64,000 nucleotides of DNA, from NCBI GenBank assembly GCA_014879535.1, contig JACSRX010000035.1, positions 1 through 64,000 on the forward strand, given 5' to 3'. Each line of letters begins with the position of its first letter. Positions within the stretch are counted from its first letter, which is position 1. Source of the stretch: Chthoniobacterales bacterium (lineage in GTDB: Bacteria; Verrucomicrobiota; Verrucomicrobiia; Chthoniobacterales; JACTMZ01). Under the pieces are notes generated by a model. It ran no database searches and was not told where the DNA came from. It saw only the letters and a list, made by a program, of their open reading frames with translations. The position numbers and the translations under genes are program-made. Below, piece after piece: positions 1 through 64,000 of the stretch.

Positions 1-342
1 GTGGCGGCGCAGAAGCCGGCGAAGGATTCCTCCCCTGCCGCCATGTCAAGCGAGGGCCTCTGGGACGCCCTGCGCCGCCTTGTCGGCGAGATCCTCGTCA
101 TGCCCAACCGCAGTCTGACTGTGGAGTGCCTCGCTGTCGTCTCCGGCCTCTCCTACGTGGGCGATTCCTTGACCGAGATCGCCCGCCGCCACCGCGTCAC
201 CCGGGCCGCCGTGAGCAAGCGCTGCGTCGATCTCACCGAGCGCCTCAGTCTCCCGCCCTCCCGCGCCATGCGCTCGTTGACAGCCCGCAAGGCCTATCGC
301 GAGGCCCAGCTTCGCCGCTACGCCAAAGACCAACGCCGCTGA
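1..342 (+). CDS. HTH-containing phage-like protein, possibly 5'-truncated by the window edge
   Basis: ORF with sigma-like HTH pattern (LTEIARRHRVTRAAVSKRC). Confidence 0.6.
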   Translation: MAAQKPAKDSSPAAMSSEGLWDALRRLVGEILVMPNRSLTVECLAVVSGLSYVGDSLTEIARRHRVTRAAVSKRCVDLTERLSLPPSRAMRSLTARKAYREAQLRRYAKDQRR

Positions 343-361
343 CCCCGCACACCGATCCCGA

Positions 362-1153
362 ATGTCCAACACCGCCGCCATCGCCAAGGAAGCCGCCGCC
401 GAGCCCACGCCCGAGCTGGTGGCGCACTCCGTGGCGTTGCCCACCGGCAAGGTGAAGGTGAGTCCGATGGGCATGGAGGTGAACGAGAAGCTCACCTTCG
501 ACGAGTGGATCTCCCTTGCCCCGCACATCGGCTCCGCCCTGCGCTCCATGGCCTTCGTCGTCGGCGACTGGCTCATCTACGGCGAGGACGAATTCAGCGC
601 CCAACTCGAACTCGACATCAAGGTCGAGGGCGAGGACCCGAACGTTCCCCGCCCCGCCAAGCGCGTCACCCGCGAGCGTTACGACACCGCCCACGCCTCC
701 ACCGGCATCGACCTCGCCACCCTCAAGACCTACGCCCACGTCAGCCGCCGTGTCCCATTGTCGTTGCGCAACAACCTTCTCTCTTGGGAGCACCACAAGG
801 CCGTGGCCAAGCTCAAGGAGGCCGACCTGACCCGCTGGCTCGACACGGCCAAGGACGGCGACAAGCACGGGGCCATCAGCGCCCGCCGCCTCCGCGCCTC
901 CATCACCGCCGGGCGCGTCCTCTCCCCCGAGGAGATGGTCATTCCGCCTTCCGAGCAGGGCATCTCCAACCACGTCCCCTCGATCAACCGCCTCGCCGCT
1001 TGGTGGAACCAGACGGGCGGTCCCGACTGGCTCGCCAGCCGCACCCACGAGCAACTCTCCGCCATCCTGCGCGACTTTGAACCCGTTGTGCAGATCCTTT
1101 CCGCCATCCGCGACCAGCGCGACCGCATTCCTCACACACCAACACTCCTATGA
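362..1153 (+). CDS. hypothetical phage-like protein
   Basis: 263-aa ORF, ATGA overlap with next small ORF. Confidence 0.65.
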   Translation: MSNTAAIAKEAAAEPTPELVAHSVALPTGKVKVSPMGMEVNEKLTFDEWISLAPHIGSALRSMAFVVGDWLIYGEDEFSAQLELDIKVEGEDPNVPRPAKRVTRERYDTAHASTGIDLATLKTYAHVSRRVPLSLRNNLLSWEHHKAVAKLKEADLTRWLDTAKDGDKHGAISARRLRASITAGRVLSPEEMVIPPSEQGISNHVPSINRLAAWWNQTGGPDWLASRTHEQLSAILRDFEPVVQILSAIRDQRDRIPHTPTLL

Positions 1154-1320
1154 CCGATTTCCTTCTACTCTTCTACCTGCTGCTCGTCGTGGTGGGCTTC
1201 CTCATCTTCCTCGTGGCCGTCGTTGAGATGAACGACCACCGCAAACGGGACATCGCCCGCCTTCGTCGCGAGCTGGCCGAACTCCGCCGCGACACCTTCA
1301 AACACATCCACCGCCAATGA
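1150..1320 (+). CDS. small single-TM protein (MTDFLLLFYLLLVVVGFLIFLVAVVEMNDHRKRDIARLRRELAELRRDTFKHIHRQ)
   Basis: ATGA overlaps with both neighbours; hydrophobic N-terminus and charged coil; not in supplied ORF list (short). Confidence 0.55.
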   Translation: MTDFLLLFYLLLVVVGFLIFLVAVVEMNDHRKRDIARLRRELAELRRDTFKHIHRQ

Positions 1321-1580
1321 ACGCACCCACCGCATCAGCCGAACAATCCGCCGCCCTCGAGGCGATCAAGGAGCTCCTCGAAGCCCACTTCCGCGAGGCG
1401 GAGGATTCCGCCGACGATGACGGCAAGTTCTCCATCGCCTTCAAGGTCACGTTCAACCGCTCGCACACCCCAACCAAGCTGAAGGTCACTTCGCGCATCT
1501 CCACCGCCATCACCGACGAGATCGAGACGAGCATCCCCGACCCGACTCAGCCGGAGTTGCCTTTGACGAGGGATTCATGA
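1317..1580 (+). CDS. hypothetical phage-like protein
   Basis: 87-aa ORF translationally coupled to previous. Confidence 0.55.
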   Translation: MNAPTASAEQSAALEAIKELLEAHFREAEDSADDDGKFSIAFKVTFNRSHTPTKLKVTSRISTAITDEIETSIPDPTQPELPLTRDS

Positions 1581-1634
1581 GCGGCAGAAGCAGACCTCTG
1601 CTTAATCTCGCATCACCGGAGTCCTCCAAGCCTG

Positions 1635-3323
1635 TCAGGACTGGTCCAAGACCTCATAGAATTCGATCTCGGACGGAATGTAGGCACGCAGCCTGCATAC
1701 TCGACCATCCCGACCGTCAAAAACGGTGCAGTTGTTCGGCTTGTCCTCCCCCTTGGCGAACAGAAGCGTGCATGCACGCCTGCGACCGTCAATCACCGCG
1801 TTTCCGACACGCAACACCGGCGAACACTCGAACTCTCTCCAGCAATCCAGACGGTTACCCAAGTATGACAAGATGGAGAGGCGACCGCGGACACAAGCCC
1901 GGGCTGGATCGCTTATCAACTCCGCATCTTCGACCAGCATCGCCGCGAACTCTTCGAGATCGACGCTGTTCGCGCATCGGGCAAACGTGGCTGCGGCAAC
2001 CGCTTCATCAAAGATCGGCGGCGGATCCTCCTGCCCGATCTTATCCAAATCGACGACCCGGTAGAATTCCGGCCGCACCACACTGAGCGGAGTGCGCACT
2101 TGGCCGTCAAGATCGCCCAAGCCTTCGACTGCAACATCGTAATGCCGCTCGCCGCACGGCGACAGCCGCACGGTGAGACGCATCGTTTCAAATCCCTGGT
2201 CCTCGGCGAGTTTCGCTACGCGGTCCGCCACATCATCCTGGCGCCACTCGGGCGGCTCGCAAAACCCCTCGACACCACACCGAACGAAGATCCAGAGCCG
2301 CCGCGATCCACGTTCGGCGCAGATCATCGGCAAGTAGTCTCGAAACGCGTTGCGCTCCATGACCCTCACCTCCCACCCGGCACCAGCGAACCCAGAGCCC
2401 ACCGACTGCAGGGCAATCGGAAGCGATTTGCTCGACTCCATGAACATCATCATTTCGAGGAATCCGCCGTCGTCGGCCCCTCCGTGATTCGCCGCCTCCG
2501 CAGAATCCAGCCACGGCCTGTCGACCTCCAACATCTCTTCTGGCACGCCCTGCAACCAGCCGATGCCACTGACTAAGTCACCAACAACAGGTGTGTAACC
2601 CGCTAACACGCGATCCGTGGCGTAGACGCTGATCCGCAGGGGTGCACGATCCTCGGGCACCAGGTTCATCGTGAGGATCAACCCGGTTTTGCCCAGGGAT
2701 GTGAACGGGCGAACGCTTTCCACGACCGACGTGAAATCAAGATCCCCACCTTCCCGGTCCATGAAGCATCGGAGTTCTCCCATCTGCACTTCTACCGACT
2801 TGAAACTCTCCGGATCGAAGTTCGGATCCTCCTCACTGCGCCTTCTTTTCTCGTGCTCGAAGAATGCACCCTCAGTCACCTCAAAGGACTGAGGAGCCTT
2901 CTGCAGTGTGCGGGCCATTGCGGCCAACCCAAACCGAAACCGGGGATGCTCTGTGATGCGTGCTTGCTCGCGAAGGAAAAACGGGCAGGTGAATGTGACT
3001 TGCGTGCCATCTTGCGTGATCGCAGTGATGTTGCCTTCAAAAACTGCTCCGGCGTCATCCTCGACGGGGTCGACTGAAACTACTTCCAGCTCGTTGGCAC
3101 ATCTTTCAACCGGCAACGGGTAGGAATCCACCAACTCGCCCCCACCTGTTCGTTTGCTCACAACGGCGACAGCCATCATCGGCCCATCCTGAAGCTCGAT
3201 ATAGACAAAGCCGTCATCTTCGGCATCAGTGCTTTGAAACGCTATCTTGCCCGTCTCGACGAGTGGGCGCACCAAAGCCATGAACTCCTCCTCGCTGTCT
3301 ACGACGGTCTCCCAGTTTGCCAT
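1635..3323 (-). CDS. hypothetical protein, C-terminus possibly NTF2-like
   Basis: long ORF; likely start at MANWETVVDSEEE. Confidence 0.6.
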   Translation of the reverse strand: MANWETVVDSEEEFMALVRPLVETGKIAFQSTDAEDDGFVYIELQDGPMMAVAVVSKRTGGGELVDSYPLPVERCANELEVVSVDPVEDDAGAVFEGNITAITQDGTQVTFTCPFFLREQARITEHPRFRFGLAAMARTLQKAPQSFEVTEGAFFEHEKRRRSEEDPNFDPESFKSVEVQMGELRCFMDREGGDLDFTSVVESVRPFTSLGKTGLILTMNLVPEDRAPLRISVYATDRVLAGYTPVVGDLVSGIGWLQGVPEEMLEVDRPWLDSAEAANHGGADDGGFLEMMMFMESSKSLPIALQSVGSGFAGAGWEVRVMERNAFRDYLPMICAERGSRRLWIFVRCGVEGFCEPPEWRQDDVADRVAKLAEDQGFETMRLTVRLSPCGERHYDVAVEGLGDLDGQVRTPLSVVRPEFYRVVDLDKIGQEDPPPIFDEAVAAATFARCANSVDLEEFAAMLVEDAELISDPARACVRGRLSILSYLGNRLDCWREFECSPVLRVGNAVIDGRRRACTLLFAKGEDKPNNCTVFDGRDGRVCRLRAYIPSEIEFYEVLDQS

Positions 3324-3442
3324 GACGTTTCCTCGCTTTTTGATGGAGTTAATCGCTACTTCGCAACGTCGCCAAGCCCGCTTCGTGTCATAAACGCTAT
3401 CTGTCCTTGTCTCGGCTCCATACGACACTGTATCCGCAGGAC

Positions 3443-3628
3443 ATGTGCGACATGGACTTCAACGCCTTCCAAGGACTCATCGAGGATTTGGCCCGCTTGA
3501 ACGGGCTGACCGAGGACGAGGCCGGCGAGATCGCGGTCAAAATTGGCGACACCCCAGAGATCGACGCACAGGGACGGGCGGTTGTCGATGGACGCGCTTA
3601 CATCATACCCTTCAGCGACGATGAATGA
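3443..3628 (+). CDS. small hypothetical protein
   Basis: acidic 61-aa ORF MCDMDFNAFQGLIEDLARL... Confidence 0.45.
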   Translation: MCDMDFNAFQGLIEDLARLNGLTEDEAGEIAVKIGDTPEIDAQGRAVVDGRAYIIPFSDDE

Positions 3629-3882
3629 CCAACTCGACCCATTTTCAGACCGATTGGCAAACTGCCCACCACACCTCCGCGGACGCTTGATGCGTCAGCA
3701 CACCGAACTCATGGCGAGGCAACACCCAAGCATGCGTGCCTTGCACGAAACCATCCAGGGCATCTTGGCGAGGTTCGACCCACTGCCCGCGCCCCCTCCA
3801 GCAACCCCACCAACGCAGGTCGGTCGCCTTCACCACCGCCGCCGCTGGTTGCCTTGAAAGTTGACTCAGCCCCCAAGGCGGC

Positions 3883-4227
3883 ATGCCCCGCCTGCGCCAC
3901 CGCGACCCGAAGCCGCCATCTCGCCTAGAAGCCCGCTTCCTGCGGATCTGGCAGGCCATCGGCGGTCCCGCCCTCGAACGTGAACTCCTCTTCCACCCCG
4001 GGCGACGCTGGCGGGCCGACTTCGCCCATCTCCCGAGCCGCACGCTCATCGAGATTGAGGGTGGCATCTGGCTCCGGGGCCGCCACACCCGGCCGCAAGG
4101 CTTCCTCGCCGACATCGAAAAATACCTCGAGGCGGCCTTGGCCGGCTGGCGCGTCCTGCGCCTCTCGGAGCGGGAATTGACGTCCGCCACCGTGTCTCGC
4201 ATCGTTGCCTTTGTCGCCAGCACATGA
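3883..4227 (+). CDS. DUF559/PD-(D/E)XK-like endonuclease domain protein
   Basis: pattern RWRADFAHLPSRTLIEIEGGIW...LRLSERE resembles the DUF559/Vsr-like nuclease core. Confidence 0.55.
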   Translation: MPRLRHRDPKPPSRLEARFLRIWQAIGGPALERELLFHPGRRWRADFAHLPSRTLIEIEGGIWLRGRHTRPQGFLADIEKYLEAALAGWRVLRLSERELTSATVSRIVAFVAST

Positions 4228-4364
4228 CTTTCCTCCGCCGCCTCCTCCATTGCCTGCTCTCCCGCCGCCTGCCGCCCCCGCAGGCCCGGATTCTCACCCG
4301 CTGGTCGCCCTGACCCGACGAGGTGTTGCACAACGACCGGCACCCCTCGCAGCGTCAAGCCAAT

Positions 4365-4597
4365 GTAAAGCAGACGTAAAGTTCGACCCCCAACTTTACA
4401 TCATTTTGGCCGTTTTGAGGCCCCGGAAATCAGCCCGTTTTACAGCGTAGGAGGCTCGTTATCAGCGTTTTGCGATTTTCGGGGTGTTGGGAGGGTGACC
4501 GAGAAAAAAGTGTAAAGCTGCAAAACAGGTTTCTCATGGAATGAGGCAGGGGGTCCCTTCCCCCCTGGTCTAAGTCGTTCTCGTTAAGAGATTTCCT
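4365..4597 (+). repeat. 233-bp inverted repeat, left copy
   Basis: GTAAAGCAGACGTAAAGTTCGACCCCCAACTTTAC...GTCTAAGTCGTTCTC...AAGAGATTTCCT; reverse-complement copy at 45288-45520, about 85-90% identity by eye. Confidence 0.9.
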
Positions 4598-4638
4598 AAG
4601 CGCACCGACGGCCATGCCCCGCTCGCGCCATTAGTGAG

Positions 4639-5736
4639 TCATCCCCCGATTGCTATCATAGGCCTTCCCGGATTGTAGGTCGACAGAAACTCGTGGCTTT
4701 CAGGCTTGTTGGCTACGGCCTCTTGGAACGCACCTGCGATGTCGCCTCCGCCGCGGAGGATGGAACGCAGATCGATTTCCCCGTGACGCCCGAGGCACGG
4801 CCGCAGCTTGCCGTCAGCGGTGAGGCGGAGTTTGTTGCATGTGGCACAAAAGTGCTCGGTGGTTAGCGCCCCGATAAACCCCAGCGTGGCAGGATGCGAA
4901 AGCCACGCCGCATTGAATTCGTAATACCGTGCCGGGCCGTTACCCGGGCGGTAATCCCGTAAAGCCTCCAACCGTCCACGCCTCGAAAGTCTTCCCAGCA
5001 GTTCATGCACCGGCAGGAAACGGGGGTCTGAAAGCACGTTGCCCTGCGTCAGCGGCATCAACTCGATGAACCGAAGTGGCAAGTTGCGCTCCCCTGCATA
5101 AGCGATAAGGGGTTCGAACTCGGTTTCGTTCAGCCCACGAAGCAGCACGCAGTTCAATTTGATGATTTCAAAGCCTTCGGCGGCTGCGGCATCGATTCCA
5201 GCCAGCACCTGCACCACGTCCCCTCCGGTGATGGCTCTGTAGGTCGCCGGCTCGAGGGCATCGAGGCTGACATTCAGCGAACGGACCCCGGCGCGCTTGA
5301 GGGATTCAGCGAGGGCGGCCACGCGTGTGCCATTGGTGGAAAGTCCCAGCGTCTGAGTCCCCGGCAGTGCCCAAATGCGCTCAAGGATTTCGAGGATGTC
5401 ACGCCGGATGAGCGGCTCACCCCCGGTAACGCGGAACTTGCGAAAGCCGAGAACCGTGGCGGCCTCGACGCTGCGCACGATTTCGTCCGCCGAGAGGTGG
5501 TCATCTCGCTGAGCCCATCCCTTATAGCCCTCGGGCATGCAATACAGGCAGCGCTCATTGCACCGGTCGGTGACGGAAACCCGAAGGTAGTCTACCGTGC
5601 GGCCGAAGGCATCAATGGATGAACCAGCCGTAGGGCTGTCCGCGCGATCACCCACGAACTTGTCTCTCTCGATCTGTTCATCAGGCTCACAGATGGTGCC
5701 CGCATGGTCTTTCACGATTTGATCAATGAAGCCCAA
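4639..5736 (-). CDS. moaA: GTP 3',8-cyclase MoaA (radical SAM)
   Basis: CNERCLYCM radical SAM motif and C-terminal CATCNKLRLTADGKLRPC. Confidence 0.93.
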   Translation of the reverse strand: MGFIDQIVKDHAGTICEPDEQIERDKFVGDRADSPTAGSSIDAFGRTVDYLRVSVTDRCNERCLYCMPEGYKGWAQRDDHLSADEIVRSVEAATVLGFRKFRVTGGEPLIRRDILEILERIWALPGTQTLGLSTNGTRVAALAESLKRAGVRSLNVSLDALEPATYRAITGGDVVQVLAGIDAAAAEGFEIIKLNCVLLRGLNETEFEPLIAYAGERNLPLRFIELMPLTQGNVLSDPRFLPVHELLGRLSRRGRLEALRDYRPGNGPARYYEFNAAWLSHPATLGFIGALTTEHFCATCNKLRLTADGKLRPCLGRHGEIDLRSILRGGGDIAGAFQEAVANKPESHEFLSTYNPGRPMIAIGG

Positions 5737-5747
5737 GGCCTAATCAC

Positions 5748-5766
5748 GAACAAGGAATCTTTGTTC
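5748..5766. promoter_or_regulatory. candidate Rrf2 operator between divergent moaA and regulator
   Basis: perfect dyad GAACAA-N7-TTGTTC in the divergent intergenic region. Confidence 0.45.
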
Positions 5767-5795
5767 TGGATTTCTTCCCGCGGCGGCAGTAACTC

Positions 5796-6227
5796 GTGGC
5801 CATGTTCATCTACGGCAAGACAGCGGCGAACGCGATTGCAGTGATGAGCTATCTTGCTGCTCGTCCGGGAGCGCGCGCCGGGTCGGGCGAGATCGCCAAG
5901 GCACGCGAGATGTCGCAGGCACTAACAGCGAAACTGCTCACTCAACTCGCCGCCGCCGGCTTGGTGCGAGGCCAACCCGGGCCCGGTGGAGGCTACACAC
6001 TGGCGAAGGACGCCAAGGCGATCAACCTGCTGCAAATCGTTGCTCTCTTCGAACAGACAGAGACTGCTTCTCCGTGCCCCTTTGGTCAGCACTACTGCGG
6101 CACCGGCAACCCCTGCCCGATGCATGACACGCTGGTGGGGATGCTGGAGGACAACCGCCGCTTTCTGCAGGACACGCATCTCTCGGTCTTTTTGCCCAAG
6201 CCGAGCAAGAGGCAACACCGTGATTAG
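5796..6227 (+). CDS. Rrf2-family Fe-S regulator (NsrR-like)
   Basis: Rrf2 wHTH and cysteine cluster CPFGQHYCGTGNPC. Confidence 0.85.
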   Translation: MAMFIYGKTAANAIAVMSYLAARPGARAGSGEIAKAREMSQALTAKLLTQLAAAGLVRGQPGPGGGYTLAKDAKAINLLQIVALFEQTETASPCPFGQHYCGTGNPCPMHDTLVGMLEDNRRFLQDTHLSVFLPKPSKRQHRD

Positions 6228-7266
6228 CACCCTCAACCGCCTGGCACTCACGTTAGCCACTCTGGCTACGCTGGGGCTTGTGGCGGCGATCTACCTCGGC
6301 TCCCGAAACCTCGGGAACTTCGATCCGGCGCTCGTTGCCTACCTCTTCGCCTGCATCTTTGCCTGTTTCGGTGTGGTTTACCGCTACAGCGTGTGGCTGC
6401 AACGACCCCCGACTTGGCGGTATTTCGCCCGCGGTTGGCAGCTTTTCTTCTCCGGCCGGGCCATCGTTTACGGCTGGGAGTTCGTGAAGAATTTCTTCGT
6501 CAACTTTCTCGGTCAGCGTTTCATCCAGAAGCGCGGCCGCGACCTCGGCCGGGGGCACCTGCTCATGGCATGGGGTTGCATTCTGGCCTTCGGGGTGACT
6601 TTTCCCCTTGTCTTCGGCTGGATTCACTTCGGGCTCAAGCCGGGCGGGATCGACACCTACGAGATCTACACATTCGGCTTCAAGACGATGGAATTTCCGC
6701 TCCACACGTGGATCGCCACGCTGATTTTCAACGCCCTCAACTGGTCTGCATTCCTCGTCATCGCAGGCGTCATGTTGCTCATCCGGCGGCGCCTGACCCA
6801 CGCCGGGCAGATTGCTGTGCAGACCTTCGAGGGCGACTGGCTCCCGTTGCTCCTGCTTCTTGCCATCTCGCTCACGGGCTTGGGCATCAGCCTCGACTAT
6901 AAGTTCATGGACGGTAAAGCGCACCAGTTCATGGCCATCACCCATGCCATCACCGTTATCCTCTTTTTGGTCTGGATGCCCTTCGGCAAGTTCTTCCACA
7001 TCATTCAGCGTCCGGCGCAGCTTGGCATTGCGATCTACCGCAAAGCCGGGGAGGAAGGCCCCCAAGCTGTCTGCCCGCACACCGGCCAGGCGTTCACCTC
7101 ACAGCTCCAAGTCGGGGATCTGAAAGACGTCACGACACAGCTTGGCTTCGATTTCCGGCGATCCGACGGTGGATCGCACCTCGACTACAGCCCGCAGGGA
7201 AAACGTGCCCTGCTGGCCACGGCACACCTCAAGGCCCGGCAGAAGGCCGGCAGCTACTTCGGATAA
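6220..7266 (+). CDS. membrane cytochrome b, NarI-like quinol-oxidising subunit of nitrate reductase
   Basis: multiple TM helices with conserved His; GTG start overlapping rrf2 stop; directly upstream of catalytic subunit. Confidence 0.6.
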
Positions 7267-7271
7267 CACCC

Positions 7272-9488
7272 ATGGCCACGCTCCCCGTTCCAGTCGAGAA
7301 TTTGATCGCCCGCTTCGGCCCTCACCTCAACTTCCCGCGTGCCGAAGGCATTCCGGGCCGCGACGAGCCGGACGCAGTGGTGAAAACGCACTGCTGCTTC
7401 TGCGGCATGCAGTGTGGCATCAAGCTGTTGGTGAAGGATGACAAGGTGGTCGGCTTCGAGCCGTGGGAGGAATTCCCCTTCAACGAAGGACGCCTCTGCC
7501 CGAAGGGCGTCCAGCGCTACATGCAGAACGAGCACCCGGACCGCCTGCTCACACCTTTGATCCGCGTGGGTGGCAAAGGCTTCGAGAAAATCGGATGGGA
7601 TGGCGCGATGGAGCGCGTTGTCTCCGAAATCCAGCGCATCCAAAACGCTCACGGTCCGGACGCGTTTGCCATGCTTTCGGGCGTCTCGCTGACCAACGAG
7701 AAGAGCTACCTCGTCGGCAAGTTCGCCCGCGTTGCCCTCAAGACGCGCAATCTGGACTACAACGGACGCCTCTGCATGGTCAGCGCGGGCGCCGGCAACA
7801 AGAAGGCGTTCGGGCTGGACCGCGGCTCGAATAACTATTCCGACCTCGCGCACGCCGAGGTCGTGATGATTTGCGGCACAAACGTCAGCGAAACCTTCCC
7901 CACCCTCACGCACTGGATCTGGCAGGCCCGCGACAATGGCGGAAAGCTCATCGTGGTTGATCCACGGCTCACGCCCATCGCCCGCACGGCCGACCTTCAT
8001 CTTCCCATCCGTCCCGGCCGCGACTCCGCCCTTTACGGCGCGATCCTGCACCAACTCATCAAGCATGACTGGCTCGACCACGCGTTCATTGCCAACCACA
8101 CCACCGACTTCGAGAAGGCGAAGGAGGCGGTGAAGGACTACGATCTTGCGTGGGCCGAGCGCACGACGGGAATCGCCGCGGACAAAATCGAACTCGCTGC
8201 CCGTTGGTGGGGACCGGCCAAGACGAGTTTCCTTCTCCATGCCCGCGGCATCGAGCACCAGAGCAAGGGAGTGGAAAACGTGCTTGGCTGCATCAACCTC
8301 GTGCTCGCCACCGGCCGCATCGGCAAGCCCTACTGCGGCTACGCCACCATCACAGGCCAAGGCAACGGTCAGGGCGGACGCGAGCACGGGCACAAGTGCG
8401 ACCAACTCCCCGGCAATCGCGACATCGAGAACCCCGAGCACCGCAAATACATCGCCGGCGTGTGGGGCATCGAGGAAAAGGACCTGCCCGGCAAGGGGCT
8501 AACCGCTTACGAAATCATGGAGGCCGCGCACCGCGGAGAGATCAAGGGACTGCTGAGCATCTGCTTCAACCCGGTCGTCTCACTACCCAACAACAACATG
8601 ATCCGCGAGGCTCTGGAGAAGCTGGAGTTTTACGTCGCCATTGATTTCTTCCTCAACGAGACCGCACGCCATGCGGACATCATCCTGCCCGGATCACTGC
8701 ACGAGGAGGAGGAGGGCACGGTCACCACGGCGGAAGGACGTGTGGTTCGTATCCGCAAGGCAGTCAACCCGCCGAGCGAGGCCCGCAGCGACACGAGCAT
8801 CCTCTTGGAACTTGCCGACCGTCTCGGTGCGGGTGAGCGATTTTCATTCCACTCCTCGGAGGAAATCTTCAACGAACTCCGGGTCGCCAGCAAAGGCGGC
8901 ACGGCGGACTACTTCGGCATCACCTACAAAAAAATCGAGGACACCATGGGCGTCTTCTGGCCGTGTCCAAGCGAAGACCATCCCGGCACCCCGCGGCTCT
9001 GGGAGGATCGCAAGTTCAAGACCCCGGACGGTCGAGCCCATTTCCATGGCGTGCCTTACCGCGAACCGGCAGAGGTGACCGACAGCGAGTATCCGGTGAT
9101 CCTGACGACTGGGCGCGTCGTCTCCCAATACCTCAGCGGCACCCAGACACGACGCATCGGCAAGCTGGTGAAGCAATACGCCGAGCCCCTGCTCGAAATT
9201 CATCCGGCCCTCGCCGCGCGGCTTGACATCCACGAGCGGGAACTGGTCCGGGTCAGCACCCGGCGCGGAACGGCCGAATTCCCCGCCCAACTGGTCGAGA
9301 CGATCCGCGAAGACACCGTGTTCGTCCCCTACCACTGGCCGGGGAGGAAATCGGTCAACCAACTGACCTCCGGACATCTCGATCCCATCTCCAAAATCCC
9401 CGAGTTCAAGGTTTGCGCCTGCCGCCTCGAACCGACCGGCCGCAAGGCGCCTTCCCCGGATGAAGCCCAAGCTTGGGCCAGCCCATGA
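7272..9488 (+). CDS. molybdopterin nitrate reductase catalytic subunit (Nas/Nap-type)
   Basis: N-terminal 4Fe-4[10 protein letters not shown]...RLCPKG; molybdopterin oxidoreductase core; C-terminal molydop-binding domain. Confidence 0.85.
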
Positions 9489-10054
9489 GCACGTCCTTCC
9501 GCACCGACCAGGAATTCTTCCTCGATCCCCAGCGCTGCATTGGCTGCCACGCTTGCGAGATGGCTTGCGCGGAATGCGAGACCAACGGCCAGCTACCGAT
9601 GATCCACGTGGACTACGTGGACCGCTTCCTCAGCCCGCAGACCTCGGTGCAGATTTGCATGCACTGTGAGGATCCGGTCTGCGCCCGAGTCTGCCCTGCT
9701 GTCGCCATCGAGAAGGACGAGTTCGGCATTGTGCACAGCGCGAACACGGCGCGCTGCATCGCCTGCTCGAACTGCGTCAACGCCTGCCCGTTCGGTGTCC
9801 CCCGCAAGATCGAGCCGATGGATCTCATGATGAAGTGCAACATGTGCTACGACCGCACCAGCGCGGGCAAGAAGCCCATGTGCGCAACGGTCTGCCCGAG
9901 CGGCGCCCTGTTCTACGGCACCCGGGAGGAAATGGCCCGGCGACGGCCCAACAGCTCCCCCGTCAACACCTTCAAATTCGGCCGCGAGACCGTCAAAACG
10001 AAGGTCAACATCATGATGCCGAAGGGCGAGACCGAACTGGTTGTTTACGAATAA
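9485..10054 (+). CDS. 4Fe-4S ferredoxin-type electron transfer subunit
   Basis: [44 protein letters not shown]...CATVCP clusters. Confidence 0.9.
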
Positions 10055-10055
10055 C

Positions 10056-10571
10056 ATGAGCAGCACTCCCCTCCCTCCCCGCTCCCCTGCCGAAACCGAC
10101 TTCCCGATTGATCGGGCGGAAGCGGAGCACGTCACCCGCCGCGAATTTGCCAAGTTCCTCTGCCTCCTATCCGGCGGCATGGCCGTTGGCAGCGGTTGGG
10201 TGGCGGTGAAAGACAAGATATTCCCTCCGTTTACCTTTGAGGGCGAGCGCTTCGTCTGCAACGTTGAGGACGTGGTCTTTGGTGCCACTCATCCATTCAC
10301 CATCCAGGGATCGAGGACCCCGTTCATCCTGATCCGGCTCAACGATGGGTCATTCCGCGCCTACGAGCAGAAATGCACGCATCTCGCCTGCGCGGTCTAT
10401 TACTCACCGGACAAGAACAAGATCGAGTGCCCCTGCCACCACGGCTACTTCGATGCCAACGATGGCAAGGTGCTGGCGGGTCCTCCTCCGCGACCACTTC
10501 CTCATCTGGAAGTCTCCGTGCGCGATGGCAAGGTCTTTGTCCGCGAACCGGAGAGGAAGGAACGCACATGA
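10056..10571 (+). CDS. Tat-exported Rieske 2Fe-2S protein
   Basis: Tat motif TRREFAKFL; Rieske CTHLAC...CPCHHG. Confidence 0.92.
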   Translation: MSSTPLPPRSPAETDFPIDRAEAEHVTRREFAKFLCLLSGGMAVGSGWVAVKDKIFPPFTFEGERFVCNVEDVVFGATHPFTIQGSRTPFILIRLNDGSFRAYEQKCTHLACAVYYSPDKNKIECPCHHGYFDANDGKVLAGPPPRPLPHLEVSVRDGKVFVREPERKERT

Positions 10572-10852
10572 GCAACTTTCGTGAAGCCCAGCGCCAGGCG
10601 CATCCCACGAAAACCAACACCCTCTCGTTGGGGATCATCTGTGTTCTGATCCTCGTGCTCGTGATGCAAGTCTGGCTGCTCACCGCCGCTCTCAACGAAT
10701 CTCTCGACGGCAACAACGCCGTGAAGTGGCCGGCCTTCATCGCCTCCAGCGTGTTGTTCCTCGCTGGCGCGGCGCTCTTGCGCTACCTGCCAGACCCCAT
10801 CCGCCACGCTCGGAGGGTGCGGAAGCATGAGGAGGCCAGTCGCCGGCTGTAG
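10568..10852 (+). CDS. small membrane protein of nitrate reductase cluster (two TM)
   Basis: ATGA overlap with Rieske gene; two hydrophobic segments. Confidence 0.7.
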   Translation: MSNFREAQRQAHPTKTNTLSLGIICVLILVLVMQVWLLTAALNESLDGNNAVKWPAFIASSVLFLAGAALLRYLPDPIRHARRVRKHEEASRRL

Positions 10853-10960
10853 CTGACCCGTCCCCGCAGAGAGCCATTACTGGTGCCTGCCGCTCCCTAT
10901 CGGCCAGATACACGAATTCTGCACCTTTTATTCTTGAATACGCCTGCCGAGGGCATAAGG

Positions 10961-12316
10961 ATGCACGCAGTCATGAAGCCAAGCGCCGACTCCCTCCCGG
11001 AGTGGAGACCTGAAGATGTGGATTTCTGGGAGTCCACCGGCAAGCGTGTGGCTTGGCGCACCTTTTGGATCACCACGTTTTCCTTGGTGCTGAGCTTTGC
11101 CACATGGTTCGTCATGAGCGCGGTCGTGGTTCGTCTGCCGGGCATCGGGTTCGCCTTCTCCGAGACCGAGTTGTTCTGGCTGACCGCCATGCCGGGACTG
11201 GCTGGGGGATCGCTCCGACTAGTTCACATGTTTCTCGTGCCCCTCTTCGGCACACGGAAAGTCATTGCCGTCGCCACTTTTGCCAAGTTGCTGCCGTGTT
11301 TGGGACTCGGGTTCGCGGTCATGACTCCCGGGACGCCCTACTGGATGTTTCTGGTTCTGGCGTTTCTGGTCGGCTTCGGCGGCGGGGATTTTTCGTCCTT
11401 TATGCCAAGCACCAGCCTGTTCTTCCCGAAGCGGCTGCTCGGCACCGCCTTGGGCATCCAAGCCGGCATCGGCAATTTCGGGGTCAGCCTCACGCAGTTC
11501 GTTACTCCTTGGATCATCACCTTTGCCGTCGCCGGGGCGATGTGGGGAGCGCCTCAGGAGATGACCAAGCAAGGGAAGACATCGGACATCTGGCTGCAGA
11601 ACGCGGCCTTCTGGTATGTCCCGTTCCTCATCGTCGTCGGAACCGTGGCTTGGATCTGGCTAAAGAGCGTGCCTGTGAAGGCGTCGGTGCGGGAGCAACT
11701 CGACATCTTCGGCAACAAGCACACCTATTTCTGCACCATCACATACATCATGACCTTCGGGTCCTTCTCGGGACTCGCAGCGGTTTTCCCCCTCATGATC
11801 CGAGGCATCTACGGGCACTTTGAGAATGCTCCTGATCCGCTCGCTTACGCCTTCTATGGGCCTCTCATCGGCTCGGCCATGCGCGTGGCTTGGGGCCCCT
11901 TGACCGACAAGTTCGGCGGAGCCATTTGGACCCAGATCTGCGGCATCGGACTTATGGCCGGCTGCGCGGTGCTGGTTTTCGGCGGGTTGCTGACACCCCA
12001 CTCGGCCGACCAGTTTCCGTGGTTTGTGGCGGTCATGCTGGCCATGTTCTTCTTCACCGGAATCGGCAATGCCGCGACCTTCCGACAGTATCCCGTGGTT
12101 TTCTCCCACTCGCCCCGGCAGGCCGCAGGGGTAATCGGCTTCACCGCAGCCATCGCAGCCTACGGGCCGTTCGCGTTCTCGATGCTGATGGGCTGGTGCA
12201 AGTCGGCCACGGGCCACTTCGGTGCGTTCTTCGTGGGCTTGATGATCTTCTGCGCCTTTGCCACGGCAATCAATTGGTGGTTCTACGCGAGGCGAGGCGC
12301 GGAAAAGCCAAGCTGA
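10961..12316 (+). CDS. narK: MFS nitrate/nitrite transporter NarK-like
   Basis: MFS protein with NarK-like GGGDFSSFMPSTSLFFPKR and GIGNAATFR motifs. Confidence 0.85.
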   Translation: MHAVMKPSADSLPEWRPEDVDFWESTGKRVAWRTFWITTFSLVLSFATWFVMSAVVVRLPGIGFAFSETELFWLTAMPGLAGGSLRLVHMFLVPLFGTRKVIAVATFAKLLPCLGLGFAVMTPGTPYWMFLVLAFLVGFGGGDFSSFMPSTSLFFPKRLLGTALGIQAGIGNFGVSLTQFVTPWIITFAVAGAMWGAPQEMTKQGKTSDIWLQNAAFWYVPFLIVVGTVAWIWLKSVPVKASVREQLDIFGNKHTYFCTITYIMTFGSFSGLAAVFPLMIRGIYGHFENAPDPLAYAFYGPLIGSAMRVAWGPLTDKFGGAIWTQICGIGLMAGCAVLVFGGLLTPHSADQFPWFVAVMLAMFFFTGIGNAATFRQYPVVFSHSPRQAAGVIGFTAAIAAYGPFAFSMLMGWCKSATGHFGAFFVGLMIFCAFATAINWWFYARRGAEKPS

Positions 12317-12340
12317 CCAGGCACCCACTTGCCCCGAGCG

Positions 12341-13663
12341 ATGAACGAAACTCCGCGCCACGCCCCCGGCAGGATTCTCACCCTGTCCACGGTCGGTTTC
12401 ACACTCATGTTCGCGGTGTGGCTGATGTTCGGAGTGCTGGCCATTCCGATCCGTCGCGAATTCGGGCTCACGGAAGCACAGTTCGGCTGGCTGGCGGCAA
12501 TTGCCATCCTCAACGGCTCGCTCTGGCGCTTGGTGTTCGGACTTCTCACGGACCGTTTTGGCGGGCGTCTCGTTTTCACCCTGCTGGTTCTCTTCACCGC
12601 GATCCCCTCCTTTCTGATCAGCCGGGCGCAGACCTACACGGAGTTGATGGTTTACGCGTTCCTTGTGGGCATGGCTGGCAACTCCTTCTCGGTCGGCATC
12701 GCGTGGAACTCGGCATGGTTTCCCCGCGAGCGGCAGGGTCTGGCCTTGGGTGTCTTCGGTGCGGGCAACGTCGGTGCTTCGGTCACAAAGATTTTCGGAC
12801 CGACCCTAATCGCCCTCGTGCCGGCCGTGGGGTTGGTTGGAGGCGTTATCCCCGGCGGCTGGCGATTCATCCCGTTCGCCTACTCCATCCTGCTCCTCGT
12901 CTTGGCCGCCGCCATGTGGATGCTGAGCCCGCCGCACGACCACGTGCCGGGAAAGGGGCGTCCGCTGCGGGAGTTGCTGCGTCCCCTGCGGGAGATACGC
13001 GTCTGGCGGTTCAGCCTGTATTACGTCGTGGTCTTCGGGGCCTACGTCGCGTTGTCCGTCTGGCTACCACGCTACTACGTCGATGTGTTCGGACTCTCCC
13101 TCCGGACCGCGGCGCTGCTCACCGCATTGTTCATCTTTCCAGCTAGCCTGCTGCGCCCGCTTGGCGGCTGGTTTTCCGACCGCTTCGGCGCGCGACGCGT
13201 GATGTATTGGGTGTTCGGCGGCATGTCGGTCTGCCTGCTCCTGCTCGCCGCGCCCCACGGTCACATCGTTCTCTACACTCCCACCAAGGAGGATCCGCAG
13301 GCGTCGATCAGTGTCATGCGGTTTGTCATGGGCCCCGGTGTCTTCACGCTCCTGGTTTTTCTCGTCGGCTGCGGCATGGGCGTGGGGAAAGCAGCTGTCT
13401 TCAAGTTCATCCCCGAGTATTTCCCTCGCGATGTCGGGGCGGTCGGCGGCTTAGTCGGCATGCTGGGTGCATTGGGTGGATTTCTGCTGCCTCTGCTGTT
13501 CTCGGGAGCTTGGGCTGCAACCCGCCTTCCGCAGACGACTTTTGCCATCCTGTTTCTGGTCACTGCGGCCAGCTTCCTCTGGCTGCACTTGGTCGTGCTG
13601 CAAATCTTGCACCGTGCCTCGCCGCACCTTGAGCATGTCTTCGAGGAGGGACACGCCTCATGA
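12341..13663 (+). CDS. narK: MFS nitrate/nitrite transporter NarK-like (second copy)
   Basis: MFS; GNSFSVGIAWNSAWFPRERQGLALGVFGAGNVG nitrate signature. Confidence 0.87.
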   Translation: MNETPRHAPGRILTLSTVGFTLMFAVWLMFGVLAIPIRREFGLTEAQFGWLAAIAILNGSLWRLVFGLLTDRFGGRLVFTLLVLFTAIPSFLISRAQTYTELMVYAFLVGMAGNSFSVGIAWNSAWFPRERQGLALGVFGAGNVGASVTKIFGPTLIALVPAVGLVGGVIPGGWRFIPFAYSILLLVLAAAMWMLSPPHDHVPGKGRPLRELLRPLREIRVWRFSLYYVVVFGAYVALSVWLPRYYVDVFGLSLRTAALLTALFIFPASLLRPLGGWFSDRFGARRVMYWVFGGMSVCLLLLAAPHGHIVLYTPTKEDPQASISVMRFVMGPGVFTLLVFLVGCGMGVGKAAVFKFIPEYFPRDVGAVGGLVGMLGALGGFLLPLLFSGAWAATRLPQTTFAILFLVTAASFLWLHLVVLQILHRASPHLEHVFEEGHAS

Positions 13664-14856
13664 GATCAACCTCTTCGCCGGGTTGGTGGGCTTTGGTGGC
13701 GGCGGGTGAGCCGTTCCGACTCCTTTTCCCGCTTGGCTTGGCCATCGGGATCACGGGTGTTGCGATGTGGCCGCTCTACATTTGGAACCTGACGAGCACC
13801 TATCCGGGGCAATTCCACGCCCGAACCATGATCGAGGGGTTTCTCACAGCGTTCGTCGTCGGATTTCTGGGCACAGCGCTTCCACGACTGCTCGATGTGC
13901 CGCGGCTCTCACCCTGGGAGACCCTCGCCTTCGCTGCGGCGGTCTTGGGAATCACCGTCCTGCAACTGCGCGGCGACATGCTGGATGGAGACGTGCTGTT
14001 CGTGGTTACAGTCTTGGGCCTGCTTGGCGCCCTCGGCCTGCGCGCCCTGTTCTTTCGTCGGGATGTTCCTCCTCCCGGCTTTGTGCTCGTCATTGCGGGG
14101 CTGGTCAGCGCCTTGGTCGGGGCCTGCTCTCAGATCGTGATGCAGATCTCCCCTACGCTGCTCCCCCCGTGGGCGACAGTGTTGGGACGCCTGCTGCTTT
14201 ATCAAGGCTACCTCGTCTTTCCCATCATGGGGATCGGCGCGTTCCTACTCCCCCGCTTTTTCGGGCTGCCCAGTCGTCAGAACTTCCCGGAATCTCTCAG
14301 TCTGCCCGAGGGCTGGATCCCTCGCGCCGGCTTTGCGCTGCTCTGCGGCGGGATCGTGATGGCCGGGTTTGTCACCGAGGCTGCGGGAGAGCCTCGGTGG
14401 GGCAACGCCCTGCGGGCGACCGGCATCTTCGTGTATTTTTTCAGGGAGGTTCCGGTCCATCAGGCGGGCTTTGGAGGCGGATCACTGGCCTTGGGCCTGC
14501 GGTTGGCGCTGCTCTCCATTCCGCTTGCCTACGTGCTGATGGCCTTGTCGCCGGAACGAACATCCTCTTATCTCCACCTGCTTTTCATCTCGGGCTTCAG
14601 CTTGCTCACACTGGTCGTGGCCAGCCGTGTCATCCTCGGTCATAGCGGACAAACCGAACGCCTGCGCGAATCGATCCGGCCGGTCCTCGTCATGGTGTCG
14701 CTCGTCGTGCTGGCCATGCTGACCAGAGTCTCGGCCGACTTCCTGCCGGATGTGCGCATGAGCCACTACGCCTACGCAGGCGTCAGCTGGATCGTCGGCG
14801 TGACGATCTGGGCGCTCTTCATCCTGCCGGGAGTCCGAGAGCCAGATTCTCCATGA
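13660..14856 (+). CDS. nnrS: NnrS family membrane protein
   Basis: HARTMIEGFLTAFVVGFLGTALPR and VFPIMGIGAFLLPRFF patterns. Confidence 0.75.
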   Translation: MRSTSSPGWWALVAAGEPFRLLFPLGLAIGITGVAMWPLYIWNLTSTYPGQFHARTMIEGFLTAFVVGFLGTALPRLLDVPRLSPWETLAFAAAVLGITVLQLRGDMLDGDVLFVVTVLGLLGALGLRALFFRRDVPPPGFVLVIAGLVSALVGACSQIVMQISPTLLPPWATVLGRLLLYQGYLVFPIMGIGAFLLPRFFGLPSRQNFPESLSLPEGWIPRAGFALLCGGIVMAGFVTEAAGEPRWGNALRATGIFVYFFREVPVHQAGFGGGSLALGLRLALLSIPLAYVLMALSPERTSSYLHLLFISGFSLLTLVVASRVILGHSGQTERLRESIRPVLVMVSLVVLAMLTRVSADFLPDVRMSHYAYAGVSWIVGVTIWALFILPGVREPDSP

Positions 14857-16256
14857 AAACGAAGATCCTCCTCCTCGCCGTGTTGACTGTCCGGTGCGCG
14901 ATTGCCGGAACACCCGAAGTCATCGTCCCAACCGCCTCGACCAACCCGCTGTCCTTCGCCGACGGTCGCGTGGTTTTTGATGTCGAGGAGCGTCTGCGTT
15001 ACGAATTCCGCAACAACGCGTTCGACTTCAACCACAACGCCCTGCCGGCGACCGACGGCAGCTTCCTGCTCCAGCGAGCCCGCGTGGGCATGAAGTTCGA
15101 GCCGGTGGACTGGTTCCGCTTCTACGCACAGTTCCAAAGCTCCATTGAGGTGGGCAACCGAGGAGACGAACCGGGGGTCTCGGGCTCTGAGGGGGACGAC
15201 TACGCGGATCTCTACCAAGGGTATGTCGAATTTGCGGACTACGACCGTTTTCCCCTCGGGCTGCGGGCCGGACGTCAGCTTTTCAACTACGGCGACCAGC
15301 GCCTGATCGGCAGTTTCGACTGGAACAACCTCGGGCGTTCGTTCGACGCCGCCCGGGTCCGCTATCAAGCGGATAAGTTCTGGGCGGAGGCCTTCGCGGC
15401 CAGTGTCGTCACCGTCGAGCGTGCCGACTTCAACTTCTCCGATGTCTTCAACTGGGACGACACCGACCGGCAGCAGGTGTTCAGTGGCATCTACGCCTCC
15501 ACCGACGTGGTAACCGCCCACCGGATCGATGGATACCTTCTGTGGCTCAGTCAGGCCAAGGGCAACGTCAGCAATTTCGGCCCGTTGCTTGGCCTGCCGC
15601 CTGCCGGATCGCAAGGGGGCGATCCCGCGCTCGGCATGAACTTCGGAACACTCGGCCTGCGGCTCAACAACGTCCAGGCAAAGATGCACGGCTGGGAATA
15701 CGACGCCGAGTTGGCCGGCCAAGCCGGACGTCTTGCCGGTCTCGACCTGCTCGCCTTCGCCCTGCATGCCGGTGGCGGATACAACTTCCACGCGCCATGG
15801 GAGCCCCGGATTTACCTGCAATACAACTACGCGTCAGGCGATTGGGACTCCACCGATGGACAGAGCACGACCTTCCAGAACCTGTTCCCCACCAACCACA
15901 AGTTCTACGGCTACATGGACCTGTTCTCCTGGCAGAACATGCACAACCCCAGCGTGACCTTCAACCTGAAGCCTCACCGAACACTGACCCTCGCGGCCGA
16001 TGGTCACCTGTTCTGGCTCGCGACGACCAGTGATGCTTGGTATCGCGCCAATGGCCTCACCCAAGCACGCCCCATCACGCCGAGTGCCGATCCCTTCGTC
16101 GGCGGTGAGATCGACCTGACCGCCACCTGGAAACCCACGAGCTTCCTCTCACTCCTCGTCGGTTACAGTTGGTTCCTGCCGGGGGCCTATGTCGATGACA
16201 CCGGCCCGGCCGACCCCGCCAACTTTCTCTACGTCCAGATGGAGTTGAAGTTCTGA
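14853..16256 (+). CDS. outer membrane porin, alginate-export-like beta-barrel
   Basis: signal peptide; barrel-like repeats; terminal Phe (VQMELKF). Confidence 0.8.
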   Translation: MKTKILLLAVLTVRCAIAGTPEVIVPTASTNPLSFADGRVVFDVEERLRYEFRNNAFDFNHNALPATDGSFLLQRARVGMKFEPVDWFRFYAQFQSSIEVGNRGDEPGVSGSEGDDYADLYQGYVEFADYDRFPLGLRAGRQLFNYGDQRLIGSFDWNNLGRSFDAARVRYQADKFWAEAFAASVVTVERADFNFSDVFNWDDTDRQQVFSGIYASTDVVTAHRIDGYLLWLSQAKGNVSNFGPLLGLPPAGSQGGDPALGMNFGTLGLRLNNVQAKMHGWEYDAELAGQAGRLAGLDLLAFALHAGGGYNFHAPWEPRIYLQYNYASGDWDSTDGQSTTFQNLFPTNHKFYGYMDLFSWQNMHNPSVTFNLKPHRTLTLAADGHLFWLATTSDAWYRANGLTQARPITPSADPFVGGEIDLTATWKPTSFLSLLVGYSWFLPGAYVDDTGPADPANFLYVQMELKF

Positions 16257-16260
16257 CGCC

Positions 16261-16887
16261 GTGCCAAACAACCTTCCCGCCCGCTTCCTTACGCCCATGT
16301 GGCGTGCCGTGGAAGCGCTCCTGCCGCCGCCGCAATGGCGCACGCCGGTCATCTTCGCTGCGGGAGTATTCAGCGGCCTCGGAGCTTTGGCATTCCATAT
16401 CTCCAATGCCTCGTCCTACCTCACCGACGACCCGAAGGCCTGTGTGAACTGCCACGTCATGGCCCCGCAATACGCCACCTGGCAACACTCGTCCCATGCT
16501 CGGGTGGCCGTCTGCAATGACTGCCATGTGCCCCACGAGAATGTCCTCCTCAAGTATGCATTCAAGGCGATGGACGGAACACGTCATGCCTTCATGTTCA
16601 CCTTTCACCTCGAACCGGATGTCATCCGGATGCACGCCCCGGGGCAGTGGACCGTGCAGAACAACTGCCTGCGCTGCCACGGGGACCTTGCCGGGCACAC
16701 CCAGAATCTCGCCGTGAGTTGGCAGGACGTCCAGGCAGGCACCGGAAAACTCTGCTGGGACTGCCACCGCGAAACTCCGCACGGACGCGGTAACAGCGCT
16801 GCATCAACCCCGCACGCCCGCGTGCCCGAATTGTCCCCCGTCATCCCCGGAGTTCCACGTCCGGACTCCACACCGCAAAATCCATGA
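16261..16887 (+). CDS. nrfH: NrfH-like tetraheme cytochrome c quinol dehydrogenase
   Basis: N-terminal TM; four CXXCH (CVNCH, CNDCH, CLRCH, CWDCH); upstream of nrfA. Confidence 0.92.
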   Translation: MPNNLPARFLTPMWRAVEALLPPPQWRTPVIFAAGVFSGLGALAFHISNASSYLTDDPKACVNCHVMAPQYATWQHSSHARVAVCNDCHVPHENVLLKYAFKAMDGTRHAFMFTFHLEPDVIRMHAPGQWTVQNNCLRCHGDLAGHTQNLAVSWQDVQAGTGKLCWDCHRETPHGRGNSAASTPHARVPELSPVIPGVPRPDSTPQNP

Positions 16888-18377
16888 AATCCATCGTCAA
16901 AATCGTCGAGCGCCGCCCGTGGTTCGGGTGGGTGCTGTATCTCGGAACTCTCGCGGCCGTGTTTGCCATCGGCCTGCTTGCCGCTTCGATCTTCGAGCGA
17001 CGACAGGAGTCGTTCCGCGTCCAGCAGGTGAGCCCGATCGCCGAATGGGAACCGCGCAACGAGGTCTGGGGGCGGAATTTTCCCCGTCAGTTCGAGTCCT
17101 ACCGCAATACGAGCCAGACCAACTTCGCCAGCAAATACGCGGGCTCCGTCACCATCGACTACCTCGCCCGCGAGCCGCAGATGGTGGTTCTCTGGGCCGG
17201 GTATCCCTTCTCACGGGACTACAAGCAGGGACGCGGGCACTACTACGCGGTCAAGGACATCCGCGACACGCTGCGGACCACCGCACCACTCCCCGGCACG
17301 TGCTGGACCTGTAAGAGCACGGACGTGCCGCGCGTGATGGCGGAGATGGGGGTGGCGGAGTTCTACAAGACAAAGTGGCAGGATCTCGGCTCCGAGATCG
17401 TCAACCACATCGGCTGCCAAGACTGCCACGACCCGAAGACGATGAACCTGCGGATCACGCGACCGGCACTAGCCGAAGCGATGGCACGCCGCGGTGAGGA
17501 CATCAACAAGGCAACCCACCAAGAGATGCGTTCGTTGGTCTGCGCCCAGTGCCACGTGGAATACTATTTCAAGGGTGAGGGCAAATACCTGACCCTCCCA
17601 TGGGACAAGGGCTTCAGCGCCGATGAAATGGAGGCCTATTACGACAGCGTTGACTTCACCGACTGGACACACGCCCTGAGCAAAGCTCCGATGCTCAAGG
17701 CTCAGCATCCGGACTACGAACTCTACAAGACCGGAATTCACGCCCAGCGAGGCGTCTCGTGCGCTGACTGTCACATGCCCTACCGCAGCGAGGGTGGCAT
17801 CAAGTTCACCGACCACCACTTGTCGAGTCCACTACGGAACATCGCGGGCTCTTGCGGGGTTTGCCATCGCGAAAGCGAGCAGGACTTGCTGCGCGATGTG
17901 ATCGCCCGGCAAGACCGCGTCAAGGAACTCATGCATCTGGCCCAAGACGAGCTGTGCCACGCCCACATCGAAGCCAAGGAGGCATGGGCTGCGGGAGCCA
18001 CGCAGAAAGAAATGGAGCCCATCCTGAAACTCATCCGCCACGCGCAGTGGCGCTGGGACTGGGTGGCCGCGGCAAACGGAGCCGGCTTCCACTCCCCCTT
18101 GGAGGCAGCGCGCGTGCTCGGCACCTCGATCCAGAAGGCCGGCATGGCACGCCGAGACCTAGCTCTTGTGCTTTCAACACACAACGTGCCCCAACCGGTG
18201 GCGATGCCGGATCTCTCGACGAAGGAACTCGCCCAAGCCTATGTCGGTCTCGATATGGCGGCCATCGAGGCTCAGAAGCTCGAATTCCTCGAAAACGTGG
18301 TGCCCCAGTGGGATGCCGAGGCCAAAGCTCGTGAGGCCAAACTTCCCGAACCCGGCGGGACCAAATCCAACTACTGA
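16884..18377 (+). CDS. nrfA: pentaheme ammonia-forming nitrite reductase NrfA
   Basis: CXXCK active-site heme CWTCK plus CQDCH, CAQCH, CADCH, CGVCH. Confidence 0.96.
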   Translation: MKSIVKIVERRPWFGWVLYLGTLAAVFAIGLLAASIFERRQESFRVQQVSPIAEWEPRNEVWGRNFPRQFESYRNTSQTNFASKYAGSVTIDYLAREPQMVVLWAGYPFSRDYKQGRGHYYAVKDIRDTLRTTAPLPGTCWTCKSTDVPRVMAEMGVAEFYKTKWQDLGSEIVNHIGCQDCHDPKTMNLRITRPALAEAMARRGEDINKATHQEMRSLVCAQCHVEYYFKGEGKYLTLPWDKGFSADEMEAYYDSVDFTDWTHALSKAPMLKAQHPDYELYKTGIHAQRGVSCADCHMPYRSEGGIKFTDHHLSSPLRNIAGSCGVCHRESEQDLLRDVIARQDRVKELMHLAQDELCHAHIEAKEAWAAGATQKEMEPILKLIRHAQWRWDWVAAANGAGFHSPLEAARVLGTSIQKAGMARRDLALVLSTHNVPQPVAMPDLSTKELAQAYVGLDMAAIEAQKLEFLENVVPQWDAEAKAREAKLPEPGGTKSNY

Positions 18378-18382
18378 CGACC

Positions 18383-19378
18383 ATGGAAGCAACCCTCACC
18401 TCATCAAATGATCAGCGCGCAAGAACGGGGTTCTGGTCCGGCCAACTCGGCTACGCTCAAGCAGTAATCACCGTGGCTGGCGCCGTCGGAGCCGGTTGGC
18501 TCCTCCAGTGGGCTCGATGTGGCAACGCTGTTGCTCCTCCCGCATGGCCCGTCAACATCGCCCTCCTCGGCTTGCTGGTCGGTTGGATCGGATTGCTCTC
18601 CGTCACCCGAAACCGCGTGATCGCGTGGCTTGGCGGCATTCCGCTCGCTCTGGTCAGCATGGGCGCGGTGGGTCTGCTCGCCGCGGTAGGTGGAGTCGTG
18701 CCCCAGACGGCCGATGCACCGGCGTGGGCCCGCGCAGCAGGCTTGGACAACGTCTTTAGCAGCGCCCCGTTCATCGTGGCGATGCTGCTGCTGCTCACAA
18801 ATCTGGGGCTGGCAACGCTCCGCCGCGGACGTGCCCTTGGCTGGCGGGGATGGCTGTTCTCGCTCAATCACGCCGGCCTCTGGATCCTCCTCGCCTGCGG
18901 AATGTTCGGCGCCGGAGATGTCATCCGCGCCCGCCTCATGCTGGTCGAGGGCACGGCGGAAGCACGGTTGGTGGACGACCAAGGACGCCAAGGTTACCTC
19001 CCGGTCGGTTTGTTCCTTCAGCGGTTCTACGTGGACCACTACCCGGGTGAGAACGGCGCGCCCGGACCCGCTCGAACTTTCACCGCAGAAGTGACCGTCC
19101 TGCATCCGGATGGAAGCGTCGAGGACGAGCGCATCACAGTTAACCATCCGCTGCGCCGCGCTGGCTGGACGCTCTATCTCATCAACTATGAGTTGTCGCC
19201 CGACGGCCAAACCGATCGCTGCGTGGTCGAGGCGGTCCGCGACCCATGGCTTCCTGGTGTGTATGCAGGGATTTTCCTGCTGCTGGCCGGGGCGGTCGCC
19301 ATGCTCTTCCGATCTCCCTTTGGAGAAAACTGGAGCATCCTCGGCGCGGAGAACAAAGCAGAAGGGACGGCATCATGA
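18383..19378 (+). CDS. cytochrome c biogenesis protein, ResB-like
   Basis: TM helices and ResB-like periplasmic domain; paired with CcsA. Confidence 0.8.
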   Translation: MEATLTSSNDQRARTGFWSGQLGYAQAVITVAGAVGAGWLLQWARCGNAVAPPAWPVNIALLGLLVGWIGLLSVTRNRVIAWLGGIPLALVSMGAVGLLAAVGGVVPQTADAPAWARAAGLDNVFSSAPFIVAMLLLLTNLGLATLRRGRALGWRGWLFSLNHAGLWILLACGMFGAGDVIRARLMLVEGTAEARLVDDQGRQGYLPVGLFLQRFYVDHYPGENGAPGPARTFTAEVTVLHPDGSVEDERITVNHPLRRAGWTLYLINYELSPDGQTDRCVVEAVRDPWLPGVYAGIFLLLAGAVAMLFRSPFGENWSILGAENKAEGTAS

Positions 19379-20148
19379 GCAGCCTTTTGTGGTTTCCCGG
19401 ATTTGCTATGACCGCCGGAGCTTGCTGGATTGCAGGACTCTCCTTGCGAGCCGCAGGACGTTTGCGGGGCGGAACGCTCATCTATCTCGGAGGCATCCTG
19501 GTGCTGGCCATCTATCTGGCACTACTATGGCAGCACCTCGAACGCCCTCCGATGCGAACTCTCGGAGAAACCCGTCTGTGGTATTCTCTCTTGCTGCCAG
19601 CCGTGGCGCTGCTTCTCGCGGCGCGCTGGGCCATTGGCTGGCCCCTAGCCTATGGGGCAGGTATGGCTGGCGTTTTCCTCACGATCAATCTCATGCGCCC
19701 CGAGGCCTTCGACAAGGTGCTCATGCCAGCCCTGCAGAGTCCTTGGTTCGTCCCGCATGTGGTCGTTTACATCCTCGCCTATGCGTTCCTCAGTGCATCG
19801 GCGCTCGGAGGCGTGCGATTTCTCCTTGGACGGCATGATGTGCTTCCCGCATGCGACCGTGCCGTGTGGATCGGGCTCGCCCTCCTCACCATGGGACTAC
19901 TGTTCGGGGCACTGTGGGCGAAGGAGGCGTGGGGTCATTACTGGACCTGGGACCCAAAGGAGACATGGGCTTTCCTCACTTGGGCGATCTACCTCGCCTA
20001 CATCCACATCCGAGTGCAACACCCCACTGCACAGCGCACCGCGGCCCTTTTCCTGCTCTCCGCCGCAATCGTCCTCGGCGTGTGCTGGTTTGGAGTGAAC
20101 TACCTTCCCTCGGCCGCCAGCAGCGTTCACACCTACACCCAGCCGTGA
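19375..20148 (+). CDS. cytochrome c assembly protein CcsA-like
   Basis: tryptophan-rich WAKEAWGHYWTWDPKETWAFLTW motif. Confidence 0.93.
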   Translation: MSSLLWFPGFAMTAGACWIAGLSLRAAGRLRGGTLIYLGGILVLAIYLALLWQHLERPPMRTLGETRLWYSLLLPAVALLLAARWAIGWPLAYGAGMAGVFLTINLMRPEAFDKVLMPALQSPWFVPHVVVYILAYAFLSASALGGVRFLLGRHDVLPACDRAVWIGLALLTMGLLFGALWAKEAWGHYWTWDPKETWAFLTWAIYLAYIHIRVQHPTAQRTAALFLLSAAIVLGVCWFGVNYLPSAASSVHTYTQP

Positions 20149-20606
20149 TTCGTCACCTCTACATCTCGCCAGGTCATAACTTCTTCGGCCACCACGGCCA
20201 ACCACCGGGCAGTCATCCCATGATCGAGGTGCCGCGTGTCGAATGTGTCATGAATCTCGGTTTGCGTGGCGACCGCTTCTTCGCCTACAAGCCCGACTAC
20301 AAAGGCCAAGTGACTTTCTTTCGATACGAAGACCTGACCGCCATGTGGGATCAATTGGCCGTGCCGCCGAGCGAACGCAAGCCTTGCGCCACCCGACGCA
20401 ATGTCCTGATCGAGGGGGTCGATTTGCAGAGCCTCATCGGACGCGAGTTCGATCTGCAGGGAATCCGGTTTCTCGGCACCGAGGAATGCCGTCCATGCTA
20501 CTGGATGAACGGAGCCATCCATCCCGAGGCGGAGGCATGGATGGGCGGCCGTGGCGGCCTGAGGGCCAAAATCCTGACCAACGGATGGCTCGTCAGCGGC
20601 GTCTAA
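20145..20606 (+). CDS. MOSC domain protein
   Basis: GLRGDRF, RRNVLIEGVDL, GTEECRPC motifs. Confidence 0.8.
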   Translation: MIRHLYISPGHNFFGHHGQPPGSHPMIEVPRVECVMNLGLRGDRFFAYKPDYKGQVTFFRYEDLTAMWDQLAVPPSERKPCATRRNVLIEGVDLQSLIGREFDLQGIRFLGTEECRPCYWMNGAIHPEAEAWMGGRGGLRAKILTNGWLVSGV

Positions 20607-20617
20607 TCCCAACCTCC

Positions 20618-21202
20618 ATGAACACCCAAACTCCTCTCTGGGGATTGCTCGTGGCAGGTGGCCGCTCCCAGCGCATGGGCCAAGACAAGGCACTGATCGA
20701 GGTGGATGGCCTTCCGCTCTGGCGAAGACAACTCGAGTTGCTCTCCACCGCATGTTCCCAAGTCGCCGTGGCGGCCCCCGTCCGGCCTCAATGGCTAACC
20801 AGCGAAATCCACCTTGTCCCCGACGCTGAAGGCGCCCATGGACCGCTCGCCGGCCTGATCGCAGGACTGCGTTGGGCTGACGGCGGAGGCGCACGAGGAC
20901 TGCTTGCACTGGCCGTCGATCTCCCGCGACTGGACGCAGCGCTTCTTCAAGAGTTAGTCACGGAGCGTGTCAATGGATGCGGCATCGTCTGCCGCACCCA
21001 GTGGGGTTTTGAGCCACTTTGCGCTTTGTATCCCACCGAGGCGCTGCCCTGCGCTGAGGAGCAGGCCAAGGCAGGTGACTGGAAGATGCAAAACCTGGTA
21101 GCGCGTCTCGTGGATGAAGAGAGGCTGAAAGTCCGCCACCTCTCGGAGTCAGAAACCCTGCTCCTGCTCAACATTAACACGCCAAGCGACTGGGCGAGAT
21201 AA
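20618..21202 (+). CDS. mobA: molybdenum cofactor guanylyltransferase MobA-like
   Basis: LLVAGGRSQRMGQDKALIEVDG nucleotidyltransferase motif. Confidence 0.88.
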   Translation: MNTQTPLWGLLVAGGRSQRMGQDKALIEVDGLPLWRRQLELLSTACSQVAVAAPVRPQWLTSEIHLVPDAEGAHGPLAGLIAGLRWADGGGARGLLALAVDLPRLDAALLQELVTERVNGCGIVCRTQWGFEPLCALYPTEALPCAEEQAKAGDWKMQNLVARLVDEERLKVRHLSESETLLLLNINTPSDWAR

Positions 21203-21348
21203 TTACGCCAAACGGATCAACCATCGCAGATTGGCCCGCTGCACCACCGCCCCCTCAATCCTCGTAACTCCCACCCCTCCGGAGCTTGGTCTTCACGCTC
21301 GCGCTCACCGGCACCACCTTGTCGATCTCGAGGTTCTGCTGAACGCGG

Positions 21349-21690
21349 TCATGACCGCCGCACGAACAAGCACATGCACCGCCCGTCCGACACGAGCATG
21401 ATCGGCACGAGTTCCGGCCCCGCCGCGGGGATGTGCTTGGCGCCCGGCCAACCGTGGTCGAGGAGCTTGTTCGCCTGAGCGCGGGGCAGTGTCAGCGTGA
21501 ACGCGGGGATCGATCCCTGCTCGGCGATGATGTTGCGTTTCTCGGCGGTCTGCGGGCTCAGCTCCTTGGCCATCGCGTAGCCCTCGCGGTCTTCGAGGTC
21601 GAGGATCACAAACACCGTGTCCGCCTTGGTCACGGCGAACGCGGCCAGGTCGCGGTGGTAATCCACGAGGGCTTTCTGCCGCGGGGTCAT
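21349..21690 (-). CDS. hypothetical phage protein
   Basis: start MTPRQKALVDYHRD; ATGA overlap with next gene. Confidence 0.5.
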   Translation of the reverse strand: MTPRQKALVDYHRDLAAFAVTKADTVFVILDLEDREGYAMAKELSPQTAEKRNIIAEQGSIPAFTLTLPRAQANKLLDHGWPGAKHIPAAGPELVPIMLVSDGRCMCLFVRRS

Positions 21691-21932
21691 CGCGCCACCT
21701 CCTTCTCGAAGATTGCCAACTCGCCCTCGGTCCTCACCCACCGGTAGCCCTTGGCGAGCAAGTCGCGCACGGCCTCCGTGTCGCGGTCTTGGCTCACGTA
21801 GGAATCGGGCGGCATGGGGCGGGCGGTCACGGCCCTCAGAGCCTCGGCGCTCACCGTGGCGTAATCAAACCGCCTCCGCCGCGGCACTTCCGCCAGCGCC
21901 CGGGCCAGCATGTAGGCATCGCGCTCGTTCAT
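21687..21932 (-). CDS. hypothetical phage protein
   Basis: start MNERDAYMLARALAE; overlaps neighbours by ATGA. Confidence 0.5.
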   Translation of the reverse strand: MNERDAYMLARALAEVPRRRRFDYATVSAEALRAVTARPMPPDSYVSQDRDTEAVRDLLAKGYRWVRTEGELAIFEKEVAR

Positions 21933-22222
21933 GGCCGCGCCTCCTCCCTGTCTCGCGCCGTCCAGTAGTCGGCTTCGGCATTCGCCAAGGCCTCCCACTT
22001 GTCCATCTCCACCCGCAGGCTCTCCACCTGCTCGGGCGACTTGACCAGCCCGTGGCCGTTCTCGGTGTCGTAGCACTGCGGATCGCCCTGGCACCCGCAC
22101 ACGGGGCACTCGGGGCAGATGCACCGGTCCACATCCTTCCCGCACACGTCGCACGGGCGGTCCTCATCCCACGGCGTGCCGCTGCACCCCGGCGGGTAAC
22201 TCCATCCGAAGATTCCGCTCAT
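21929..22222 (-). CDS. Cys-rich zinc-ribbon-like phage protein
   Basis: CDVCGKDVDRCICPECPVCGC. Confidence 0.55.
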   Translation of the reverse strand: MSGIFGWSYPPGCSGTPWDEDRPCDVCGKDVDRCICPECPVCGCQGDPQCYDTENGHGLVKSPEQVESLRVEMDKWEALANAEADYWTARDREEARP

Positions 22223-22226
22223 GGGG

Positions 22227-23150
22227 TCAGTTCAGGCTGAGGGTTGCGTTGTCGCGGCCCGCGTGGGCGCGTTTGCTGGCCTGCACCCGGCGGATCTGCC
22301 CAAGGAGCATCTCCTCGGTCACCCGCCAGTTCGCCGGATCGGGATCAACCGACCCCGCCTCCATCGCATTCAGGCACACGTTGAGCAGGTCGCCGCCCGA
22401 CAACCCGTGGGCCGCCGAGGCGATTCCGCGCATATTCTCCGGCACACGCTCGGGATTCGGCAGATGCAGCCGCAGGAGCGCCTCCCGCATGGCCGTGTCT
22501 GGCAGCCGGAACTCAATATGGCGGGCGATGCGCCGGAGCATGGCCTCGTCGTAGTTGCCGAACAGGTTCGTCGTCATGACCACCACTCCGCCGAACCGGT
22601 CCAACTCCTGCATGAGCGTGTTCCGGTTCTGGTTGATCGACGTGGAGCACGACTCGCCAGAGGCCACCCGGCGGCTCACCAGCGAATCGGCCTCGTCGAA
22701 GAACAGCACGGCATCGGCCTCGCGGGCCTGCTTGAACGCCATCACGATGTGCTTCGCGGTGTCGCCGAGGTATTTGCTCACGATGGCGCTGTAGTCCACC
22801 TGATACAGCGGCTTGCTCAACTCCAGCGCGAGCCCCAGGGCGGCCCGTGTCTTCCCCGTCCCCGGCGGGCCGTAGAAGTTCAGGATGCATCGCCCCGCCA
22901 TCGGGCGGATCTGGCTCAGCTTCCACACCTCCTCCATCTGCTCAGCCATCGCCAGGCTGCGCAGAGCGGTGGCGATCTCCGAGCGGGCTTCCTCGTGCAG
23001 CACGAGGCGGCTCAGTTCGTGGCGCGGCTCGGGCACCAGCATCACGCCAACTTCGGGCGGCTCATAGTCCCGGCGCCTGCGGCGCGGGTTGCGGTGGTCT
23101 TCCGCGGGCAACTGCTCGTCACCCATCGGGATTTCGTTCATGTCAGGCAT
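22227..23150 (-). CDS. AAA+ ATPase
   Basis: Walker A YGPPGTGKT, Walker B VLFFDEAD, sensor TTN. Confidence 0.88.
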   Translation of the reverse strand: MPDMNEIPMGDEQLPAEDHRNPRRRRRDYEPPEVGVMLVPEPRHELSRLVLHEEARSEIATALRSLAMAEQMEEVWKLSQIRPMAGRCILNFYGPPGTGKTRAALGLALELSKPLYQVDYSAIVSKYLGDTAKHIVMAFKQAREADAVLFFDEADSLVSRRVASGESCSTSINQNRNTLMQELDRFGGVVVMTTNLFGNYDEAMLRRIARHIEFRLPDTAMREALLRLHLPNPERVPENMRGIASAAHGLSGGDLLNVCLNAMEAGSVDPDPANWRVTEEMLLGQIRRVQASKRAHAGRDNATLSLN

Positions 23151-23415
23151 GGTCTTGGTCTCCTTGTTCGGTTTCGGTTGGCCGCGCCCCGTGACTACGC
23201 GACTTGCGTAGTGTGGGACGCAGAAAAGCGGGTTCAATCATCTCGGCACTCACGGCCTCCTGCGGGCGGATCGTGCCGTGCGGCCACTCAAGGGGCGAAA
23301 TCACGCCCCGGTCGCCGTTCCACTCGACGATCACATGGACCGGCTCGCCCCCGCCGTCCCACTCAGGGCGGATGCGGACAGAGTCGCCGACTTGGTAGGT
23401 GGGCTTGTTCATCAT
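23143..23415 (-). CDS. hypothetical phage protein
   Basis: MMNKPTYQVGDSVRIRPEW... Confidence 0.5.
   Translation of the reverse strand: MMNKPTYQVGDSVRIRPEWDGGGEPVHVIVEWNGDRGVISPLEWPHGTIRPQEAVSAEMIEPAFLRPTLRKSRSHGARPTETEQGDQDHA
23195..23211. promoter_or_regulatory. operator-like palindrome upstream of AAA+ gene
   Basis: CTACGCGACTTGCGTAG; identical copy at 26790-26806. Confidence 0.6.
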
Positions 23416-23657
23416 TCGTCCCCCTCGACGCCCATGCGCAGGGTGTCGGCGATTTCCTCGTCCTCAGCGTCGCAGACTCCCTCCGCGAGTTGTTCGCGCA
23501 CGGACTGCAATGCAGCGTTGCTCTTGCGGCCAGCAAGCACATCGCTCAGGAGTTGCTGTTGGTCGGCAGCGGGCAGGGCGGCAAAGCTGCTCAGGGCAGC
23601 AAGGAAGCAGCCCGCGCTCGTGGTTTCGTCGATCGTGGTGGTGTTGGTTTTCATCAT
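23412..23657 (-). CDS. hypothetical phage protein
   Basis: 81-aa ORF preceded by repeated upstream element. Confidence 0.5.
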   Translation of the reverse strand: MMKTNTTTIDETTSAGCFLAALSSFAALPAADQQQLLSDVLAGRKSNAALQSVREQLAEGVCDAEDEEIADTLRMGVEGDE

Positions 23658-23684
23658 GCCCTTGTCCTCTCGCGGACAGCCGCG

Positions 23685-23782
23685 CTGAGTCCATCAGTAT
23701 TTTTCACCATTTTTCGGGCGTCTCGGGCGGCCGTTTCCGTGAGGGGAGGAAGGAGTGAGAAGGCCGCGTTTATCAGGCGTGG
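23685..23782 (-). promoter_or_regulatory. repeated phage upstream element
   Basis: minus-strand AAATGGTGAAAAATACTGATGGACTCAG plus CCACGCCTGATAAACGC, shared with 30.4, 56.2, 57.5 and 59.0 kb. Confidence 0.6.
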
Positions 23783-23869
23783 AGGACGTTGCCGCCGTGC
23801 GCGGGATGGTGAGGGTATCGAACTTGACGACACGCCGATTGTCGCAGCCTGGCGGTTCGGCTATGAAAC

Positions 23870-24265
23870 ATGTCTATGACCGAGGACGCGCAAAGATTCC
23901 AAGAAGTTATCAAGAAACTTCACCCAAGCCACACCGACAACGATGTGTTCTTGCTCGTTCTGGCGTTGGTCTACCGAGACCATCCAAACGACTTTGATCG
24001 CATCGACGCCTGCAACACGGGCACTAAGCGTGTCTATTTCTCGACCAGCAAGGAACAGATCGAAAAATCCGGGCGCAATACTCACCCGCAGCAGATTCCC
24101 GCTTCACCTTACTACGCATTTACAAACGAGAACACGCAGCGGAAGCGCAGCATCATTGATCAGGTGCTTACGCTCTTTGGATACTCTCACGATGCGCGAG
24201 CGGTCGTCAGAGAGGCATTCGACAAGATCGTAGCTGCAAGAAGATTGGTCGAGGGCCTGCTCTAA
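23870..24265 (+). CDS. SeqA-like DNA-binding protein (C-terminal SeqA domain)
   Basis: RVYFSTSKEQIEKSGRNTHPQQIPASPYYAFTNENTQRKRSIIDQVLTLFGY aligns by eye with E. coli SeqA C-terminal domain (RVYFAADEQTLLKNGNQTKPKHVPGTPYWVITNTNTGRKCSMIEHIMQSMQF). Confidence 0.75.
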   Translation: MSMTEDAQRFQEVIKKLHPSHTDNDVFLLVLALVYRDHPNDFDRIDACNTGTKRVYFSTSKEQIEKSGRNTHPQQIPASPYYAFTNENTQRKRSIIDQVLTLFGYSHDARAVVREAFDKIVAARRLVEGLL

Positions 24266-24268
24266 CAA

Positions 24269-24580
24269 TCAGCCTCTTGCAGACCACGGCCCGTAGTGGC
24301 CGGTTTCGAGCATCTGCCGCGCCGCCTCGACAAACGTGTAGCGCTCGACCGGCTCGGTGACTTCTCCGGCGGCGTAGTAAACCGACTTCCTCGCCACCAC
24401 GAACCGCCCGTTGCTCGGATCGATCACCACATCGCCGATCTCCACCCACGCGTGCCCGTAGCGCACGCCGGCAATCGGCCCCTGCCCCGTCACCTTGCCA
24501 TGCACGAGCCACACTCCCGGCCAACTGCGGTGGGCATACAGGAGCTTCGCCGCGGCTTCGTAGCAGTCGCCCCGCCTCAT
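24269..24580 (-). CDS. hypothetical phage protein
   Basis: MRRGDCYEAAAKLLY...HAWVEIGDVVIDPSNG. Confidence 0.55.
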   Translation of the reverse strand: MRRGDCYEAAAKLLYAHRSWPGVWLVHGKVTGQGPIAGVRYGHAWVEIGDVVIDPSNGRFVVARKSVYYAAGEVTEPVERYTFVEAARQMLETGHYGPWSARG

Positions 24581-25218
24581 GCCACCGCCTCCATGTCCAT
24601 GGCACTTTCCAGATCGGCCAGCGCGGCCCGCACGCACCCGCCACAGCCCAGGGCGATCTCATGCGCGAGCGCTTTGGGCGCTTTCCACCGCCGAACCAGC
24701 CATGCCGCGATCTCGCCCGTGTCAGGGGCGGCAATCTTCCAAACCTGAAATCGCGTCTGCAACCGCTCGGTCAGCAGGTCGAGTTGCAGGTTGCTCGTGC
24801 CGAGGAACGCCCGCCCCGGACGCAGCTTGTCCAGATACGTGAGCAGCAGGTCCTGGCTCTCCTTGGAGGCCCGGTCGAGTTCATTGACGATCCGCGCCTC
24901 GCCCCCGCCGAACAGGCTCCCGTAGGCCAGCCCGTCCATCCAGCGCCGGACTGTCTCCAGCGTGATCTCCCGCCCGTTGAAGTCCTCGATGGCCAACGCC
25001 TGCCCGCCGCACAAGGCCAGCGCGGTCATCTCGGCCACGCTCGTCTTGCCCACGCCCGGCGGCCCGTAGAGCAGGAGCTTCATCGGCCCACCGCCTGACA
25101 ACTTCACCCGCTCCGCCTTGGCCACCAACGCGGCCGCAACTCGGCCCGCATGGCCGATCAGGTCTTGCGGCTTACGCGGCCGGAACGAGGCGGGTGTGAC
25201 TGTGTGCTTGGTTTTCAT
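24577..25218 (-). CDS. AAA+ ATPase, clamp-loader-like
   Basis: Walker A YGPPGVGKTS; FRPRKPQDLIGHAG; TSNLQL. Confidence 0.85.
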   Translation of the reverse strand: MKTKHTVTPASFRPRKPQDLIGHAGRVAAALVAKAERVKLSGGGPMKLLLYGPPGVGKTSVAEMTALALCGGQALAIEDFNGREITLETVRRWMDGLAYGSLFGGGEARIVNELDRASKESQDLLLTYLDKLRPGRAFLGTSNLQLDLLTERLQTRFQVWKIAAPDTGEIAAWLVRRWKAPKALAHEIALGCGGCVRAALADLESAMDMEAVA

Positions 25219-25360
25219 AGTCTTCGATTCGTTGGAGTTCGGCGGCCACGGCCCGTGCGCCCTTGCGATAGACCGTGACCGCGATCAGTTCCGCCCCCCG
25301 CCACACGGCCCAGTAGCGCGTCTGGCGGTAGCGGCTGATGTGGATGAAGCGCGTGCTCAC
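25172..25360 (-). CDS. small hypothetical phage protein
   Basis: GTG start VSTRFIHISRYRQTRYW. Confidence 0.4.
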   Translation of the reverse strand: MSTRFIHISRYRQTRYWAVWRGAELIAVTVYRKGARAVAAELQRIEDYENQAHSHTRLVPAA

Positions 25361-25548
25361 GACTCGGCCTCCGTGGTCGAGGGTTCGCGCCGCTCCCAGA
25401 GGTCCGCGGCCACCATGGCTTCGATGCGGGTTGCGAAGTTCTCGCCCACCCAGCACTCGAAGGCCCCGCGCTCATCGAACCCGACGCGCACGGCCGTCCA
25501 GCCGCCCGCGGGCGCAGGCACCACTTCCGGTGGATGCAGCGTGGTCAT
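25357..25548 (-). CDS. small hypothetical phage protein
   Basis: MTTLHPPEVVPAPAGGWTAVRVGFDERG. Confidence 0.45.
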   Translation of the reverse strand: MTTLHPPEVVPAPAGGWTAVRVGFDERGAFECWVGENFATRIEAMVAADLWERREPSTTEAES

Positions 25549-26111
25549 TTCCCCCACCCCTCCCGGCGGATGCGGGCCTTGAGCGTGTTGACCGGCACAT
25601 CGAAATGCGCCGCCGTCTGCTTGATGCTGCGTGTCTTCCTGTAGTGGCTGCGGATGGCCTTCCAGTCCGGTCCGAGGATCGCCCGCAGTTGCGCGGGAAT
25701 GGGCCGTGTGGGCTCACGCCGCTTGGACTCTGGGGTGGAGGATGCCGCGTCGAAGCGCTTTGGAGCGGCCAAATCGATCTCCCCTACCCCGCCGCCCTTG
25801 CGCCCCTCCAACACGGCCAGCCGGTTCTTGATGGCCGCCATCTCGGTTCGCACGGCCGCTTCCGCCGCCTCGCGCACGAGCTTGGCCGCATCCATCCGGC
25901 CTCCGCTCACGGCAACCTGCGCCATCTTCGCCGCCACGATCTCCTCGATCAGGGCGGTCGGGATTTCCGTGATGGCATAGACCAACCCCGTCAGACTCTC
26001 CAACCCGAGGGCCTGCTTCATCGCATCCCGCGCCTCCCGCGGGCTTTCGGCCTCCACGCGCTGGTCGAACACGATGCGCCCACCCTGACTGGCCACGACT
26101 TTGAACGTCAT
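25545..26111 (-). CDS. hypothetical phage protein with C-terminal HTH
   Basis: SIKQTAAHFDVPVNTLKARIRREGW. Confidence 0.6.
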   Translation of the reverse strand: MTFKVVASQGGRIVFDQRVEAESPREARDAMKQALGLESLTGLVYAITEIPTALIEEIVAAKMAQVAVSGGRMDAAKLVREAAEAAVRTEMAAIKNRLAVLEGRKGGGVGEIDLAAPKRFDAASSTPESKRREPTRPIPAQLRAILGPDWKAIRSHYRKTRSIKQTAAHFDVPVNTLKARIRREGWGK

Positions 26112-26752
26112 GACGCCACCTCCTCTCCGCCCTCGCTCCACAGAGCCAACTGTTCGCCATCATCGGCATCGGCCCACCGCGCCCGCCTCTCCGCCCGCTC
26201 CAACTCATAGACGAAGCCGAGGTTCGAGGTCTGCATCCCACGCCATTTGCGCCACTGCCCGTAGAGCTTGGTCCGCTTGGGCGTGTAGAGGACGAACCGC
26301 CCGTCGATGTGTTCGAGCGTCGAGTCATCCCGCAGCATGTCCACCAGCAGGGCGATCACCCGCGTGTCGCTGATCGGGCGGCTGATCGTCCGGTCCTGCC
26401 TCTTCTCGATGAATTCGAGCGCGCTCTTGTGACCGCCCCACGTGCCGTTGTGGAACAGCAGCCGCCCCGCCTTGCCTTCCAGCTTGGTCGAGGCCCCGCG
26501 GTCCACGGGGAACGGGTGGCACAGCCGCGGGTCCACCCCGCCCACGCTCGCCCACCGGAAGTGGAGCACGATTTCGCCCTCCAGCTTCCCGATCAGCCCG
26601 GCCAACTGCTCCGGCCCGAGGTTCTTCTTCCAATGCACGGCACCGTCCTGGCGCCAGCCGATTCCCGCACCGTGCGGGTTGGCCGCATGGCACGCTTTCA
26701 GCACATCCAAGTCCGGCCGCACCTGCGGGGGACATACGAGGATCACACACAT
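26108..26752 (-). CDS. class II glutamine amidotransferase-like (Ntn hydrolase) protein
   Basis: N-terminal MCVI with Cys2; ANPHGAGIGW; HFRWASVG; LFHNGTW. Confidence 0.75.
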   Translation of the reverse strand: MCVILVCPPQVRPDLDVLKACHAANPHGAGIGWRQDGAVHWKKNLGPEQLAGLIGKLEGEIVLHFRWASVGGVDPRLCHPFPVDRGASTKLEGKAGRLLFHNGTWGGHKSALEFIEKRQDRTISRPISDTRVIALLVDMLRDDSTLEHIDGRFVLYTPKRTKLYGQWRKWRGMQTSNLGFVYELERAERRARWADADDGEQLALWSEGGEEVAS

Positions 26753-26789
26753 ACTTTCTGGTTCCTTTCTGTTCTTGGTTTCGTTGTGG

Positions 26790-26806
26790 CTACGCGACTT
26801 GCGTAG
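26790..26806. promoter_or_regulatory. operator-like palindrome upstream of amidotransferase-like gene
   Basis: CTACGCGACTTGCGTAG. Confidence 0.6.
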
Positions 26807-26815
26807 CTCAAAGGC

Positions 26816-26980
26816 CTAAAGAGCGGCATCGGGGTAGCGCTCATCAAATTGGCGGCAGAGCCGCAGGGCTTCGTGCCGGTAGTGGCGGAAGTCCGAGTGC
26901 AGGCGGCCGAAGAGCCCGAGCGCACAATCGCGCTTGCTGCCCGTCCACCCGAGGTAGTCCCAGAGGAACTTCACTTCCAT
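26816..26980 (-). CDS. small hypothetical phage protein (54 aa)
   Basis: MEVKFLWDYLGWTGSKRDCALGLFGRLHSDFRHYRHEALRLCRQFDERYPDAAL; not in supplied ORF list (short). Confidence 0.45.
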   Translation of the reverse strand: MEVKFLWDYLGWTGSKRDCALGLFGRLHSDFRHYRHEALRLCRQFDERYPDAAL

Positions 26981-27055
26981 TGGGCATCAACGACTTACGT
27001 TGGCCCGGAGGGAGTGCATGACGAAACGCATGACAATTGACACGGGAGCACAACC

Positions 27056-28384
27056 ATGAAGAAGACCAGACGACCAATCATCATGAGCGACGGGCGGCGG
27101 GAGGTTCGGATCTACACGACCAAGAACCGCGGGCGCGTGCTCTACCAGATCTCCCACAATTTCGGGGGACGGCGGGAGCGGCGCAGCTTTGCCGACCTGC
27201 AGGAGGCCAAGCGCGAGGCGAACCTCCTGCTCAACACGCACACACGGGACGAGGCCGAGGGCATGGGGATGTCGCTGGCCGAGATCCAGAGCTACGGGGC
27301 GGCGAGGCGCGTGCTGGACGAGGCGAAGATCCCGCTGCACGTGGCGGCGGAGTTGGTCACGCAAGCGCAACGAGAACTTGGCGCGGGGGTGTCCATTGTC
27401 GAGGCGGCGCGGTATTGGGCACGAAACAACAAGGGGATCACGCGCAAGACGGTCTTGGACTTGGTCGAGGAATACGCCCGGGACTGCGATGCCCTGCAGA
27501 CCATCCCGGGCTACCGGCGCAACCTCCGACTGGCAGTCACGCGATTCGGGGAGGCGACCAAGGACATCATGCTGCCCGACATTCGCACCGAGCAGGTCGA
27601 TACCTGGCTCAAGGTTGATGAGTGGACGCTGACCACGAGGAACCATTACCGCCAAAGGCTGATCGCATTCTCGCGGTGGGCCAAGAAGCGCGGTTATCTC
27701 GGCATGGAGAACCGCGAGTTCGAGGAGGCCATGCTCTACAAGGTCGATCCTATGGAGACGGAAATCTTCACGTCGGATGAAATGCGGCGGTTGCTTGAGG
27801 CGGCGGGCGATGGCGGGATTCTGCCGATGATGGCAATCGGGGCGTTCGCCGGGATGCGCAGCGCGGAAATCAAGCGGCTGGACTGGAGTGAAATCCTGTG
27901 GGATCGAAACTTGATCGAAGTGAAGCGCCGCAAGTCCAAGACGCGGGCGAGGCGGTTGGTGCCACTGCTGGACAACCTGCGGGCGTGGCTCGCGCCGTTC
28001 GCCCAAGATTCAGGGCCGGTTGTGGTGCATGGGTATCCCGAGGCGGCGATCCTCAAGGTGGCCGCCAAAGCCGGAATCGAGTGGAGAAGGAACGCACTGC
28101 GCCACTCCTTCTGCAGCTACCGGCTTTCGGTGACCAACGACAGTGCCAAGACGGCAATGGAGAGCGGCCACTCGCAGCACATCCTTTTCCGCCACTACCG
28201 CGCCTTGGTGAGCCGGGAGGCCGCGGAGGAATGGTTCTCGATCTACCCCAAGGGCCACCAACCGGCGAAGAAAGAGCCGCAGCCGGGCAACGTGATTTCG
28301 ATGAGCGAGGAGGTTGTCAGGCCCGCGATCAAGGGCGACATCGGGCTGAACCCGCTAGAGATCCGGAAGGCGTTGTTCGGGTGA
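27056..28384 (+). CDS. tyrosine-type site-specific recombinase/integrase
   Basis: AGMRSAEIKRLDW, RRNALRHSFCSY, GHSQHILFRHYRALV. Confidence 0.88.
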   Translation: MKKTRRPIIMSDGRREVRIYTTKNRGRVLYQISHNFGGRRERRSFADLQEAKREANLLLNTHTRDEAEGMGMSLAEIQSYGAARRVLDEAKIPLHVAAELVTQAQRELGAGVSIVEAARYWARNNKGITRKTVLDLVEEYARDCDALQTIPGYRRNLRLAVTRFGEATKDIMLPDIRTEQVDTWLKVDEWTLTTRNHYRQRLIAFSRWAKKRGYLGMENREFEEAMLYKVDPMETEIFTSDEMRRLLEAAGDGGILPMMAIGAFAGMRSAEIKRLDWSEILWDRNLIEVKRRKSKTRARRLVPLLDNLRAWLAPFAQDSGPVVVHGYPEAAILKVAAKAGIEWRRNALRHSFCSYRLSVTNDSAKTAMESGHSQHILFRHYRALVSREAAEEWFSIYPKGHQPAKKEPQPGNVISMSEEVVRPAIKGDIGLNPLEIRKALFG

Positions 28385-28393
28385 CGGGCTCGG

Positions 28394-28834
28394 CTACGCG
28401 GAGAAATCGTCAATGATTTTGTCGATCCTTCGTGGAGTCACGAACTCGTATTCGTCCCTCCAACGGAGGTTCTTACCTTGCTTGTTCGCGTGGGGGATGG
28501 AGCCAAATCTCTCACGGAACCGGAGAAGGAGCGCTCTCTCCAGCTTGCGATAGGTTGCCACCTTGCCCTTACGCGGCGCGGCTATGATGTAGAACTCAAG
28601 AGTATGAACACCCTTGCGGGCGAACAGCTCTTCGGCTTTCCACACAGCGGAGTTGGCAACGCGGCCTGCGCCTTTCTTCGTCGTGCCAATGTATGCGATC
28701 TTCGATTTCCCATGCTGGTAGCGCAGTGGCTTGTTCGCGTAGGCGATGTAAACAAGCTCGGACGCCGCATACGCCGTGCGAGTGATGGTAATCGCGGGGC
28801 TGTTGTGAACCTTCGGACTTGGTGTGCGAGCCAT
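28394..28834 (-). CDS. GIY-YIG nuclease-like protein
   Basis: VYIAYANKPLRYQHGKSKIAYIGTTKKGAGRVANS. Confidence 0.55.
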   Translation of the reverse strand: MARTPSPKVHNSPAITITRTAYAASELVYIAYANKPLRYQHGKSKIAYIGTTKKGAGRVANSAVWKAEELFARKGVHTLEFYIIAAPRKGKVATYRKLERALLLRFRERFGSIPHANKQGKNLRWRDEYEFVTPRRIDKIIDDFSA

Positions 28835-28933
28835 AACGACTTTTTCTCACGCACTTGCCCCTCGGCGGGCGAGACAAATCGGAAGCCGTTGTTCCGCAAC
28901 AACCCGCACGCGAGTTGACACGGCGGCACGGGG

Positions 28934-29170
28934 ATGAATTCCCCCGAACAGCCGGCCGAGTGGCTGACCGAGCAGCAGCTTGCCGACCGCCTCCATGTTT
29001 CGATCCGGCACCTCGCCAACCTGCGGAAGGCGGGCCTGCCCTACGTCCAGCTCGGGGCGAGTGTGCGCTACCGGCTCGGGGAGGTTGAGGCGTATCTGGC
29101 GGCGAACCGGCGGCTGTCCTCGCACGTGGAGCGCGGGCGGCGGCGGGCGAAGATCGGAGGCCGCAAGTGA
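28934..29170 (+). CDS. excisionase/MerR-like HTH protein
   Basis: LTEQQLADRLHVSIRHLANLRKAGLPYVQLGASVRYRLGEVEAYL. Confidence 0.8.
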   Translation: MNSPEQPAEWLTEQQLADRLHVSIRHLANLRKAGLPYVQLGASVRYRLGEVEAYLAANRRLSSHVERGRRRAKIGGRK

Positions 29171-29508
29171 ACCTGGCGCACATCGCCGTGCCCGAGGGCG
29201 TGGAGTTCCGCTGGAGCATGGATGGCGAGGCGTGCCGGGCCGCGGCGCAGGAGATGGGGATCGCGGTGGAGATGGGGAAAGACCTGGCCCGGGTCGGCGG
29301 CGTCAACATCGCGGCGGGCATCGGGAGGGACGGCGAGTGGCTGCGGGCGTTCGTGGCGAGCGATGTCCCGGAGCAGACGGGGATCGACTGGATGGAGTTC
29401 GCGGTGAGGCCCGTGACCGAGATGTCCGCCGATTGGCTGGTGTCGGCGGTGAGCGCGGTGGTGAGGCCGTGTCCGCAGACGATCCGGTTCACCGTGCCGC
29501 AGTGGTAG
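29167..29508 (+). CDS. hypothetical phage protein
   Basis: coupled to excisionase-like gene by ATGA/GTGA overlap. Confidence 0.5.
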   Translation: MNLAHIAVPEGVEFRWSMDGEACRAAAQEMGIAVEMGKDLARVGGVNIAAGIGRDGEWLRAFVASDVPEQTGIDWMEFAVRPVTEMSADWLVSAVSAVVRPCPQTIRFTVPQW

Positions 29509-29561
29509 GGCGGCAGTCTGCTGCTGGATTTCCAGCGCGGCTGATCCATGCTGCGAGCGGC

Positions 29562-30383
29562 ATGAAGATCATCTCGTGGAACATGGCTCAACGCTCCAAG
29601 TGCTGGCGGTTCGTTGCGGAAATGGACGCCGATGTGGCACTGCTTCAGGAGGCCTCCGCCCCGACTTGTCCGCTTCCGCCGCACTTCGACCTCGATGATG
29701 AGCAGCCGTGGAGGACCGCGGCGGGCAAGCGAAACTGGCGCACTGCCATCGTCGGGTTGTCGCCGGAGGTGAAGCTTGAACGTGTGCCAACCAAACCGCT
29801 GGCGGAGGCAGGGGAAGGCGATCTTGGCGTGAGCCTCGCCGGCACGATCTCCGTGGCGCATGTTGAGCACCCGTCGCTTGGAGGACGAGTCACCTTGGTT
29901 TCAATGTATGCTGGATGGCAGCGCCCCCACCCCAGCGCGGGAGGCAGATGGATTATCGCTGACGCCGCCGCGCACAGGTTGATTTCCGACATCTCCAGCC
30001 TCATCGGCAGCGAGCAGAATCATCGCATCATCGCCGCGGGCGACCTCAACTGTCTTCATGGCTACGGCGACGAAGGTAAGGAGTATTGGGCGCGGCGCTA
30101 CCACACGATCTTCGACCGGTTCGAGGCGATCGGCTTGGCTTTCGTTGGGCCTCAGTTTCCCGGCGGGCGGCAGGCATCCCCATGGCCTGATGAACTGCCG
30201 CCGACGAGCAAGAATGTCCCGACCCGTCACACGCCGAAGCAGGGGCCGGCAGGTGCCACGCGGCAACTCGATTTCGTGTTCGCCTCGCATGGACTCGCCC
30301 CGCAGGTTCAAGTCCGCGCCCTGAACGAGGTGGATGCCTGGGGGCCGAGCGACCACTGCCGGGTGGAGATCGTCGTTGGCTGA
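29562..30383 (+). CDS. endonuclease/exonuclease/phosphatase-family protein
   Basis: MKIISWNMAQRSKCW...VALLQE...AAGDLNC...DFVFASHGL...SDHCRVEI. Confidence 0.85.
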   Translation: MKIISWNMAQRSKCWRFVAEMDADVALLQEASAPTCPLPPHFDLDDEQPWRTAAGKRNWRTAIVGLSPEVKLERVPTKPLAEAGEGDLGVSLAGTISVAHVEHPSLGGRVTLVSMYAGWQRPHPSAGGRWIIADAAAHRLISDISSLIGSEQNHRIIAAGDLNCLHGYGDEGKEYWARRYHTIFDRFEAIGLAFVGPQFPGGRQASPWPDELPPTSKNVPTRHTPKQGPAGATRQLDFVFASHGLAPQVQVRALNEVDAWGPSDHCRVEIVVG

Positions 30384-30426
30384 GTTTCTTCTCCCCCTCT
30401 CCCCCTACCATCCGCGCCCGCCGGCT

Positions 30427-30549
30427 CTTATGGAGAAGCGCGGCCTCGTGAGTTCCCACGCCTGATAAACGCCCGGGGCAAGCGGCGTCAAAAACCATGC
30501 CAACGGTGAGGCCGTCCGCAAAATGGTGAAAAATATGGTGATGGGTCAG
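30427..30549 (+). promoter_or_regulatory. conserved non-coding block, plus-strand copy
   Basis: CTCGTGAGTTCCCACGCCTGATAAACGC...GTCAAAAACCATGCCAAC...AAAATGGTGAAAAATATGGTGATGGGTCAG; matches reverse complement of 56141-56277. Confidence 0.7.
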
Positions 30550-30683
30550 TGATTCCACGCCGCGGGGGCCGGCTGGCACAAAATGAGGGTGAAGGCGAAA
30601 AGCATCACTCCAACAGCCAAGTCCGGTGAGTCCGGAGCGCGTGCGGCGATCACCGCACAACAGCAGCAAGGAAGGCGGTTGTC

Positions 30684-31259
30684 ATGATCGCCTACGAGAA
30701 CGACGCCCCCGTGGCCACGGTGGACTTCGAGTATCCCGACGACGGCGATACCGAGCCCACTGCCACGCGGGACAGGTGGAACGCCGCCGTGCCGCTGCAC
30801 GAGAAATGCCGCCAGCAGAGATTCGCGCCGGTGCCGCGAGACCCGGACGTGTCGTTGCCGATGCTGGAGATGCGGCTCACCGTGCTGCGCGATGCGGTGC
30901 GGGAGGCGGCCGACCACGGCGACTTCGAGACGCTAGCCCGCCTGTGCGCCAAGGCCCGCGGGACCGAGCAGCGGATCAAGGAGGAGCAATTACGCTATGG
31001 CAGTCCGGGCGGCGTCGAGCGCCACGGGAGCGTGGTGATCGTCGATGATCCCGAGCGGGGCAAGGTGGTCCTGCAGTTCCCTCGCCCCCTGCCCTTGCAG
31101 ATCCGGCGGTGGGTGAAGATCTGCGGGTTCACGGGTTGCGGCGACGGGGCCACGTTCTGGCGTTTCCGCACGTTCCGCCGCGAGGAGAACGTCGCCTTGG
31201 AAACGGCGCGGACCTGCATCGAGGGGCTCGGGCGCATGGGCTGGAAGGAGGCGGCATGA
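30684..31259 (+). CDS. hypothetical phage protein
   Basis: 191-aa ORF downstream of conserved block. Confidence 0.55.
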   Translation: MIAYENDAPVATVDFEYPDDGDTEPTATRDRWNAAVPLHEKCRQQRFAPVPRDPDVSLPMLEMRLTVLRDAVREAADHGDFETLARLCAKARGTEQRIKEEQLRYGSPGGVERHGSVVIVDDPERGKVVLQFPRPLPLQIRRWVKICGFTGCGDGATFWRFRTFRREENVALETARTCIEGLGRMGWKEAA

Positions 31260-32074
31260 ACGCGGTGGACTTCTCGACGCGGCTGGCCGCATGGTGCGCC
31301 AAGTATCCGAACCAAAGCATCGCGGCGGCCGAGCTGGGCGCGTCGTATGGCACGCTGACCGGGTGGCTCGGGGGCCGGATGCCCTGCGCGTTGACCCGGG
31401 CGGCGGTGCTGCGGCGGATCGAGTACGGGACGATGGAGCCGGTTCGTGCGGTGAGCGCCGCCGAGTTGGCCGCCGAGTGCCGGATGTGGCGCGGGCGGCA
31501 CGGGCTGTCGCAGATCAACGCGGCGGAACTGCTCGGGTTGCCCCGCGAGACAATCCGCTCGGTGGAAGCGATGGGGCACGAGCCCAAGCCGCTGTTCTCC
31601 GACGAGATCCTGCACCGCATGGGTCAGCCGGTGGACGCGGAGGCGCTGGCGGAAGTGAAGCGCCGGGAGCGGCCCGTGGAGCCGGCGGTTCTGGCAGCCG
31701 CGCTGCGGAGGTGGAGGAAGCGGCACCGGATGACCCGCGACCGGGCGGCCGACGCGCTGACCAAGATGGGGTTCTTCACCACGGGCCGCACGATCTGGGT
31801 GTGGGAAACGGCGCGGATGCTGCCGCGGCAACCGATGGCCCTGATGAGGATGCTCGAAGCCAAACCGCCGAAGCCTCCGCGCAAGCCGAAGCCGGACAAG
31901 TCGTTCGGGCGGCAGTTGCGGGCGTGGCGGCGGGGGCGCGGGCTGACGCAAGTGCAGGCGTTGGCGGCTCTAGGCGTGCCGGGCGATCAGGCGAAGTGGA
32001 GTGATTGGGAGCGGGGCAAGAAGATCCCGAAGAACGTGCCCGAGTTGATCGCCAAGATGGAGGCCGTGTCGTGA
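31256..32074 (+). CDS. multi-HTH (XRE-like) protein
   Basis: recurring HTH-like units, e.g. WRGRHGLSQINAAELLGLPRETIRSVE, WRKRHRMTRDRAADALTKMGFFTTGRTIWVWE, WRRGRGLTQVQALAALGVPGDQAKWSDWE. Confidence 0.7.
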   Translation: MNAVDFSTRLAAWCAKYPNQSIAAAELGASYGTLTGWLGGRMPCALTRAAVLRRIEYGTMEPVRAVSAAELAAECRMWRGRHGLSQINAAELLGLPRETIRSVEAMGHEPKPLFSDEILHRMGQPVDAEALAEVKRRERPVEPAVLAAALRRWRKRHRMTRDRAADALTKMGFFTTGRTIWVWETARMLPRQPMALMRMLEAKPPKPPRKPKPDKSFGRQLRAWRRGRGLTQVQALAALGVPGDQAKWSDWERGKKIPKNVPELIAKMEAVS

Positions 32075-32622
32075 ACGATCCCCACCTGACCGACGAGGAG
32101 ACGGATGTGGTGCTCGCGCTCAACGGGATCACGGTCTTGAACGAAGCGCCCGCCGCCCCCTCGGACCCGCTGCGGCCGACCTACCAGCGCCTGCCCGACT
32201 ACGTGCGGGAGATGCTGGAGAAGCCGCTGCGGAACATCCGCGCCACGCATCCCGAGGCGGTGACGATGCTGCGGCAGCGGCTCTCGATCCTCGAAAACGC
32301 CCGGCAGTTCGGCAGCAGTGTGAAGCTGGAGGCCCGGATCGCCCGGACCCGAGCCGTGCTGGCCCACGCGGAAGCCCTGGCCGCCACGCCGACGAGCGAG
32401 GAGAAGATCGGGGACTGCCTCGTGCTCGATGATGCCGCCGCGGGACATGTCGTGATCCGGTGCGGGTTTGACCTCACGCCCGAGATGGTGCGGCGCGTGC
32501 GGGCTTCGGGTTTTGCGCCCAGCGGACGTTCAGCAAAGCGCCCGAGGAAGATCATCGACGGTGAGAACGACGCGCTTATTGCCGCACGCGTGTTGGCGCG
32601 GTGGCTCAATCGGGCCGCCTGA
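32071..32622 (+). CDS. hypothetical phage protein
   Basis: GTG start overlapping previous stop. Confidence 0.5.
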   Translation: MNDPHLTDEETDVVLALNGITVLNEAPAAPSDPLRPTYQRLPDYVREMLEKPLRNIRATHPEAVTMLRQRLSILENARQFGSSVKLEARIARTRAVLAHAEALAATPTSEEKIGDCLVLDDAAAGHVVIRCGFDLTPEMVRRVRASGFAPSGRSAKRPRKIIDGENDALIAARVLARWLNRAA

Positions 32623-32836
32623 CGGGCGGGGCTATCTCCACCCTCGCGGCTGCGGAAACGCGGCTCACACGGCTGATAAACAAGGGGAAACTGGGAGCCT
32701 GTTCCAGCCCTTCAAGCTGTCTCTCGTCCAGTTTGACCGTGCGTGACGAATGCCGTCGGCTTCCCGTCCAAGCTCAGAAAGCCCTCCTCAAGTCTTCCTG
32801 ATTGAGTTATTACCCACCCGTATCCTCAACCAAAGC

Positions 32837-35800
32837 ATGGCGATCTACGTTTACATCACCGAAAACTGCCGCGAGAACGCAATCACCTACGGGCTGCAGC
32901 ATGAGTTGGAGCGCTTCACGGCCCGCGTCGAGAAAGCCCAGTCATTGGAGCTTTTCGCCAACTTTCCACCACCTTATCTGGTTAAACGCAAGTTTGGCGG
33001 AGACCAAGGGCGGCTGATCGCAAGACACATTAGGGTGCCAGGAGCTGAAGAACACACGGTCGTGTGTTTTCTGGCCGTTCTGATACGAGGCAGCAAGGAT
33101 TACGACAAAGGCTTTGGCATTGATCCCATCGGCTGGGGCGACAAACACCTCAAGGGTCTCTACACAAACTCCGAGCTTGAGGAGTGGTTGCTTGGAAGAC
33201 TCGACAAATCCATCCCGGAGCCACCACCCCCGTCGGAGATCGAGAGCCGCTTTCTGCATGCTGTCACCAATGCAGCCACCGGGGAGGATGATTGGACCGT
33301 TGCAGAACAGAAAGGGTGGGTGCACAGGGTCCAACAACAAGATGTGGTGCCCCATCTTGGCCCACTCTTTGATGCACTCAATGAAGTTGTAAAAAACGCG
33401 AGGACCGGCTCACAGACGCAAGGAATCCAACCAGCCGGAAACAGTTGGGCAATCCGCTGGAGCGCTTATCCCAACCAGAAGCTGCTGGTGCTAGAGGATG
33501 TGGTCCCTGCCGCGGAAAGATCGATCCCGCGTGAGTCGCAATCAGAGGAGTCGCGCGCGGAAATCCTTCAATCCTGCCGCCGTGCATACCTCGACATCGT
33601 CACAGCCGACCAGAGTCAATGGCTCGCGATTCAGCGGGATTCCGAGGGAAATCTCGCGCTTTCTCCGGAAGAAGAGGAGGTCATCGACTCGACCCGCCCC
33701 GGAAACTCAACAGCCTTCCCCTTGTTCATCAACGGACGCGCGGGTAGCGGCAAGTCCACCGTGCTCCAATACTTGTTTGCCGACTATCTGATGACATATA
33801 TTGAGCTACTCGATAAGGAGCAGCTTCCGAACAAAGCCAAAATCTCGGACAACGCACCTTGGCCGGCTCAAGGAGCCGTGTATTTCACCTGCAGCAAGGA
33901 TTTACTCTCCAAAGCGCGCACGGCTGTGGAGACCATCCTTCGGAACGGTGCGCAATACTGGGATAAGTCCGAGCGCAAAGACCTGATCGCGCGCCGCAGG
34001 AGTGACATCGACAGCGCTTTCCGCGAGCTTCGCGGCTATCTCTTGAGCCTCGTTCCCGAGCAAGACCGCCATCGCTTCGACGAACGGAACTATGTTTCTT
34101 TCCCGAGATACCAGCGCCTCTGGACGGAGAAATTCGGCAAAGACCCCTCCGCCATCAAGCAATACGGCTCAGCCTTATCTTGGCATGTCATCCGCACACA
34201 CATTAAAGGAGCCTCGGCTGATGACCTTCTGGACCCCGAAGAATATGAACTTCTCGAGAGGAAGCAAAGAACCGTGTCCTCTGCTGACTATCGGCTGATT
34301 TACGACAAAGTCTGGGACAAATGGTATCGGCGTAAGTGTGAGGGCGAGCACCTCTGGGACGATCAAGATCTTGCCCGCTATCTACTCGAAAACGACCTAG
34401 CTCTTCCTGTGTTTCACGCAATTTTTTGTGATGAGTCACAGGATTTCACCTCGGTGGAGCTTCAAGCCATTCTGCGCCTCTCCATCTTCTCCAAGAGAAA
34501 ACTCCGCAGCGATGAGGTGAGCAGAGTTCCATTTGTGTTTGCTGGCGACCCTTTCCAAACGCTCAATCCTACAGGCTTCCGCTGGGAGTCAACCAAAGCA
34601 TCCTACTTCAAAAACTTTGTTCTCGCTTTGAATCCGTGGGGAGATCAGGACACGTCGCTCAATTACAAAGAACTCAGCCACAACTACCGGTCAAGCAAGA
34701 GCATTGTCGGTCTCTGCAATCTTATTCAGGCGAAACGCGCGCACCTGTTCCAGATGAAGACCGTTAAGCCACAAGAGATCTGGTCCGACGAGGATGCCCC
34801 ACTGCCGGTCTATTGGTTTAGGGCCGATGACAATGCGTTTTGGGTAGAGTTTGCCAATCAGAAGGACCTTGTGGTCATTACTCCTTGCCCAGAAGGATGT
34901 GAGGTGCAGTATGTTCAAGATGATCCCTTTCTGAAATCCCAGATATCAATCAAAGGGGATACTCCAGAGAATGTCTGGAGTGCCATTCGTTCAAAGGGCC
35001 TTGAGTTTGATCGGGTTGTGCTATATGGTTTCGGGTCAGTCGAAGAGGCATTGCGGCTCAACCGCCTCACAGCGTCGGAACTTCAGGAAGATGCCGCAAG
35101 CCGACTCCCGGCGGAGTATTTTTTCAATCAACTCTACGTCGCAGCAAGTCGCGCGAAGCACGCCCTCTTTGTTGTCGATACAAGCGACGGCTTAAAAAAG
35201 TTTTGGCCCTTTGCCTGGTCTCAGTCTTTGGATGAGCTGCTGTCATGGGTCCCAGGTGGAATTGAAAAGTGGAAGGAGCACGTGCAGCAGATGGTCGAAG
35301 GCCAAGTAGATATTCTTCGCACGGGACAATACGATGCGGCCAGAATGGCAGCAGACCTCGAGAAGCAAGGCGTCGCCGCCGAAAACGCATTCATCATGCG
35401 TCAAGCTGCGGTGCATTACCGCAACGCTGAAAACCACATCGCTGCGGAGCATTGCCAGACGAGGGCGCTCTTGTTTGAGGAGAAGTTCACTGAGGCGGCA
35501 AGGGCATTCTTCAAACAGAAACGGTGGGATGAAGGCGTTCGCGCCTATTGGATGGATGGCGTTAACGGCCGGCGGGAATTGGGCAGTGTCGGGGCAACAG
35601 AGCCTGAGGTGCAGGGAAAGTTGGAATGGCGTATGGCGGAGGCTCTCGACAAAAAGGCGACAGATATCGGGTTGTGGATCGATCTGCTGGACGATGTGGT
35701 CAGGAACGCGAGAAAGGAACGAGCACAATGGCCGCCGAAACAGCGAAAGGCTTGGAGCGACGCAGTTCTCAGCGCTATCTCGCGGGTCGTCGCCTTCAAA

Positions 35801-37198
35801 CGGGAATCGGCACCTGCAGGCCAATGGCTTGAATTCCTGCACCGGGTCGGGAACCTCATGGAGTTTAGCCTGTGCGCTGTGGCGCCTCTTGATCGTGGCG
35901 TTATCTTAGCGAGAGCGGGACAATTTCAAGAGGCGAGGAAAGTCTTCAACGAGGCAGGATTGGATGAAGCTAATCTGGACGGGCAACCCGAGGAGTTCCT
36001 CGAGACTCTGGCTGAGTGCTTACCATTCCCAAAAAACATTGGAGCTCTGGATCGTCTTGGAAAGCACGCACGCATCATACAAGAGTGGGAGTCCAAGCCA
36101 GATGTTGTCCAAACATCCTCGGATGTAGCTTTAATCGCAAACAGCCTCATTCGAGCAAATAGGGAATCTGACGCTATGCCTTTGGCCGTGCGCACAAATC
36201 GCGATGATTTAACGCGCAAGTGCGCCGAGAATTTTTTCAAGCGCGGAGATATTCAAGCAACACGCCGTGCGATGCTCTGCACACTGCTAATGTTGGGGCG
36301 CTCCGAGAGGCTAGGAGACATCATCCAGATCACAAAATGCAATGTGAATGGCTCCGACGGATCGCAAACGTGGGAAACTGTGTTAGGGGATGCTTTCGCG
36401 CCACATCTGGCGAAAGCTTTGGCAGGTGGAGATGCAGTCGCTGATGATAGAATGGGTCCGAAACTGGTGGGCATGCTGAAGCCAGAATGGGCTAAAGTCG
36501 ACGCCTCTTCAAAAGCAGAAGTTCATCTGTGGGGAGCCGCTGTCGAGCGAACAGGCCAGTTCAATGCTGCTATCGAATTCTATGATGGGATTCTTTCGCG
36601 GTGCCCCATAGAGGCATCTCATGAGGACCTACGGCAGTGGATTCGCGGACGGTCTCTCAAGGCGAAGTGGAAGCGCACGCTCAGAATGGACAAAGGGACG
36701 GCCGCTTCAGAACGGGTTGGCATTAAGAAGGAATCGGAGAAATGGAAACTTGAGAGCCCGGAGGCTATGGCTGAGCTTCCTGATCGTGTCAGTTTCCAGA
36801 AGGACTTGGAACGGCTAGCAACTGCGTCGTCGCAGGATGAACCCAAAGATGAACCCGCCGCAGAGGAGTCGATGTCCACAATGCCGGCTGAGCCTGCAAT
36901 TGGCGTTCTGGCCGCACCCGCACCTGACAAGATCCAACTATTCGGGTTCGACTTCCATATCAACAGGCCAAGAAAGAGACTGACGATCATGAGGCCGCCA
37001 AGTGATGACCGAGTGCGAGTTGAACTGGGACAGAAGTCAGAGTTTTCCTCCGATCTATCGTCCGAGCACGATGGTTACTCAAAATGGACGGTTCCGGACT
37101 GGGACATTGAGGTTTCGTTGCTTGCAGACGCACAACGGCCGCAAGCTGCTGTCAGGTTGCGCAGCCAGTGCTTGGAACTGCGCTTTGACATCACTTAG
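32837..37198 (+). CDS. large SF1 (UvrD/Rep-like) helicase with long C-terminal helical/TPR-like region
   Basis: Walker A INGRAGSGKST; CDESQDFT; AGDPFQTLNPTGF; LSHNYRSSKSI; VAASRAKHALFVVD. Confidence 0.88.
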   Translation: MAIYVYITENCRENAITYGLQHELERFTARVEKAQSLELFANFPPPYLVKRKFGGDQGRLIARHIRVPGAEEHTVVCFLAVLIRGSKDYDKGFGIDPIGWGDKHLKGLYTNSELEEWLLGRLDKSIPEPPPPSEIESRFLHAVTNAATGEDDWTVAEQKGWVHRVQQQDVVPHLGPLFDALNEVVKNARTGSQTQGIQPAGNSWAIRWSAYPNQKLLVLEDVVPAAERSIPRESQSEESRAEILQSCRRAYLDIVTADQSQWLAIQRDSEGNLALSPEEEEVIDSTRPGNSTAFPLFINGRAGSGKSTVLQYLFADYLMTYIELLDKEQLPNKAKISDNAPWPAQGAVYFTCSKDLLSKARTAVETILRNGAQYWDKSERKDLIARRRSDIDSAFRELRGYLLSLVPEQDRHRFDERNYVSFPRYQRLWTEKFGKDPSAIKQYGSALSWHVIRTHIKGASADDLLDPEEYELLERKQRTVSSADYRLIYDKVWDKWYRRKCEGEHLWDDQDLARYLLENDLALPVFHAIFCDESQDFTSVELQAILRLSIFSKRKLRSDEVSRVPFVFAGDPFQTLNPTGFRWESTKASYFKNFVLALNPWGDQDTSLNYKELSHNYRSSKSIVGLCNLIQAKRAHLFQMKTVKPQEIWSDEDAPLPVYWFRADDNAFWVEFANQKDLVVITPCPEGCEVQYVQDDPFLKSQISIKGDTPENVWSAIRSKGLEFDRVVLYGFGSVEEALRLNRLTASELQEDAASRLPAEYFFNQLYVAASRAKHALFVVDTSDGLKKFWPFAWSQSLDELLSWVPGGIEKWKEHVQQMVEGQVDILRTGQYDAARMAADLEKQGVAAENAFIMRQAAVHYRNAENHIAAEHCQTRALLFEEKFTEAARAFFKQKRWDEGVRAYWMDGVNGRRELGSVGATEPEVQGKLEWRMAEALDKKATDIGLWIDLLDDVVRNARKERAQWPPKQRKAWSDAVLSAISRVVAFKRESAPAGQWLEFLHRVGNLMEFSLCAVAPLDRGVILARAGQFQEARKVFNEAGLDEANLDGQPEEFLETLAECLPFPKNIGALDRLGKHARIIQEWESKPDVVQTSSDVALIANSLIRANRESDAMPLAVRTNRDDLTRKCAENFFKRGDIQATRRAMLCTLLMLGRSERLGDIIQITKCNVNGSDGSQTWETVLGDAFAPHLAKALAGGDAVADDRMGPKLVGMLKPEWAKVDASSKAEVHLWGAAVERTGQFNAAIEFYDGILSRCPIEASHEDLRQWIRGRSLKAKWKRTLRMDKGTAASERVGIKKESEKWKLESPEAMAELPDRVSFQKDLERLATASSQDEPKDEPAAEESMSTMPAEPAIGVLAAPAPDKIQLFGFDFHINRPRKRLTIMRPPSDDRVRVELGQKSEFSSDLSSEHDGYSKWTVPDWDIEVSLLADAQRPQAAVRLRSQCLELRFDIT

Positions 37199-37530
37199 CC
37201 GGAACCGTGCAGTTGGGTGTGAAAACGGCCGTGGCGCGAAGGCGTAACATGCTTTTTATCAGGAGATTGCATGTCAGTTTTCTACTGAATTGCAGTTGGG
37301 CTGGCTCAACCAAATGGTGCTCCGATCTCCGCTTTCCCAAGACTGCCTTGGTCAGAGGGTTCTGCCTCTTTTTCTCGTCGAAGGGCCTGATCCCACTGCA
37401 TGGTTCCGGCTTAGAGCGAAATCCTGCGCCAGAGACCTGATGGTCTCTGGAGATTGCGTTGCCATTGCCAGCTTCACCTTGCTGCCGATCTCCCTTGACC
37501 AACGGTGATCGCCTGCCGCCAAATCTTCGT

Positions 37531-37992
37531 ATGACCGAAGTAGCCGCTTACTCGGAGGAGTGGATGGAAAGCGTCTGCGGTGCGGTGTGGAGGGCTAGAA
37601 ACTTGCGCCAGTCGATCACCTTGGCGGCCGCCCTGCTCACGGAATTGCTCGAGTCGGAGATCGAACGGGAGGGCTGGGACTCCGCATGGAAGGGCAACTT
37701 GGCAGCGTTTTGCGCGATGATGAGCGAGCAATCAGCAGAAACCTCCGATGGATGGACGGACGAAGACCAAGAGACTGATGAGTGGGCTTGGTCGTGCGCC
37801 GAGGAGATCATGGACCTTTACGGGCGGCTGTCTGGGCTGTCGGACTGGGACCTCTTCGCCGATTCCTGCCTGAGTTTGGATATCGGCGAAGAAGTCACGG
37901 ACAAGGAGGAGTTCGTTCGCTGGGCCTACTCTCTCTCGGTCGCCTACGTCCACGGGTATGTGACGCAGAATGACAGTCGGGCTCATCCATGA
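37531..37992 (+). CDS. hypothetical acidic protein
   Basis: MTEVAAYSEEWMESVCGAVW... Confidence 0.5.
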   Translation: MTEVAAYSEEWMESVCGAVWRARNLRQSITLAAALLTELLESEIEREGWDSAWKGNLAAFCAMMSEQSAETSDGWTDEDQETDEWAWSCAEEIMDLYGRLSGLSDWDLFADSCLSLDIGEEVTDKEEFVRWAYSLSVAYVHGYVTQNDSRAHP

Positions 37993-38106
37993 AGTCGACC
38001 GAACCGATGCTGGCAGCCCTAGCGGACGTACGTTGCATTGCACCGACACAGTTCATCCTTGTTAGTGGTGCGCTCTATTGAGTCGCTTGTGTGTTACACC
38101 TTGCAG

Positions 38107-38901
38107 ATGCAGAAATATCACCCTGGCCTCCGTATTGCTGAACTCACGCTTGTTCGCCTACTCGCTCGCGGCGGTATGAGCCAAGTCTGGCAGGCATCGA
38201 GGAACTCCGAATCCGTAGTTCTGAAAATTTTCTGCAGGGATGACAATTGGAACGCCGCCGAGTGCGAGGAATGCCAGCGATACTTCGAGAATGAAGCACA
38301 ATGGCTGATGAAATTGCGACATCCCTCGCTTGTGCGCGGACTCGGCAGCCTCGGAACTCAGTCGCCGCCCATAACCATGATCGAATTTATCGAAGGAGAG
38401 AGTTTGCGAACGTGGATGGATGGCAATACCGGAAGGCGCTCTCTTGCGCTATTTCAGCGCCTCGCTCGCGGCGTGACCGAAGCGGTCAAATACATTCACG
38501 AACAATGCCTAATGCACCGCGATGTCAAACCGAGCAATGTCATGGTTACGCCCGCACTAAGCACGCGACTGATTGACCTACAATTTGTTCGTGAGAGTCC
38601 GCCGACTTTTCAGGCTTTGGATCGGCCAATGAGTACAGGAATTGGTGCTTGGGCCTTCGCGGCCCCCGAACTGATAGACGGTCTCGAAATGCGCTACGAT
38701 GCACGCGTGGACATCTATTCACTCGGCGCATTGTTGATTGAGCTTCTCACCGGTCGGCCGCCGCGCCGCCTGCCGCCGATCGCCTGCCGAAGCGACGTCC
38801 CGCATGCCCTCTCATCCCTACTTTGGGAGATGGTTGACGAGCGTCCAGAAAATCGCCCCGGGTGGGGAGATATCGCGCCTATTCTTCTCCCTTTGGAGTA
38901 A
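38107..38901 (+). CDS. Ser/Thr protein kinase, atypical
   Basis: VLKIF; MHRDVKPSNVMV; DLQ in place of DFG; DIYSLGALLIELLTGRPP. Confidence 0.85.
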   Translation: MQKYHPGLRIAELTLVRLLARGGMSQVWQASRNSESVVLKIFCRDDNWNAAECEECQRYFENEAQWLMKLRHPSLVRGLGSLGTQSPPITMIEFIEGESLRTWMDGNTGRRSLALFQRLARGVTEAVKYIHEQCLMHRDVKPSNVMVTPALSTRLIDLQFVRESPPTFQALDRPMSTGIGAWAFAAPELIDGLEMRYDARVDIYSLGALLIELLTGRPPRRLPPIACRSDVPHALSSLLWEMVDERPENRPGWGDIAPILLPLE

Positions 38902-41900
38902 GGGAAATGAGCTTCATACTGATTCGCTCCACAAGATTTCGCGCCCTGGCATGTTTTGCGGTGGAGATGAGAGCCAGTCCTGTGAGCGGTGCTGTCTGTG
39001 CAAGAGCAACCATCAACTGATCGCGGTCCGTCGTCGGCACATCGAAGAAGCGATCGTTTGCCCGAAGTTTCCCCAGCCCAAGCGCAACCGCCGCATTCAG
39101 CGAGAGCGAAGGGCACGTGAGCTTCGACTGCCATTCTGTGAGAGGCATGGAGCGCCAGATCTCGCGGAATGTGCGCCGCTGCAACTCCAGGCATCCGGCT
39201 TCCCAGCCCATCCCAGTGCCCTCGCAAGCTGGGCATAAAAGCTCGCGGAAGCCATCCTTGAGCCGTTGCTTGTGCTTCAGATCCGCAATTCGGCCCAAAG
39301 AGAGATAGACGTAGTCATGCAGACCGCGCCATGAGTAGTGATCCTGCTCCCGGTCTATCCTTCGTGCAGACGGCTTATGGAAATGGCGCCACGGAATTCC
39401 GTGCTCGAACAGTAAGCGTGTCCGCGTATCCATTCGCGCCGGTGCTTGACGAAAGTCCGCGACTTGCTGCTTTGCGAAGAACTCGGACTCAGGAATGATG
39501 CGTGAACGACGGAGAGATCTGATGCCTTCCAACACTGCCGGGTTCCAAAACTTGTCGTCCGCAATGCCCTTGCGCTCATCCGCAACGATCAGTCCCCAAG
39601 GGTAGGCGGGGAGTCGGCCAGTTCCCACGCACTGGGCGCAACGTCCCTGCGGGGAGTGCCAATCTCCGACAAACGGTGCGCTGAGGCTCAGCCCGATGGC
39701 AGTAGAAGAAACGAACCGCGTAGCGAGGATGCTACCCTCATCATCGAGAATGCGCACGACCCCTTGACTCCATCGGAGTGCGGTTGCGCGGAGCACTTGA
39801 GGCATACCGACGCCACAGACAACGACACATTCGGTGAGGTCTTTTGCGGATGCAATCTTGGCGGGTAAATCGCGCAGCGGTGTGTGGCCTTGGCAGGTAA
39901 GAGCCTCGCGAAAACCGAGTTTTAGGAGCGCTCGCACTGCCGTCACTAGGTCTCCCGGTGTGGCAAGTCCAAGCCGCAGTTGCGGAGCCACGGGCGAGAA
40001 TCCGAAACTGTGGCCTTCCGCAGCTGCAGCTAGCGCGTCGCTGTTCGGTAAAGGCGATACCTGAGCAGGAAGCGTCGCAGTGCATTGTGCCCGCGCCCAC
40101 GGAAGCAAATCGAGCAACTCTCCGATTCGAGCATCTTTCGGAATCCTATCGGCGTTAAGCCGCACCGCAGGCCGCAGCGGTCCGACAAGATCAACTTCAT
40201 CGCGTATCTCTGAGCGTGCTGCGAGGCACTCGAATACGTCGGCGCAGCGTTCCCACGCGACGCTCTCCGCGGTTGGGGGCGACCGGCGTTGGTCGGTTGT
40301 GACCGGCTTGCGCGTTCGGTTTCGCCACGCAGTCGCAGTAGGTGTTGCAGCCTTTGCCAGTTCAACGGACGTGCCTTCAAAAATTACTTGCCCGCCGGCC
40401 GGACCGCCGCCGGGTCCAAACTCCACGATCCAGTCTGCAAGCGGCAATAGTTCGAGCTTGTGCTCCAAAACAATAGCTGTGTGACCATGCTCGCACGTTA
40501 GATTGTGGATGCGTTCAAACACACGCGCAGCATCGGAGACGCTGAGACCAGCAGTTGGCTCGTCTAGCACAAGAAGGCCGGCGCCTTCACTTCGTTCTAG
40601 TCGAGCCAGAAACCGAGCAAGTGCAAGGCGCTGGCGCTCGCCCGCTGACAGTGTTGGAGTCGCGCGGCCTAAGGCAAGGTGGCCGAGGCCCAGATCTATG
40701 AGTGCCGCGAGCTTTTCCCTCCCCGCTGCGTCGAAAGCAGGGTGTGGATGTTCGGCCAGCGTGGCCACAGGTATATCGAGTAGCTCCGCGATTCCACATC
40801 CTTCACTACGGACCAACAGCGCTCCTCCGGCCAGCCGCGTCCCATCGCAAACATGGCAACGCGCGTCAGTCTCCGCGCCAAAGCCGTCTTGCGCCACTCC
40901 ACTGCCACCGCAGGACGGACAAGCGCCTGTCGAATTGAACGAAAAGTCGCCCGCGTCCAGACCCAGAGCTTCCGAATCTGGTTGTGCTGCAAAGTGCTTT
41001 CGTAACGGATCAAGAATCTCCAGCACTGTGGCCACAACGCTGCGACGGTTTTGACCAGCGAGTTTTTGTCCAACAACTTCTACAAAGCGAATGCTCGGCG
41101 GCATCCTCAATCTGCAAATTGGCGATTCGCCAGCACCTTCAAGCATTCCACGCGCCGCCGGAACCAACGCGCGGAGAACTGCTGAGGATTTTCCAGCACC
41201 TGACACCCCAACCACCGCGGTGAGTTGTGAGACTGGCAGACGAAACTCGGCGTTTTGAATATTGTGTAGCGATAGGCGCTTCACTTCAAGAAACCTGCGT
41301 GCCGCCGAGCGCCTGCTCGATCCTGTGATCTCCGATGCACGTTCGCGCGGAGCATCGACGGCAGGACCGTCGTACACGACTCGCCCGCCCGCGCTCCCGC
41401 CCCCGGGACCAAGCGTAATGAGGTGATCAGCATGTCGCAGAAGCAGCGGTTGGTGTTCGACCAGAATGACGGTGTTTTCATCGCGGACGACGGACCGAAG
41501 GATCGCTGCGAGGCCGCCGATATCCTGCGCGTGCAAACCGCGCGACGGTTCATCGAGAATGTAGCAAGCGTCGCGCATTCTTAACGCGAGGCCAAGACCG
41601 AGCTTTAACCGCTGTGCTTCGCCCCCACTCAGCGTCGAGGTCGCGCGGCTGAGTGGCAGATGTCCGAGGTTTAGATGTTCATAAGCCGTTATCAGCGTAA
41701 CGATTGAGCGCACAAGATCCCCTTCGCCGCTTCGGGCAGACGCCTGATGCGGTTCGAAGACTCCGCGCAGTTCACCAAGGCTGCGCCGTGAGACTAACTC
41801 CGCGAGGCCGTAGTCACGCCACTGGCAGGCTCGGGCGGATTTGTTGAAGCGACTTCCACCACAATCGGGGCAGGGCATCTCAGCAACCCACTGCTGGAAT

Positions 41901-43078
41901 ATCTTTGCTGCGGGCCCAGTGGAGCGAATACGCGTGAGGATCAGCGGAACGATTCCGGCGAAGGGGCGTTTCGCACTTCGTAATCTTGCTTCTCCTCGCG
42001 GCAATTCAGGGATTGGCTCAGTGCCGGAGCCGTGCATCACGATTCTCCTCAGTTCTGGCGAAAGGCGCACCCACGAGATATCAGTTGGGACATTGCGCAG
42101 GCGAAGAAGGCCGCGCAAAACATCGTCGAGCACACCCAGATGGGTGAACCGTCCGGCAGAGTTCTGCGCTAGGTTCAGACCACCATCAAGCAACGGAGCT
42201 TCAGCGGAGCGAATGAGTGCCTGTTCGCTGATACCTTGTGTCACGCCCAAACCCGCGCACGCCGGGCATTGGCCTCCACCTAGTCCTGCCACATTGAATG
42301 AGAAGAGACGGCGACCCAGCGGTTCGTAGGGTGCGGGATCATCCGGCGCAAGACGATGCACCCCAGCCTCGATGAAGGTATTGGCGATGACCCAGAGACA
42401 TCCTTCCAATTGTGGCGGAACAAGGCGGGAGGCGTCGTCAGCAGAAGCAACCTTGATCCGTGTGCGCGGCTCGGCAATCCACCAACGCGCCGGCAATTTT
42501 GACTTGCTTGACGTTCGCGTGGCTGCCGCCCAACTGGTGCGCCGCTCACGGTAATAGAATGTTCCGTTTGGTAGCCGCCCAGCGGAACCAATTGCGAGAT
42601 CAGAACGTGCGTCCGCGAGCGTGATCGTTTGTCCTTCATGGTGACGATGGAACCATTCTGCAAGGTTGAGGTCATTGACCGGCACAACCGCTTCTCCACC
42701 TGGCGAGCGCGATTGTCCATGGTGCAGGAAAAGACCAGCCAGCAGATCTAGTAATCCAGTGTAGCTCGCGACGGTCGAGCGGCTCTGACCGCGTAACGGC
42801 TCTTGCGGAAGTTCGATGCAAGGAGGCAAGCCATTCACCGCATCGACAGCAGGTTCGTAGGAAGGTGCCAGCGCATGCGGCTCACCGCGGAGACGCCCAA
42901 GCCGTCTGCGGGCAAGCCGCGCAATGATGTGATGCGCAAGCGTCGATTTTCCGGCCCCGGACACCCCGGCCAGTGCGACAAGCTGCCGGGCCGGCAGAGA
43001 AAGCGTCAGATTCTGAAGATTGTTTTCGCGCGCACCCGTGATACGGATTACGTCCGATGCTATGCGCTGTTGGTCCAT
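38879..43078 (-). CDS. UvrA-like ABC ATPase with extra C-terminal repeat-like region
   Basis: two Walker A (GVSGAGKST, GVSGAGKSS), signatures TLSGGEAQRLKLG and TLSAGERQRLALA, CPACxGxG zinc modules; likely start MDQQRIASDVIRITGARENNL. Confidence 0.9.
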   Translation of the reverse strand: MDQQRIASDVIRITGARENNLQNLTLSLPARQLVALAGVSGAGKSTLAHHIIARLARRRLGRLRGEPHALAPSYEPAVDAVNGLPPCIELPQEPLRGQSRSTVASYTGLLDLLAGLFLHHGQSRSPGGEAVVPVNDLNLAEWFHRHHEGQTITLADARSDLAIGSAGRLPNGTFYYRERRTSWAAATRTSSKSKLPARWWIAEPRTRIKVASADDASRLVPPQLEGCLWVIANTFIEAGVHRLAPDDPAPYEPLGRRLFSFNVAGLGGGQCPACAGLGVTQGISEQALIRSAEAPLLDGGLNLAQNSAGRFTHLGVLDDVLRGLLRLRNVPTDISWVRLSPELRRIVMHGSGTEPIPELPRGEARLRSAKRPFAGIVPLILTRIRSTGPAAKIFQQWVAEMPCPDCGGSRFNKSARACQWRDYGLAELVSRRSLGELRGVFEPHQASARSGEGDLVRSIVTLITAYEHLNLGHLPLSRATSTLSGGEAQRLKLGLGLALRMRDACYILDEPSRGLHAQDIGGLAAILRSVVRDENTVILVEHQPLLLRHADHLITLGPGGGSAGGRVVYDGPAVDAPRERASEITGSSRRSAARRFLEVKRLSLHNIQNAEFRLPVSQLTAVVGVSGAGKSSAVLRALVPAARGMLEGAGESPICRLRMPPSIRFVEVVGQKLAGQNRRSVVATVLEILDPLRKHFAAQPDSEALGLDAGDFSFNSTGACPSCGGSGVAQDGFGAETDARCHVCDGTRLAGGALLVRSEGCGIAELLDIPVATLAEHPHPAFDAAGREKLAALIDLGLGHLALGRATPTLSAGERQRLALARFLARLERSEGAGLLVLDEPTAGLSVSDAARVFERIHNLTCEHGHTAIVLEHKLELLPLADWIVEFGPGGGPAGGQVIFEGTSVELAKAATPTATAWRNRTRKPVTTDQRRSPPTAESVAWERCADVFECLAARSEIRDEVDLVGPLRPAVRLNADRIPKDARIGELLDLLPWARAQCTATLPAQVSPLPNSDALAAAAEGHSFGFSPVAPQLRLGLATPGDLVTAVRALLKLGFREALTCQGHTPLRDLPAKIASAKDLTECVVVCGVGMPQVLRATALRWSQGVVRILDDEGSILATRFVSSTAIGLSLSAPFVGDWHSPQGRCAQCVGTGRLPAYPWGLIVADERKGIADDKFWNPAVLEGIRSLRRSRIIPESEFFAKQQVADFRQAPARMDTRTRLLFEHGIPWRHFHKPSARRIDREQDHYSWRGLHDYVYLSLGRIADLKHKQRLKDGFRELLCPACEGTGMGWEAGCLELQRRTFREIWRSMPLTEWQSKLTCPSLSLNAAVALGLGKLRANDRFFDVPTTDRDQLMVALAQTAPLTGLALISTAKHARARNLVERISMKLISLTPKGEE

Positions 43079-43088
43079 GCCATACTCA

Positions 43089-43802
43089 TTAGCGGGAGTG
43101 CTCCCGCTCAGACAGGGTGCGCCACTCTTCGTCGCGTCGGAAATAGAAGAGCATCTTGTGCTCGTAAGTCGTCTCAACGAGTCGCGATAGACTCTGAGCC
43201 CGGCGCCGAGTGAATTCCGGATGGAAGATGTTGAAATAGTCCACAGGAAGTCGCTTTAGGCCGACCTCAAAACCGGCGGCGTAAAAGATGCTGGCGACCT
43301 GATCAAGCGAATAGTCGAATGGCCGCTGTCCTTCTTCTTGCAGTAGTTGTCGGCGGTGTGGCCAGAGGGGGTTCTCTATGTGGCAGCCCATCGTCGCGTA
43401 ATACTCGCCCCTGTCCTTCAACACTCGATAGAGGGTGCTAGCCAGTGTTGGCAAGTCTTCAATCATCCAAAACACTTCCTGACTGAAGATGAAGTCGAAG
43501 TGCTGCTCTAAGCCGTTGAGCGCGTCTGGTGTGGAATAATCGAGCGGCTCGCCTTCGCGGCGCTCCTCTCTAGCTTTTGCAAGCATTTCGGTATCCACAT
43601 CTACTCCAAGCCCCTTCGCTATCGGACGCATTTGATGCAAAAGCCGGAGGAATCCGCCACGGCCACAACCATAATCGAGCACTACCTCGCGCCCGGTGTG
43701 CGGCGGGATAATCTCGCGGATCATCGCAGTCCAAAATGTGATGTTGCCGCCTTCGATTCCGATGTCGTAGGCGTCGTAGAGGTGCCAAGGTTTTTCAGTC
43801 AT
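43089..43802 (-). CDS. SAM-dependent class I methyltransferase
   Basis: EVVLDYGCGRGGFLRLLHQM; FDFIFSQEVFWMIEDL; start taken at MTEKPWHLYDAYD. Confidence 0.88.
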   Translation of the reverse strand: MTEKPWHLYDAYDIGIEGGNITFWTAMIREIIPPHTGREVVLDYGCGRGGFLRLLHQMRPIAKGLGVDVDTEMLAKAREERREGEPLDYSTPDALNGLEQHFDFIFSQEVFWMIEDLPTLASTLYRVLKDRGEYYATMGCHIENPLWPHRRQLLQEEGQRPFDYSLDQVASIFYAAGFEVGLKRLPVDYFNIFHPEFTRRRAQSLSRLVETTYEHKMLFYFRRDEEWRTLSEREHSR

Positions 43803-43821
43803 TTTCTGGGAAAGTAGAGCG

Positions 43822-44676
43822 TCAGTGAGCAAACAGGAACTGCATCTTCCGTCCGGAGGTCGACCCGTCGGGCTTTACAATGATGCTACACCGCGTGCGG
43901 GCGTGAAGGGTTCGGTGGTTGTCGATGACCGTGATATCTCCTGATTGCAGGTGGAGTGTCTCCACATTTTCTGCCGCTTTCCGCTCAAACGCAAGCATCA
44001 TGGATGACTGTTCCGGAGTCGGGAGTGTTCCGCGCACGCGGAAACCTTGGCGGATGCGAGAGCGGTGGTAACGCGCCAGGAAGCGGCCGCTCGCCGCGTC
44101 CCGGCTGATTATTGGTGACTCGAGTATGTCGACACCTTCGGCTGCATTGCGTCCGGCAAAGGGCAACGCTACCGACATGAATTGTTGAATATCCAAGTCA
44201 CTCTCAACCCCAAAACACATCGCCTCAATGTCTGCGATCTGCAACGCACCCCAACCGGGGGTCGGATCTGGCTCAATGCAAAGCGACATGGTCAACCGCG
44301 CAGGGTTCGCTAGCATGCTGTAGTCGGTGTGAAGCGGTAAGTGGCGGAGTTGATTGCCCATAAGCGACTCACTCGGACGGACATGGGCACCGATTACGGC
44401 GGAGCCCTCAGCCGGGTCGATGAAAGGCGAGCCAAGGAGCGCAGCTAGCGCGGGAAACAGCACACGGGTGCCTTCATCTGGCAGTCCCCGAACTTGGGCA
44501 AAACCCTGCTCCTCTACCACTGACCGCACAAGGGAGGCCAAAACACCGAGGGGAGCTTGTTTTAAGGCCTCGCAACGGAGGCGCTCCACAGCCGCTGTAT
44601 CTGTCAATTGCTCGGTCGGCAGCGCCGACGCACAGCACCTAAGCGCGGTGGTTACTTCGGGCGAAAGAAGCAACAT
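43822..44676 (-). CDS. TauD/CAS-like Fe(II)/2-oxoglutarate-dependent oxygenase
   Basis: LRHLPLHTDYSML (HxD-type) and GDITVIDNHRTLHARTRC (distal His/Arg); start taken at MLLLSPEV. Confidence 0.75.
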   Translation of the reverse strand: MLLLSPEVTTALRCCASALPTEQLTDTAAVERLRCEALKQAPLGVLASLVRSVVEEQGFAQVRGLPDEGTRVLFPALAALLGSPFIDPAEGSAVIGAHVRPSESLMGNQLRHLPLHTDYSMLANPARLTMSLCIEPDPTPGWGALQIADIEAMCFGVESDLDIQQFMSVALPFAGRNAAEGVDILESPIISRDAASGRFLARYHRSRIRQGFRVRGTLPTPEQSSMMLAFERKAAENVETLHLQSGDITVIDNHRTLHARTRCSIIVKPDGSTSGRKMQFLFAH

Positions 44677-44704
44677 CCTGTGCCTGTCTACTGGCAGGCA
44701 ACTC

Positions 44705-45136
44705 TTAGCGGCAATCCTTGGAAGAGCATCGATGCATCGTGCCAATCATTGGGCCGCCAAACTCCAACTCCCAAAGCTCGCACGTATCAATCCATGCCGC
44801 CTGATTGGCTTCCCAGTCATCATTGCCATAAACTCCGAAATATGGATCGTGGTGGAGGTAGCCGCCAAAAAGTCTCTGGCAATCGGCCATGTACTTTCGA
44901 GTATCCAAAATATGGTAGTGCCAAACGAGATCAATGAGTCCGCTTGGCACTAACGTTCGGTCCGGATAACGCTGACGCAGGGTCAAAAACCGGCGATACG
45001 CCAACTCGGCTACCTCCGGATTGATTGGTTCCCCATGCAAAGACTCACCTTCGCATTGAATTTTGAACAAGATCGGGCCTAGGTCTACATCTACGAGTGG
45101 AGCAATGGAGGACGACATGGATTGCCGTGTACCCAT
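44705..45136 (-). CDS. GRDP-like (glycine-rich-domain-protein-like) protein with short Cys-containing tail
   Basis: LVPSGLIDLVWHYHILDTRKYMADCQRLFGGYLHHDPYFG; C-terminal MHRCSSKDCR. Confidence 0.6.
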   Translation of the reverse strand: MGTRQSMSSSIAPLVDVDLGPILFKIQCEGESLHGEPINPEVAELAYRRFLTLRQRYPDRTLVPSGLIDLVWHYHILDTRKYMADCQRLFGGYLHHDPYFGVYGNDDWEANQAAWIDTCELWELEFGGPMIGTMHRCSSKDCR

Positions 45137-45287
45137 TCGGGACTGATACGGTCAAGCACATTTCTGCTACTCACAGCGGACGGCGCAAGGGTCTTGATGC
45201 CGCCACGGAGGATGATAACGCGCTATCTGACGCCGACCCGACGCAAACCATTGCGTTTGGGGGCAATAAGATCAGCCACGCTGAGAC

Positions 45288-45520
45288 AGGAAATCTCTTA
45301 TAGAGAACGACTTAGACCAGGGGGGAAGGGACCCCCTGCCTCATTCCATGAGAAAACTGTTTTTCAACTTTACACTTTTTTCTCGCCCCTCTCCACAACA
45401 CCCCGAAAGTAGCAAAACGCTGATAACGAGGCTCCTGCGCGTAAAACAGGGCTGATTTTTGGAGCCTTAAAACGGCCAAAACGATGTAAAGTTGGGGGTC
45501 GAACTTTACGTCTGCTTTAC
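45288..45520 (-). repeat. 233-bp inverted repeat, right copy
   Basis: reverse complement of 4365-4597 with equal length. Confidence 0.9.
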
Positions 45521-45571
45521 GTGCCCGGAGTGGTCTGAGGCGCCGCAGGTCGGGGCGGCTCCATCCGGCTT

Positions 45572-45589
45572 GGTTGTTGTGCAACAACC
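45572..45589. repeat. 18-bp palindrome
   Basis: GGTTGTTGTGCAACAACC; reverse complement occurs at 63199-63216. Confidence 0.6.
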
Positions 45590-45666
45590 TTGGTGCGGAC
45601 GTTCGTTGACAGTCTGTTCACACGATTGCCACAGCCCGTTGCCCGTTGACACGGCGGGGCGGGGCG

Positions 45667-46029
45667 ATGAGCAACCTGTCCGTGAAACGCATGGCGTTCC
45701 TGCCCGGAGGGACGGTGGTGCGCGAGTGCCACGACGATGCCGAGGTGAAGGCGCTGGCGATCCGGCTGGGCGTGTATGCGGAGATGACGCGGATGTTGCC
45801 GCACGATGTCCCCCACCCTGCCTCGGCGGCCTTCCGCCGCGACGGGGACACGCTGCACGCAATTCTGCTGCTGACCGGTTGGGATGAGCCGAAGGACAAC
45901 GGCTGGGTGGCCCTGAGTGCCTCGCCCGCAAGCCCCGTGGCAGCGGCCCAACTCGAACAGATCGTGCGCAGGATCTTCGTGGGCACGCCGTCGTGCCGTT
46001 TTCAGGAGGGCGGGTCATGGCGAAACTGA
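45667..46029 (+). CDS. hypothetical phage protein
   Basis: MSNLSVKRMAFLPGGTVVRECHDDAEVKAL; first gene of replication block. Confidence 0.55.
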   Translation: MSNLSVKRMAFLPGGTVVRECHDDAEVKALAIRLGVYAEMTRMLPHDVPHPASAAFRRDGDTLHAILLLTGWDEPKDNGWVALSASPASPVAAAQLEQIVRRIFVGTPSCRFQEGGSWRN

Positions 46030-46949
46030 GCCGGTTGCCGAAGTTCGCGGCGGATCTGCTGGCGGCCTGCCCGTCGAGCGGAACGGGCGTGCATCAGTGG
46101 CTTTTCAAATGCGCGGGGGCGTTGCAGCGGGCCGGTTGCGGCGAGGAGGAGGCGGCGGCGTTGATCGCCAAGGCCGCGGCGGGCTGCGGAAGGGAACTGG
46201 AGCCACACGAGATTCCCGACGCGATCAAGAACTCGAAGGGCGCGACCACCACCTCGACCCCGAACTCGCCCGCAGCCAAGGCCGCGCCACCTGCCTCGAA
46301 ATGGCCGAAGCCGAAGCTCCAGCTCATCGAGAGCATCGAGAATGAACCCGGAGCGCCGGGGCTGGTGGATCTGGCCGAACGCTCGCCCGTGCGGTTTGAG
46401 GACGACCGAAGCCGCACCGAGGAGATCATAGACCGTTTGTATCCGGGCAATCCCCTGCTCTGCTGCGGGCTGCGCAAGAACCACGCCGGCACGGGGACGC
46501 GGGAGGAATGGCGCGGGAAGCTGGCCGGCCTTCCGCTGATCGTGCCGAACCCGATGACCGCCGAGGAGGGGCGGCGCAAGACGGACGGGAAGCTCTCGAC
46601 GCGGACCTTGGACAACACGGGACCGCGCCGGTTCCTCGTGGTCGAGTTTGACGACAAGCGCGGGGAGGACTCGCAGGCGGCGAGGTTGTGGCATTTGAGC
46701 CGGTTCAGCCCGCTGGTCATGGCCGTGCACAGCGGGGGCAAGTCGGTCCACGGGTGGTTCTGCACGCACGGGGATACGGAGGCCGACTGGCTGAAGTTCA
46801 TGCGGTATGCGGTGAGCCTCGGGGCCGACCCGGCGACCTGGACGCGGTGCCAGTTGGTGCGGATGCCCGATGGGACGAGGCGGGAAGCGGGGGCGGCCCC
46901 GCGGCGACAGGCCGTGCATTACTTCGATCCGGAGGCGCTGCCATGCTGA
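46017..46949 (+). CDS. primase-like replication protein
   Basis: FLVVEFDDKRGE...VHSGGKSVHGWF...CQLVRMPDGTRR primase-like residues; upstream of RepA-like ATPase. Confidence 0.65.
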   Translation: MAKLSRLPKFAADLLAACPSSGTGVHQWLFKCAGALQRAGCGEEEAAALIAKAAAGCGRELEPHEIPDAIKNSKGATTTSTPNSPAAKAAPPASKWPKPKLQLIESIENEPGAPGLVDLAERSPVRFEDDRSRTEEIIDRLYPGNPLLCCGLRKNHAGTGTREEWRGKLAGLPLIVPNPMTAEEGRRKTDGKLSTRTLDNTGPRRFLVVEFDDKRGEDSQAARLWHLSRFSPLVMAVHSGGKSVHGWFCTHGDTEADWLKFMRYAVSLGADPATWTRCQLVRMPDGTRREAGAAPRRQAVHYFDPEALPC

Positions 46950-48178
46950 AGACCGACGCCATTCCCGATCCGGACGCGAAGGAGGTGCTGCCGCCGCCGG
47001 AGCTGCTGAACCTTTACGCGATCCCGGTGCCGCCCGCGGAGGGCGACATCAACGAACTCATCAAGCACAGGTTCCTGTGCCGGGGGGCGGCGATGCTCCT
47101 GATCGGGCCGACGGGGATCGGGAAAAGCTCGTTCGCCATGCAGTTGGCGATCTTGCTCAGCCTGGGGCGGGAGGCGTTCGGGATCGTGCCGGCCCGCCCG
47201 CTGCGGATATTGATCATCCAGGCCGAGAACGACCACGGGGACATGGCCGAGTTTCGCGAGGGCGTGCTGCGGGGGCTGGCGATCACGCCCGAGGAGCTGG
47301 CCGGGAGCGTGATCATGACGGCGTGGGAGGACAGCCGCACGGGGGCGGAGTTCTGCGATCAGGTGCTGGCGCCGCTCTTGGAGCAAGGGAGCTTCGACCT
47401 GGTCATCATCGACCCGGCGCTGGCCTACCTCGGCGGGGACGCCAGCCTGCAGAAGGACGTGTCGGCGTTCCTGCGCAACAAGATCAACCCGCTGCTGCGG
47501 CGGCACGGGTGCGGGCTGGTGCTCGTCCACCACACGAACAAGCCGCCGCAGGGGCAGCAGAAGGGCAACTGGCAGGCGGGCGACTTCGCCTACCTCGGCA
47601 CGGGATCGTCGGATTGGGCGAACTGGGCGCGGGCCATCGTGGCGATCCGGTCGCTCGGCTCGCACGAGTATTTCGAGCTGCGGGTGGGGAAGCGCGGGCG
47701 GCGGCTGCGGTGGCTGGAGGACGACGGTATGACGCCGCTGTTCACGAAGATCATCGCCCACAGCCAAACGGGGATCTGCTGGCGGGAGGCAACGCTGGCC
47801 GAGTTCGAGGCGGCGGGCGGGGCCGAGGAAGCCCGGGAGGTGACGCTGCGGCAGCGGGGGCCGGAAATGGACGCGTTCCTGGCGATTTTCCCCAACACCT
47901 ACAAGAAGGACCCGCGGGGCGGGCTGCTCTCCGCCGACCAGATCAAGAAGGCGTTCCTCGACCGGGGGTGGCACAAGGACTTCTACCGGGCCATGTGCGA
48001 CGATGCGGAGGCCGAGGGGCTGATCGTCCAAGTCCGGGGCGAGGGCCGGGGCGGGCAGATCCTGCGCGGCCTGCCCGCGATGGCCGAGGCGTTTGCCAAG
48101 CACCGAGATGCCCGGGGGACGATCCTCGAGGAAGTGCCGCTGGCGAAGCCCGTGGTGTTCCGCAAAAAGAGGCGCTGA
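46943..48178 (+). CDS. RepA/RecA-like AAA ATPase (replicative helicase-like)
   Basis: IGPTGIGKSSFAMQLA; ILIIQAENDHGD; LVIIDPALAYLGGD; LVLVHHTNKP. Confidence 0.82.
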   Translation: MLKTDAIPDPDAKEVLPPPELLNLYAIPVPPAEGDINELIKHRFLCRGAAMLLIGPTGIGKSSFAMQLAILLSLGREAFGIVPARPLRILIIQAENDHGDMAEFREGVLRGLAITPEELAGSVIMTAWEDSRTGAEFCDQVLAPLLEQGSFDLVIIDPALAYLGGDASLQKDVSAFLRNKINPLLRRHGCGLVLVHHTNKPPQGQQKGNWQAGDFAYLGTGSSDWANWARAIVAIRSLGSHEYFELRVGKRGRRLRWLEDDGMTPLFTKIIAHSQTGICWREATLAEFEAAGGAEEAREVTLRQRGPEMDAFLAIFPNTYKKDPRGGLLSADQIKKAFLDRGWHKDFYRAMCDDAEAEGLIVQVRGEGRGGQILRGLPAMAEAFAKHRDARGTILEEVPLAKPVVFRKKRR

Positions 48179-48182
48179 AAAG

Positions 48183-48349
48183 CGAACTCGTCTTTCTCGT
48201 CTTTCTCGTCCCGCGGGACGAGTTCGGAAGCCCCCCGCGGCGAACTCGTCTTTCTCGTCCTACCCTTTAAGGGAGGACGAGAAACTAGGACGAGTTCGGG
48301 ATGATGAATATTGAGAAAACCGCCAAGACGAGTTCCAGGACGAGTTCGG
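48183..48349. repeat. iteron-like direct and inverted GACGAGTTCG repeats
   Basis: CGAACTCGTC 48183 and 48241; GGACGAGTTCG 48216, 48288; GACGAGTTCC 48327; AGGACGAGTTCGG 48337; TTTCTCGTC repeats. Confidence 0.65.
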
Positions 48350-48458
48350 CCTCCTCCGGGCAGGTCATGAAATGAGGGCGCGGCGGGCGGGTGAAGATCG
48401 GGTCGTGAGAGGTTGACCTCCGGGCTGGTCGGGCGGGTTGACATGCAGCGCTGGGGAA

Positions 48459-48680
48459 ATGAACGCCGCAACTTTATCGCCGCTGCCCCGGTATGTAAGC
48501 CTGCACCAGCTCGCACGGCGCACCGGGATCAACCGGAACGCGCTGGCGATGCTCATGGCGCGGGGCCAGCTTGCGCCCACCGCCGTGCAGGACTTCGGGG
48601 AAGGGCGCGAGGCGTTCCTGTTTCCCGTGGGGGCCATCGGGCGGCTGAAGAATCCCGCCGCACTCCCCCACCCGCTTTGA
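48459..48680 (+). CDS. small HTH-like phage protein
   Basis: YVSLHQLARRTGINRNALAMLMARGQLAP. Confidence 0.5.
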   Translation: MNAATLSPLPRYVSLHQLARRTGINRNALAMLMARGQLAPTAVQDFGEGREAFLFPVGAIGRLKNPAALPHPL

Positions 48681-48687
48681 ACGAACC

Positions 48688-49236
48688 ATGAAAACCGAAC
48701 TGCGAAAACTGCTGACGGGCCGGGGCATCGAGTTGCCCTGCGAGAACGAAATTGGCCGGTTGCGCGAGCTGGAAGGCCGCTGGCGGGCGTTGGAGAAGCG
48801 GAGGGCGCTCGTGACGCCCTGGCGCGTGGCCGAGGATCAGGCGGAGGCGCGGGAGGCGTTCCTGGCCGACCCGAGCCTGGAGAACGAGCTGCAGATCGCT
48901 GTGCTGGCCGACACGCAGCAGACCGCGCTGAGGTATGCGGCGCGGCACCGGGCGATCTCGGAACTCATGGCGCAGCTGTCCGGGCAGGCCGCGGAGCTGC
49001 TCGCGCCGTTCCTCGCCGCCGTGTGCGCGGCCCTGCGGGACGAGAGGGAACTGCGGGAGGCTAACAAGACCACGGCCTACGCCCACAACGACCCCAAGGT
49101 GAAGGAATGCCGCGTGTGGGAGAGTGACGCTGACCACGCCTACAACCGGGCCGTGACCGCCGGGCAGCGCGAGTTTTCACCGATGCAGGTCGCAGAGTTC
49201 TTCGTGACGGAGCAGGTCGAGGAGGAAGGCCAATGA
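48688..49236 (+). CDS. hypothetical phage protein
   Basis: 182-aa helical ORF, overlaps next by ATGA. Confidence 0.5.
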   Translation: MKTELRKLLTGRGIELPCENEIGRLRELEGRWRALEKRRALVTPWRVAEDQAEAREAFLADPSLENELQIAVLADTQQTALRYAARHRAISELMAQLSGQAAELLAPFLAAVCAALRDERELREANKTTAYAHNDPKVKECRVWESDADHAYNRAVTAGQREFSPMQVAEFFVTEQVEEEGQ

Positions 49237-49421
49237 GCCCCAAGTCCGCTCCCACCGAGGCCGAGAGGCGCTGGCAGGCGCGGGTGGATGCGGCCAAAGC
49301 CGCCGTGGCCGAGGCCGAGAAGGCCATGACGGCGACCACCTCGCCCACGATGCAGACCTACCTGTATCGAGAGCTGCGGGAGAAGCAGCGGGCGCTTCAA
49401 GCCGCACTCCGGGCGCGATGA
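49233..49421 (+). CDS. small helical phage protein
   Basis: 62-aa ORF, coupled. Confidence 0.45.
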   Translation: MSPKSAPTEAERRWQARVDAAKAAVAEAEKAMTATTSPTMQTYLYRELREKQRALQAALRAR

Positions 49422-49639
49422 TCAGGATCGCCCACCTGCCCCGCCCCCCGGAGTTCCTGATGCGGCAGATGGCCGCCCGGGTGCGGTTCCACTACGTGGC
49501 CGAAGCCCGCAAAGCCGTGGAAGAGGCCGAGCGGAAGCTGCTCACAGCAAAGTCACCGGAGAAGGCCGCGGCGGAGCGGGAGCTGCTGGAGAAGCACAAG
49601 GCGCTGGCGGAGGCGCGGGAGTGGAAGCCGTGGCTGTGA
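49418..49639 (+). CDS. small helical phage protein
   Basis: 73-aa ORF, coupled. Confidence 0.45.
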   Translation: MIRIAHLPRPPEFLMRQMAARVRFHYVAEARKAVEEAERKLLTAKSPEKAAAERELLEKHKALAEAREWKPWL

Positions 49640-49645
49640 GATGCC

Positions 49646-50515
49646 TCAAGAGCCTGTGGTGCGAGGATCGGAAAACATGGGCTCAAAGGCAGCGAAGGGA
49701 ATCGAAACGCTCTCCCAGCTTCCTGAGCCGAGGTCTGTCGGGATATGGGCCTGAATCTCCTGCGGCTCAATGACCGCTAGGCGCGGCGCTGCATTCGCAC
49801 GCGCATCCCACAGATGGAAAACGTGATGTGCGACCTCCAATGCTCGTTCCCACTCGTTGCGAGTGAGGTGGAATGAACCCGCGAGGCCCACCGTGGAGGT
49901 CTTAACTTCAATCGAGAGCTGACGGAGACTGTCTGATCCGACAACGGAGAGAATATCATAACCGTCCGCATTGTTTTCTATCGCGACCCACTCCGGCTTC
50001 TGGCCCGTGCGATTCTCCTCGTAAGCCAGACTAAGCCGCTCGCCGTGGCGCCCGATGGCGGTCAATCGACCGCTTTTCTGCCCTCGCGCTCTCGCTGCAA
50101 GTTCGTCCCAAAATGCTACAACGCTGTCGTCTGTGCCGTGGGCTAAGCCCGCCTCAACAAACACTTGGGCGATCTCATTACCCGCGAAAGCGAGGACCCG
50201 TGCACGTCCAAATGACGCGTTCTGCACCCAAGGTGGACGCAAGACATCGATGTAGTCGAGGAGCGCGTGCCGAAGCATCGGCTCGTAGCCGACGATGCTT
50301 AGCAGTTGGGAGCCAGAGGGAGTGACGCCGACGGTGCCGTCGTCGTTCGCGTGTATCCACCCGAGCCCTTGCGTCGTCTCGACGACCTTGCTTGCCGCAA
50401 TGCTGCCAAAGTAGGCAAACGAAGTGTGAATCTCTTGGAACGTGAGCGAATTGCGGGATGCGATACCGAGTAGGTCGAAGCACCCCTGCGCGAGACCGGG
50501 AGATAAGGTGATCAC
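49646..50515 (-). CDS. DUF3883-like (nuclease-fold) protein
   Basis: ENNADGYDILSVVGSDSLRQLSIEVKTST...FHLTRNEWERA. Confidence 0.75.
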   Translation of the reverse strand: MITLSPGLAQGCFDLLGIASRNSLTFQEIHTSFAYFGSIAASKVVETTQGLGWIHANDDGTVGVTPSGSQLLSIVGYEPMLRHALLDYIDVLRPPWVQNASFGRARVLAFAGNEIAQVFVEAGLAHGTDDSVVAFWDELAARARGQKSGRLTAIGRHGERLSLAYEENRTGQKPEWVAIENNADGYDILSVVGSDSLRQLSIEVKTSTVGLAGSFHLTRNEWERALEVAHHVFHLWDARANAAPRLAVIEPQEIQAHIPTDLGSGSWESVSIPFAAFEPMFSDPRTTGS

Positions 50516-52338
50516 GACTCCTCCATCGAGAGCGCATTGAACAGGGCTTGGATGTCGTCGGCTGAAAGCCCTGTGCTGTATTCGTCGAAGTCCTCGATGT
50601 CCGTTGGATCAAGGGGAATTGGATCAGGCCGCAGGGACGAGTCTTCGAGCGCCTCGGCCATCTGTCCAATCTTGTAGCCGAGTCGCTCCCGCACCGTTTC
50701 GTCCACGCTGCCGATGCACTCGACAATCTCGATTGTCGTCTTCTGGTCCTTCGGCAAGCCGAACCGATGGATGCGGTCTTCCGATTGCAGGTAATGGGCT
50801 GCGTTGAATGTGCGATCGAGATAGAGCGCATGGTGACAGACGCGGTGCAGACTCACGCCTTCGCTCGCAGCCGCAGGGTTCGCGACCATTACCAGCACGG
50901 CGGGATCGTCGTGGAAGAGTTTGATTTTCCCCTCGCGGGTTTCGTCGTCGTCCTCGTTGCCGGCATCGACGCCGCCGTGAATATAGACCGCGCCCAGATC
51001 GAGCAGGCGTTCCGCAATGTATTCGACGTTGCGAACGAACGACGACCAGATGAGCACCTTCTCGCCGCTCCGCGCGAGTTGCCGCGCCTTCTTTAGCACA
51101 TACTTCAGCTTCGGCCCTTCGCCCTCAGCCAGCACCGCCGCGAGCAAGTCGGGATGAGCAAAGCCGATCTCTGCGGAGAGCAACGCCGGGTTGGAGACAA
51201 ATTGCAGAAGGCGCGCCACGGATCTGCCGAGAGATCGGAAGACTTGCTTGTTGCGGATGCTCAGAGCGGTCGCCGCCTCCCGCGCTACCTCAAACTTCAT
51301 GAGGCGATACAGTTCCTGCTGCATCGGCGCGAGCGGTAGCTTGGCCAGCACGCGGGTTACGGGCGGAAGTCCAAGCTCCTTCTTGTTAGTTCGCACATAG
51401 ACCGGACGAATGAGATCCACCACGTTTTCAGCCGTCGCCGGTATCTCTGGATAGAGGAAAGCGAACTGCGGGATCAAATCCTCAGTCGCCTGCGGCATCG
51501 GCGTGCCCGACATGATTAGCTTGCCGACAGGCAGGTGAGATAGCCCGAGCGCTGCGCGTGCAGTCTGCTTGCCGACACCGCTCTTGATGCGGTGGCTCTC
51601 GTCCAGAAAGACGTGGATGCTGTGGCGTGCACAGTGAGCGGCAATGAGATCGGGGACTCGGGCGAGTTGCTGATAGGTGATCAGCATGAACCGCGGGTCT
51701 TCATCCAGTAGCTTTGCGATCTTCTCCTTCCCCCCGCGAAGCCGGACGAACGTGGCGTTCAGGTGCGGCATACAGTCCTGCATCTGCTCGTCCCACGCCG
51801 CGAAGGCGTTCTTCGGCGCAATGACCAAAAGGCGCTCGTCGGTCTTCGCCTTGTAGAAGAAGCAGGCCAGCGCTTCGGTGGTCTTACCTGCGCCCGGGAC
51901 CGAGAAGGTCGCCGCGGACGGCAGCGCCGCTATCTTGCAGACGTTCCGCGCCTGCTCAGGCGAGAGACTCCTGCGGAATCCGATTTCGGTGAGCTTGCTG
52001 CGCAGGTCAGCTTCCACAACGGCGACCGCACTCGTCGCGAGGTTGTAGCCGTCTGCCGCGCGCTTCGACTGGCGCAATAAATCGGCGGCTGGTTGCGTGA
52101 TCTCCAGAGTGCTTCCCGGTGCCAAGCCATAACCCTTGAAGACCTCCAAAAGCTGATTGCGCAGCGAGGCGAAGCTCCACCACGGGAGTGAGATGTGGTA
52201 GCCGTCTTCCTGCGCCGCGTCGTCGGTGTGATCGAAGATGAGGCGCCGGATAATATCCAGCCACGGGGCGCTTGCCTCACCCTCACCCCACGACAGCAAC
52301 GCGCGCCGGTCGGCCTCGCGGTAGTCAATCCTGAGCAT
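50512..52338 (-). CDS. SNF2-family DEAD/DEAH helicase
   Basis: FSVPGAGKTTEAL; VFLDESHRIKSG; MSGTPMPQ; RIHRFGLPKDQKTTIEIV. Confidence 0.88.
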   Translation of the reverse strand: MLRIDYREADRRALLSWGEGEASAPWLDIIRRLIFDHTDDAAQEDGYHISLPWWSFASLRNQLLEVFKGYGLAPGSTLEITQPAADLLRQSKRAADGYNLATSAVAVVEADLRSKLTEIGFRRSLSPEQARNVCKIAALPSAATFSVPGAGKTTEALACFFYKAKTDERLLVIAPKNAFAAWDEQMQDCMPHLNATFVRLRGGKEKIAKLLDEDPRFMLITYQQLARVPDLIAAHCARHSIHVFLDESHRIKSGVGKQTARAALGLSHLPVGKLIMSGTPMPQATEDLIPQFAFLYPEIPATAENVVDLIRPVYVRTNKKELGLPPVTRVLAKLPLAPMQQELYRLMKFEVAREAATALSIRNKQVFRSLGRSVARLLQFVSNPALLSAEIGFAHPDLLAAVLAEGEGPKLKYVLKKARQLARSGEKVLIWSSFVRNVEYIAERLLDLGAVYIHGGVDAGNEDDDETREGKIKLFHDDPAVLVMVANPAAASEGVSLHRVCHHALYLDRTFNAAHYLQSEDRIHRFGLPKDQKTTIEIVECIGSVDETVRERLGYKIGQMAEALEDSSLRPDPIPLDPTDIEDFDEYSTGLSADDIQALFNALSMEES

Positions 52339-53644
52339 GCTCCGTGAGGTATTTCCGTATCTTATCCGACTGGGCTTGTATCTGGTCTAGTTGCTTCGCA
52401 ACTCCGGCGAGTTTCGATTCCGGACGCAATCCATCTTTGACCGCAGCGGCCAGCAAAGCTTGAGCTTTGGCACAGCAGTCGAGCAGGTAGTTGGCGCTCT
52501 TCGCGTCCTTCTTGAGCTGCTTCTGGCTCTCGATGACCTCGACAATGATCTTGCGCGCCTTTTCGGCGTTCTCGGGCTTTTGAATCTCTGCGGCGAGCGG
52601 CATGTCGATAGACTTCTCGCCCGCCGCGACTGTGACGCCGCCAAAGAGTCCATCAAGCTGCGCGTCGGGTGCTGCCGGCTTCACATCGAATTCGTCCTGA
52701 AGTTTCTCTCTCACCTGATCGAGGCTCTCCATGATCGCCGGGATCGCCTCATACAGACGACCGCCCGCATCCTCGGGTTTCTCGATCAAAGTGTAGGCCG
52801 CTTGCTTGAAAACTTCCTGGCTGCCGATTCCGGAGATCTTCGGCCTGGAAGTGACGATCTTCCGAAATGCAAACTCGTGCTCCGACACCTGAGACCAGAG
52901 GTTGGCCTTGTTGCGCGAGCGCAGGTATTCGTCCGCGTAGGAGCGCATGTCGAGAAGCTCTTGCACTTCGCTCTCCTTCATCTTGTATAACTCCGCGAGT
53001 TCCTTGTTGGAGAACCCGTCCCGCTTCTGCTTCGCGAGCATCATGTTGGCCTGAGCGTCCCAGCTATAGTCCGCCTTGATGTCCTTCTCGATCTGCAAGC
53101 TGGCTTCGAGTCGATCGATTTCCCGTTCCTCACTGTGCGGCAGCACCGCAACATCGACGTGGCGAAAATGACCGTATTTCTCGGGGTGTTTGAAAAGCAG
53201 TTCGCGCCATGTCGCGAGACGGCGATTGCCATTAACCACGAAGCCATTTTCATCCAAAAGAATCGGGTCGATTTGCTTGTTGCCAGTGTCCTCGAAGTAT
53301 TTTTGAAGGTCCGCTTGCTTCGCGAGTTGGAGCAGAAGGATGTGTTGAGCTTCTTGGGCGTCCCATAGCTCCGCATCGCCCGAGAAGAGGTCTTTACGTG
53401 CGGCTGGATTCTTTGCCAAATACTCAGACTGCAATGAAGCGGTGCGTCCGTTTGCCATCCGATATTTCGGAAGCTCAATCGGCACGCGCACGATTCGGAT
53501 GTCCTGGGTCTTTTCCTGAAAGACGACGCGCGTTGTTGCGTCGCCTGGCTTCGCTAAGAGCTTCTTGAACTCTTCGGTGCGTGCAGGCTTAGGCCAGCCA
53601 AACCGGGAACTCGTGGGCGTTGGTGAGGGAGGGTTCGTGGGCAT
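52325..53644 (-). CDS. ParB-like nuclease-domain protein
   Basis: DPILLDENGFVVNGNRRLATWREL...DVAVLP...FSNKELAELYKMKESEVQELLDM. Confidence 0.75.
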   Translation of the reverse strand: MPTNPPSPTPTSSRFGWPKPARTEEFKKLLAKPGDATTRVVFQEKTQDIRIVRVPIELPKYRMANGRTASLQSEYLAKNPAARKDLFSGDAELWDAQEAQHILLLQLAKQADLQKYFEDTGNKQIDPILLDENGFVVNGNRRLATWRELLFKHPEKYGHFRHVDVAVLPHSEEREIDRLEASLQIEKDIKADYSWDAQANMMLAKQKRDGFSNKELAELYKMKESEVQELLDMRSYADEYLRSRNKANLWSQVSEHEFAFRKIVTSRPKISGIGSQEVFKQAAYTLIEKPEDAGGRLYEAIPAIMESLDQVREKLQDEFDVKPAAPDAQLDGLFGGVTVAAGEKSIDMPLAAEIQKPENAEKARKIIVEVIESQKQLKKDAKSANYLLDCCAKAQALLAAAVKDGLRPESKLAGVAKQLDQIQAQSDKIRKYLTEHAQD

Positions 53645-53647
53645 GTT

Positions 53648-54103
53648 TTATTCGAGTGCGAAAATGAGCGTTGGGACGTGGTAGGCTTTCCTGAATATGG
53701 CGAGCTCGCGCTCAAGCCGAGTGGACTGCGCGATATTGTCTCCAAGCAACGCAGCCATCGGTTGCGAGGGCACAACGATTGCCGCCGACTTGATCGCGTT
53801 GTCGAGATACATCGTCTGCAGCTTGATCATATCTGCATACATCCGCGCCATATTGCCGGTTTGCATGCAGAGCCCGACATTGTCCTTCATCGAGGTAATC
53901 GTCATGTCGGAGTCCATCGACACAGCAACCTCGCCGGACCATCCCGAGCTTTTTAGGTGGGCGAGAAAGGCATCGCGGATCTTTGGCGCAGCCTTCGGCG
54001 CCGGCTTAACAGTGATCGCTTTGATGGCCGCCTCGATTTCTTTCTGGGTAGACTTGGGAATTGCTTTGTCGCCCGCGCAGTGACTGTGGAGCACGCAGTT
54101 CAT
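53648..54103 (-). CDS. BglII-like restriction endonuclease
   Basis: KDNVGLCMQTGNMARMYADMIKLQTMYLDNAIKSAAIVVPSQPMAALLGDN pattern of the BglII/BstYI-like family; adjacent to methyltransferase. Confidence 0.6.
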   Translation of the reverse strand: MNCVLHSHCAGDKAIPKSTQKEIEAAIKAITVKPAPKAAPKIRDAFLAHLKSSGWSGEVAVSMDSDMTITSMKDNVGLCMQTGNMARMYADMIKLQTMYLDNAIKSAAIVVPSQPMAALLGDNIAQSTRLERELAIFRKAYHVPTLIFALE

Positions 54104-55080
54104 TGAAATGCCCCCGCCTTGAATCCAGCCGGTGGCTTGGAAAGGTTGCTTTGGGTGTGATCGTAGATCGGCTTGTCGTGCGGCCGATAAGTAGCCTTTC
54201 CGGCGAGTGCGTCGCGCACACGGCTCAAGCCGATTGCTGCATACTCGGCCACAATCTCGCAGCCCCAGAATCGGCGCCCGTGCATTGCCGCAGCAACGCC
54301 TGCCGAAGCTACACCAGCAAACGGATCGAACACGAGATCGCCGCGGTTTGTGAGTGCGAGCACGAGCCGCTCAATCAACCCGACCGGAAACTGGCAGGGG
54401 TGTCCTGTCTTCTCGATGTGGTTGCTTTTCACGTTCGGAATGTTCCAGACATCTTCCGGGTTCTTACCCAGCGGGTTGCCTGAGAATTGGCCCGCCTTTG
54501 GCCCCTTAAAGTGTTTTTTGCCCGGATACTTCGCCGGCGTGCGAACAGCATCCAAATTGAATGTGTAGGTGTCCTTCTTCAACTCCGTTTTCGTATACCA
54601 CATCACGACTTCGTAACGCCCAGAGAATCGTCGCTGAGTGTGCAGGCCATGCCCGAACTGCCACACGATCCGGTTTCGTAGCTGGAGCCGATGCTTTTTA
54701 AAAATCGGAGCGAACTCGATATCCAACGGGAAGATTTCGTTGTCATCCACGTAGTTTCCGACCTGCCAGCAAATGCTCCCGCCTTTTTTCAATCTCGGGA
54801 TCAACTCGGCAATAATTCGTGCCTGCCATTCCAAGTATTTGTCCAGCTCCATACGTGCCTCATACTCCTTGCCGATGTTGTATGGTGGCGATGTGACGAT
54901 GAGATCAAACAGCGGTTCCGTCGGCAGGCCCTTGAGGAAGGATTCTGTGTCCCCATGCCAGATGGCGTGAGACAAAGTCATCATGGCGCTGGCGTGGACG
55001 CTCTTCAGCAGACTCGCGGTTGGTCTGGCCGGCGTCTTGGGGCGGCAATTGCGGGTAGAGCGTTCGATGTTCAAAGGCAT
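54100..55080 (-). CDS. site-specific DNA methyltransferase (TSPPY type)
   Basis: LIVTSPPYNIGKEYE; GDLVFDPFAGVASAGVAA. Confidence 0.88.
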   Translation of the reverse strand: MPLNIERSTRNCRPKTPARPTASLLKSVHASAMMTLSHAIWHGDTESFLKGLPTEPLFDLIVTSPPYNIGKEYEARMELDKYLEWQARIIAELIPRLKKGGSICWQVGNYVDDNEIFPLDIEFAPIFKKHRLQLRNRIVWQFGHGLHTQRRFSGRYEVVMWYTKTELKKDTYTFNLDAVRTPAKYPGKKHFKGPKAGQFSGNPLGKNPEDVWNIPNVKSNHIEKTGHPCQFPVGLIERLVLALTNRGDLVFDPFAGVASAGVAAAMHGRRFWGCEIVAEYAAIGLSRVRDALAGKATYRPHDKPIYDHTQSNLSKPPAGFKAGAFQ

Positions 55081-55291
55081 TGAAGCGGGAACAATAGCTC
55101 ATCGCGTATTTTGGCGCGAGCCCTTCGGGCGTTTATGACGCACTTCCCGAACGCACCCACACAGGCTGAAACTGCATGACGGATGCATGACAAAAGATTT
55201 CATTTCTGCTCCGGTCTGTGCGAATGGCCGGATTTTCTCCTTGCACAAAACGCTATGGGGCAGCAAGATACCGCACTGAACGGAAGGAGTG

Positions 55292-56095
55292 TTACTCCTC
55301 CCAGAGGAACTTCACGCCGTCGGCGGCCGTGCGCGTGCGGGCCTCTTGGTTCTTGTTCTTCTTGAACGCCCCGAGGCACTCGACTTCCGAGGCCCGGCGG
55401 CACAGCCCGATCGCCGTGGCCACGTGGTGCTGGACCTTCTGCAGATTCGTGGTTCCCGCGAAGGCTCGGAACTCGACGAGGCCGTGGCTAAACAGTTTGC
55501 GGAAGTTCACCATCCCGCGCCCGCACGCCACCGCCGCGTCATTCTTGGTCCGCGGGCTCGGATGCCGCTCCATCGTGCGCACCAGATGCGCCACGTCCGC
55601 CGCGAACGTGTGGCTGTAGTGGTTCAGGTGACGCCCCGTGCCCGTCTGCCCGTAGATCGAGCGGGCGTGCCACTGCGCGATGTGGGCGAGCTTCTTGGCG
55701 AACTCCCCGCGCTTGTTCTGGTCGCTTGTCCCGATCACCGAGTCCACGCTCACCGTCACATGGCAGCCGCAGGAGTCGTTCACCGTTGCGCCGATCTCGT
55801 TCATCCACCCCACGAAGTCGCAGAGCGCGGACACCCCTTGCTCGCCGTGGAGGATCGGGCTGACGAACTCGCATGGCACGCCCGGCCCCCGGATCGATCC
55901 GTCCCGCTCGGCCCGCCAGGTCAGGCGTCCGAACTTGGGTGCGGCGATCACCGTGCCATCTGTCTTGCGCAGCCCGCCAGCCACGGGTGTCCCGCTGTGG
56001 TAGCTGCCCACTTGAACCCCGCTCGTGGCGGGGATGCTTGTTTCCAGCTCCACTCCGAAGAGGACGCTGGCGGCTTTGATGTCCGGCTTTTTCAT
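55292..56095 (-). CDS. amidoligase-family protein
   Basis: FGVELETS; DSCGCHVTVSVD; VEFRAFAGTTN pattern of COOH-NH2 amidoligases. Confidence 0.7.
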   Translation of the reverse strand: MKKPDIKAASVLFGVELETSIPATSGVQVGSYHSGTPVAGGLRKTDGTVIAAPKFGRLTWRAERDGSIRGPGVPCEFVSPILHGEQGVSALCDFVGWMNEIGATVNDSCGCHVTVSVDSVIGTSDQNKRGEFAKKLAHIAQWHARSIYGQTGTGRHLNHYSHTFAADVAHLVRTMERHPSPRTKNDAAVACGRGMVNFRKLFSHGLVEFRAFAGTTNLQKVQHHVATAIGLCRRASEVECLGAFKKNKNQEARTRTAADGVKFLWEE

Positions 56096-56140
56096 AACCA
56101 GCTTAGCCTCTGACAGTTGTGACTTTTTGTCGCGCGCCTT

Positions 56141-56277
56141 GTGACGCCATATTTTTCACCATTATGTTGGCGCCCAACGAGTTGGCATGGTTTTTGACAC
56201 GATGAAAGGGCACCCCGTTTCCGCGTTTATCAGCCGTGGGAACTCACGAGCCGACAGCCTCCATAAGAAGCGTTTTG
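56141..56277 (-). promoter_or_regulatory. conserved non-coding block, minus-strand copy
   Basis: reverse complement matches 30427-30549. Confidence 0.7.
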
Positions 56278-56328
56278 GGCAGCTGGTATGGGGATAGCCC
56301 CGAGGATGCGCGGACGGGCGCTACGGGC

Positions 56329-57210
56329 TCAAAGGTCCCACGCCTCACGCCACCCCACGAACTTCGGGAACCGCGGCGCGTCCTTGGCCCCGCTCGGCTG
56401 GTGGCGGAACTTGACCAGCCGGCCAACCAGCTCCTCCCGCCGCTCCCACAGGCTCACCCGGTCCACGCCACCGAGCACGTGGTTGTAGCCGAGGCGGAAC
56501 TCCACGCCGGTGTCCACAACGCGCACCACGAACCCGCCCAACTCGCCCCGGCCCACCATGCCCGCCTTGGACAGACTGCGCTTCGTGCGCCCGAACGCAT
56601 CCCGCTCGGCTTCGTTCTGGTTGCTCATCCCCTCGTAGCTCTCAAGCACCACGGCCTCCGCGTCCTCGAACCGCTTGATCTTGAGCAGCCACCCCTCGCG
56701 CTCGGTCGAACGCCCGCACTTATACGGACCGGCCGGATCGCGCACCATCACGCCCTCGTAGCCCTCGGCCAGACAGCGCTCCTCGAACGCCGCCAGTTCG
56801 TCCGCATCGCGGATCTCCACCGGCAACACCTTGGCCACATGGTCCCACTCGGGCAGGCGCTCCAACTCCCGCACCCGGCAGGCATACGGCACATCGAGCC
56901 CGTCGTTCACGAAGTCGAACACATGAAACACAAAGTCCGGCTCGCCGCTCTCCCGCCCGATGGCGCTCGTCGTGGCATTGAACGTGCCGCCCCGCAGCAT
57001 CAGTTCCCCGTCCACCCCGTCCGGCAGGTTCGCCTCGATCCACTCGCGGGCGAACGTGTTGCTGATCGGCTTGAACGACCGGGTCAGCGCCCGGCCCCCG
57101 ATCTTGAGGCATCGGATGCCGTCCAGCTTCGGCGTGGCCAGCACCGGAAAGTTCAGGGCCTCGGGCCGCTCGCATTTGCCGGCGAGCATCGGCTTCTTGA
57201 TCGCGTTCAT
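56329..57210 (-). CDS. ATP-dependent DNA ligase
   Basis: FPVLATPKLDGIRC (KxDG), DGELMLRGG, EGVMVRDP, EGWLLKIKRF. Confidence 0.9.
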   Translation of the reverse strand: MNAIKKPMLAGKCERPEALNFPVLATPKLDGIRCLKIGGRALTRSFKPISNTFAREWIEANLPDGVDGELMLRGGTFNATTSAIGRESGEPDFVFHVFDFVNDGLDVPYACRVRELERLPEWDHVAKVLPVEIRDADELAAFEERCLAEGYEGVMVRDPAGPYKCGRSTEREGWLLKIKRFEDAEAVVLESYEGMSNQNEAERDAFGRTKRSLSKAGMVGRGELGGFVVRVVDTGVEFRLGYNHVLGGVDRVSLWERREELVGRLVKFRHQPSGAKDAPRFPKFVGWREAWDL

Positions 57211-57211
57211 G

Positions 57212-57228
57212 GTGCGTGACTCGCGTAG
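57212..57228. promoter_or_regulatory. operator-like imperfect palindrome at DNA ligase start
   Basis: GTGCGTGACTCGCGTAG, related to CTACGCGACTTGCGTAG. Confidence 0.45.
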
Positions 57229-57230
57229 TG

Positions 57231-57455
57231 TCATCCGCAGAACGAAACCTCGCCGGTCCCGATGGCCGTGAGCCGTCCCACGAGCGTGCCCAAGTTGAAC
57301 TTGCGCAGGCCCCTGTTTTCTACGTCCCAGACCGTGATGAGTCCGCCCCCGCCGAGCTTGGCGGGCGACGTGGTGAAGCGCATCGTGCGGGCCTCACCCG
57401 AGGCCTTCACGAACGTGCCGATGTATTGAGTGCGTTGGTGGATGTTTGCTTTCAT
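57231..57455 (-). CDS. small hypothetical phage protein
   Basis: 74-aa ORF preceded by repeated upstream element. Confidence 0.5.
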   Translation of the reverse strand: MKANIHQRTQYIGTFVKASGEARTMRFTTSPAKLGGGGLITVWDVENRGLRKFNLGTLVGRLTAIGTGEVSFCG

Positions 57456-57482
57456 CCTCCTTGGCCTCTCGCAGAGTCCGCA

Positions 57483-57559
57483 CTGAGTCCATCAGTTTTC
57501 CCGCACCATTTTTGCGGGCTATTTGGCCCGTCACCCACACCGTTGGCATGATGTTTGAC
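57483..57559 (-). promoter_or_regulatory. repeated phage upstream element
   Basis: minus-strand GTCAAACATCATGCCAAC...AAAAATGGTGCGGGAAAACTGATGGACTCAG. Confidence 0.6.
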
Positions 57560-57573
57560 GCCGCTGAAGGATC

Positions 57574-58062
57574 TCAAAATCGCTCCGCAAACTCGCCCCG
57601 CGCCACCCGCTCCGCACCGCGAACCAAGAAGTAGGCCCACGCCTCACGACGCCGCCCGTTCTCCTCCACCACTCCGATCACGCGCCGCCGGTAGAAACGC
57701 GGATGTCCCTCGAGGCGGTCGAGACGCGCCCACCCCTCGGCCGACGTCACCCGATACAATTCGCCCTCAACGCAGTGCCCGCGCCCCGGCATGTCGAGCA
57801 GGTAGGGCAGCCCGTCGATCACCAGCGGAAGCCGGTCTTCCGTGCGCACTTCGGCGAGGAACTCGCCCTCCGCATCCCGCATCACCCGATGGTTGCCGAG
57901 GCCGCGCTTGAGCGTGCCATACACAAAGAGCAAATCGGTCTGCACGGCCGCATTCAACTTGCCCGCGTGTCCCGAAGGAAGCGCTCGATTTCCTCGGCCG
58001 AAAACAACGGGCGACGGCATGCCACGCTCGGACGGATCAACCCACGCTTGCATAGCCGCCAC
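57574..58062 (-). CDS. gamma-glutamylcyclotransferase-like (GGCT/AIG2) protein
   Basis: LLFVYGTLKRGLGNH...RLDRLEGHPRFYRRRVI. Confidence 0.82.
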   Translation of the reverse strand: MAAMQAWVDPSERGMPSPVVFGRGNRALPSGHAGKLNAAVQTDLLFVYGTLKRGLGNHRVMRDAEGEFLAEVRTEDRLPLVIDGLPYLLDMPGRGHCVEGELYRVTSAEGWARLDRLEGHPRFYRRRVIGVVEENGRRREAWAYFLVRGAERVARGEFAERF

Positions 58063-58385
58063 AACGTCGTCCGCGTGACTCCAAGCAGCTTGGTCGTCTC
58101 GTCCGAGTTGTAGGCGAGCCTGGCTTGTTTGGCCGGAAGGGTTGGAGCGGGAGGAGTCGGCGCGGGTGCAGGCGGCGCAGAAAGGATCCTCTCAGCCGCC
58201 GCCATGCATCGCGCGAGTTGCACCGTCGTGAGGTTGGCGAAGACCGGCTCGGACGGCAGCGGTTCGCCCAAAATTTGCTGGAGGATGTCCGCCGGCTGCT
58301 TTCTCAGGAGCGGGGCCAGCCCATGCTCGACCAAGGTGCGAAGGTGGACGCGGTCGGCCAGCGTGGAGTCATCGGGAGCGATCAT
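57954..58385 (-). CDS. phage protein with C-terminal excisionase-like HTH
   Basis: NSDETTKLLGVTRTTLWRLCKRGLIRPSVACRRPLFSAEEIERFL. Confidence 0.65.
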   Translation of the reverse strand: MIAPDDSTLADRVHLRTLVEHGLAPLLRKQPADILQQILGEPLPSEPVFANLTTVQLARCMAAAERILSAPPAPAPTPPAPTLPAKQARLAYNSDETTKLLGVTRTTLWRLCKRGLIRPSVACRRPLFSAEEIERFLRDTRAS

Positions 58386-58984
58386 GCGTCCACGATCCCG
58401 TCGAACAACCCCGGCTGGAACGGGGCCAGGGCGGCATGCTCGGCGCGGAAGAACTCGGCTTTGGTCGCGCCCGCAGCCTTCCCCCGCCGCGTGTGGCAGT
58501 CGAACGCATACTCGGGGATCGGCACGTATTCGGGGGCGTTGCGCAGGTCGTCGGCCAGGGTGTCGGGATCGACGCCCCGCATCTCGTCATAGACGAAGTT
58601 CTGCAGGTGGTCGGCATCGCGGCTCTTCTTGGCTGCACAGAGCAGGATCACGGCCTTGGAAATGAAGATGCGCCCCCGCGCCCGCCGCCCCGAGAGGTTC
58701 GCGTTGATCATGGCATACGAGTCGTGGAGCGCCTTGATCTCCTGCGTGATGATGCCCCAGCAGTCCTCGGCCGACACCGTGAGAAGCCTCTTCCACACGT
58801 AGTTGCCGAACCCGCTGGCCCAGAGTTCCAGTGCCCAGTAGCCGGCGAGCTGCGTGTCACCGCGGCGGATGGCCTTCTGCATGGCAGAACTCACCTCGCC
58901 GAAGTCGTATCCTCTGATCGTGCGCAGTCTCATGCCGTGGCCGGTGAGCCCGAACATGTCGGGCGTTTGCAGCGTGCTTTCCAT
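58382..58984 (-). CDS. hypothetical phage protein
   Basis: 200-aa ORF; preceded by repeated upstream element. Confidence 0.55.
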   Translation of the reverse strand: MESTLQTPDMFGLTGHGMRLRTIRGYDFGEVSSAMQKAIRRGDTQLAGYWALELWASGFGNYVWKRLLTVSAEDCWGIITQEIKALHDSYAMINANLSGRRARGRIFISKAVILLCAAKKSRDADHLQNFVYDEMRGVDPDTLADDLRNAPEYVPIPEYAFDCHTRRGKAAGATKAEFFRAEHAALAPFQPGLFDGIVDA

Positions 58985-59011
58985 GCCCCTTGGCCTCTCG
59001 CAGAAGCCGCA

Positions 59012-59040
59012 CTGGGTAAATCAGTTTTGGGCACCATTTG
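59012..59040 (-). promoter_or_regulatory. repeated phage upstream element (diverged)
   Basis: minus-strand CAAATGGTGCCCAAAACTGATTTACCCAG. Confidence 0.5.
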
Positions 59041-59109
59041 TCGCATGGGGAAAGGATGCCGGCCGTGGTTCACGGATGCCATTTATCCGAGGGGTGCATT
59101 GAAGGTGCC

Positions 59110-59823
59110 TCACACGCCGAGGTGGACGCTCTGACGGCGGCTCACATCAACGGCCACCCGGTCCTGGCTCTTGTAGGTCTCGAATCGCATGTGGGCCTTC
59201 CACTTGCTCTTGAGATACCGCTTCTCCGCCGCGATGCGCTCGGCCGACCGGAACAGCGAGTTGCCGCCGAGGTTCTTGTCGCGTTCTTGGGCGAAGCAGA
59301 AACGGGCCTCGTTCCACACCAGGCGGTTCACCATGAGTTCGGTCAGCGTGGCGTCGATGTCGCACTTGCACTTGAGCAGTTCGTCCCATCGCACGTCCTT
59401 GCCGATCACGCCCACGGCCCCGCCCATCCAGTGATGCACTCCGAACGGGTCATTGCGCTGGAGGAGTCTGGGGTCGCTGCGTTGGTGCCAGCCGAACAGC
59501 CGCGCCCCGGCCCCAAACGCACAGTGGGCCGAGTTCTCCACCATGGCGGCGGTTTCTTCGACGGAGAGCTTCCTCACTTTCAGACTCACCATGCACATGC
59601 AGGCCGAGATGTCGTCATCGAGCATGATCAGGCATTCCTCGGGAAACCGGGCGATGATCCAGTTCCTCACGGCACTCACCCCCGAGATGTCAGGCGGGAT
59701 GGGCACACGTGCGAGCGGCACTTGGGCGTAGGCCTCCATCTCATTCTCCGGCACGACCAGTGTGGCCGAGGGGAACAGCCGGTGCGTTGTGATCGTGCGG
59801 TGCCGCCCCCGGCTCATGATCAC
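59110..59823 (-). CDS. TET-associated-glycosyltransferase (TAGT)-like GT-A protein
   Basis: CVIMSRGRHRTITTHRLFPSATLVVPENEMEAY...IMLDDDISA; start uncertain (GTG 59823 or nearby TTG), because the longer called ORF overlaps a tRNA. Confidence 0.6.
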   Translation of the reverse strand: MIMSRGRHRTITTHRLFPSATLVVPENEMEAYAQVPLARVPIPPDISGVSAVRNWIIARFPEECLIMLDDDISACMCMVSLKVRKLSVEETAAMVENSAHCAFGAGARLFGWHQRSDPRLLQRNDPFGVHHWMGGAVGVIGKDVRWDELLKCKCDIDATLTELMVNRLVWNEARFCFAQERDKNLGGNSLFRSAERIAAEKRYLKSKWKAHMRFETYKSQDRVAVDVSRRQSVHLGV

Positions 59824-59861
59824 GCACCGGATGGGCAATCGCCGCAGTTCGGGAAACTGGC

Positions 59862-59936
59862 TGGTTGCAGGGCCGGGACTCGAACCCGGATCTGGCGGGC
59901 ATGAGCCGCCCGTGACACCACTTTCACCACCCTGCG
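59862..59936 (-). tRNA. tRNA-Met(CAU), initiator-like C1:A72 mismatch, encoded CCA
   Basis: CGCAGGG/CCCTGCA acceptor, GTGA/TCAC D stem, GGCGG-CTCATGC-CCGCC anticodon arm, CCGGG-TTCGAGT-CCCGG T arm, ACCA end. Confidence 0.88.
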
Positions 59937-59938
59937 GT

Positions 59939-60595
59939 TCAGCCTTGGGCCGCCGCTTTTTGCGCAAGTTCGATGAGTCGTTTTCCATGAAGCACGCGGC
60001 CAATGCCGATTTTCTTGGTCTTGCGGGTGATCGAGTAATCCACCTCGGTCACGCCGATGAGTTGAAGGGCGAGCATCCAGTCCCGCAGGTCGTGGAACAT
60101 GAAGACCAGATAGTCGTGGTGCTCGAAGGGCTGGCACTCCATCCGCGGGATCGTCTCCAAGTCCTCGGCCTCCTCTTCCGCAAACAACTTGGCGATCTCG
60201 TCTTCCATGAACCCGGTCAGTTCCACATCGAACTCCGGGTCCGCCTCGCGCAGCCTCTCCACCACCCGCTTGAGGTCGTCCTCGTCGAGTTCAGCCAACT
60301 CGGAAAGCCGATTGTCGGCCAGCAAGTCGGCCAGTTCCGCCGCTTCGCTCTCGTAGTCTTGCCGGTCCACCGGCACCGTCTCGCAGCCCATGAGCAGTGC
60401 GGCCTCCAGTCGCCCGTGGCCTCGGACGATCAGCCCACTCCTCTTGCTCACCGTGATTGGCGAGCGCCACCCCTGCTCCTGGATGATCGCCGCCAGAAGC
60501 TGGATCTGGTGGGCACTGTGGCGGTTCGGGTTGCCCGGGTTCGGCTTGAGCGTTCGCGGGTCAACCAACTCGCTGTGGGCACAATGCACGGTCAT
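59939..60595 (-). CDS. ParB-like nuclease-domain phage protein
   Basis: LKPNPGNPNRHSAHQIQLLAAIIQEQGWRSPITVSKRSGLIVRGHGRLEAA. Confidence 0.85.
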   Translation of the reverse strand: MTVHCAHSELVDPRTLKPNPGNPNRHSAHQIQLLAAIIQEQGWRSPITVSKRSGLIVRGHGRLEAALLMGCETVPVDRQDYESEAAELADLLADNRLSELAELDEDDLKRVVERLREADPEFDVELTGFMEDEIAKLFAEEEAEDLETIPRMECQPFEHHDYLVFMFHDLRDWMLALQLIGVTEVDYSITRKTKKIGIGRVLHGKRLIELAQKAAAQG

Positions 60596-60631
60596 GTGCC
60601 CGCGGCCCCATTGTCAACGCGCTCGCCCAGC

Positions 60632-60648
60632 CCACGTCAGTCGCGTAG
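60632..60648. promoter_or_regulatory. operator-like half-conserved dyad between ParB-like and XRE genes
   Basis: CCACGTCAGTCGCGTAG, related to CTACGCGACTTGCGTAG. Confidence 0.4.
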
Positions 60649-60657
60649 GATGGGGCC

Positions 60658-60840
60658 GTGACGCGGAAGCAGTTCACCAAGACCCTCAAAGACTGGCGCG
60701 AGCGCAAGGGATTCACCCAAGCCGAAGCCGCCAAGCACCTCGGGATTTCCGTGCGCACCCTCCAGAACTGGGAGATTGCGCGAAATATGCCGCGGGGATA
60801 CGGGCTTGCGGCGCTGCTTAAAGCCATCTCTCTGAGATGA
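60658..60840 (+). CDS. XRE-family HTH regulator, candidate phage repressor
   Basis: GTG start; LKDWRERKGFTQAEAAKHLGISVRTLQNWE. Confidence 0.85.
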   Translation: MTRKQFTKTLKDWRERKGFTQAEAAKHLGISVRTLQNWEIARNMPRGYGLAALLKAISLR

Positions 60841-61337
60841 TCCTCCACTTGTCACAGGCGCTGGCCAAGCGGCTCAAGTGCAAGTTGTCTTTTTCCGACG
60901 CGAAGATCAACCAGACAGGGCGAACTGATTCATGGAGTGCGGACATCTTTCGCATCCCCCGCATGGGCTCCCACATTCTGGTCATGCACGACGCCTCCCT
61001 TTGGCCCCTCATCTTCGAGGCGCAGCGCTTCAAGACCTACGAACAGTTTCTTGAAACTCTCCTCCTTCACATTGAGTCATCCTATTTTCGTTTCGGCGCC
61101 AGTTTTGATGGGAGCAACATCACCGTGGTCGCCACCAAACGCAGCAACCGCAGCATCATTGGTTCAATGAACAACGCGATCATGTTGATCGTGAGCTACG
61201 TCGAGCAATCCATTGAGGAGGGCGAACCAATGGACGGGATCGAATTGCAGGAACGTATCGCACGCACACCTTTCATGGCCTTGGAGGACATCTTCCCGGA
61301 CAAGGCATTCGCACGGATCGCCGCGCAACAGCGTTGA
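60837..61337 (+). CDS. DUF6933-like protein
   Basis: ATGA overlap with XRE gene; MILHLSQALAKRL...WSADIFRIPRMGSHILVMHDASLWPLIF. Confidence 0.55.
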   Translation: MILHLSQALAKRLKCKLSFSDAKINQTGRTDSWSADIFRIPRMGSHILVMHDASLWPLIFEAQRFKTYEQFLETLLLHIESSYFRFGASFDGSNITVVATKRSNRSIIGSMNNAIMLIVSYVEQSIEEGEPMDGIELQERIARTPFMALEDIFPDKAFARIAAQQR

Positions 61338-61353
61338 CGCCCCCTGCTCCTTC

Positions 61354-61956
61354 ATGGAGCAGATCCCACCCGAGGTCGCCCGCAAGCTTCTCAACCGCGA
61401 CTTCACCAATCTGATCAGCCGGGTTCAGGCCGGCGGCAAACTCACGCGGGCTGAACGCGCCATGCTCCAGGCAATGGCGGCAGGATCGTCGGATTCCGCC
61501 ATCACCTCGGCGGCCAACTTCAACGAGCTGGCCGATGCCTTGGGCGTCACCCGTCAGGCGATCCACACTTGGCGGAAGATGGAGGGCGCTCCCGAACCCT
61601 CGGCCAACGGCACGCACGATGTGGCGGCATGGCGGGAATTCGCCAAACAGCGTGGCCTCAAGGGCGGCGAGGAACTCACCGACGCAGAAAGCTCGCTCAA
61701 GGCCCGCAAACTCCTAGCCGAGGTCATGGAGCGCGAGTTGCGGCTCAAGGTGAAGCAGGGCGAGTTCGTGCCCCTGGACGACGTGCGGACTCGCTGGGCC
61801 TACCACGTGGGGCAGGCCGTGGCCCTGCTGCGCAAGCGGCTGGAGAACGAGCTGCCGCCGATCCTCTCCGGCCTCGATGCCACGGCGATCCGCAAGGAAC
61901 TGTCCGGCGCTGTCGATGAGTTCGCCTCCCTCATGCACGACGGCGACGGGGCATGA
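61354..61956 (+). CDS. terminase small-subunit-like HTH protein
   Basis: FNELADALGVTRQAIHTWRKMEGAPEP; upstream of large terminase. Confidence 0.7.
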   Translation: MEQIPPEVARKLLNRDFTNLISRVQAGGKLTRAERAMLQAMAAGSSDSAITSAANFNELADALGVTRQAIHTWRKMEGAPEPSANGTHDVAAWREFAKQRGLKGGEELTDAESSLKARKLLAEVMERELRLKVKQGEFVPLDDVRTRWAYHVGQAVALLRKRLENELPPILSGLDATAIRKELSGAVDEFASLMHDGDGA

Positions 61957-63773
61957 TCGCCCTCGATTCCATCTGGCGCGACGTTTGGAGACCGCCTGAC
62001 CGCCGGCCCCCTTGGGCGTGGGCCGAGGAACACATCCCCTCGATCCCGTATTCGCCCGTGCCGGGACGCTTCCGCTCCGACCACTCCCCGTGGCTCCGCG
62101 AACCCCTCGAGGCGCTCACCGACCCCGCCGTCCGGGTCATCTCGATCATCGCCGCCATTCAGTGCGGAAAGACCAGTGTGGGCGAGATCGGCATGTCCTA
62201 CATCATCCCGAACCTGCCCGGCCCGGCTCTCTGGCTCGACCAGACCGACGAGGACGCCCGCGACCAAGCCGAATCCCGCCTCCACAAGCTCTTCGACGAG
62301 TGCGCCCCGGTCCGCGCCCTCTACCCCCGCGACCGGCACAAGAAGAAGACGGCCACGATCCATTTCGCCAACGGCATGACCCTGTGGGTTCTCGGCGCCC
62401 ACAACCGCACGAACCTCCAGCGCCGCTCGATCCGCTGGCTCATCGGCGACGAAACATGGCGCTGGCCGCCCGGTCACATGGCCGAAGCCGAGGCCCGCGT
62501 CACCGCCTTCGGATGGCTCGGCAAGTGCCTCTTCATGAGCCAGGCCGGCGAGGACGGCGACGACACCCACCGCAAGTTCGAGACCACCGACCAGCGCGAG
62601 TGGACGTTCGCCTGCCCCAAGTGCTCTCACCGCCAGCCCTTCCTCTGGGCCAACGTGGAATGGAGCAAATCCGCCCGCAATGACGACGGCGAATGGGACT
62701 ACGGCGAAGTGAGAAGGACTGCGTCCTTGCGCTGCGCCAACTGCAACCACTACTTCGACGATTCAGACCGGACCCGATGGGAACTCAACTCCACCGGTCT
62801 CTTCGTCCCTCAGAATCCCTCGGCCTCGCCCGAGAATGTCGGCTTTCACTGGAACTCCCTGTGCTCGATGAGCTGGGGGCGGCTCGCGGAACTCTACCTC
62901 CGCGCCAAGGCCGTGGCCCGCCAAGGCGACATCACGCTCCTCCAGCAGTTCTACCAGAAGCGCCTCGCCCTCCCGTGGCGCGAATCCAGCGAGGACTACC
63001 GCCTCGAAATCGAGCGCACCGGCTACCGCAAGGGCGAGCTTTGGGAAGACGAGGCCGCCTTCGACAAGTCCGGGCGCATTATCCCCGGACCCTACGAACC
63101 CGAGAAGGTTTCGGCCGCCTTGCGCATCCTCACCGTGGACGTGCAGATGGACCACTTCTTCGCCGTGGTGCGGTCATGGAGTGCCCTCGGATCGTCAAGG
63201 TTGTTGCACAACAACCGGCTCGTCACGTTCGAGGACATCAAGGAGTTGCAGAACCAGTTCGCCATCCACCCGAACCTGGTCTTCCTCGACGCGGGCCACG
63301 CCGCCTACGAGGTCTACCGCAACTGCTCCCTCCACGGCTGGACGGCCCTCATCGGTGACAAGCGCCCGACCTTCGTCCACCACACCAAGGACGGACGCTC
63401 GATCCACCGCTTCTACTCCCCGCGCCGCAAGATTGTCCTCGGTGCCCACGGCTCCTGCTCGGTCTTCTACTGGTCCAATCTCAACTGCAAAGACATCCTC
63501 GCCCGCCTCCGCCGCAACCAGCGCCCCGAGAACGGCCCCACATGGGAAGTGCCCGACGACATCGACGACGACTACCTCGCCCAGATGGAGAGCGAAATCC
63601 GCATCAAGGACACCGGCAAGTGGCGGTGGAAACAGGTCGGTGATCGGCCCAACCACTACTGGGACTGCGAGGCCATGCAGGTCGTGGCCGCCGTAATGCT
63701 CAAGATCGTGGGGCGGGAGTTTGCGCCAGCAGATTCCGCCCAGGACCACGACTCCGAACCTTCGCCGAGTTGA
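61953..63773 (+). CDS. phage terminase large subunit, GpA-like
   Basis: IIAAIQCGKTSVGEIGMSYII; LWLDQTDEDARD; IRWLIGDETWRWP; CPKCSHRQPFLW. Confidence 0.92.
   Translation: MIALDSIWRDVWRPPDRRPPWAWAEEHIPSIPYSPVPGRFRSDHSPWLREPLEALTDPAVRVISIIAAIQCGKTSVGEIGMSYIIPNLPGPALWLDQTDEDARDQAESRLHKLFDECAPVRALYPRDRHKKKTATIHFANGMTLWVLGAHNRTNLQRRSIRWLIGDETWRWPPGHMAEAEARVTAFGWLGKCLFMSQAGEDGDDTHRKFETTDQREWTFACPKCSHRQPFLWANVEWSKSARNDDGEWDYGEVRRTASLRCANCNHYFDDSDRTRWELNSTGLFVPQNPSASPENVGFHWNSLCSMSWGRLAELYLRAKAVARQGDITLLQQFYQKRLALPWRESSEDYRLEIERTGYRKGELWEDEAAFDKSGRIIPGPYEPEKVSAALRILTVDVQMDHFFAVVRSWSALGSSRLLHNNRLVTFEDIKELQNQFAIHPNLVFLDAGHAAYEVYRNCSLHGWTALIGDKRPTFVHHTKDGRSIHRFYSPRRKIVLGAHGSCSVFYWSNLNCKDILARLRRNQRPENGPTWEVPDDIDDDYLAQMESEIRIKDTGKWRWKQVGDRPNHYWDCEAMQVVAAVMLKIVGREFAPADSAQDHDSEPSPS
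63199..63216. repeat. 18-bp palindrome inside terminase gene
   Basis: GGTTGTTGCACAACAACC; reverse complement of 45572-45589. Confidence 0.6.
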
Positions 63774-63788
63774 CGCCGGGTCGCGGGC

Positions 63789-64000
63789 ATGGTCCCGCTC
63801 AAGCGTCTCGTCGAAATCGCCACCCGCGAGGTGGGAGTGCAGGAAGTGGGGGGCAACAACCGCGGCCCCCGCATCGTCGAATACCAATCAGCCACCTGGC
63901 TCAAGCCCGCCCCGTGGCCGTGGTGCGCCGCCTTCATCTGCTGGATCATCCGCGAGTGGCTCAAGGACGCCGAGGTTCAGGCGGCCTACTCACTCACCGG
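63789..64000 (+). CDS. CHAP/endopeptidase-like lysin, truncated by window end
   Basis: LVEIATREVGVQEVGGNNRGPRIVEYQ...WCAAFICWIIREW. Confidence 0.75.
   Translation, partial: MVPLKRLVEIATREVGVQEVGGNNRGPRIVEYQSATWLKPAPWPWCAAFICWIIREWLKDAEVQAAYSLT

Follow-up and report, generated by a model that had tools for sequence, protein, structure and literature searches.

In the 64,000-nucleotide window analysed here (the whole stretch of Chthoniobacterales DNA), a methyltransferase (MTase) gene and a gene resembling the restriction endonuclease (REase) BglII are followed by genes for ParB-like, SNF2 and NOV_C/DUF3883 proteins. Do these genes represent a type II restriction-modification (R-M) pair with an extension, or a single system, and which of the subunits would cut DNA?

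Gene order and conservation of the cassette

An ORF check and translation yielded five open reading frames on the minus strand, whose order and coordinates (Table 1) agree exactly with those proposed in an earlier sequence-only reading. In gene order, the MTase and BglII-like genes overlap by 4 nt, the BglII-like and ParB-like genes lie 3 nt apart, and the two remaining junctions are overlaps of 14 and 4 nt. Together with the conservation of the gene set as a unit, these junctions support the previous suggestion of one coupled operon. Taken singly, every cassette gene is a member of a known broad family (Pfam).

Table 1 Features of the cassette and its surroundings in the window
Feature	Position	Strand	Description	Basis
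MTase gene	54100..55080	(-)	326 aa, beta-class amino-DNA-methyltransferase	PF01555 2.5e-48
BglII-like gene	53648..54103	(-)	151 aa, BglII/BamHI fold, catalytic acids absent, predicted sequence reader	
ParB-like gene	52325..53644	(-)	439 aa, ParB/Srx superfamily	AlphaFold + Foldseek
SNF2 gene	50512..52338	(-)	608 aa, SF2 ATPase, predicted dsDNA translocase	PF00176 2.1e-16, PF00271 3.9e-6
NOV_C/DUF3883 gene	49646..50515	(-)	289 aa, GTG start, predicted PD-(D/E)xK nuclease	PF13020 3.7e-11
MTase motif IV	54880..54894	(-)	TSPPY, residues 63-67	sequence
T70 codon	53894..53896	(-)	position expected for catalytic Asp (BglII D84, BstYI D119)	
C79 codon	53867..53869	(-)	aligns with catalytic Glu (BstYI E128, BglII E93, BamHI E111)	
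QTGN segment	53852..53863	(-)	residues 81-84, invariant	
GNRR signature of ParB-like protein	53219..53230	(-)	residues 139-142	invariant 61/61
SNF2 Walker A	51877..51894	(-)	GAGKTT, residues 149-154	sequence + alignment
NOV_C D187 codon	49955-49957	(-)		alignment
NOV_C ExK motif	49901..49909	(-)	E203-V-K205	alignment
Separate phage ParB-like gene	59939-60595		outside cassette	

A survey covering viral contigs and ~85,000 species genomes recovered 65 loci in which the BglII-like gene has relatives, distributed among Proteobacteria, Verrucomicrobia, Planctomycetes, Acidobacteria, Bacteroidota-type lineages and Firmicutes. One five-gene cassette of this kind lies in Paracoccus denitrificans DSM 413 (L044). 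The ParB-like gene directly follows the BglII-like gene in 62 of 63 loci, the SNF2 gene is linked in 59/61 and the NOV_C/DUF3883 gene in 55/56, although a distant stand-alone REase branch could be missed in these counts because the REase genes were gathered via relatives of ParB-linked members. An amino-MTase gene lies directly upstream in 52 of the 65 loci, and a single C5-MTase family takes its place in 11 of the remaining 13. The conserved core is genes 2-5 (BglII-like, ParB, SNF2 and NOV_C), while the MTase is exchangeable. This linkage and the swapped MTase show that the cassette is no type II R-M pair plus extension. The sequence-only reading had regarded genes 1 and 2 as a working type II pair and the rest as an unusual extension, which is not supported, as the core comprises genes 2-5 and the REase lacks its catalytic acids. 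Homolog neighbourhoods were also checked for MTase and REase being conserved alone, and the opposite pattern was observed. C5-MTase and Vsr are present in several relatives.

The gene order was found again in dozens of unrelated genomes, which is far beyond chance. It is hardly credible that an ordinary type II R-M pair merely happens to lie next to an unrelated three-gene defence module; the broad families behind the individual genes would allow it, but the strict cross-phylum linkage, the overlapping genes, the dead REase and the exchangeable MTase speak against it. A simple type II R-M system with neighbours was rejected on linkage and the dead active site.

PHROG matches around the cassette include a terminase, a DNA ligase, an amidoligase and a primase/helicase-type ATPase, confirming the phage setting and supporting the earlier placement of the cassette as cargo inside a phage block. 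As this copy sits in a phage that also carries a separate ParB-like gene, the cassette might serve the phage itself in anti-restriction, replication or partition rather than in the restriction of competitors. We consider this very unlikely, since the relatives lie mostly on bacterial genome contigs, with one on a large plasmid, and 16 related phages keep the ligase-amidoligase pair without the cassette.

Fold and active site of the BglII-like protein

The BglII-like protein gave Pfam matches to BglII (1.6e-5; 25.1 bits, just below the 26-bit cut-off) and BamHI (7.7e-5; 22.9 bits, just above the cut-off of 22.8), and profile matches to BstYI (6.6e-6), OkrAI (5e-5) and BamHI (6.8e-4). Its AlphaFold model (pLDDT 95.7) was matched by Foldseek to BstYI (1.4e-9), OkrAI (1.8e-9), BglII (2.2e-8) and BamHI (2.4e-8), all with a probability of 1.00 and with TMq up to 0.85.

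The position of the catalytic Glu (C79 in the window) is occupied by C, Q or G in the aligned family members, and none of the 48 carries D or E. The same count (0/48) was obtained for the catalytic Asp (T70 in the window), where T, F, A, S or V is found in a register inferred from the 9-residue D-to-E spacing, with Asp nine residues ahead of Glu. With both catalytic acids gone in 48/48, the BglII-like protein cannot plausibly cut as BglII does. Q81, T82, G83, N84, R87, D91 and K94 are each conserved in all 48 members, and the BamHI counterpart of N84 is N116, which contacts bases. Judged from these alignments, the BglII-like protein is probably a sequence reader only, having lost its cutting residues.

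The cassette has in common with type II R-M systems that a cognate MTase gene lies beside a gene with an REase fold, yet the sequence of this REase holds no catalytic PD-(D/E)xK-type site, with 0/48 acidic residues at either position. Likewise, the second gene resembles the BamHI, BglII, BstYI and OkrAI enzymes in its fold, its conserved Q/TGN segment and its neighbouring MTase, but differs in lacking both acids and in being always accompanied, where intact, by ParB, SNF2 and NOV_C.

The fold shared with active enzymes, and the invariant acidic D91 in the following helix, could also indicate that the BglII-like protein is an active, unorthodox REase with relocated residues, with ParB, SNF2 and NOV_C forming an accessory back-up or abortive module. 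We regard this as unlikely. Both acids are missing, not merely the Glu that some enzymes relocate, and D91 represents no compensating change, as active BstYI carries it too (YDL). Furthermore, only one of the 65 loci (L077, with a truncated BglII-like gene) is without an adjoining ParB gene, and active-site loss is repeated in other REase families with the same partners, as described below.

BstYI, OkrAI, BglII and BamHI all read GATC-centred sites. As this holds for every confident fold match, AGATCT and RGATCY would be a sensible first guess for the target motif of the cassette.

Predicted roles of the other subunits and comparison with known systems

The PDB relatives of the MTase are RsrI, MboIIA, CcrM, cytosine-N4 MTases and PvuII. 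Among 53 MTase homologs, motif IV reads TSPPY in 47 and SSPPY in 6. TSPPY is the usual form of this motif in N4-cytosine MTases, and from this family knowledge the window MTase is probably of the m4C type. The tblastn match of the window MTase to a related locus (L005) starts at residue 33, and the true start may lie ~33 codons downstream of the annotated one, near 54984.

The SNF2 protein contains the motifs of SNF2 translocases, which are widely kept among its homologs (Walker A in 75/77, DExH in 72/77 and motif VI in 70/77). In the NOV_C protein, E159, G185, D187, E203, K205 and E221 are invariant in 62 of 62 homologs, leaving the PD-(D/E)xK motif (E..D..ExK..E) intact and predicting a nuclease role. 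A PDB sequence search with this protein gave no usable match and no detectable solved relative. In line with the prediction, DUF3883 is presented as a novel REase domain in an earlier study (PMC3710099). By its sequence, NOV_C/DUF3883 is the sole cassette subunit with an intact nuclease signature.

The ParB-like protein had no Pfam match above the cut-off. Its AlphaFold model (pLDDT 92.1), built from an alignment that left out four rows from plasmid records, showed ParB-N-like and HTH-like domains followed by a long helical C-terminus. Foldseek matched this ParB-N plus HTH fold to Noc, ParB, Spo0J and KorB with a probability of ~1.0, but with E of only ~5e-3 and a target-normalised TM mostly of 0.35-0.59; the ParB assignment thus follows from a predicted fold with only moderate E-values. 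E180 and Q184 are invariant in 61/61 relatives, although a residue-by-residue match to the nucleotide contacts of ParB was not obtained.

Our preferred reading, to which we assign a probability of about two in three, is that the five genes encode one multi-subunit R-M system that a phage carries as cargo and in which different subunits recognise and cut DNA. The TSPPY MTase would mark a short site in self DNA, probably by methylating C, and the dead BglII-fold protein, which retains its fold and an invariant segment predicted to face the DNA, would act as specificity subunit by binding that site when unmethylated. The ParB-like protein may link the complex or load it on DNA, perhaps acting as an adaptor or as a nucleotide-gated clamp. 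The SNF2 ATPase would then translocate along the invading DNA and the NOV_C/DUF3883 protein would cut it, conferring a putative antiphage activity.

PADLOC (2023 release) assigned no named system to the cassette, with only generic MTase_II/REase_II and weak helicase and DUF3883 matches, and with zero matches for the window ParB-like protein; identity with a named PADLOC system was rejected, as no system's protein set matched. This agrees with the sequence-only reading, which could name no system for the gene set. PD-Lambda-5 was considered because two of 61 ParB-like relatives weakly matched PD-Lambda-5_A. It was rejected: the available part of its description presents a compacted prophage RM+Abi with the domain label 'methyltransferase' only, and ParB is unmentioned there. 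The helicases of Zorya (ZorD), Dpd (DpdE), DISARM (DrmD) and BREX are weakly similar to the SNF2 protein (best 63.5 bits, ZorD), but no further component of these systems was matched in the cassette.

Like Type I HsdRMS systems, the cassette appears to treat recognition, methylation, translocation and cutting as separate functions. However, it has no HsdS-type protein, its MTase is free-standing and exchangeable, SNF2 replaces HsdR and the nuclease has its own gene. According to two reports (PMC4267653, PMC5737866), CglI and NgoAVII also combine an MTase, a recognising subunit and a helicase-like ATPase, and their cleavage is NTP-dependent. Their R protein is an endonuclease, whereas the predicted reader of the cassette is a dead REase accompanied by a separate NOV_C nuclease and an additional ParB-like protein; their gene set (M, R and N only) was unmatched, and no cassette gene matches a nuclease-bearing R protein. 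SWI2/SNF2-MORC ATPase-Vsr-C5-MTase operons (PMC2292703) likewise place an SNF2-family helicase, an MTase and Vsr-type nucleases in R-M neighbourhoods, but ParB and DUF3883 are absent from the text of that paper and the window cassette has no MORC/GHKL ATPase. SNF2 and DUF3883 also occur together in operons with an Ava_2192-type HEPN protein (PMC3710099), where they are fused and found with HEPN-AAA, and the accessible part of that paper describes no dead REase reader. In the open-access papers searched, a coverage that misses most subscription papers and preprints, the five-gene set is undescribed and unnamed.

Other REase families beside ParB-SNF2

Three unrelated REase families found beside ParB-SNF2 elsewhere also look dead in their sequences. 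Members of a second family (P0006-P0008, L088; PADLOC REase_II 5.9e-19 for P0006) adjoin ParB-SNF2-NOV_C and carry the motif IIQK/VIQK, whereas D..E[LA]K is kept in all 26 readable stand-alone relatives; dead and intact forms occur together in one Rhizobium plasmid locus. A third, BanI/DpnII-like family reads S..D[VI][ST], with an intact NOV_C alongside in P0012 and P0015. A PDB sequence search with this family gave no usable match, and a search of 289 genomes for stand-alone controls yielded one weak match, so that this family is called dead only from its aligned motif and a weak similarity in Pfam. The fourth type is homologous to the C-terminal domain of Sau3AI (~4e-42).

Some ParB-SNF2 relatives without a dead REase provide counter-evidence to our main reading. 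One locus (L143) combines a Dam-type MTase with ParB-SNF2-NOV_C and has no REase; another (L087) encodes a MutH-type protein whose motif looks intact, and its contig, which begins at ParB, shows no NOV_C; and in L108/L110/L113 the relatives lie downstream of type III-like mod-res genes. The first of these would fit a regulatory or inhibitory role of the dead BglII-like protein, acting for instance on the expression or activity of the MTase or the nuclease, with SNF2-NOV_C and ParB recognising DNA themselves, as the HTH lets ParB-like proteins bind DNA. Such a role seems improbable, as the appearance of four unrelated REase types in one role is easiest explained by retained, MTase-matched sequence reading, and the segment that lines up with BamHI N116 does not vary.

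Returning to the dead REases as specificity subunits, we lean towards the view that nuclease activity was lost independently in former type II REases of three or four unrelated families at least, which are now exchangeable readers for a shared ParB-like/SNF2/NOV_C effector, with a new site gained via REase-MTase capture and subsequent active-site loss. If this is true, targets would change through the capture of an existing REase and the loss of its cutting site, not through a new recognition domain, and cutting would be handed over to a common motor-nuclease. This would provide a function for many orphan or 'inactive' REase-like genes and a natural set of site-specific DNA readers, and would raise a testable question on ParB-type clamps in defence. 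For annotation, genes named as type II REases beside ParB-SNF2-DUF3883 are probably non-cutters. Finally, the SNF2 protein beside the Sau3AI-type homolog carries a fused PbeA/PLD-like N-terminus.

Gene content and conservation of the cassette

The cassette comprises five minus-strand genes, whose placement in the sequence-only reading was borne out by open frames and translations; as also proposed there, neighbouring genes overlap or nearly touch. Gene 1 encodes a beta-class amino-methyltransferase (MTase) with the TSPPY motif, gene 2 a BglII-like protein of 151 residues with borderline Pfam BglII and BamHI scores, gene 3 a ParB-like protein of 439 residues with the signature GNRR, gene 4 an SNF2 ATPase and gene 5 a protein in which Pfam found a NOV_C (DUF3883) domain. 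The AlphaFold model of the ParB-like protein is confident (pLDDT 92.1) and matched Noc, ParB, Spo0J and KorB in Foldseek with a probability of ~1.0, at moderate E-values near 5e-3. Each SNF2 motif is preserved in 70 to 75 of the 77 homologs.

Scanning the BglII-like family against ~85,000 species genomes and viral contigs yielded 65 loci. Where enough sequence was available, a ParB-like gene directly followed the BglII-like gene in 62 of 63 loci, and SNF2 and NOV_C were present in order in 59 of 61 and 55 of 56, respectively. Only L077, in which the BglII-like gene is truncated, lacks ParB. According to record titles, the hosts include Alpha-, Beta- and Gammaproteobacteria, Verrucomicrobia, Planctomycetota, Acidobacteria, Ignavibacteria/Mucilaginibacter, Marinimicrobia, Latescibacterota and Firmicutes. 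An amino-MTase lies upstream of the BglII-like gene in 52 of the 65 loci, and 11 of the remaining 13 carry a single conserved C5-MTase family; in 10 cases this gene is encoded on the other strand, immediately beyond NOV_C, and in one (L037) it lies upstream of the BglII-like gene. Thus, the MTase can be swapped, and the core consists of genes 2-5. At another locus (L003), the gene following the C5-MTase resembles a Vsr-type endonuclease, judged from its translation. The cassette is uncommon, with the ParB profile finding 3 carriers among 384 genomes of the window's class.

The BglII-like protein and other REase families beside ParB-SNF2

The AlphaFold model of gene 2 is confident (pLDDT 95.7), and Foldseek matched it to BstYI, OkrAI, BglII and BamHI at a probability of 1.00, with no other fold found at a significant E-value. 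When its profile is aligned with BstYI (KDRVAIEVQFG) and BamHI (RVGMEFETGN), C79 stands where those enzymes have their catalytic Glu, and Q81 matches the Q/E that follows it. As a review of type II enzymes notes, BamHI has E and BglII has Q in place of the active-site lysine (PMC4081073). Among the 48 aligned members, residue 79 is always C, Q or G and never acidic. Position 70, where we presume the catalytic Asp nine residues earlier to lie from the Asp-to-Glu distance in BglII and BstYI rather than from a printed structural alignment, varies among T, F, A, S and V in 48/48 and is likewise never acidic. Meanwhile, G54, W55, Q81, T82, G83, N84, R87, D91 and K94 are invariant among the 48 members, and N84 is aligned with BamHI N116, a base contact. 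From these invariant residues and the non-acidic positions 79 and 70, we infer that the BglII-like protein, strongly constrained but without a metal-binding site, is a reader of sequence and not a cutter.

The ParB-SNF2 pair was also found with REase-like genes unrelated to the BglII-like family. Family (a), a protein of ~288 residues with the motif IIQK or VIQK, occurs on Kozakia, Azospirillum and Rhizobium plasmids and one viral contig; one member (P0006) matched PADLOC REase_II (5.9e-19). Its relatives without ParB lie on viral contigs and at the same Rhizobium locus, there beside a C5-MTase. In a search biased toward kin of the ParB-linked members, these relatives kept D..E[LA]K in 26 of 26 aligned sequences with the segment present, besides the Rhizobium copy and excluding the truncated L141. 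Since the ParB-linked members cluster closely together, sharing 58-68% identity, active-site loss in family (a) was probably a single event. The Rhizobium locus holds one live and one dead paralog, and Kozakia baliensis plasmid NZ_CP014678 encodes family (a) twice, next to ParB in one case and next to a C5-MTase and vsr in the other.

Family (b) is a BanI/DpnII-like protein with S..D[VI][ST] where D..ExK is expected (5/5) and an intact neighbouring NOV_C; the viral contigs carrying it look Firmicute-like. Family (c) comes from Lactiplantibacillus, where the final gene of the locus shows homology to the C-terminal domain of Sau3AI (~4e-42), the non-cutting regulatory half of that enzyme. The SNF2 protein there has a PbeA/PLD-like N-terminus, and NOV_C was not found at the locus. 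That unrelated families appear to have lost their active sites in parallel argues most strongly that sequence reading is what has been retained.

Candidate nuclease, proposed mechanism and known systems

E159, G185, D187, E203, K205 and E221 are invariant in 62 NOV_C proteins from the cassette and related loci, a pattern that is, at the sequence level, that of a predicted PD-(D/E)xK nuclease. A 2013 study describes DUF3883 as a novel REase domain (PMC3710099). Several exceptional loci fit a possible rule of one live nuclease per locus. At L143, ParB-SNF2-NOV_C is accompanied by a Dam-type MTase and a REase-like gene is absent, and L142 is a decayed copy missing the BglII-like gene. At L087, ParB-SNF2 occurs alongside a MutH-type protein, and the motif of the latter (GVEIKTS) appears intact; NOV_C was not detected on this contig, which begins at ParB. 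On three viral contigs (L108, L110 and L113), ParB-like and SNF2 genes lie directly downstream of apparent type III mod-res genes, judged from translations, and look like an accessory module serving another kind of R-M.

In the mechanism we propose, the MTase would protect a short site containing C, unmethylated copies of which would be found by the dead REase; the ParB-like protein would couple or clamp, SNF2 would translocate and NOV_C would cut. Such a system would resemble type I and CglI/NgoAVII restriction (PMC4267653) in that a motor is tied to recognition, yet by its composition it belongs with neither.

While its observations were confirmed, the sequence-only reading was only partly supported in its interpretation. 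It had described genes 3-5 as an unusual extension of a simple type II R-M pair; judged by sequence, the cassette is not a type II system, because the cutting site that defines the REase is absent. Its failure to name a matching system agrees with our comparison, in which none of the PADLOC 2023 systems matched. The gene set was not described in the open-access literature searched, which takes in a minority of subscription papers and preprints, and the cassette is unnamed within this searchable literature. The closest published contexts are SNF2-MORC-Vsr-Dcm operons (PMC2292703) and fusions of SNF2 to DUF3883 that occur together with a HEPN protein (PMC3710099). We conclude that the cassette is a new form of restriction-modification, in which the proposed split of tasks among the genes is surprising.

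Phage setting

PHROG profiles identified a terminase large subunit, an ATP-dependent DNA ligase, an amidoligase and a primase/helicase-type ATPase as neighbours of the cassette. The ligase-amidoligase pair is kept in 16 related phage contigs, and a cassette match is absent from all 16. In one of these (L155), other genes lie downstream of the amidoligase, which suggests a cargo site on this flank. Together, the 16 phages and the L155 genes support the cargo position suggested earlier. A phage glycosyltransferase in the window hints at modified bases in the DNA of this phage.

Features of the window and of related loci
Feature	Location	Strand
Five-gene cassette	window 49646-55080	-
Amidoligase_2, ATP-dependent DNA ligase and gamma-glutamyl cyclotransferase-like gene	window 55292-58062	-
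Phage glycosyltransferase, TET-associated (TAGT, 8.8e-9)/glucosyl-HMC-glucosyltransferase type	window 59110-60003	-
TauD-type dioxygenase and GRDP-like domain protein, ORFs slightly overlapping, near phage block	window 43822-45136	-
HATPase-domain protein and C5-type MTase, downstream of amidoligase	L155 (related phage) 11870-15492	-
Rhizobium locus with family (a) paralogs	L010:827-9119	
Second NOV_C domain in host genome	L001 (G000:C82:26492-26758)	-

The second NOV_C domain in the host genome is part of an open frame of 1163 residues; an SNF2-like stretch lies close by, so that this may be a fusion of a helicase with DUF3883.
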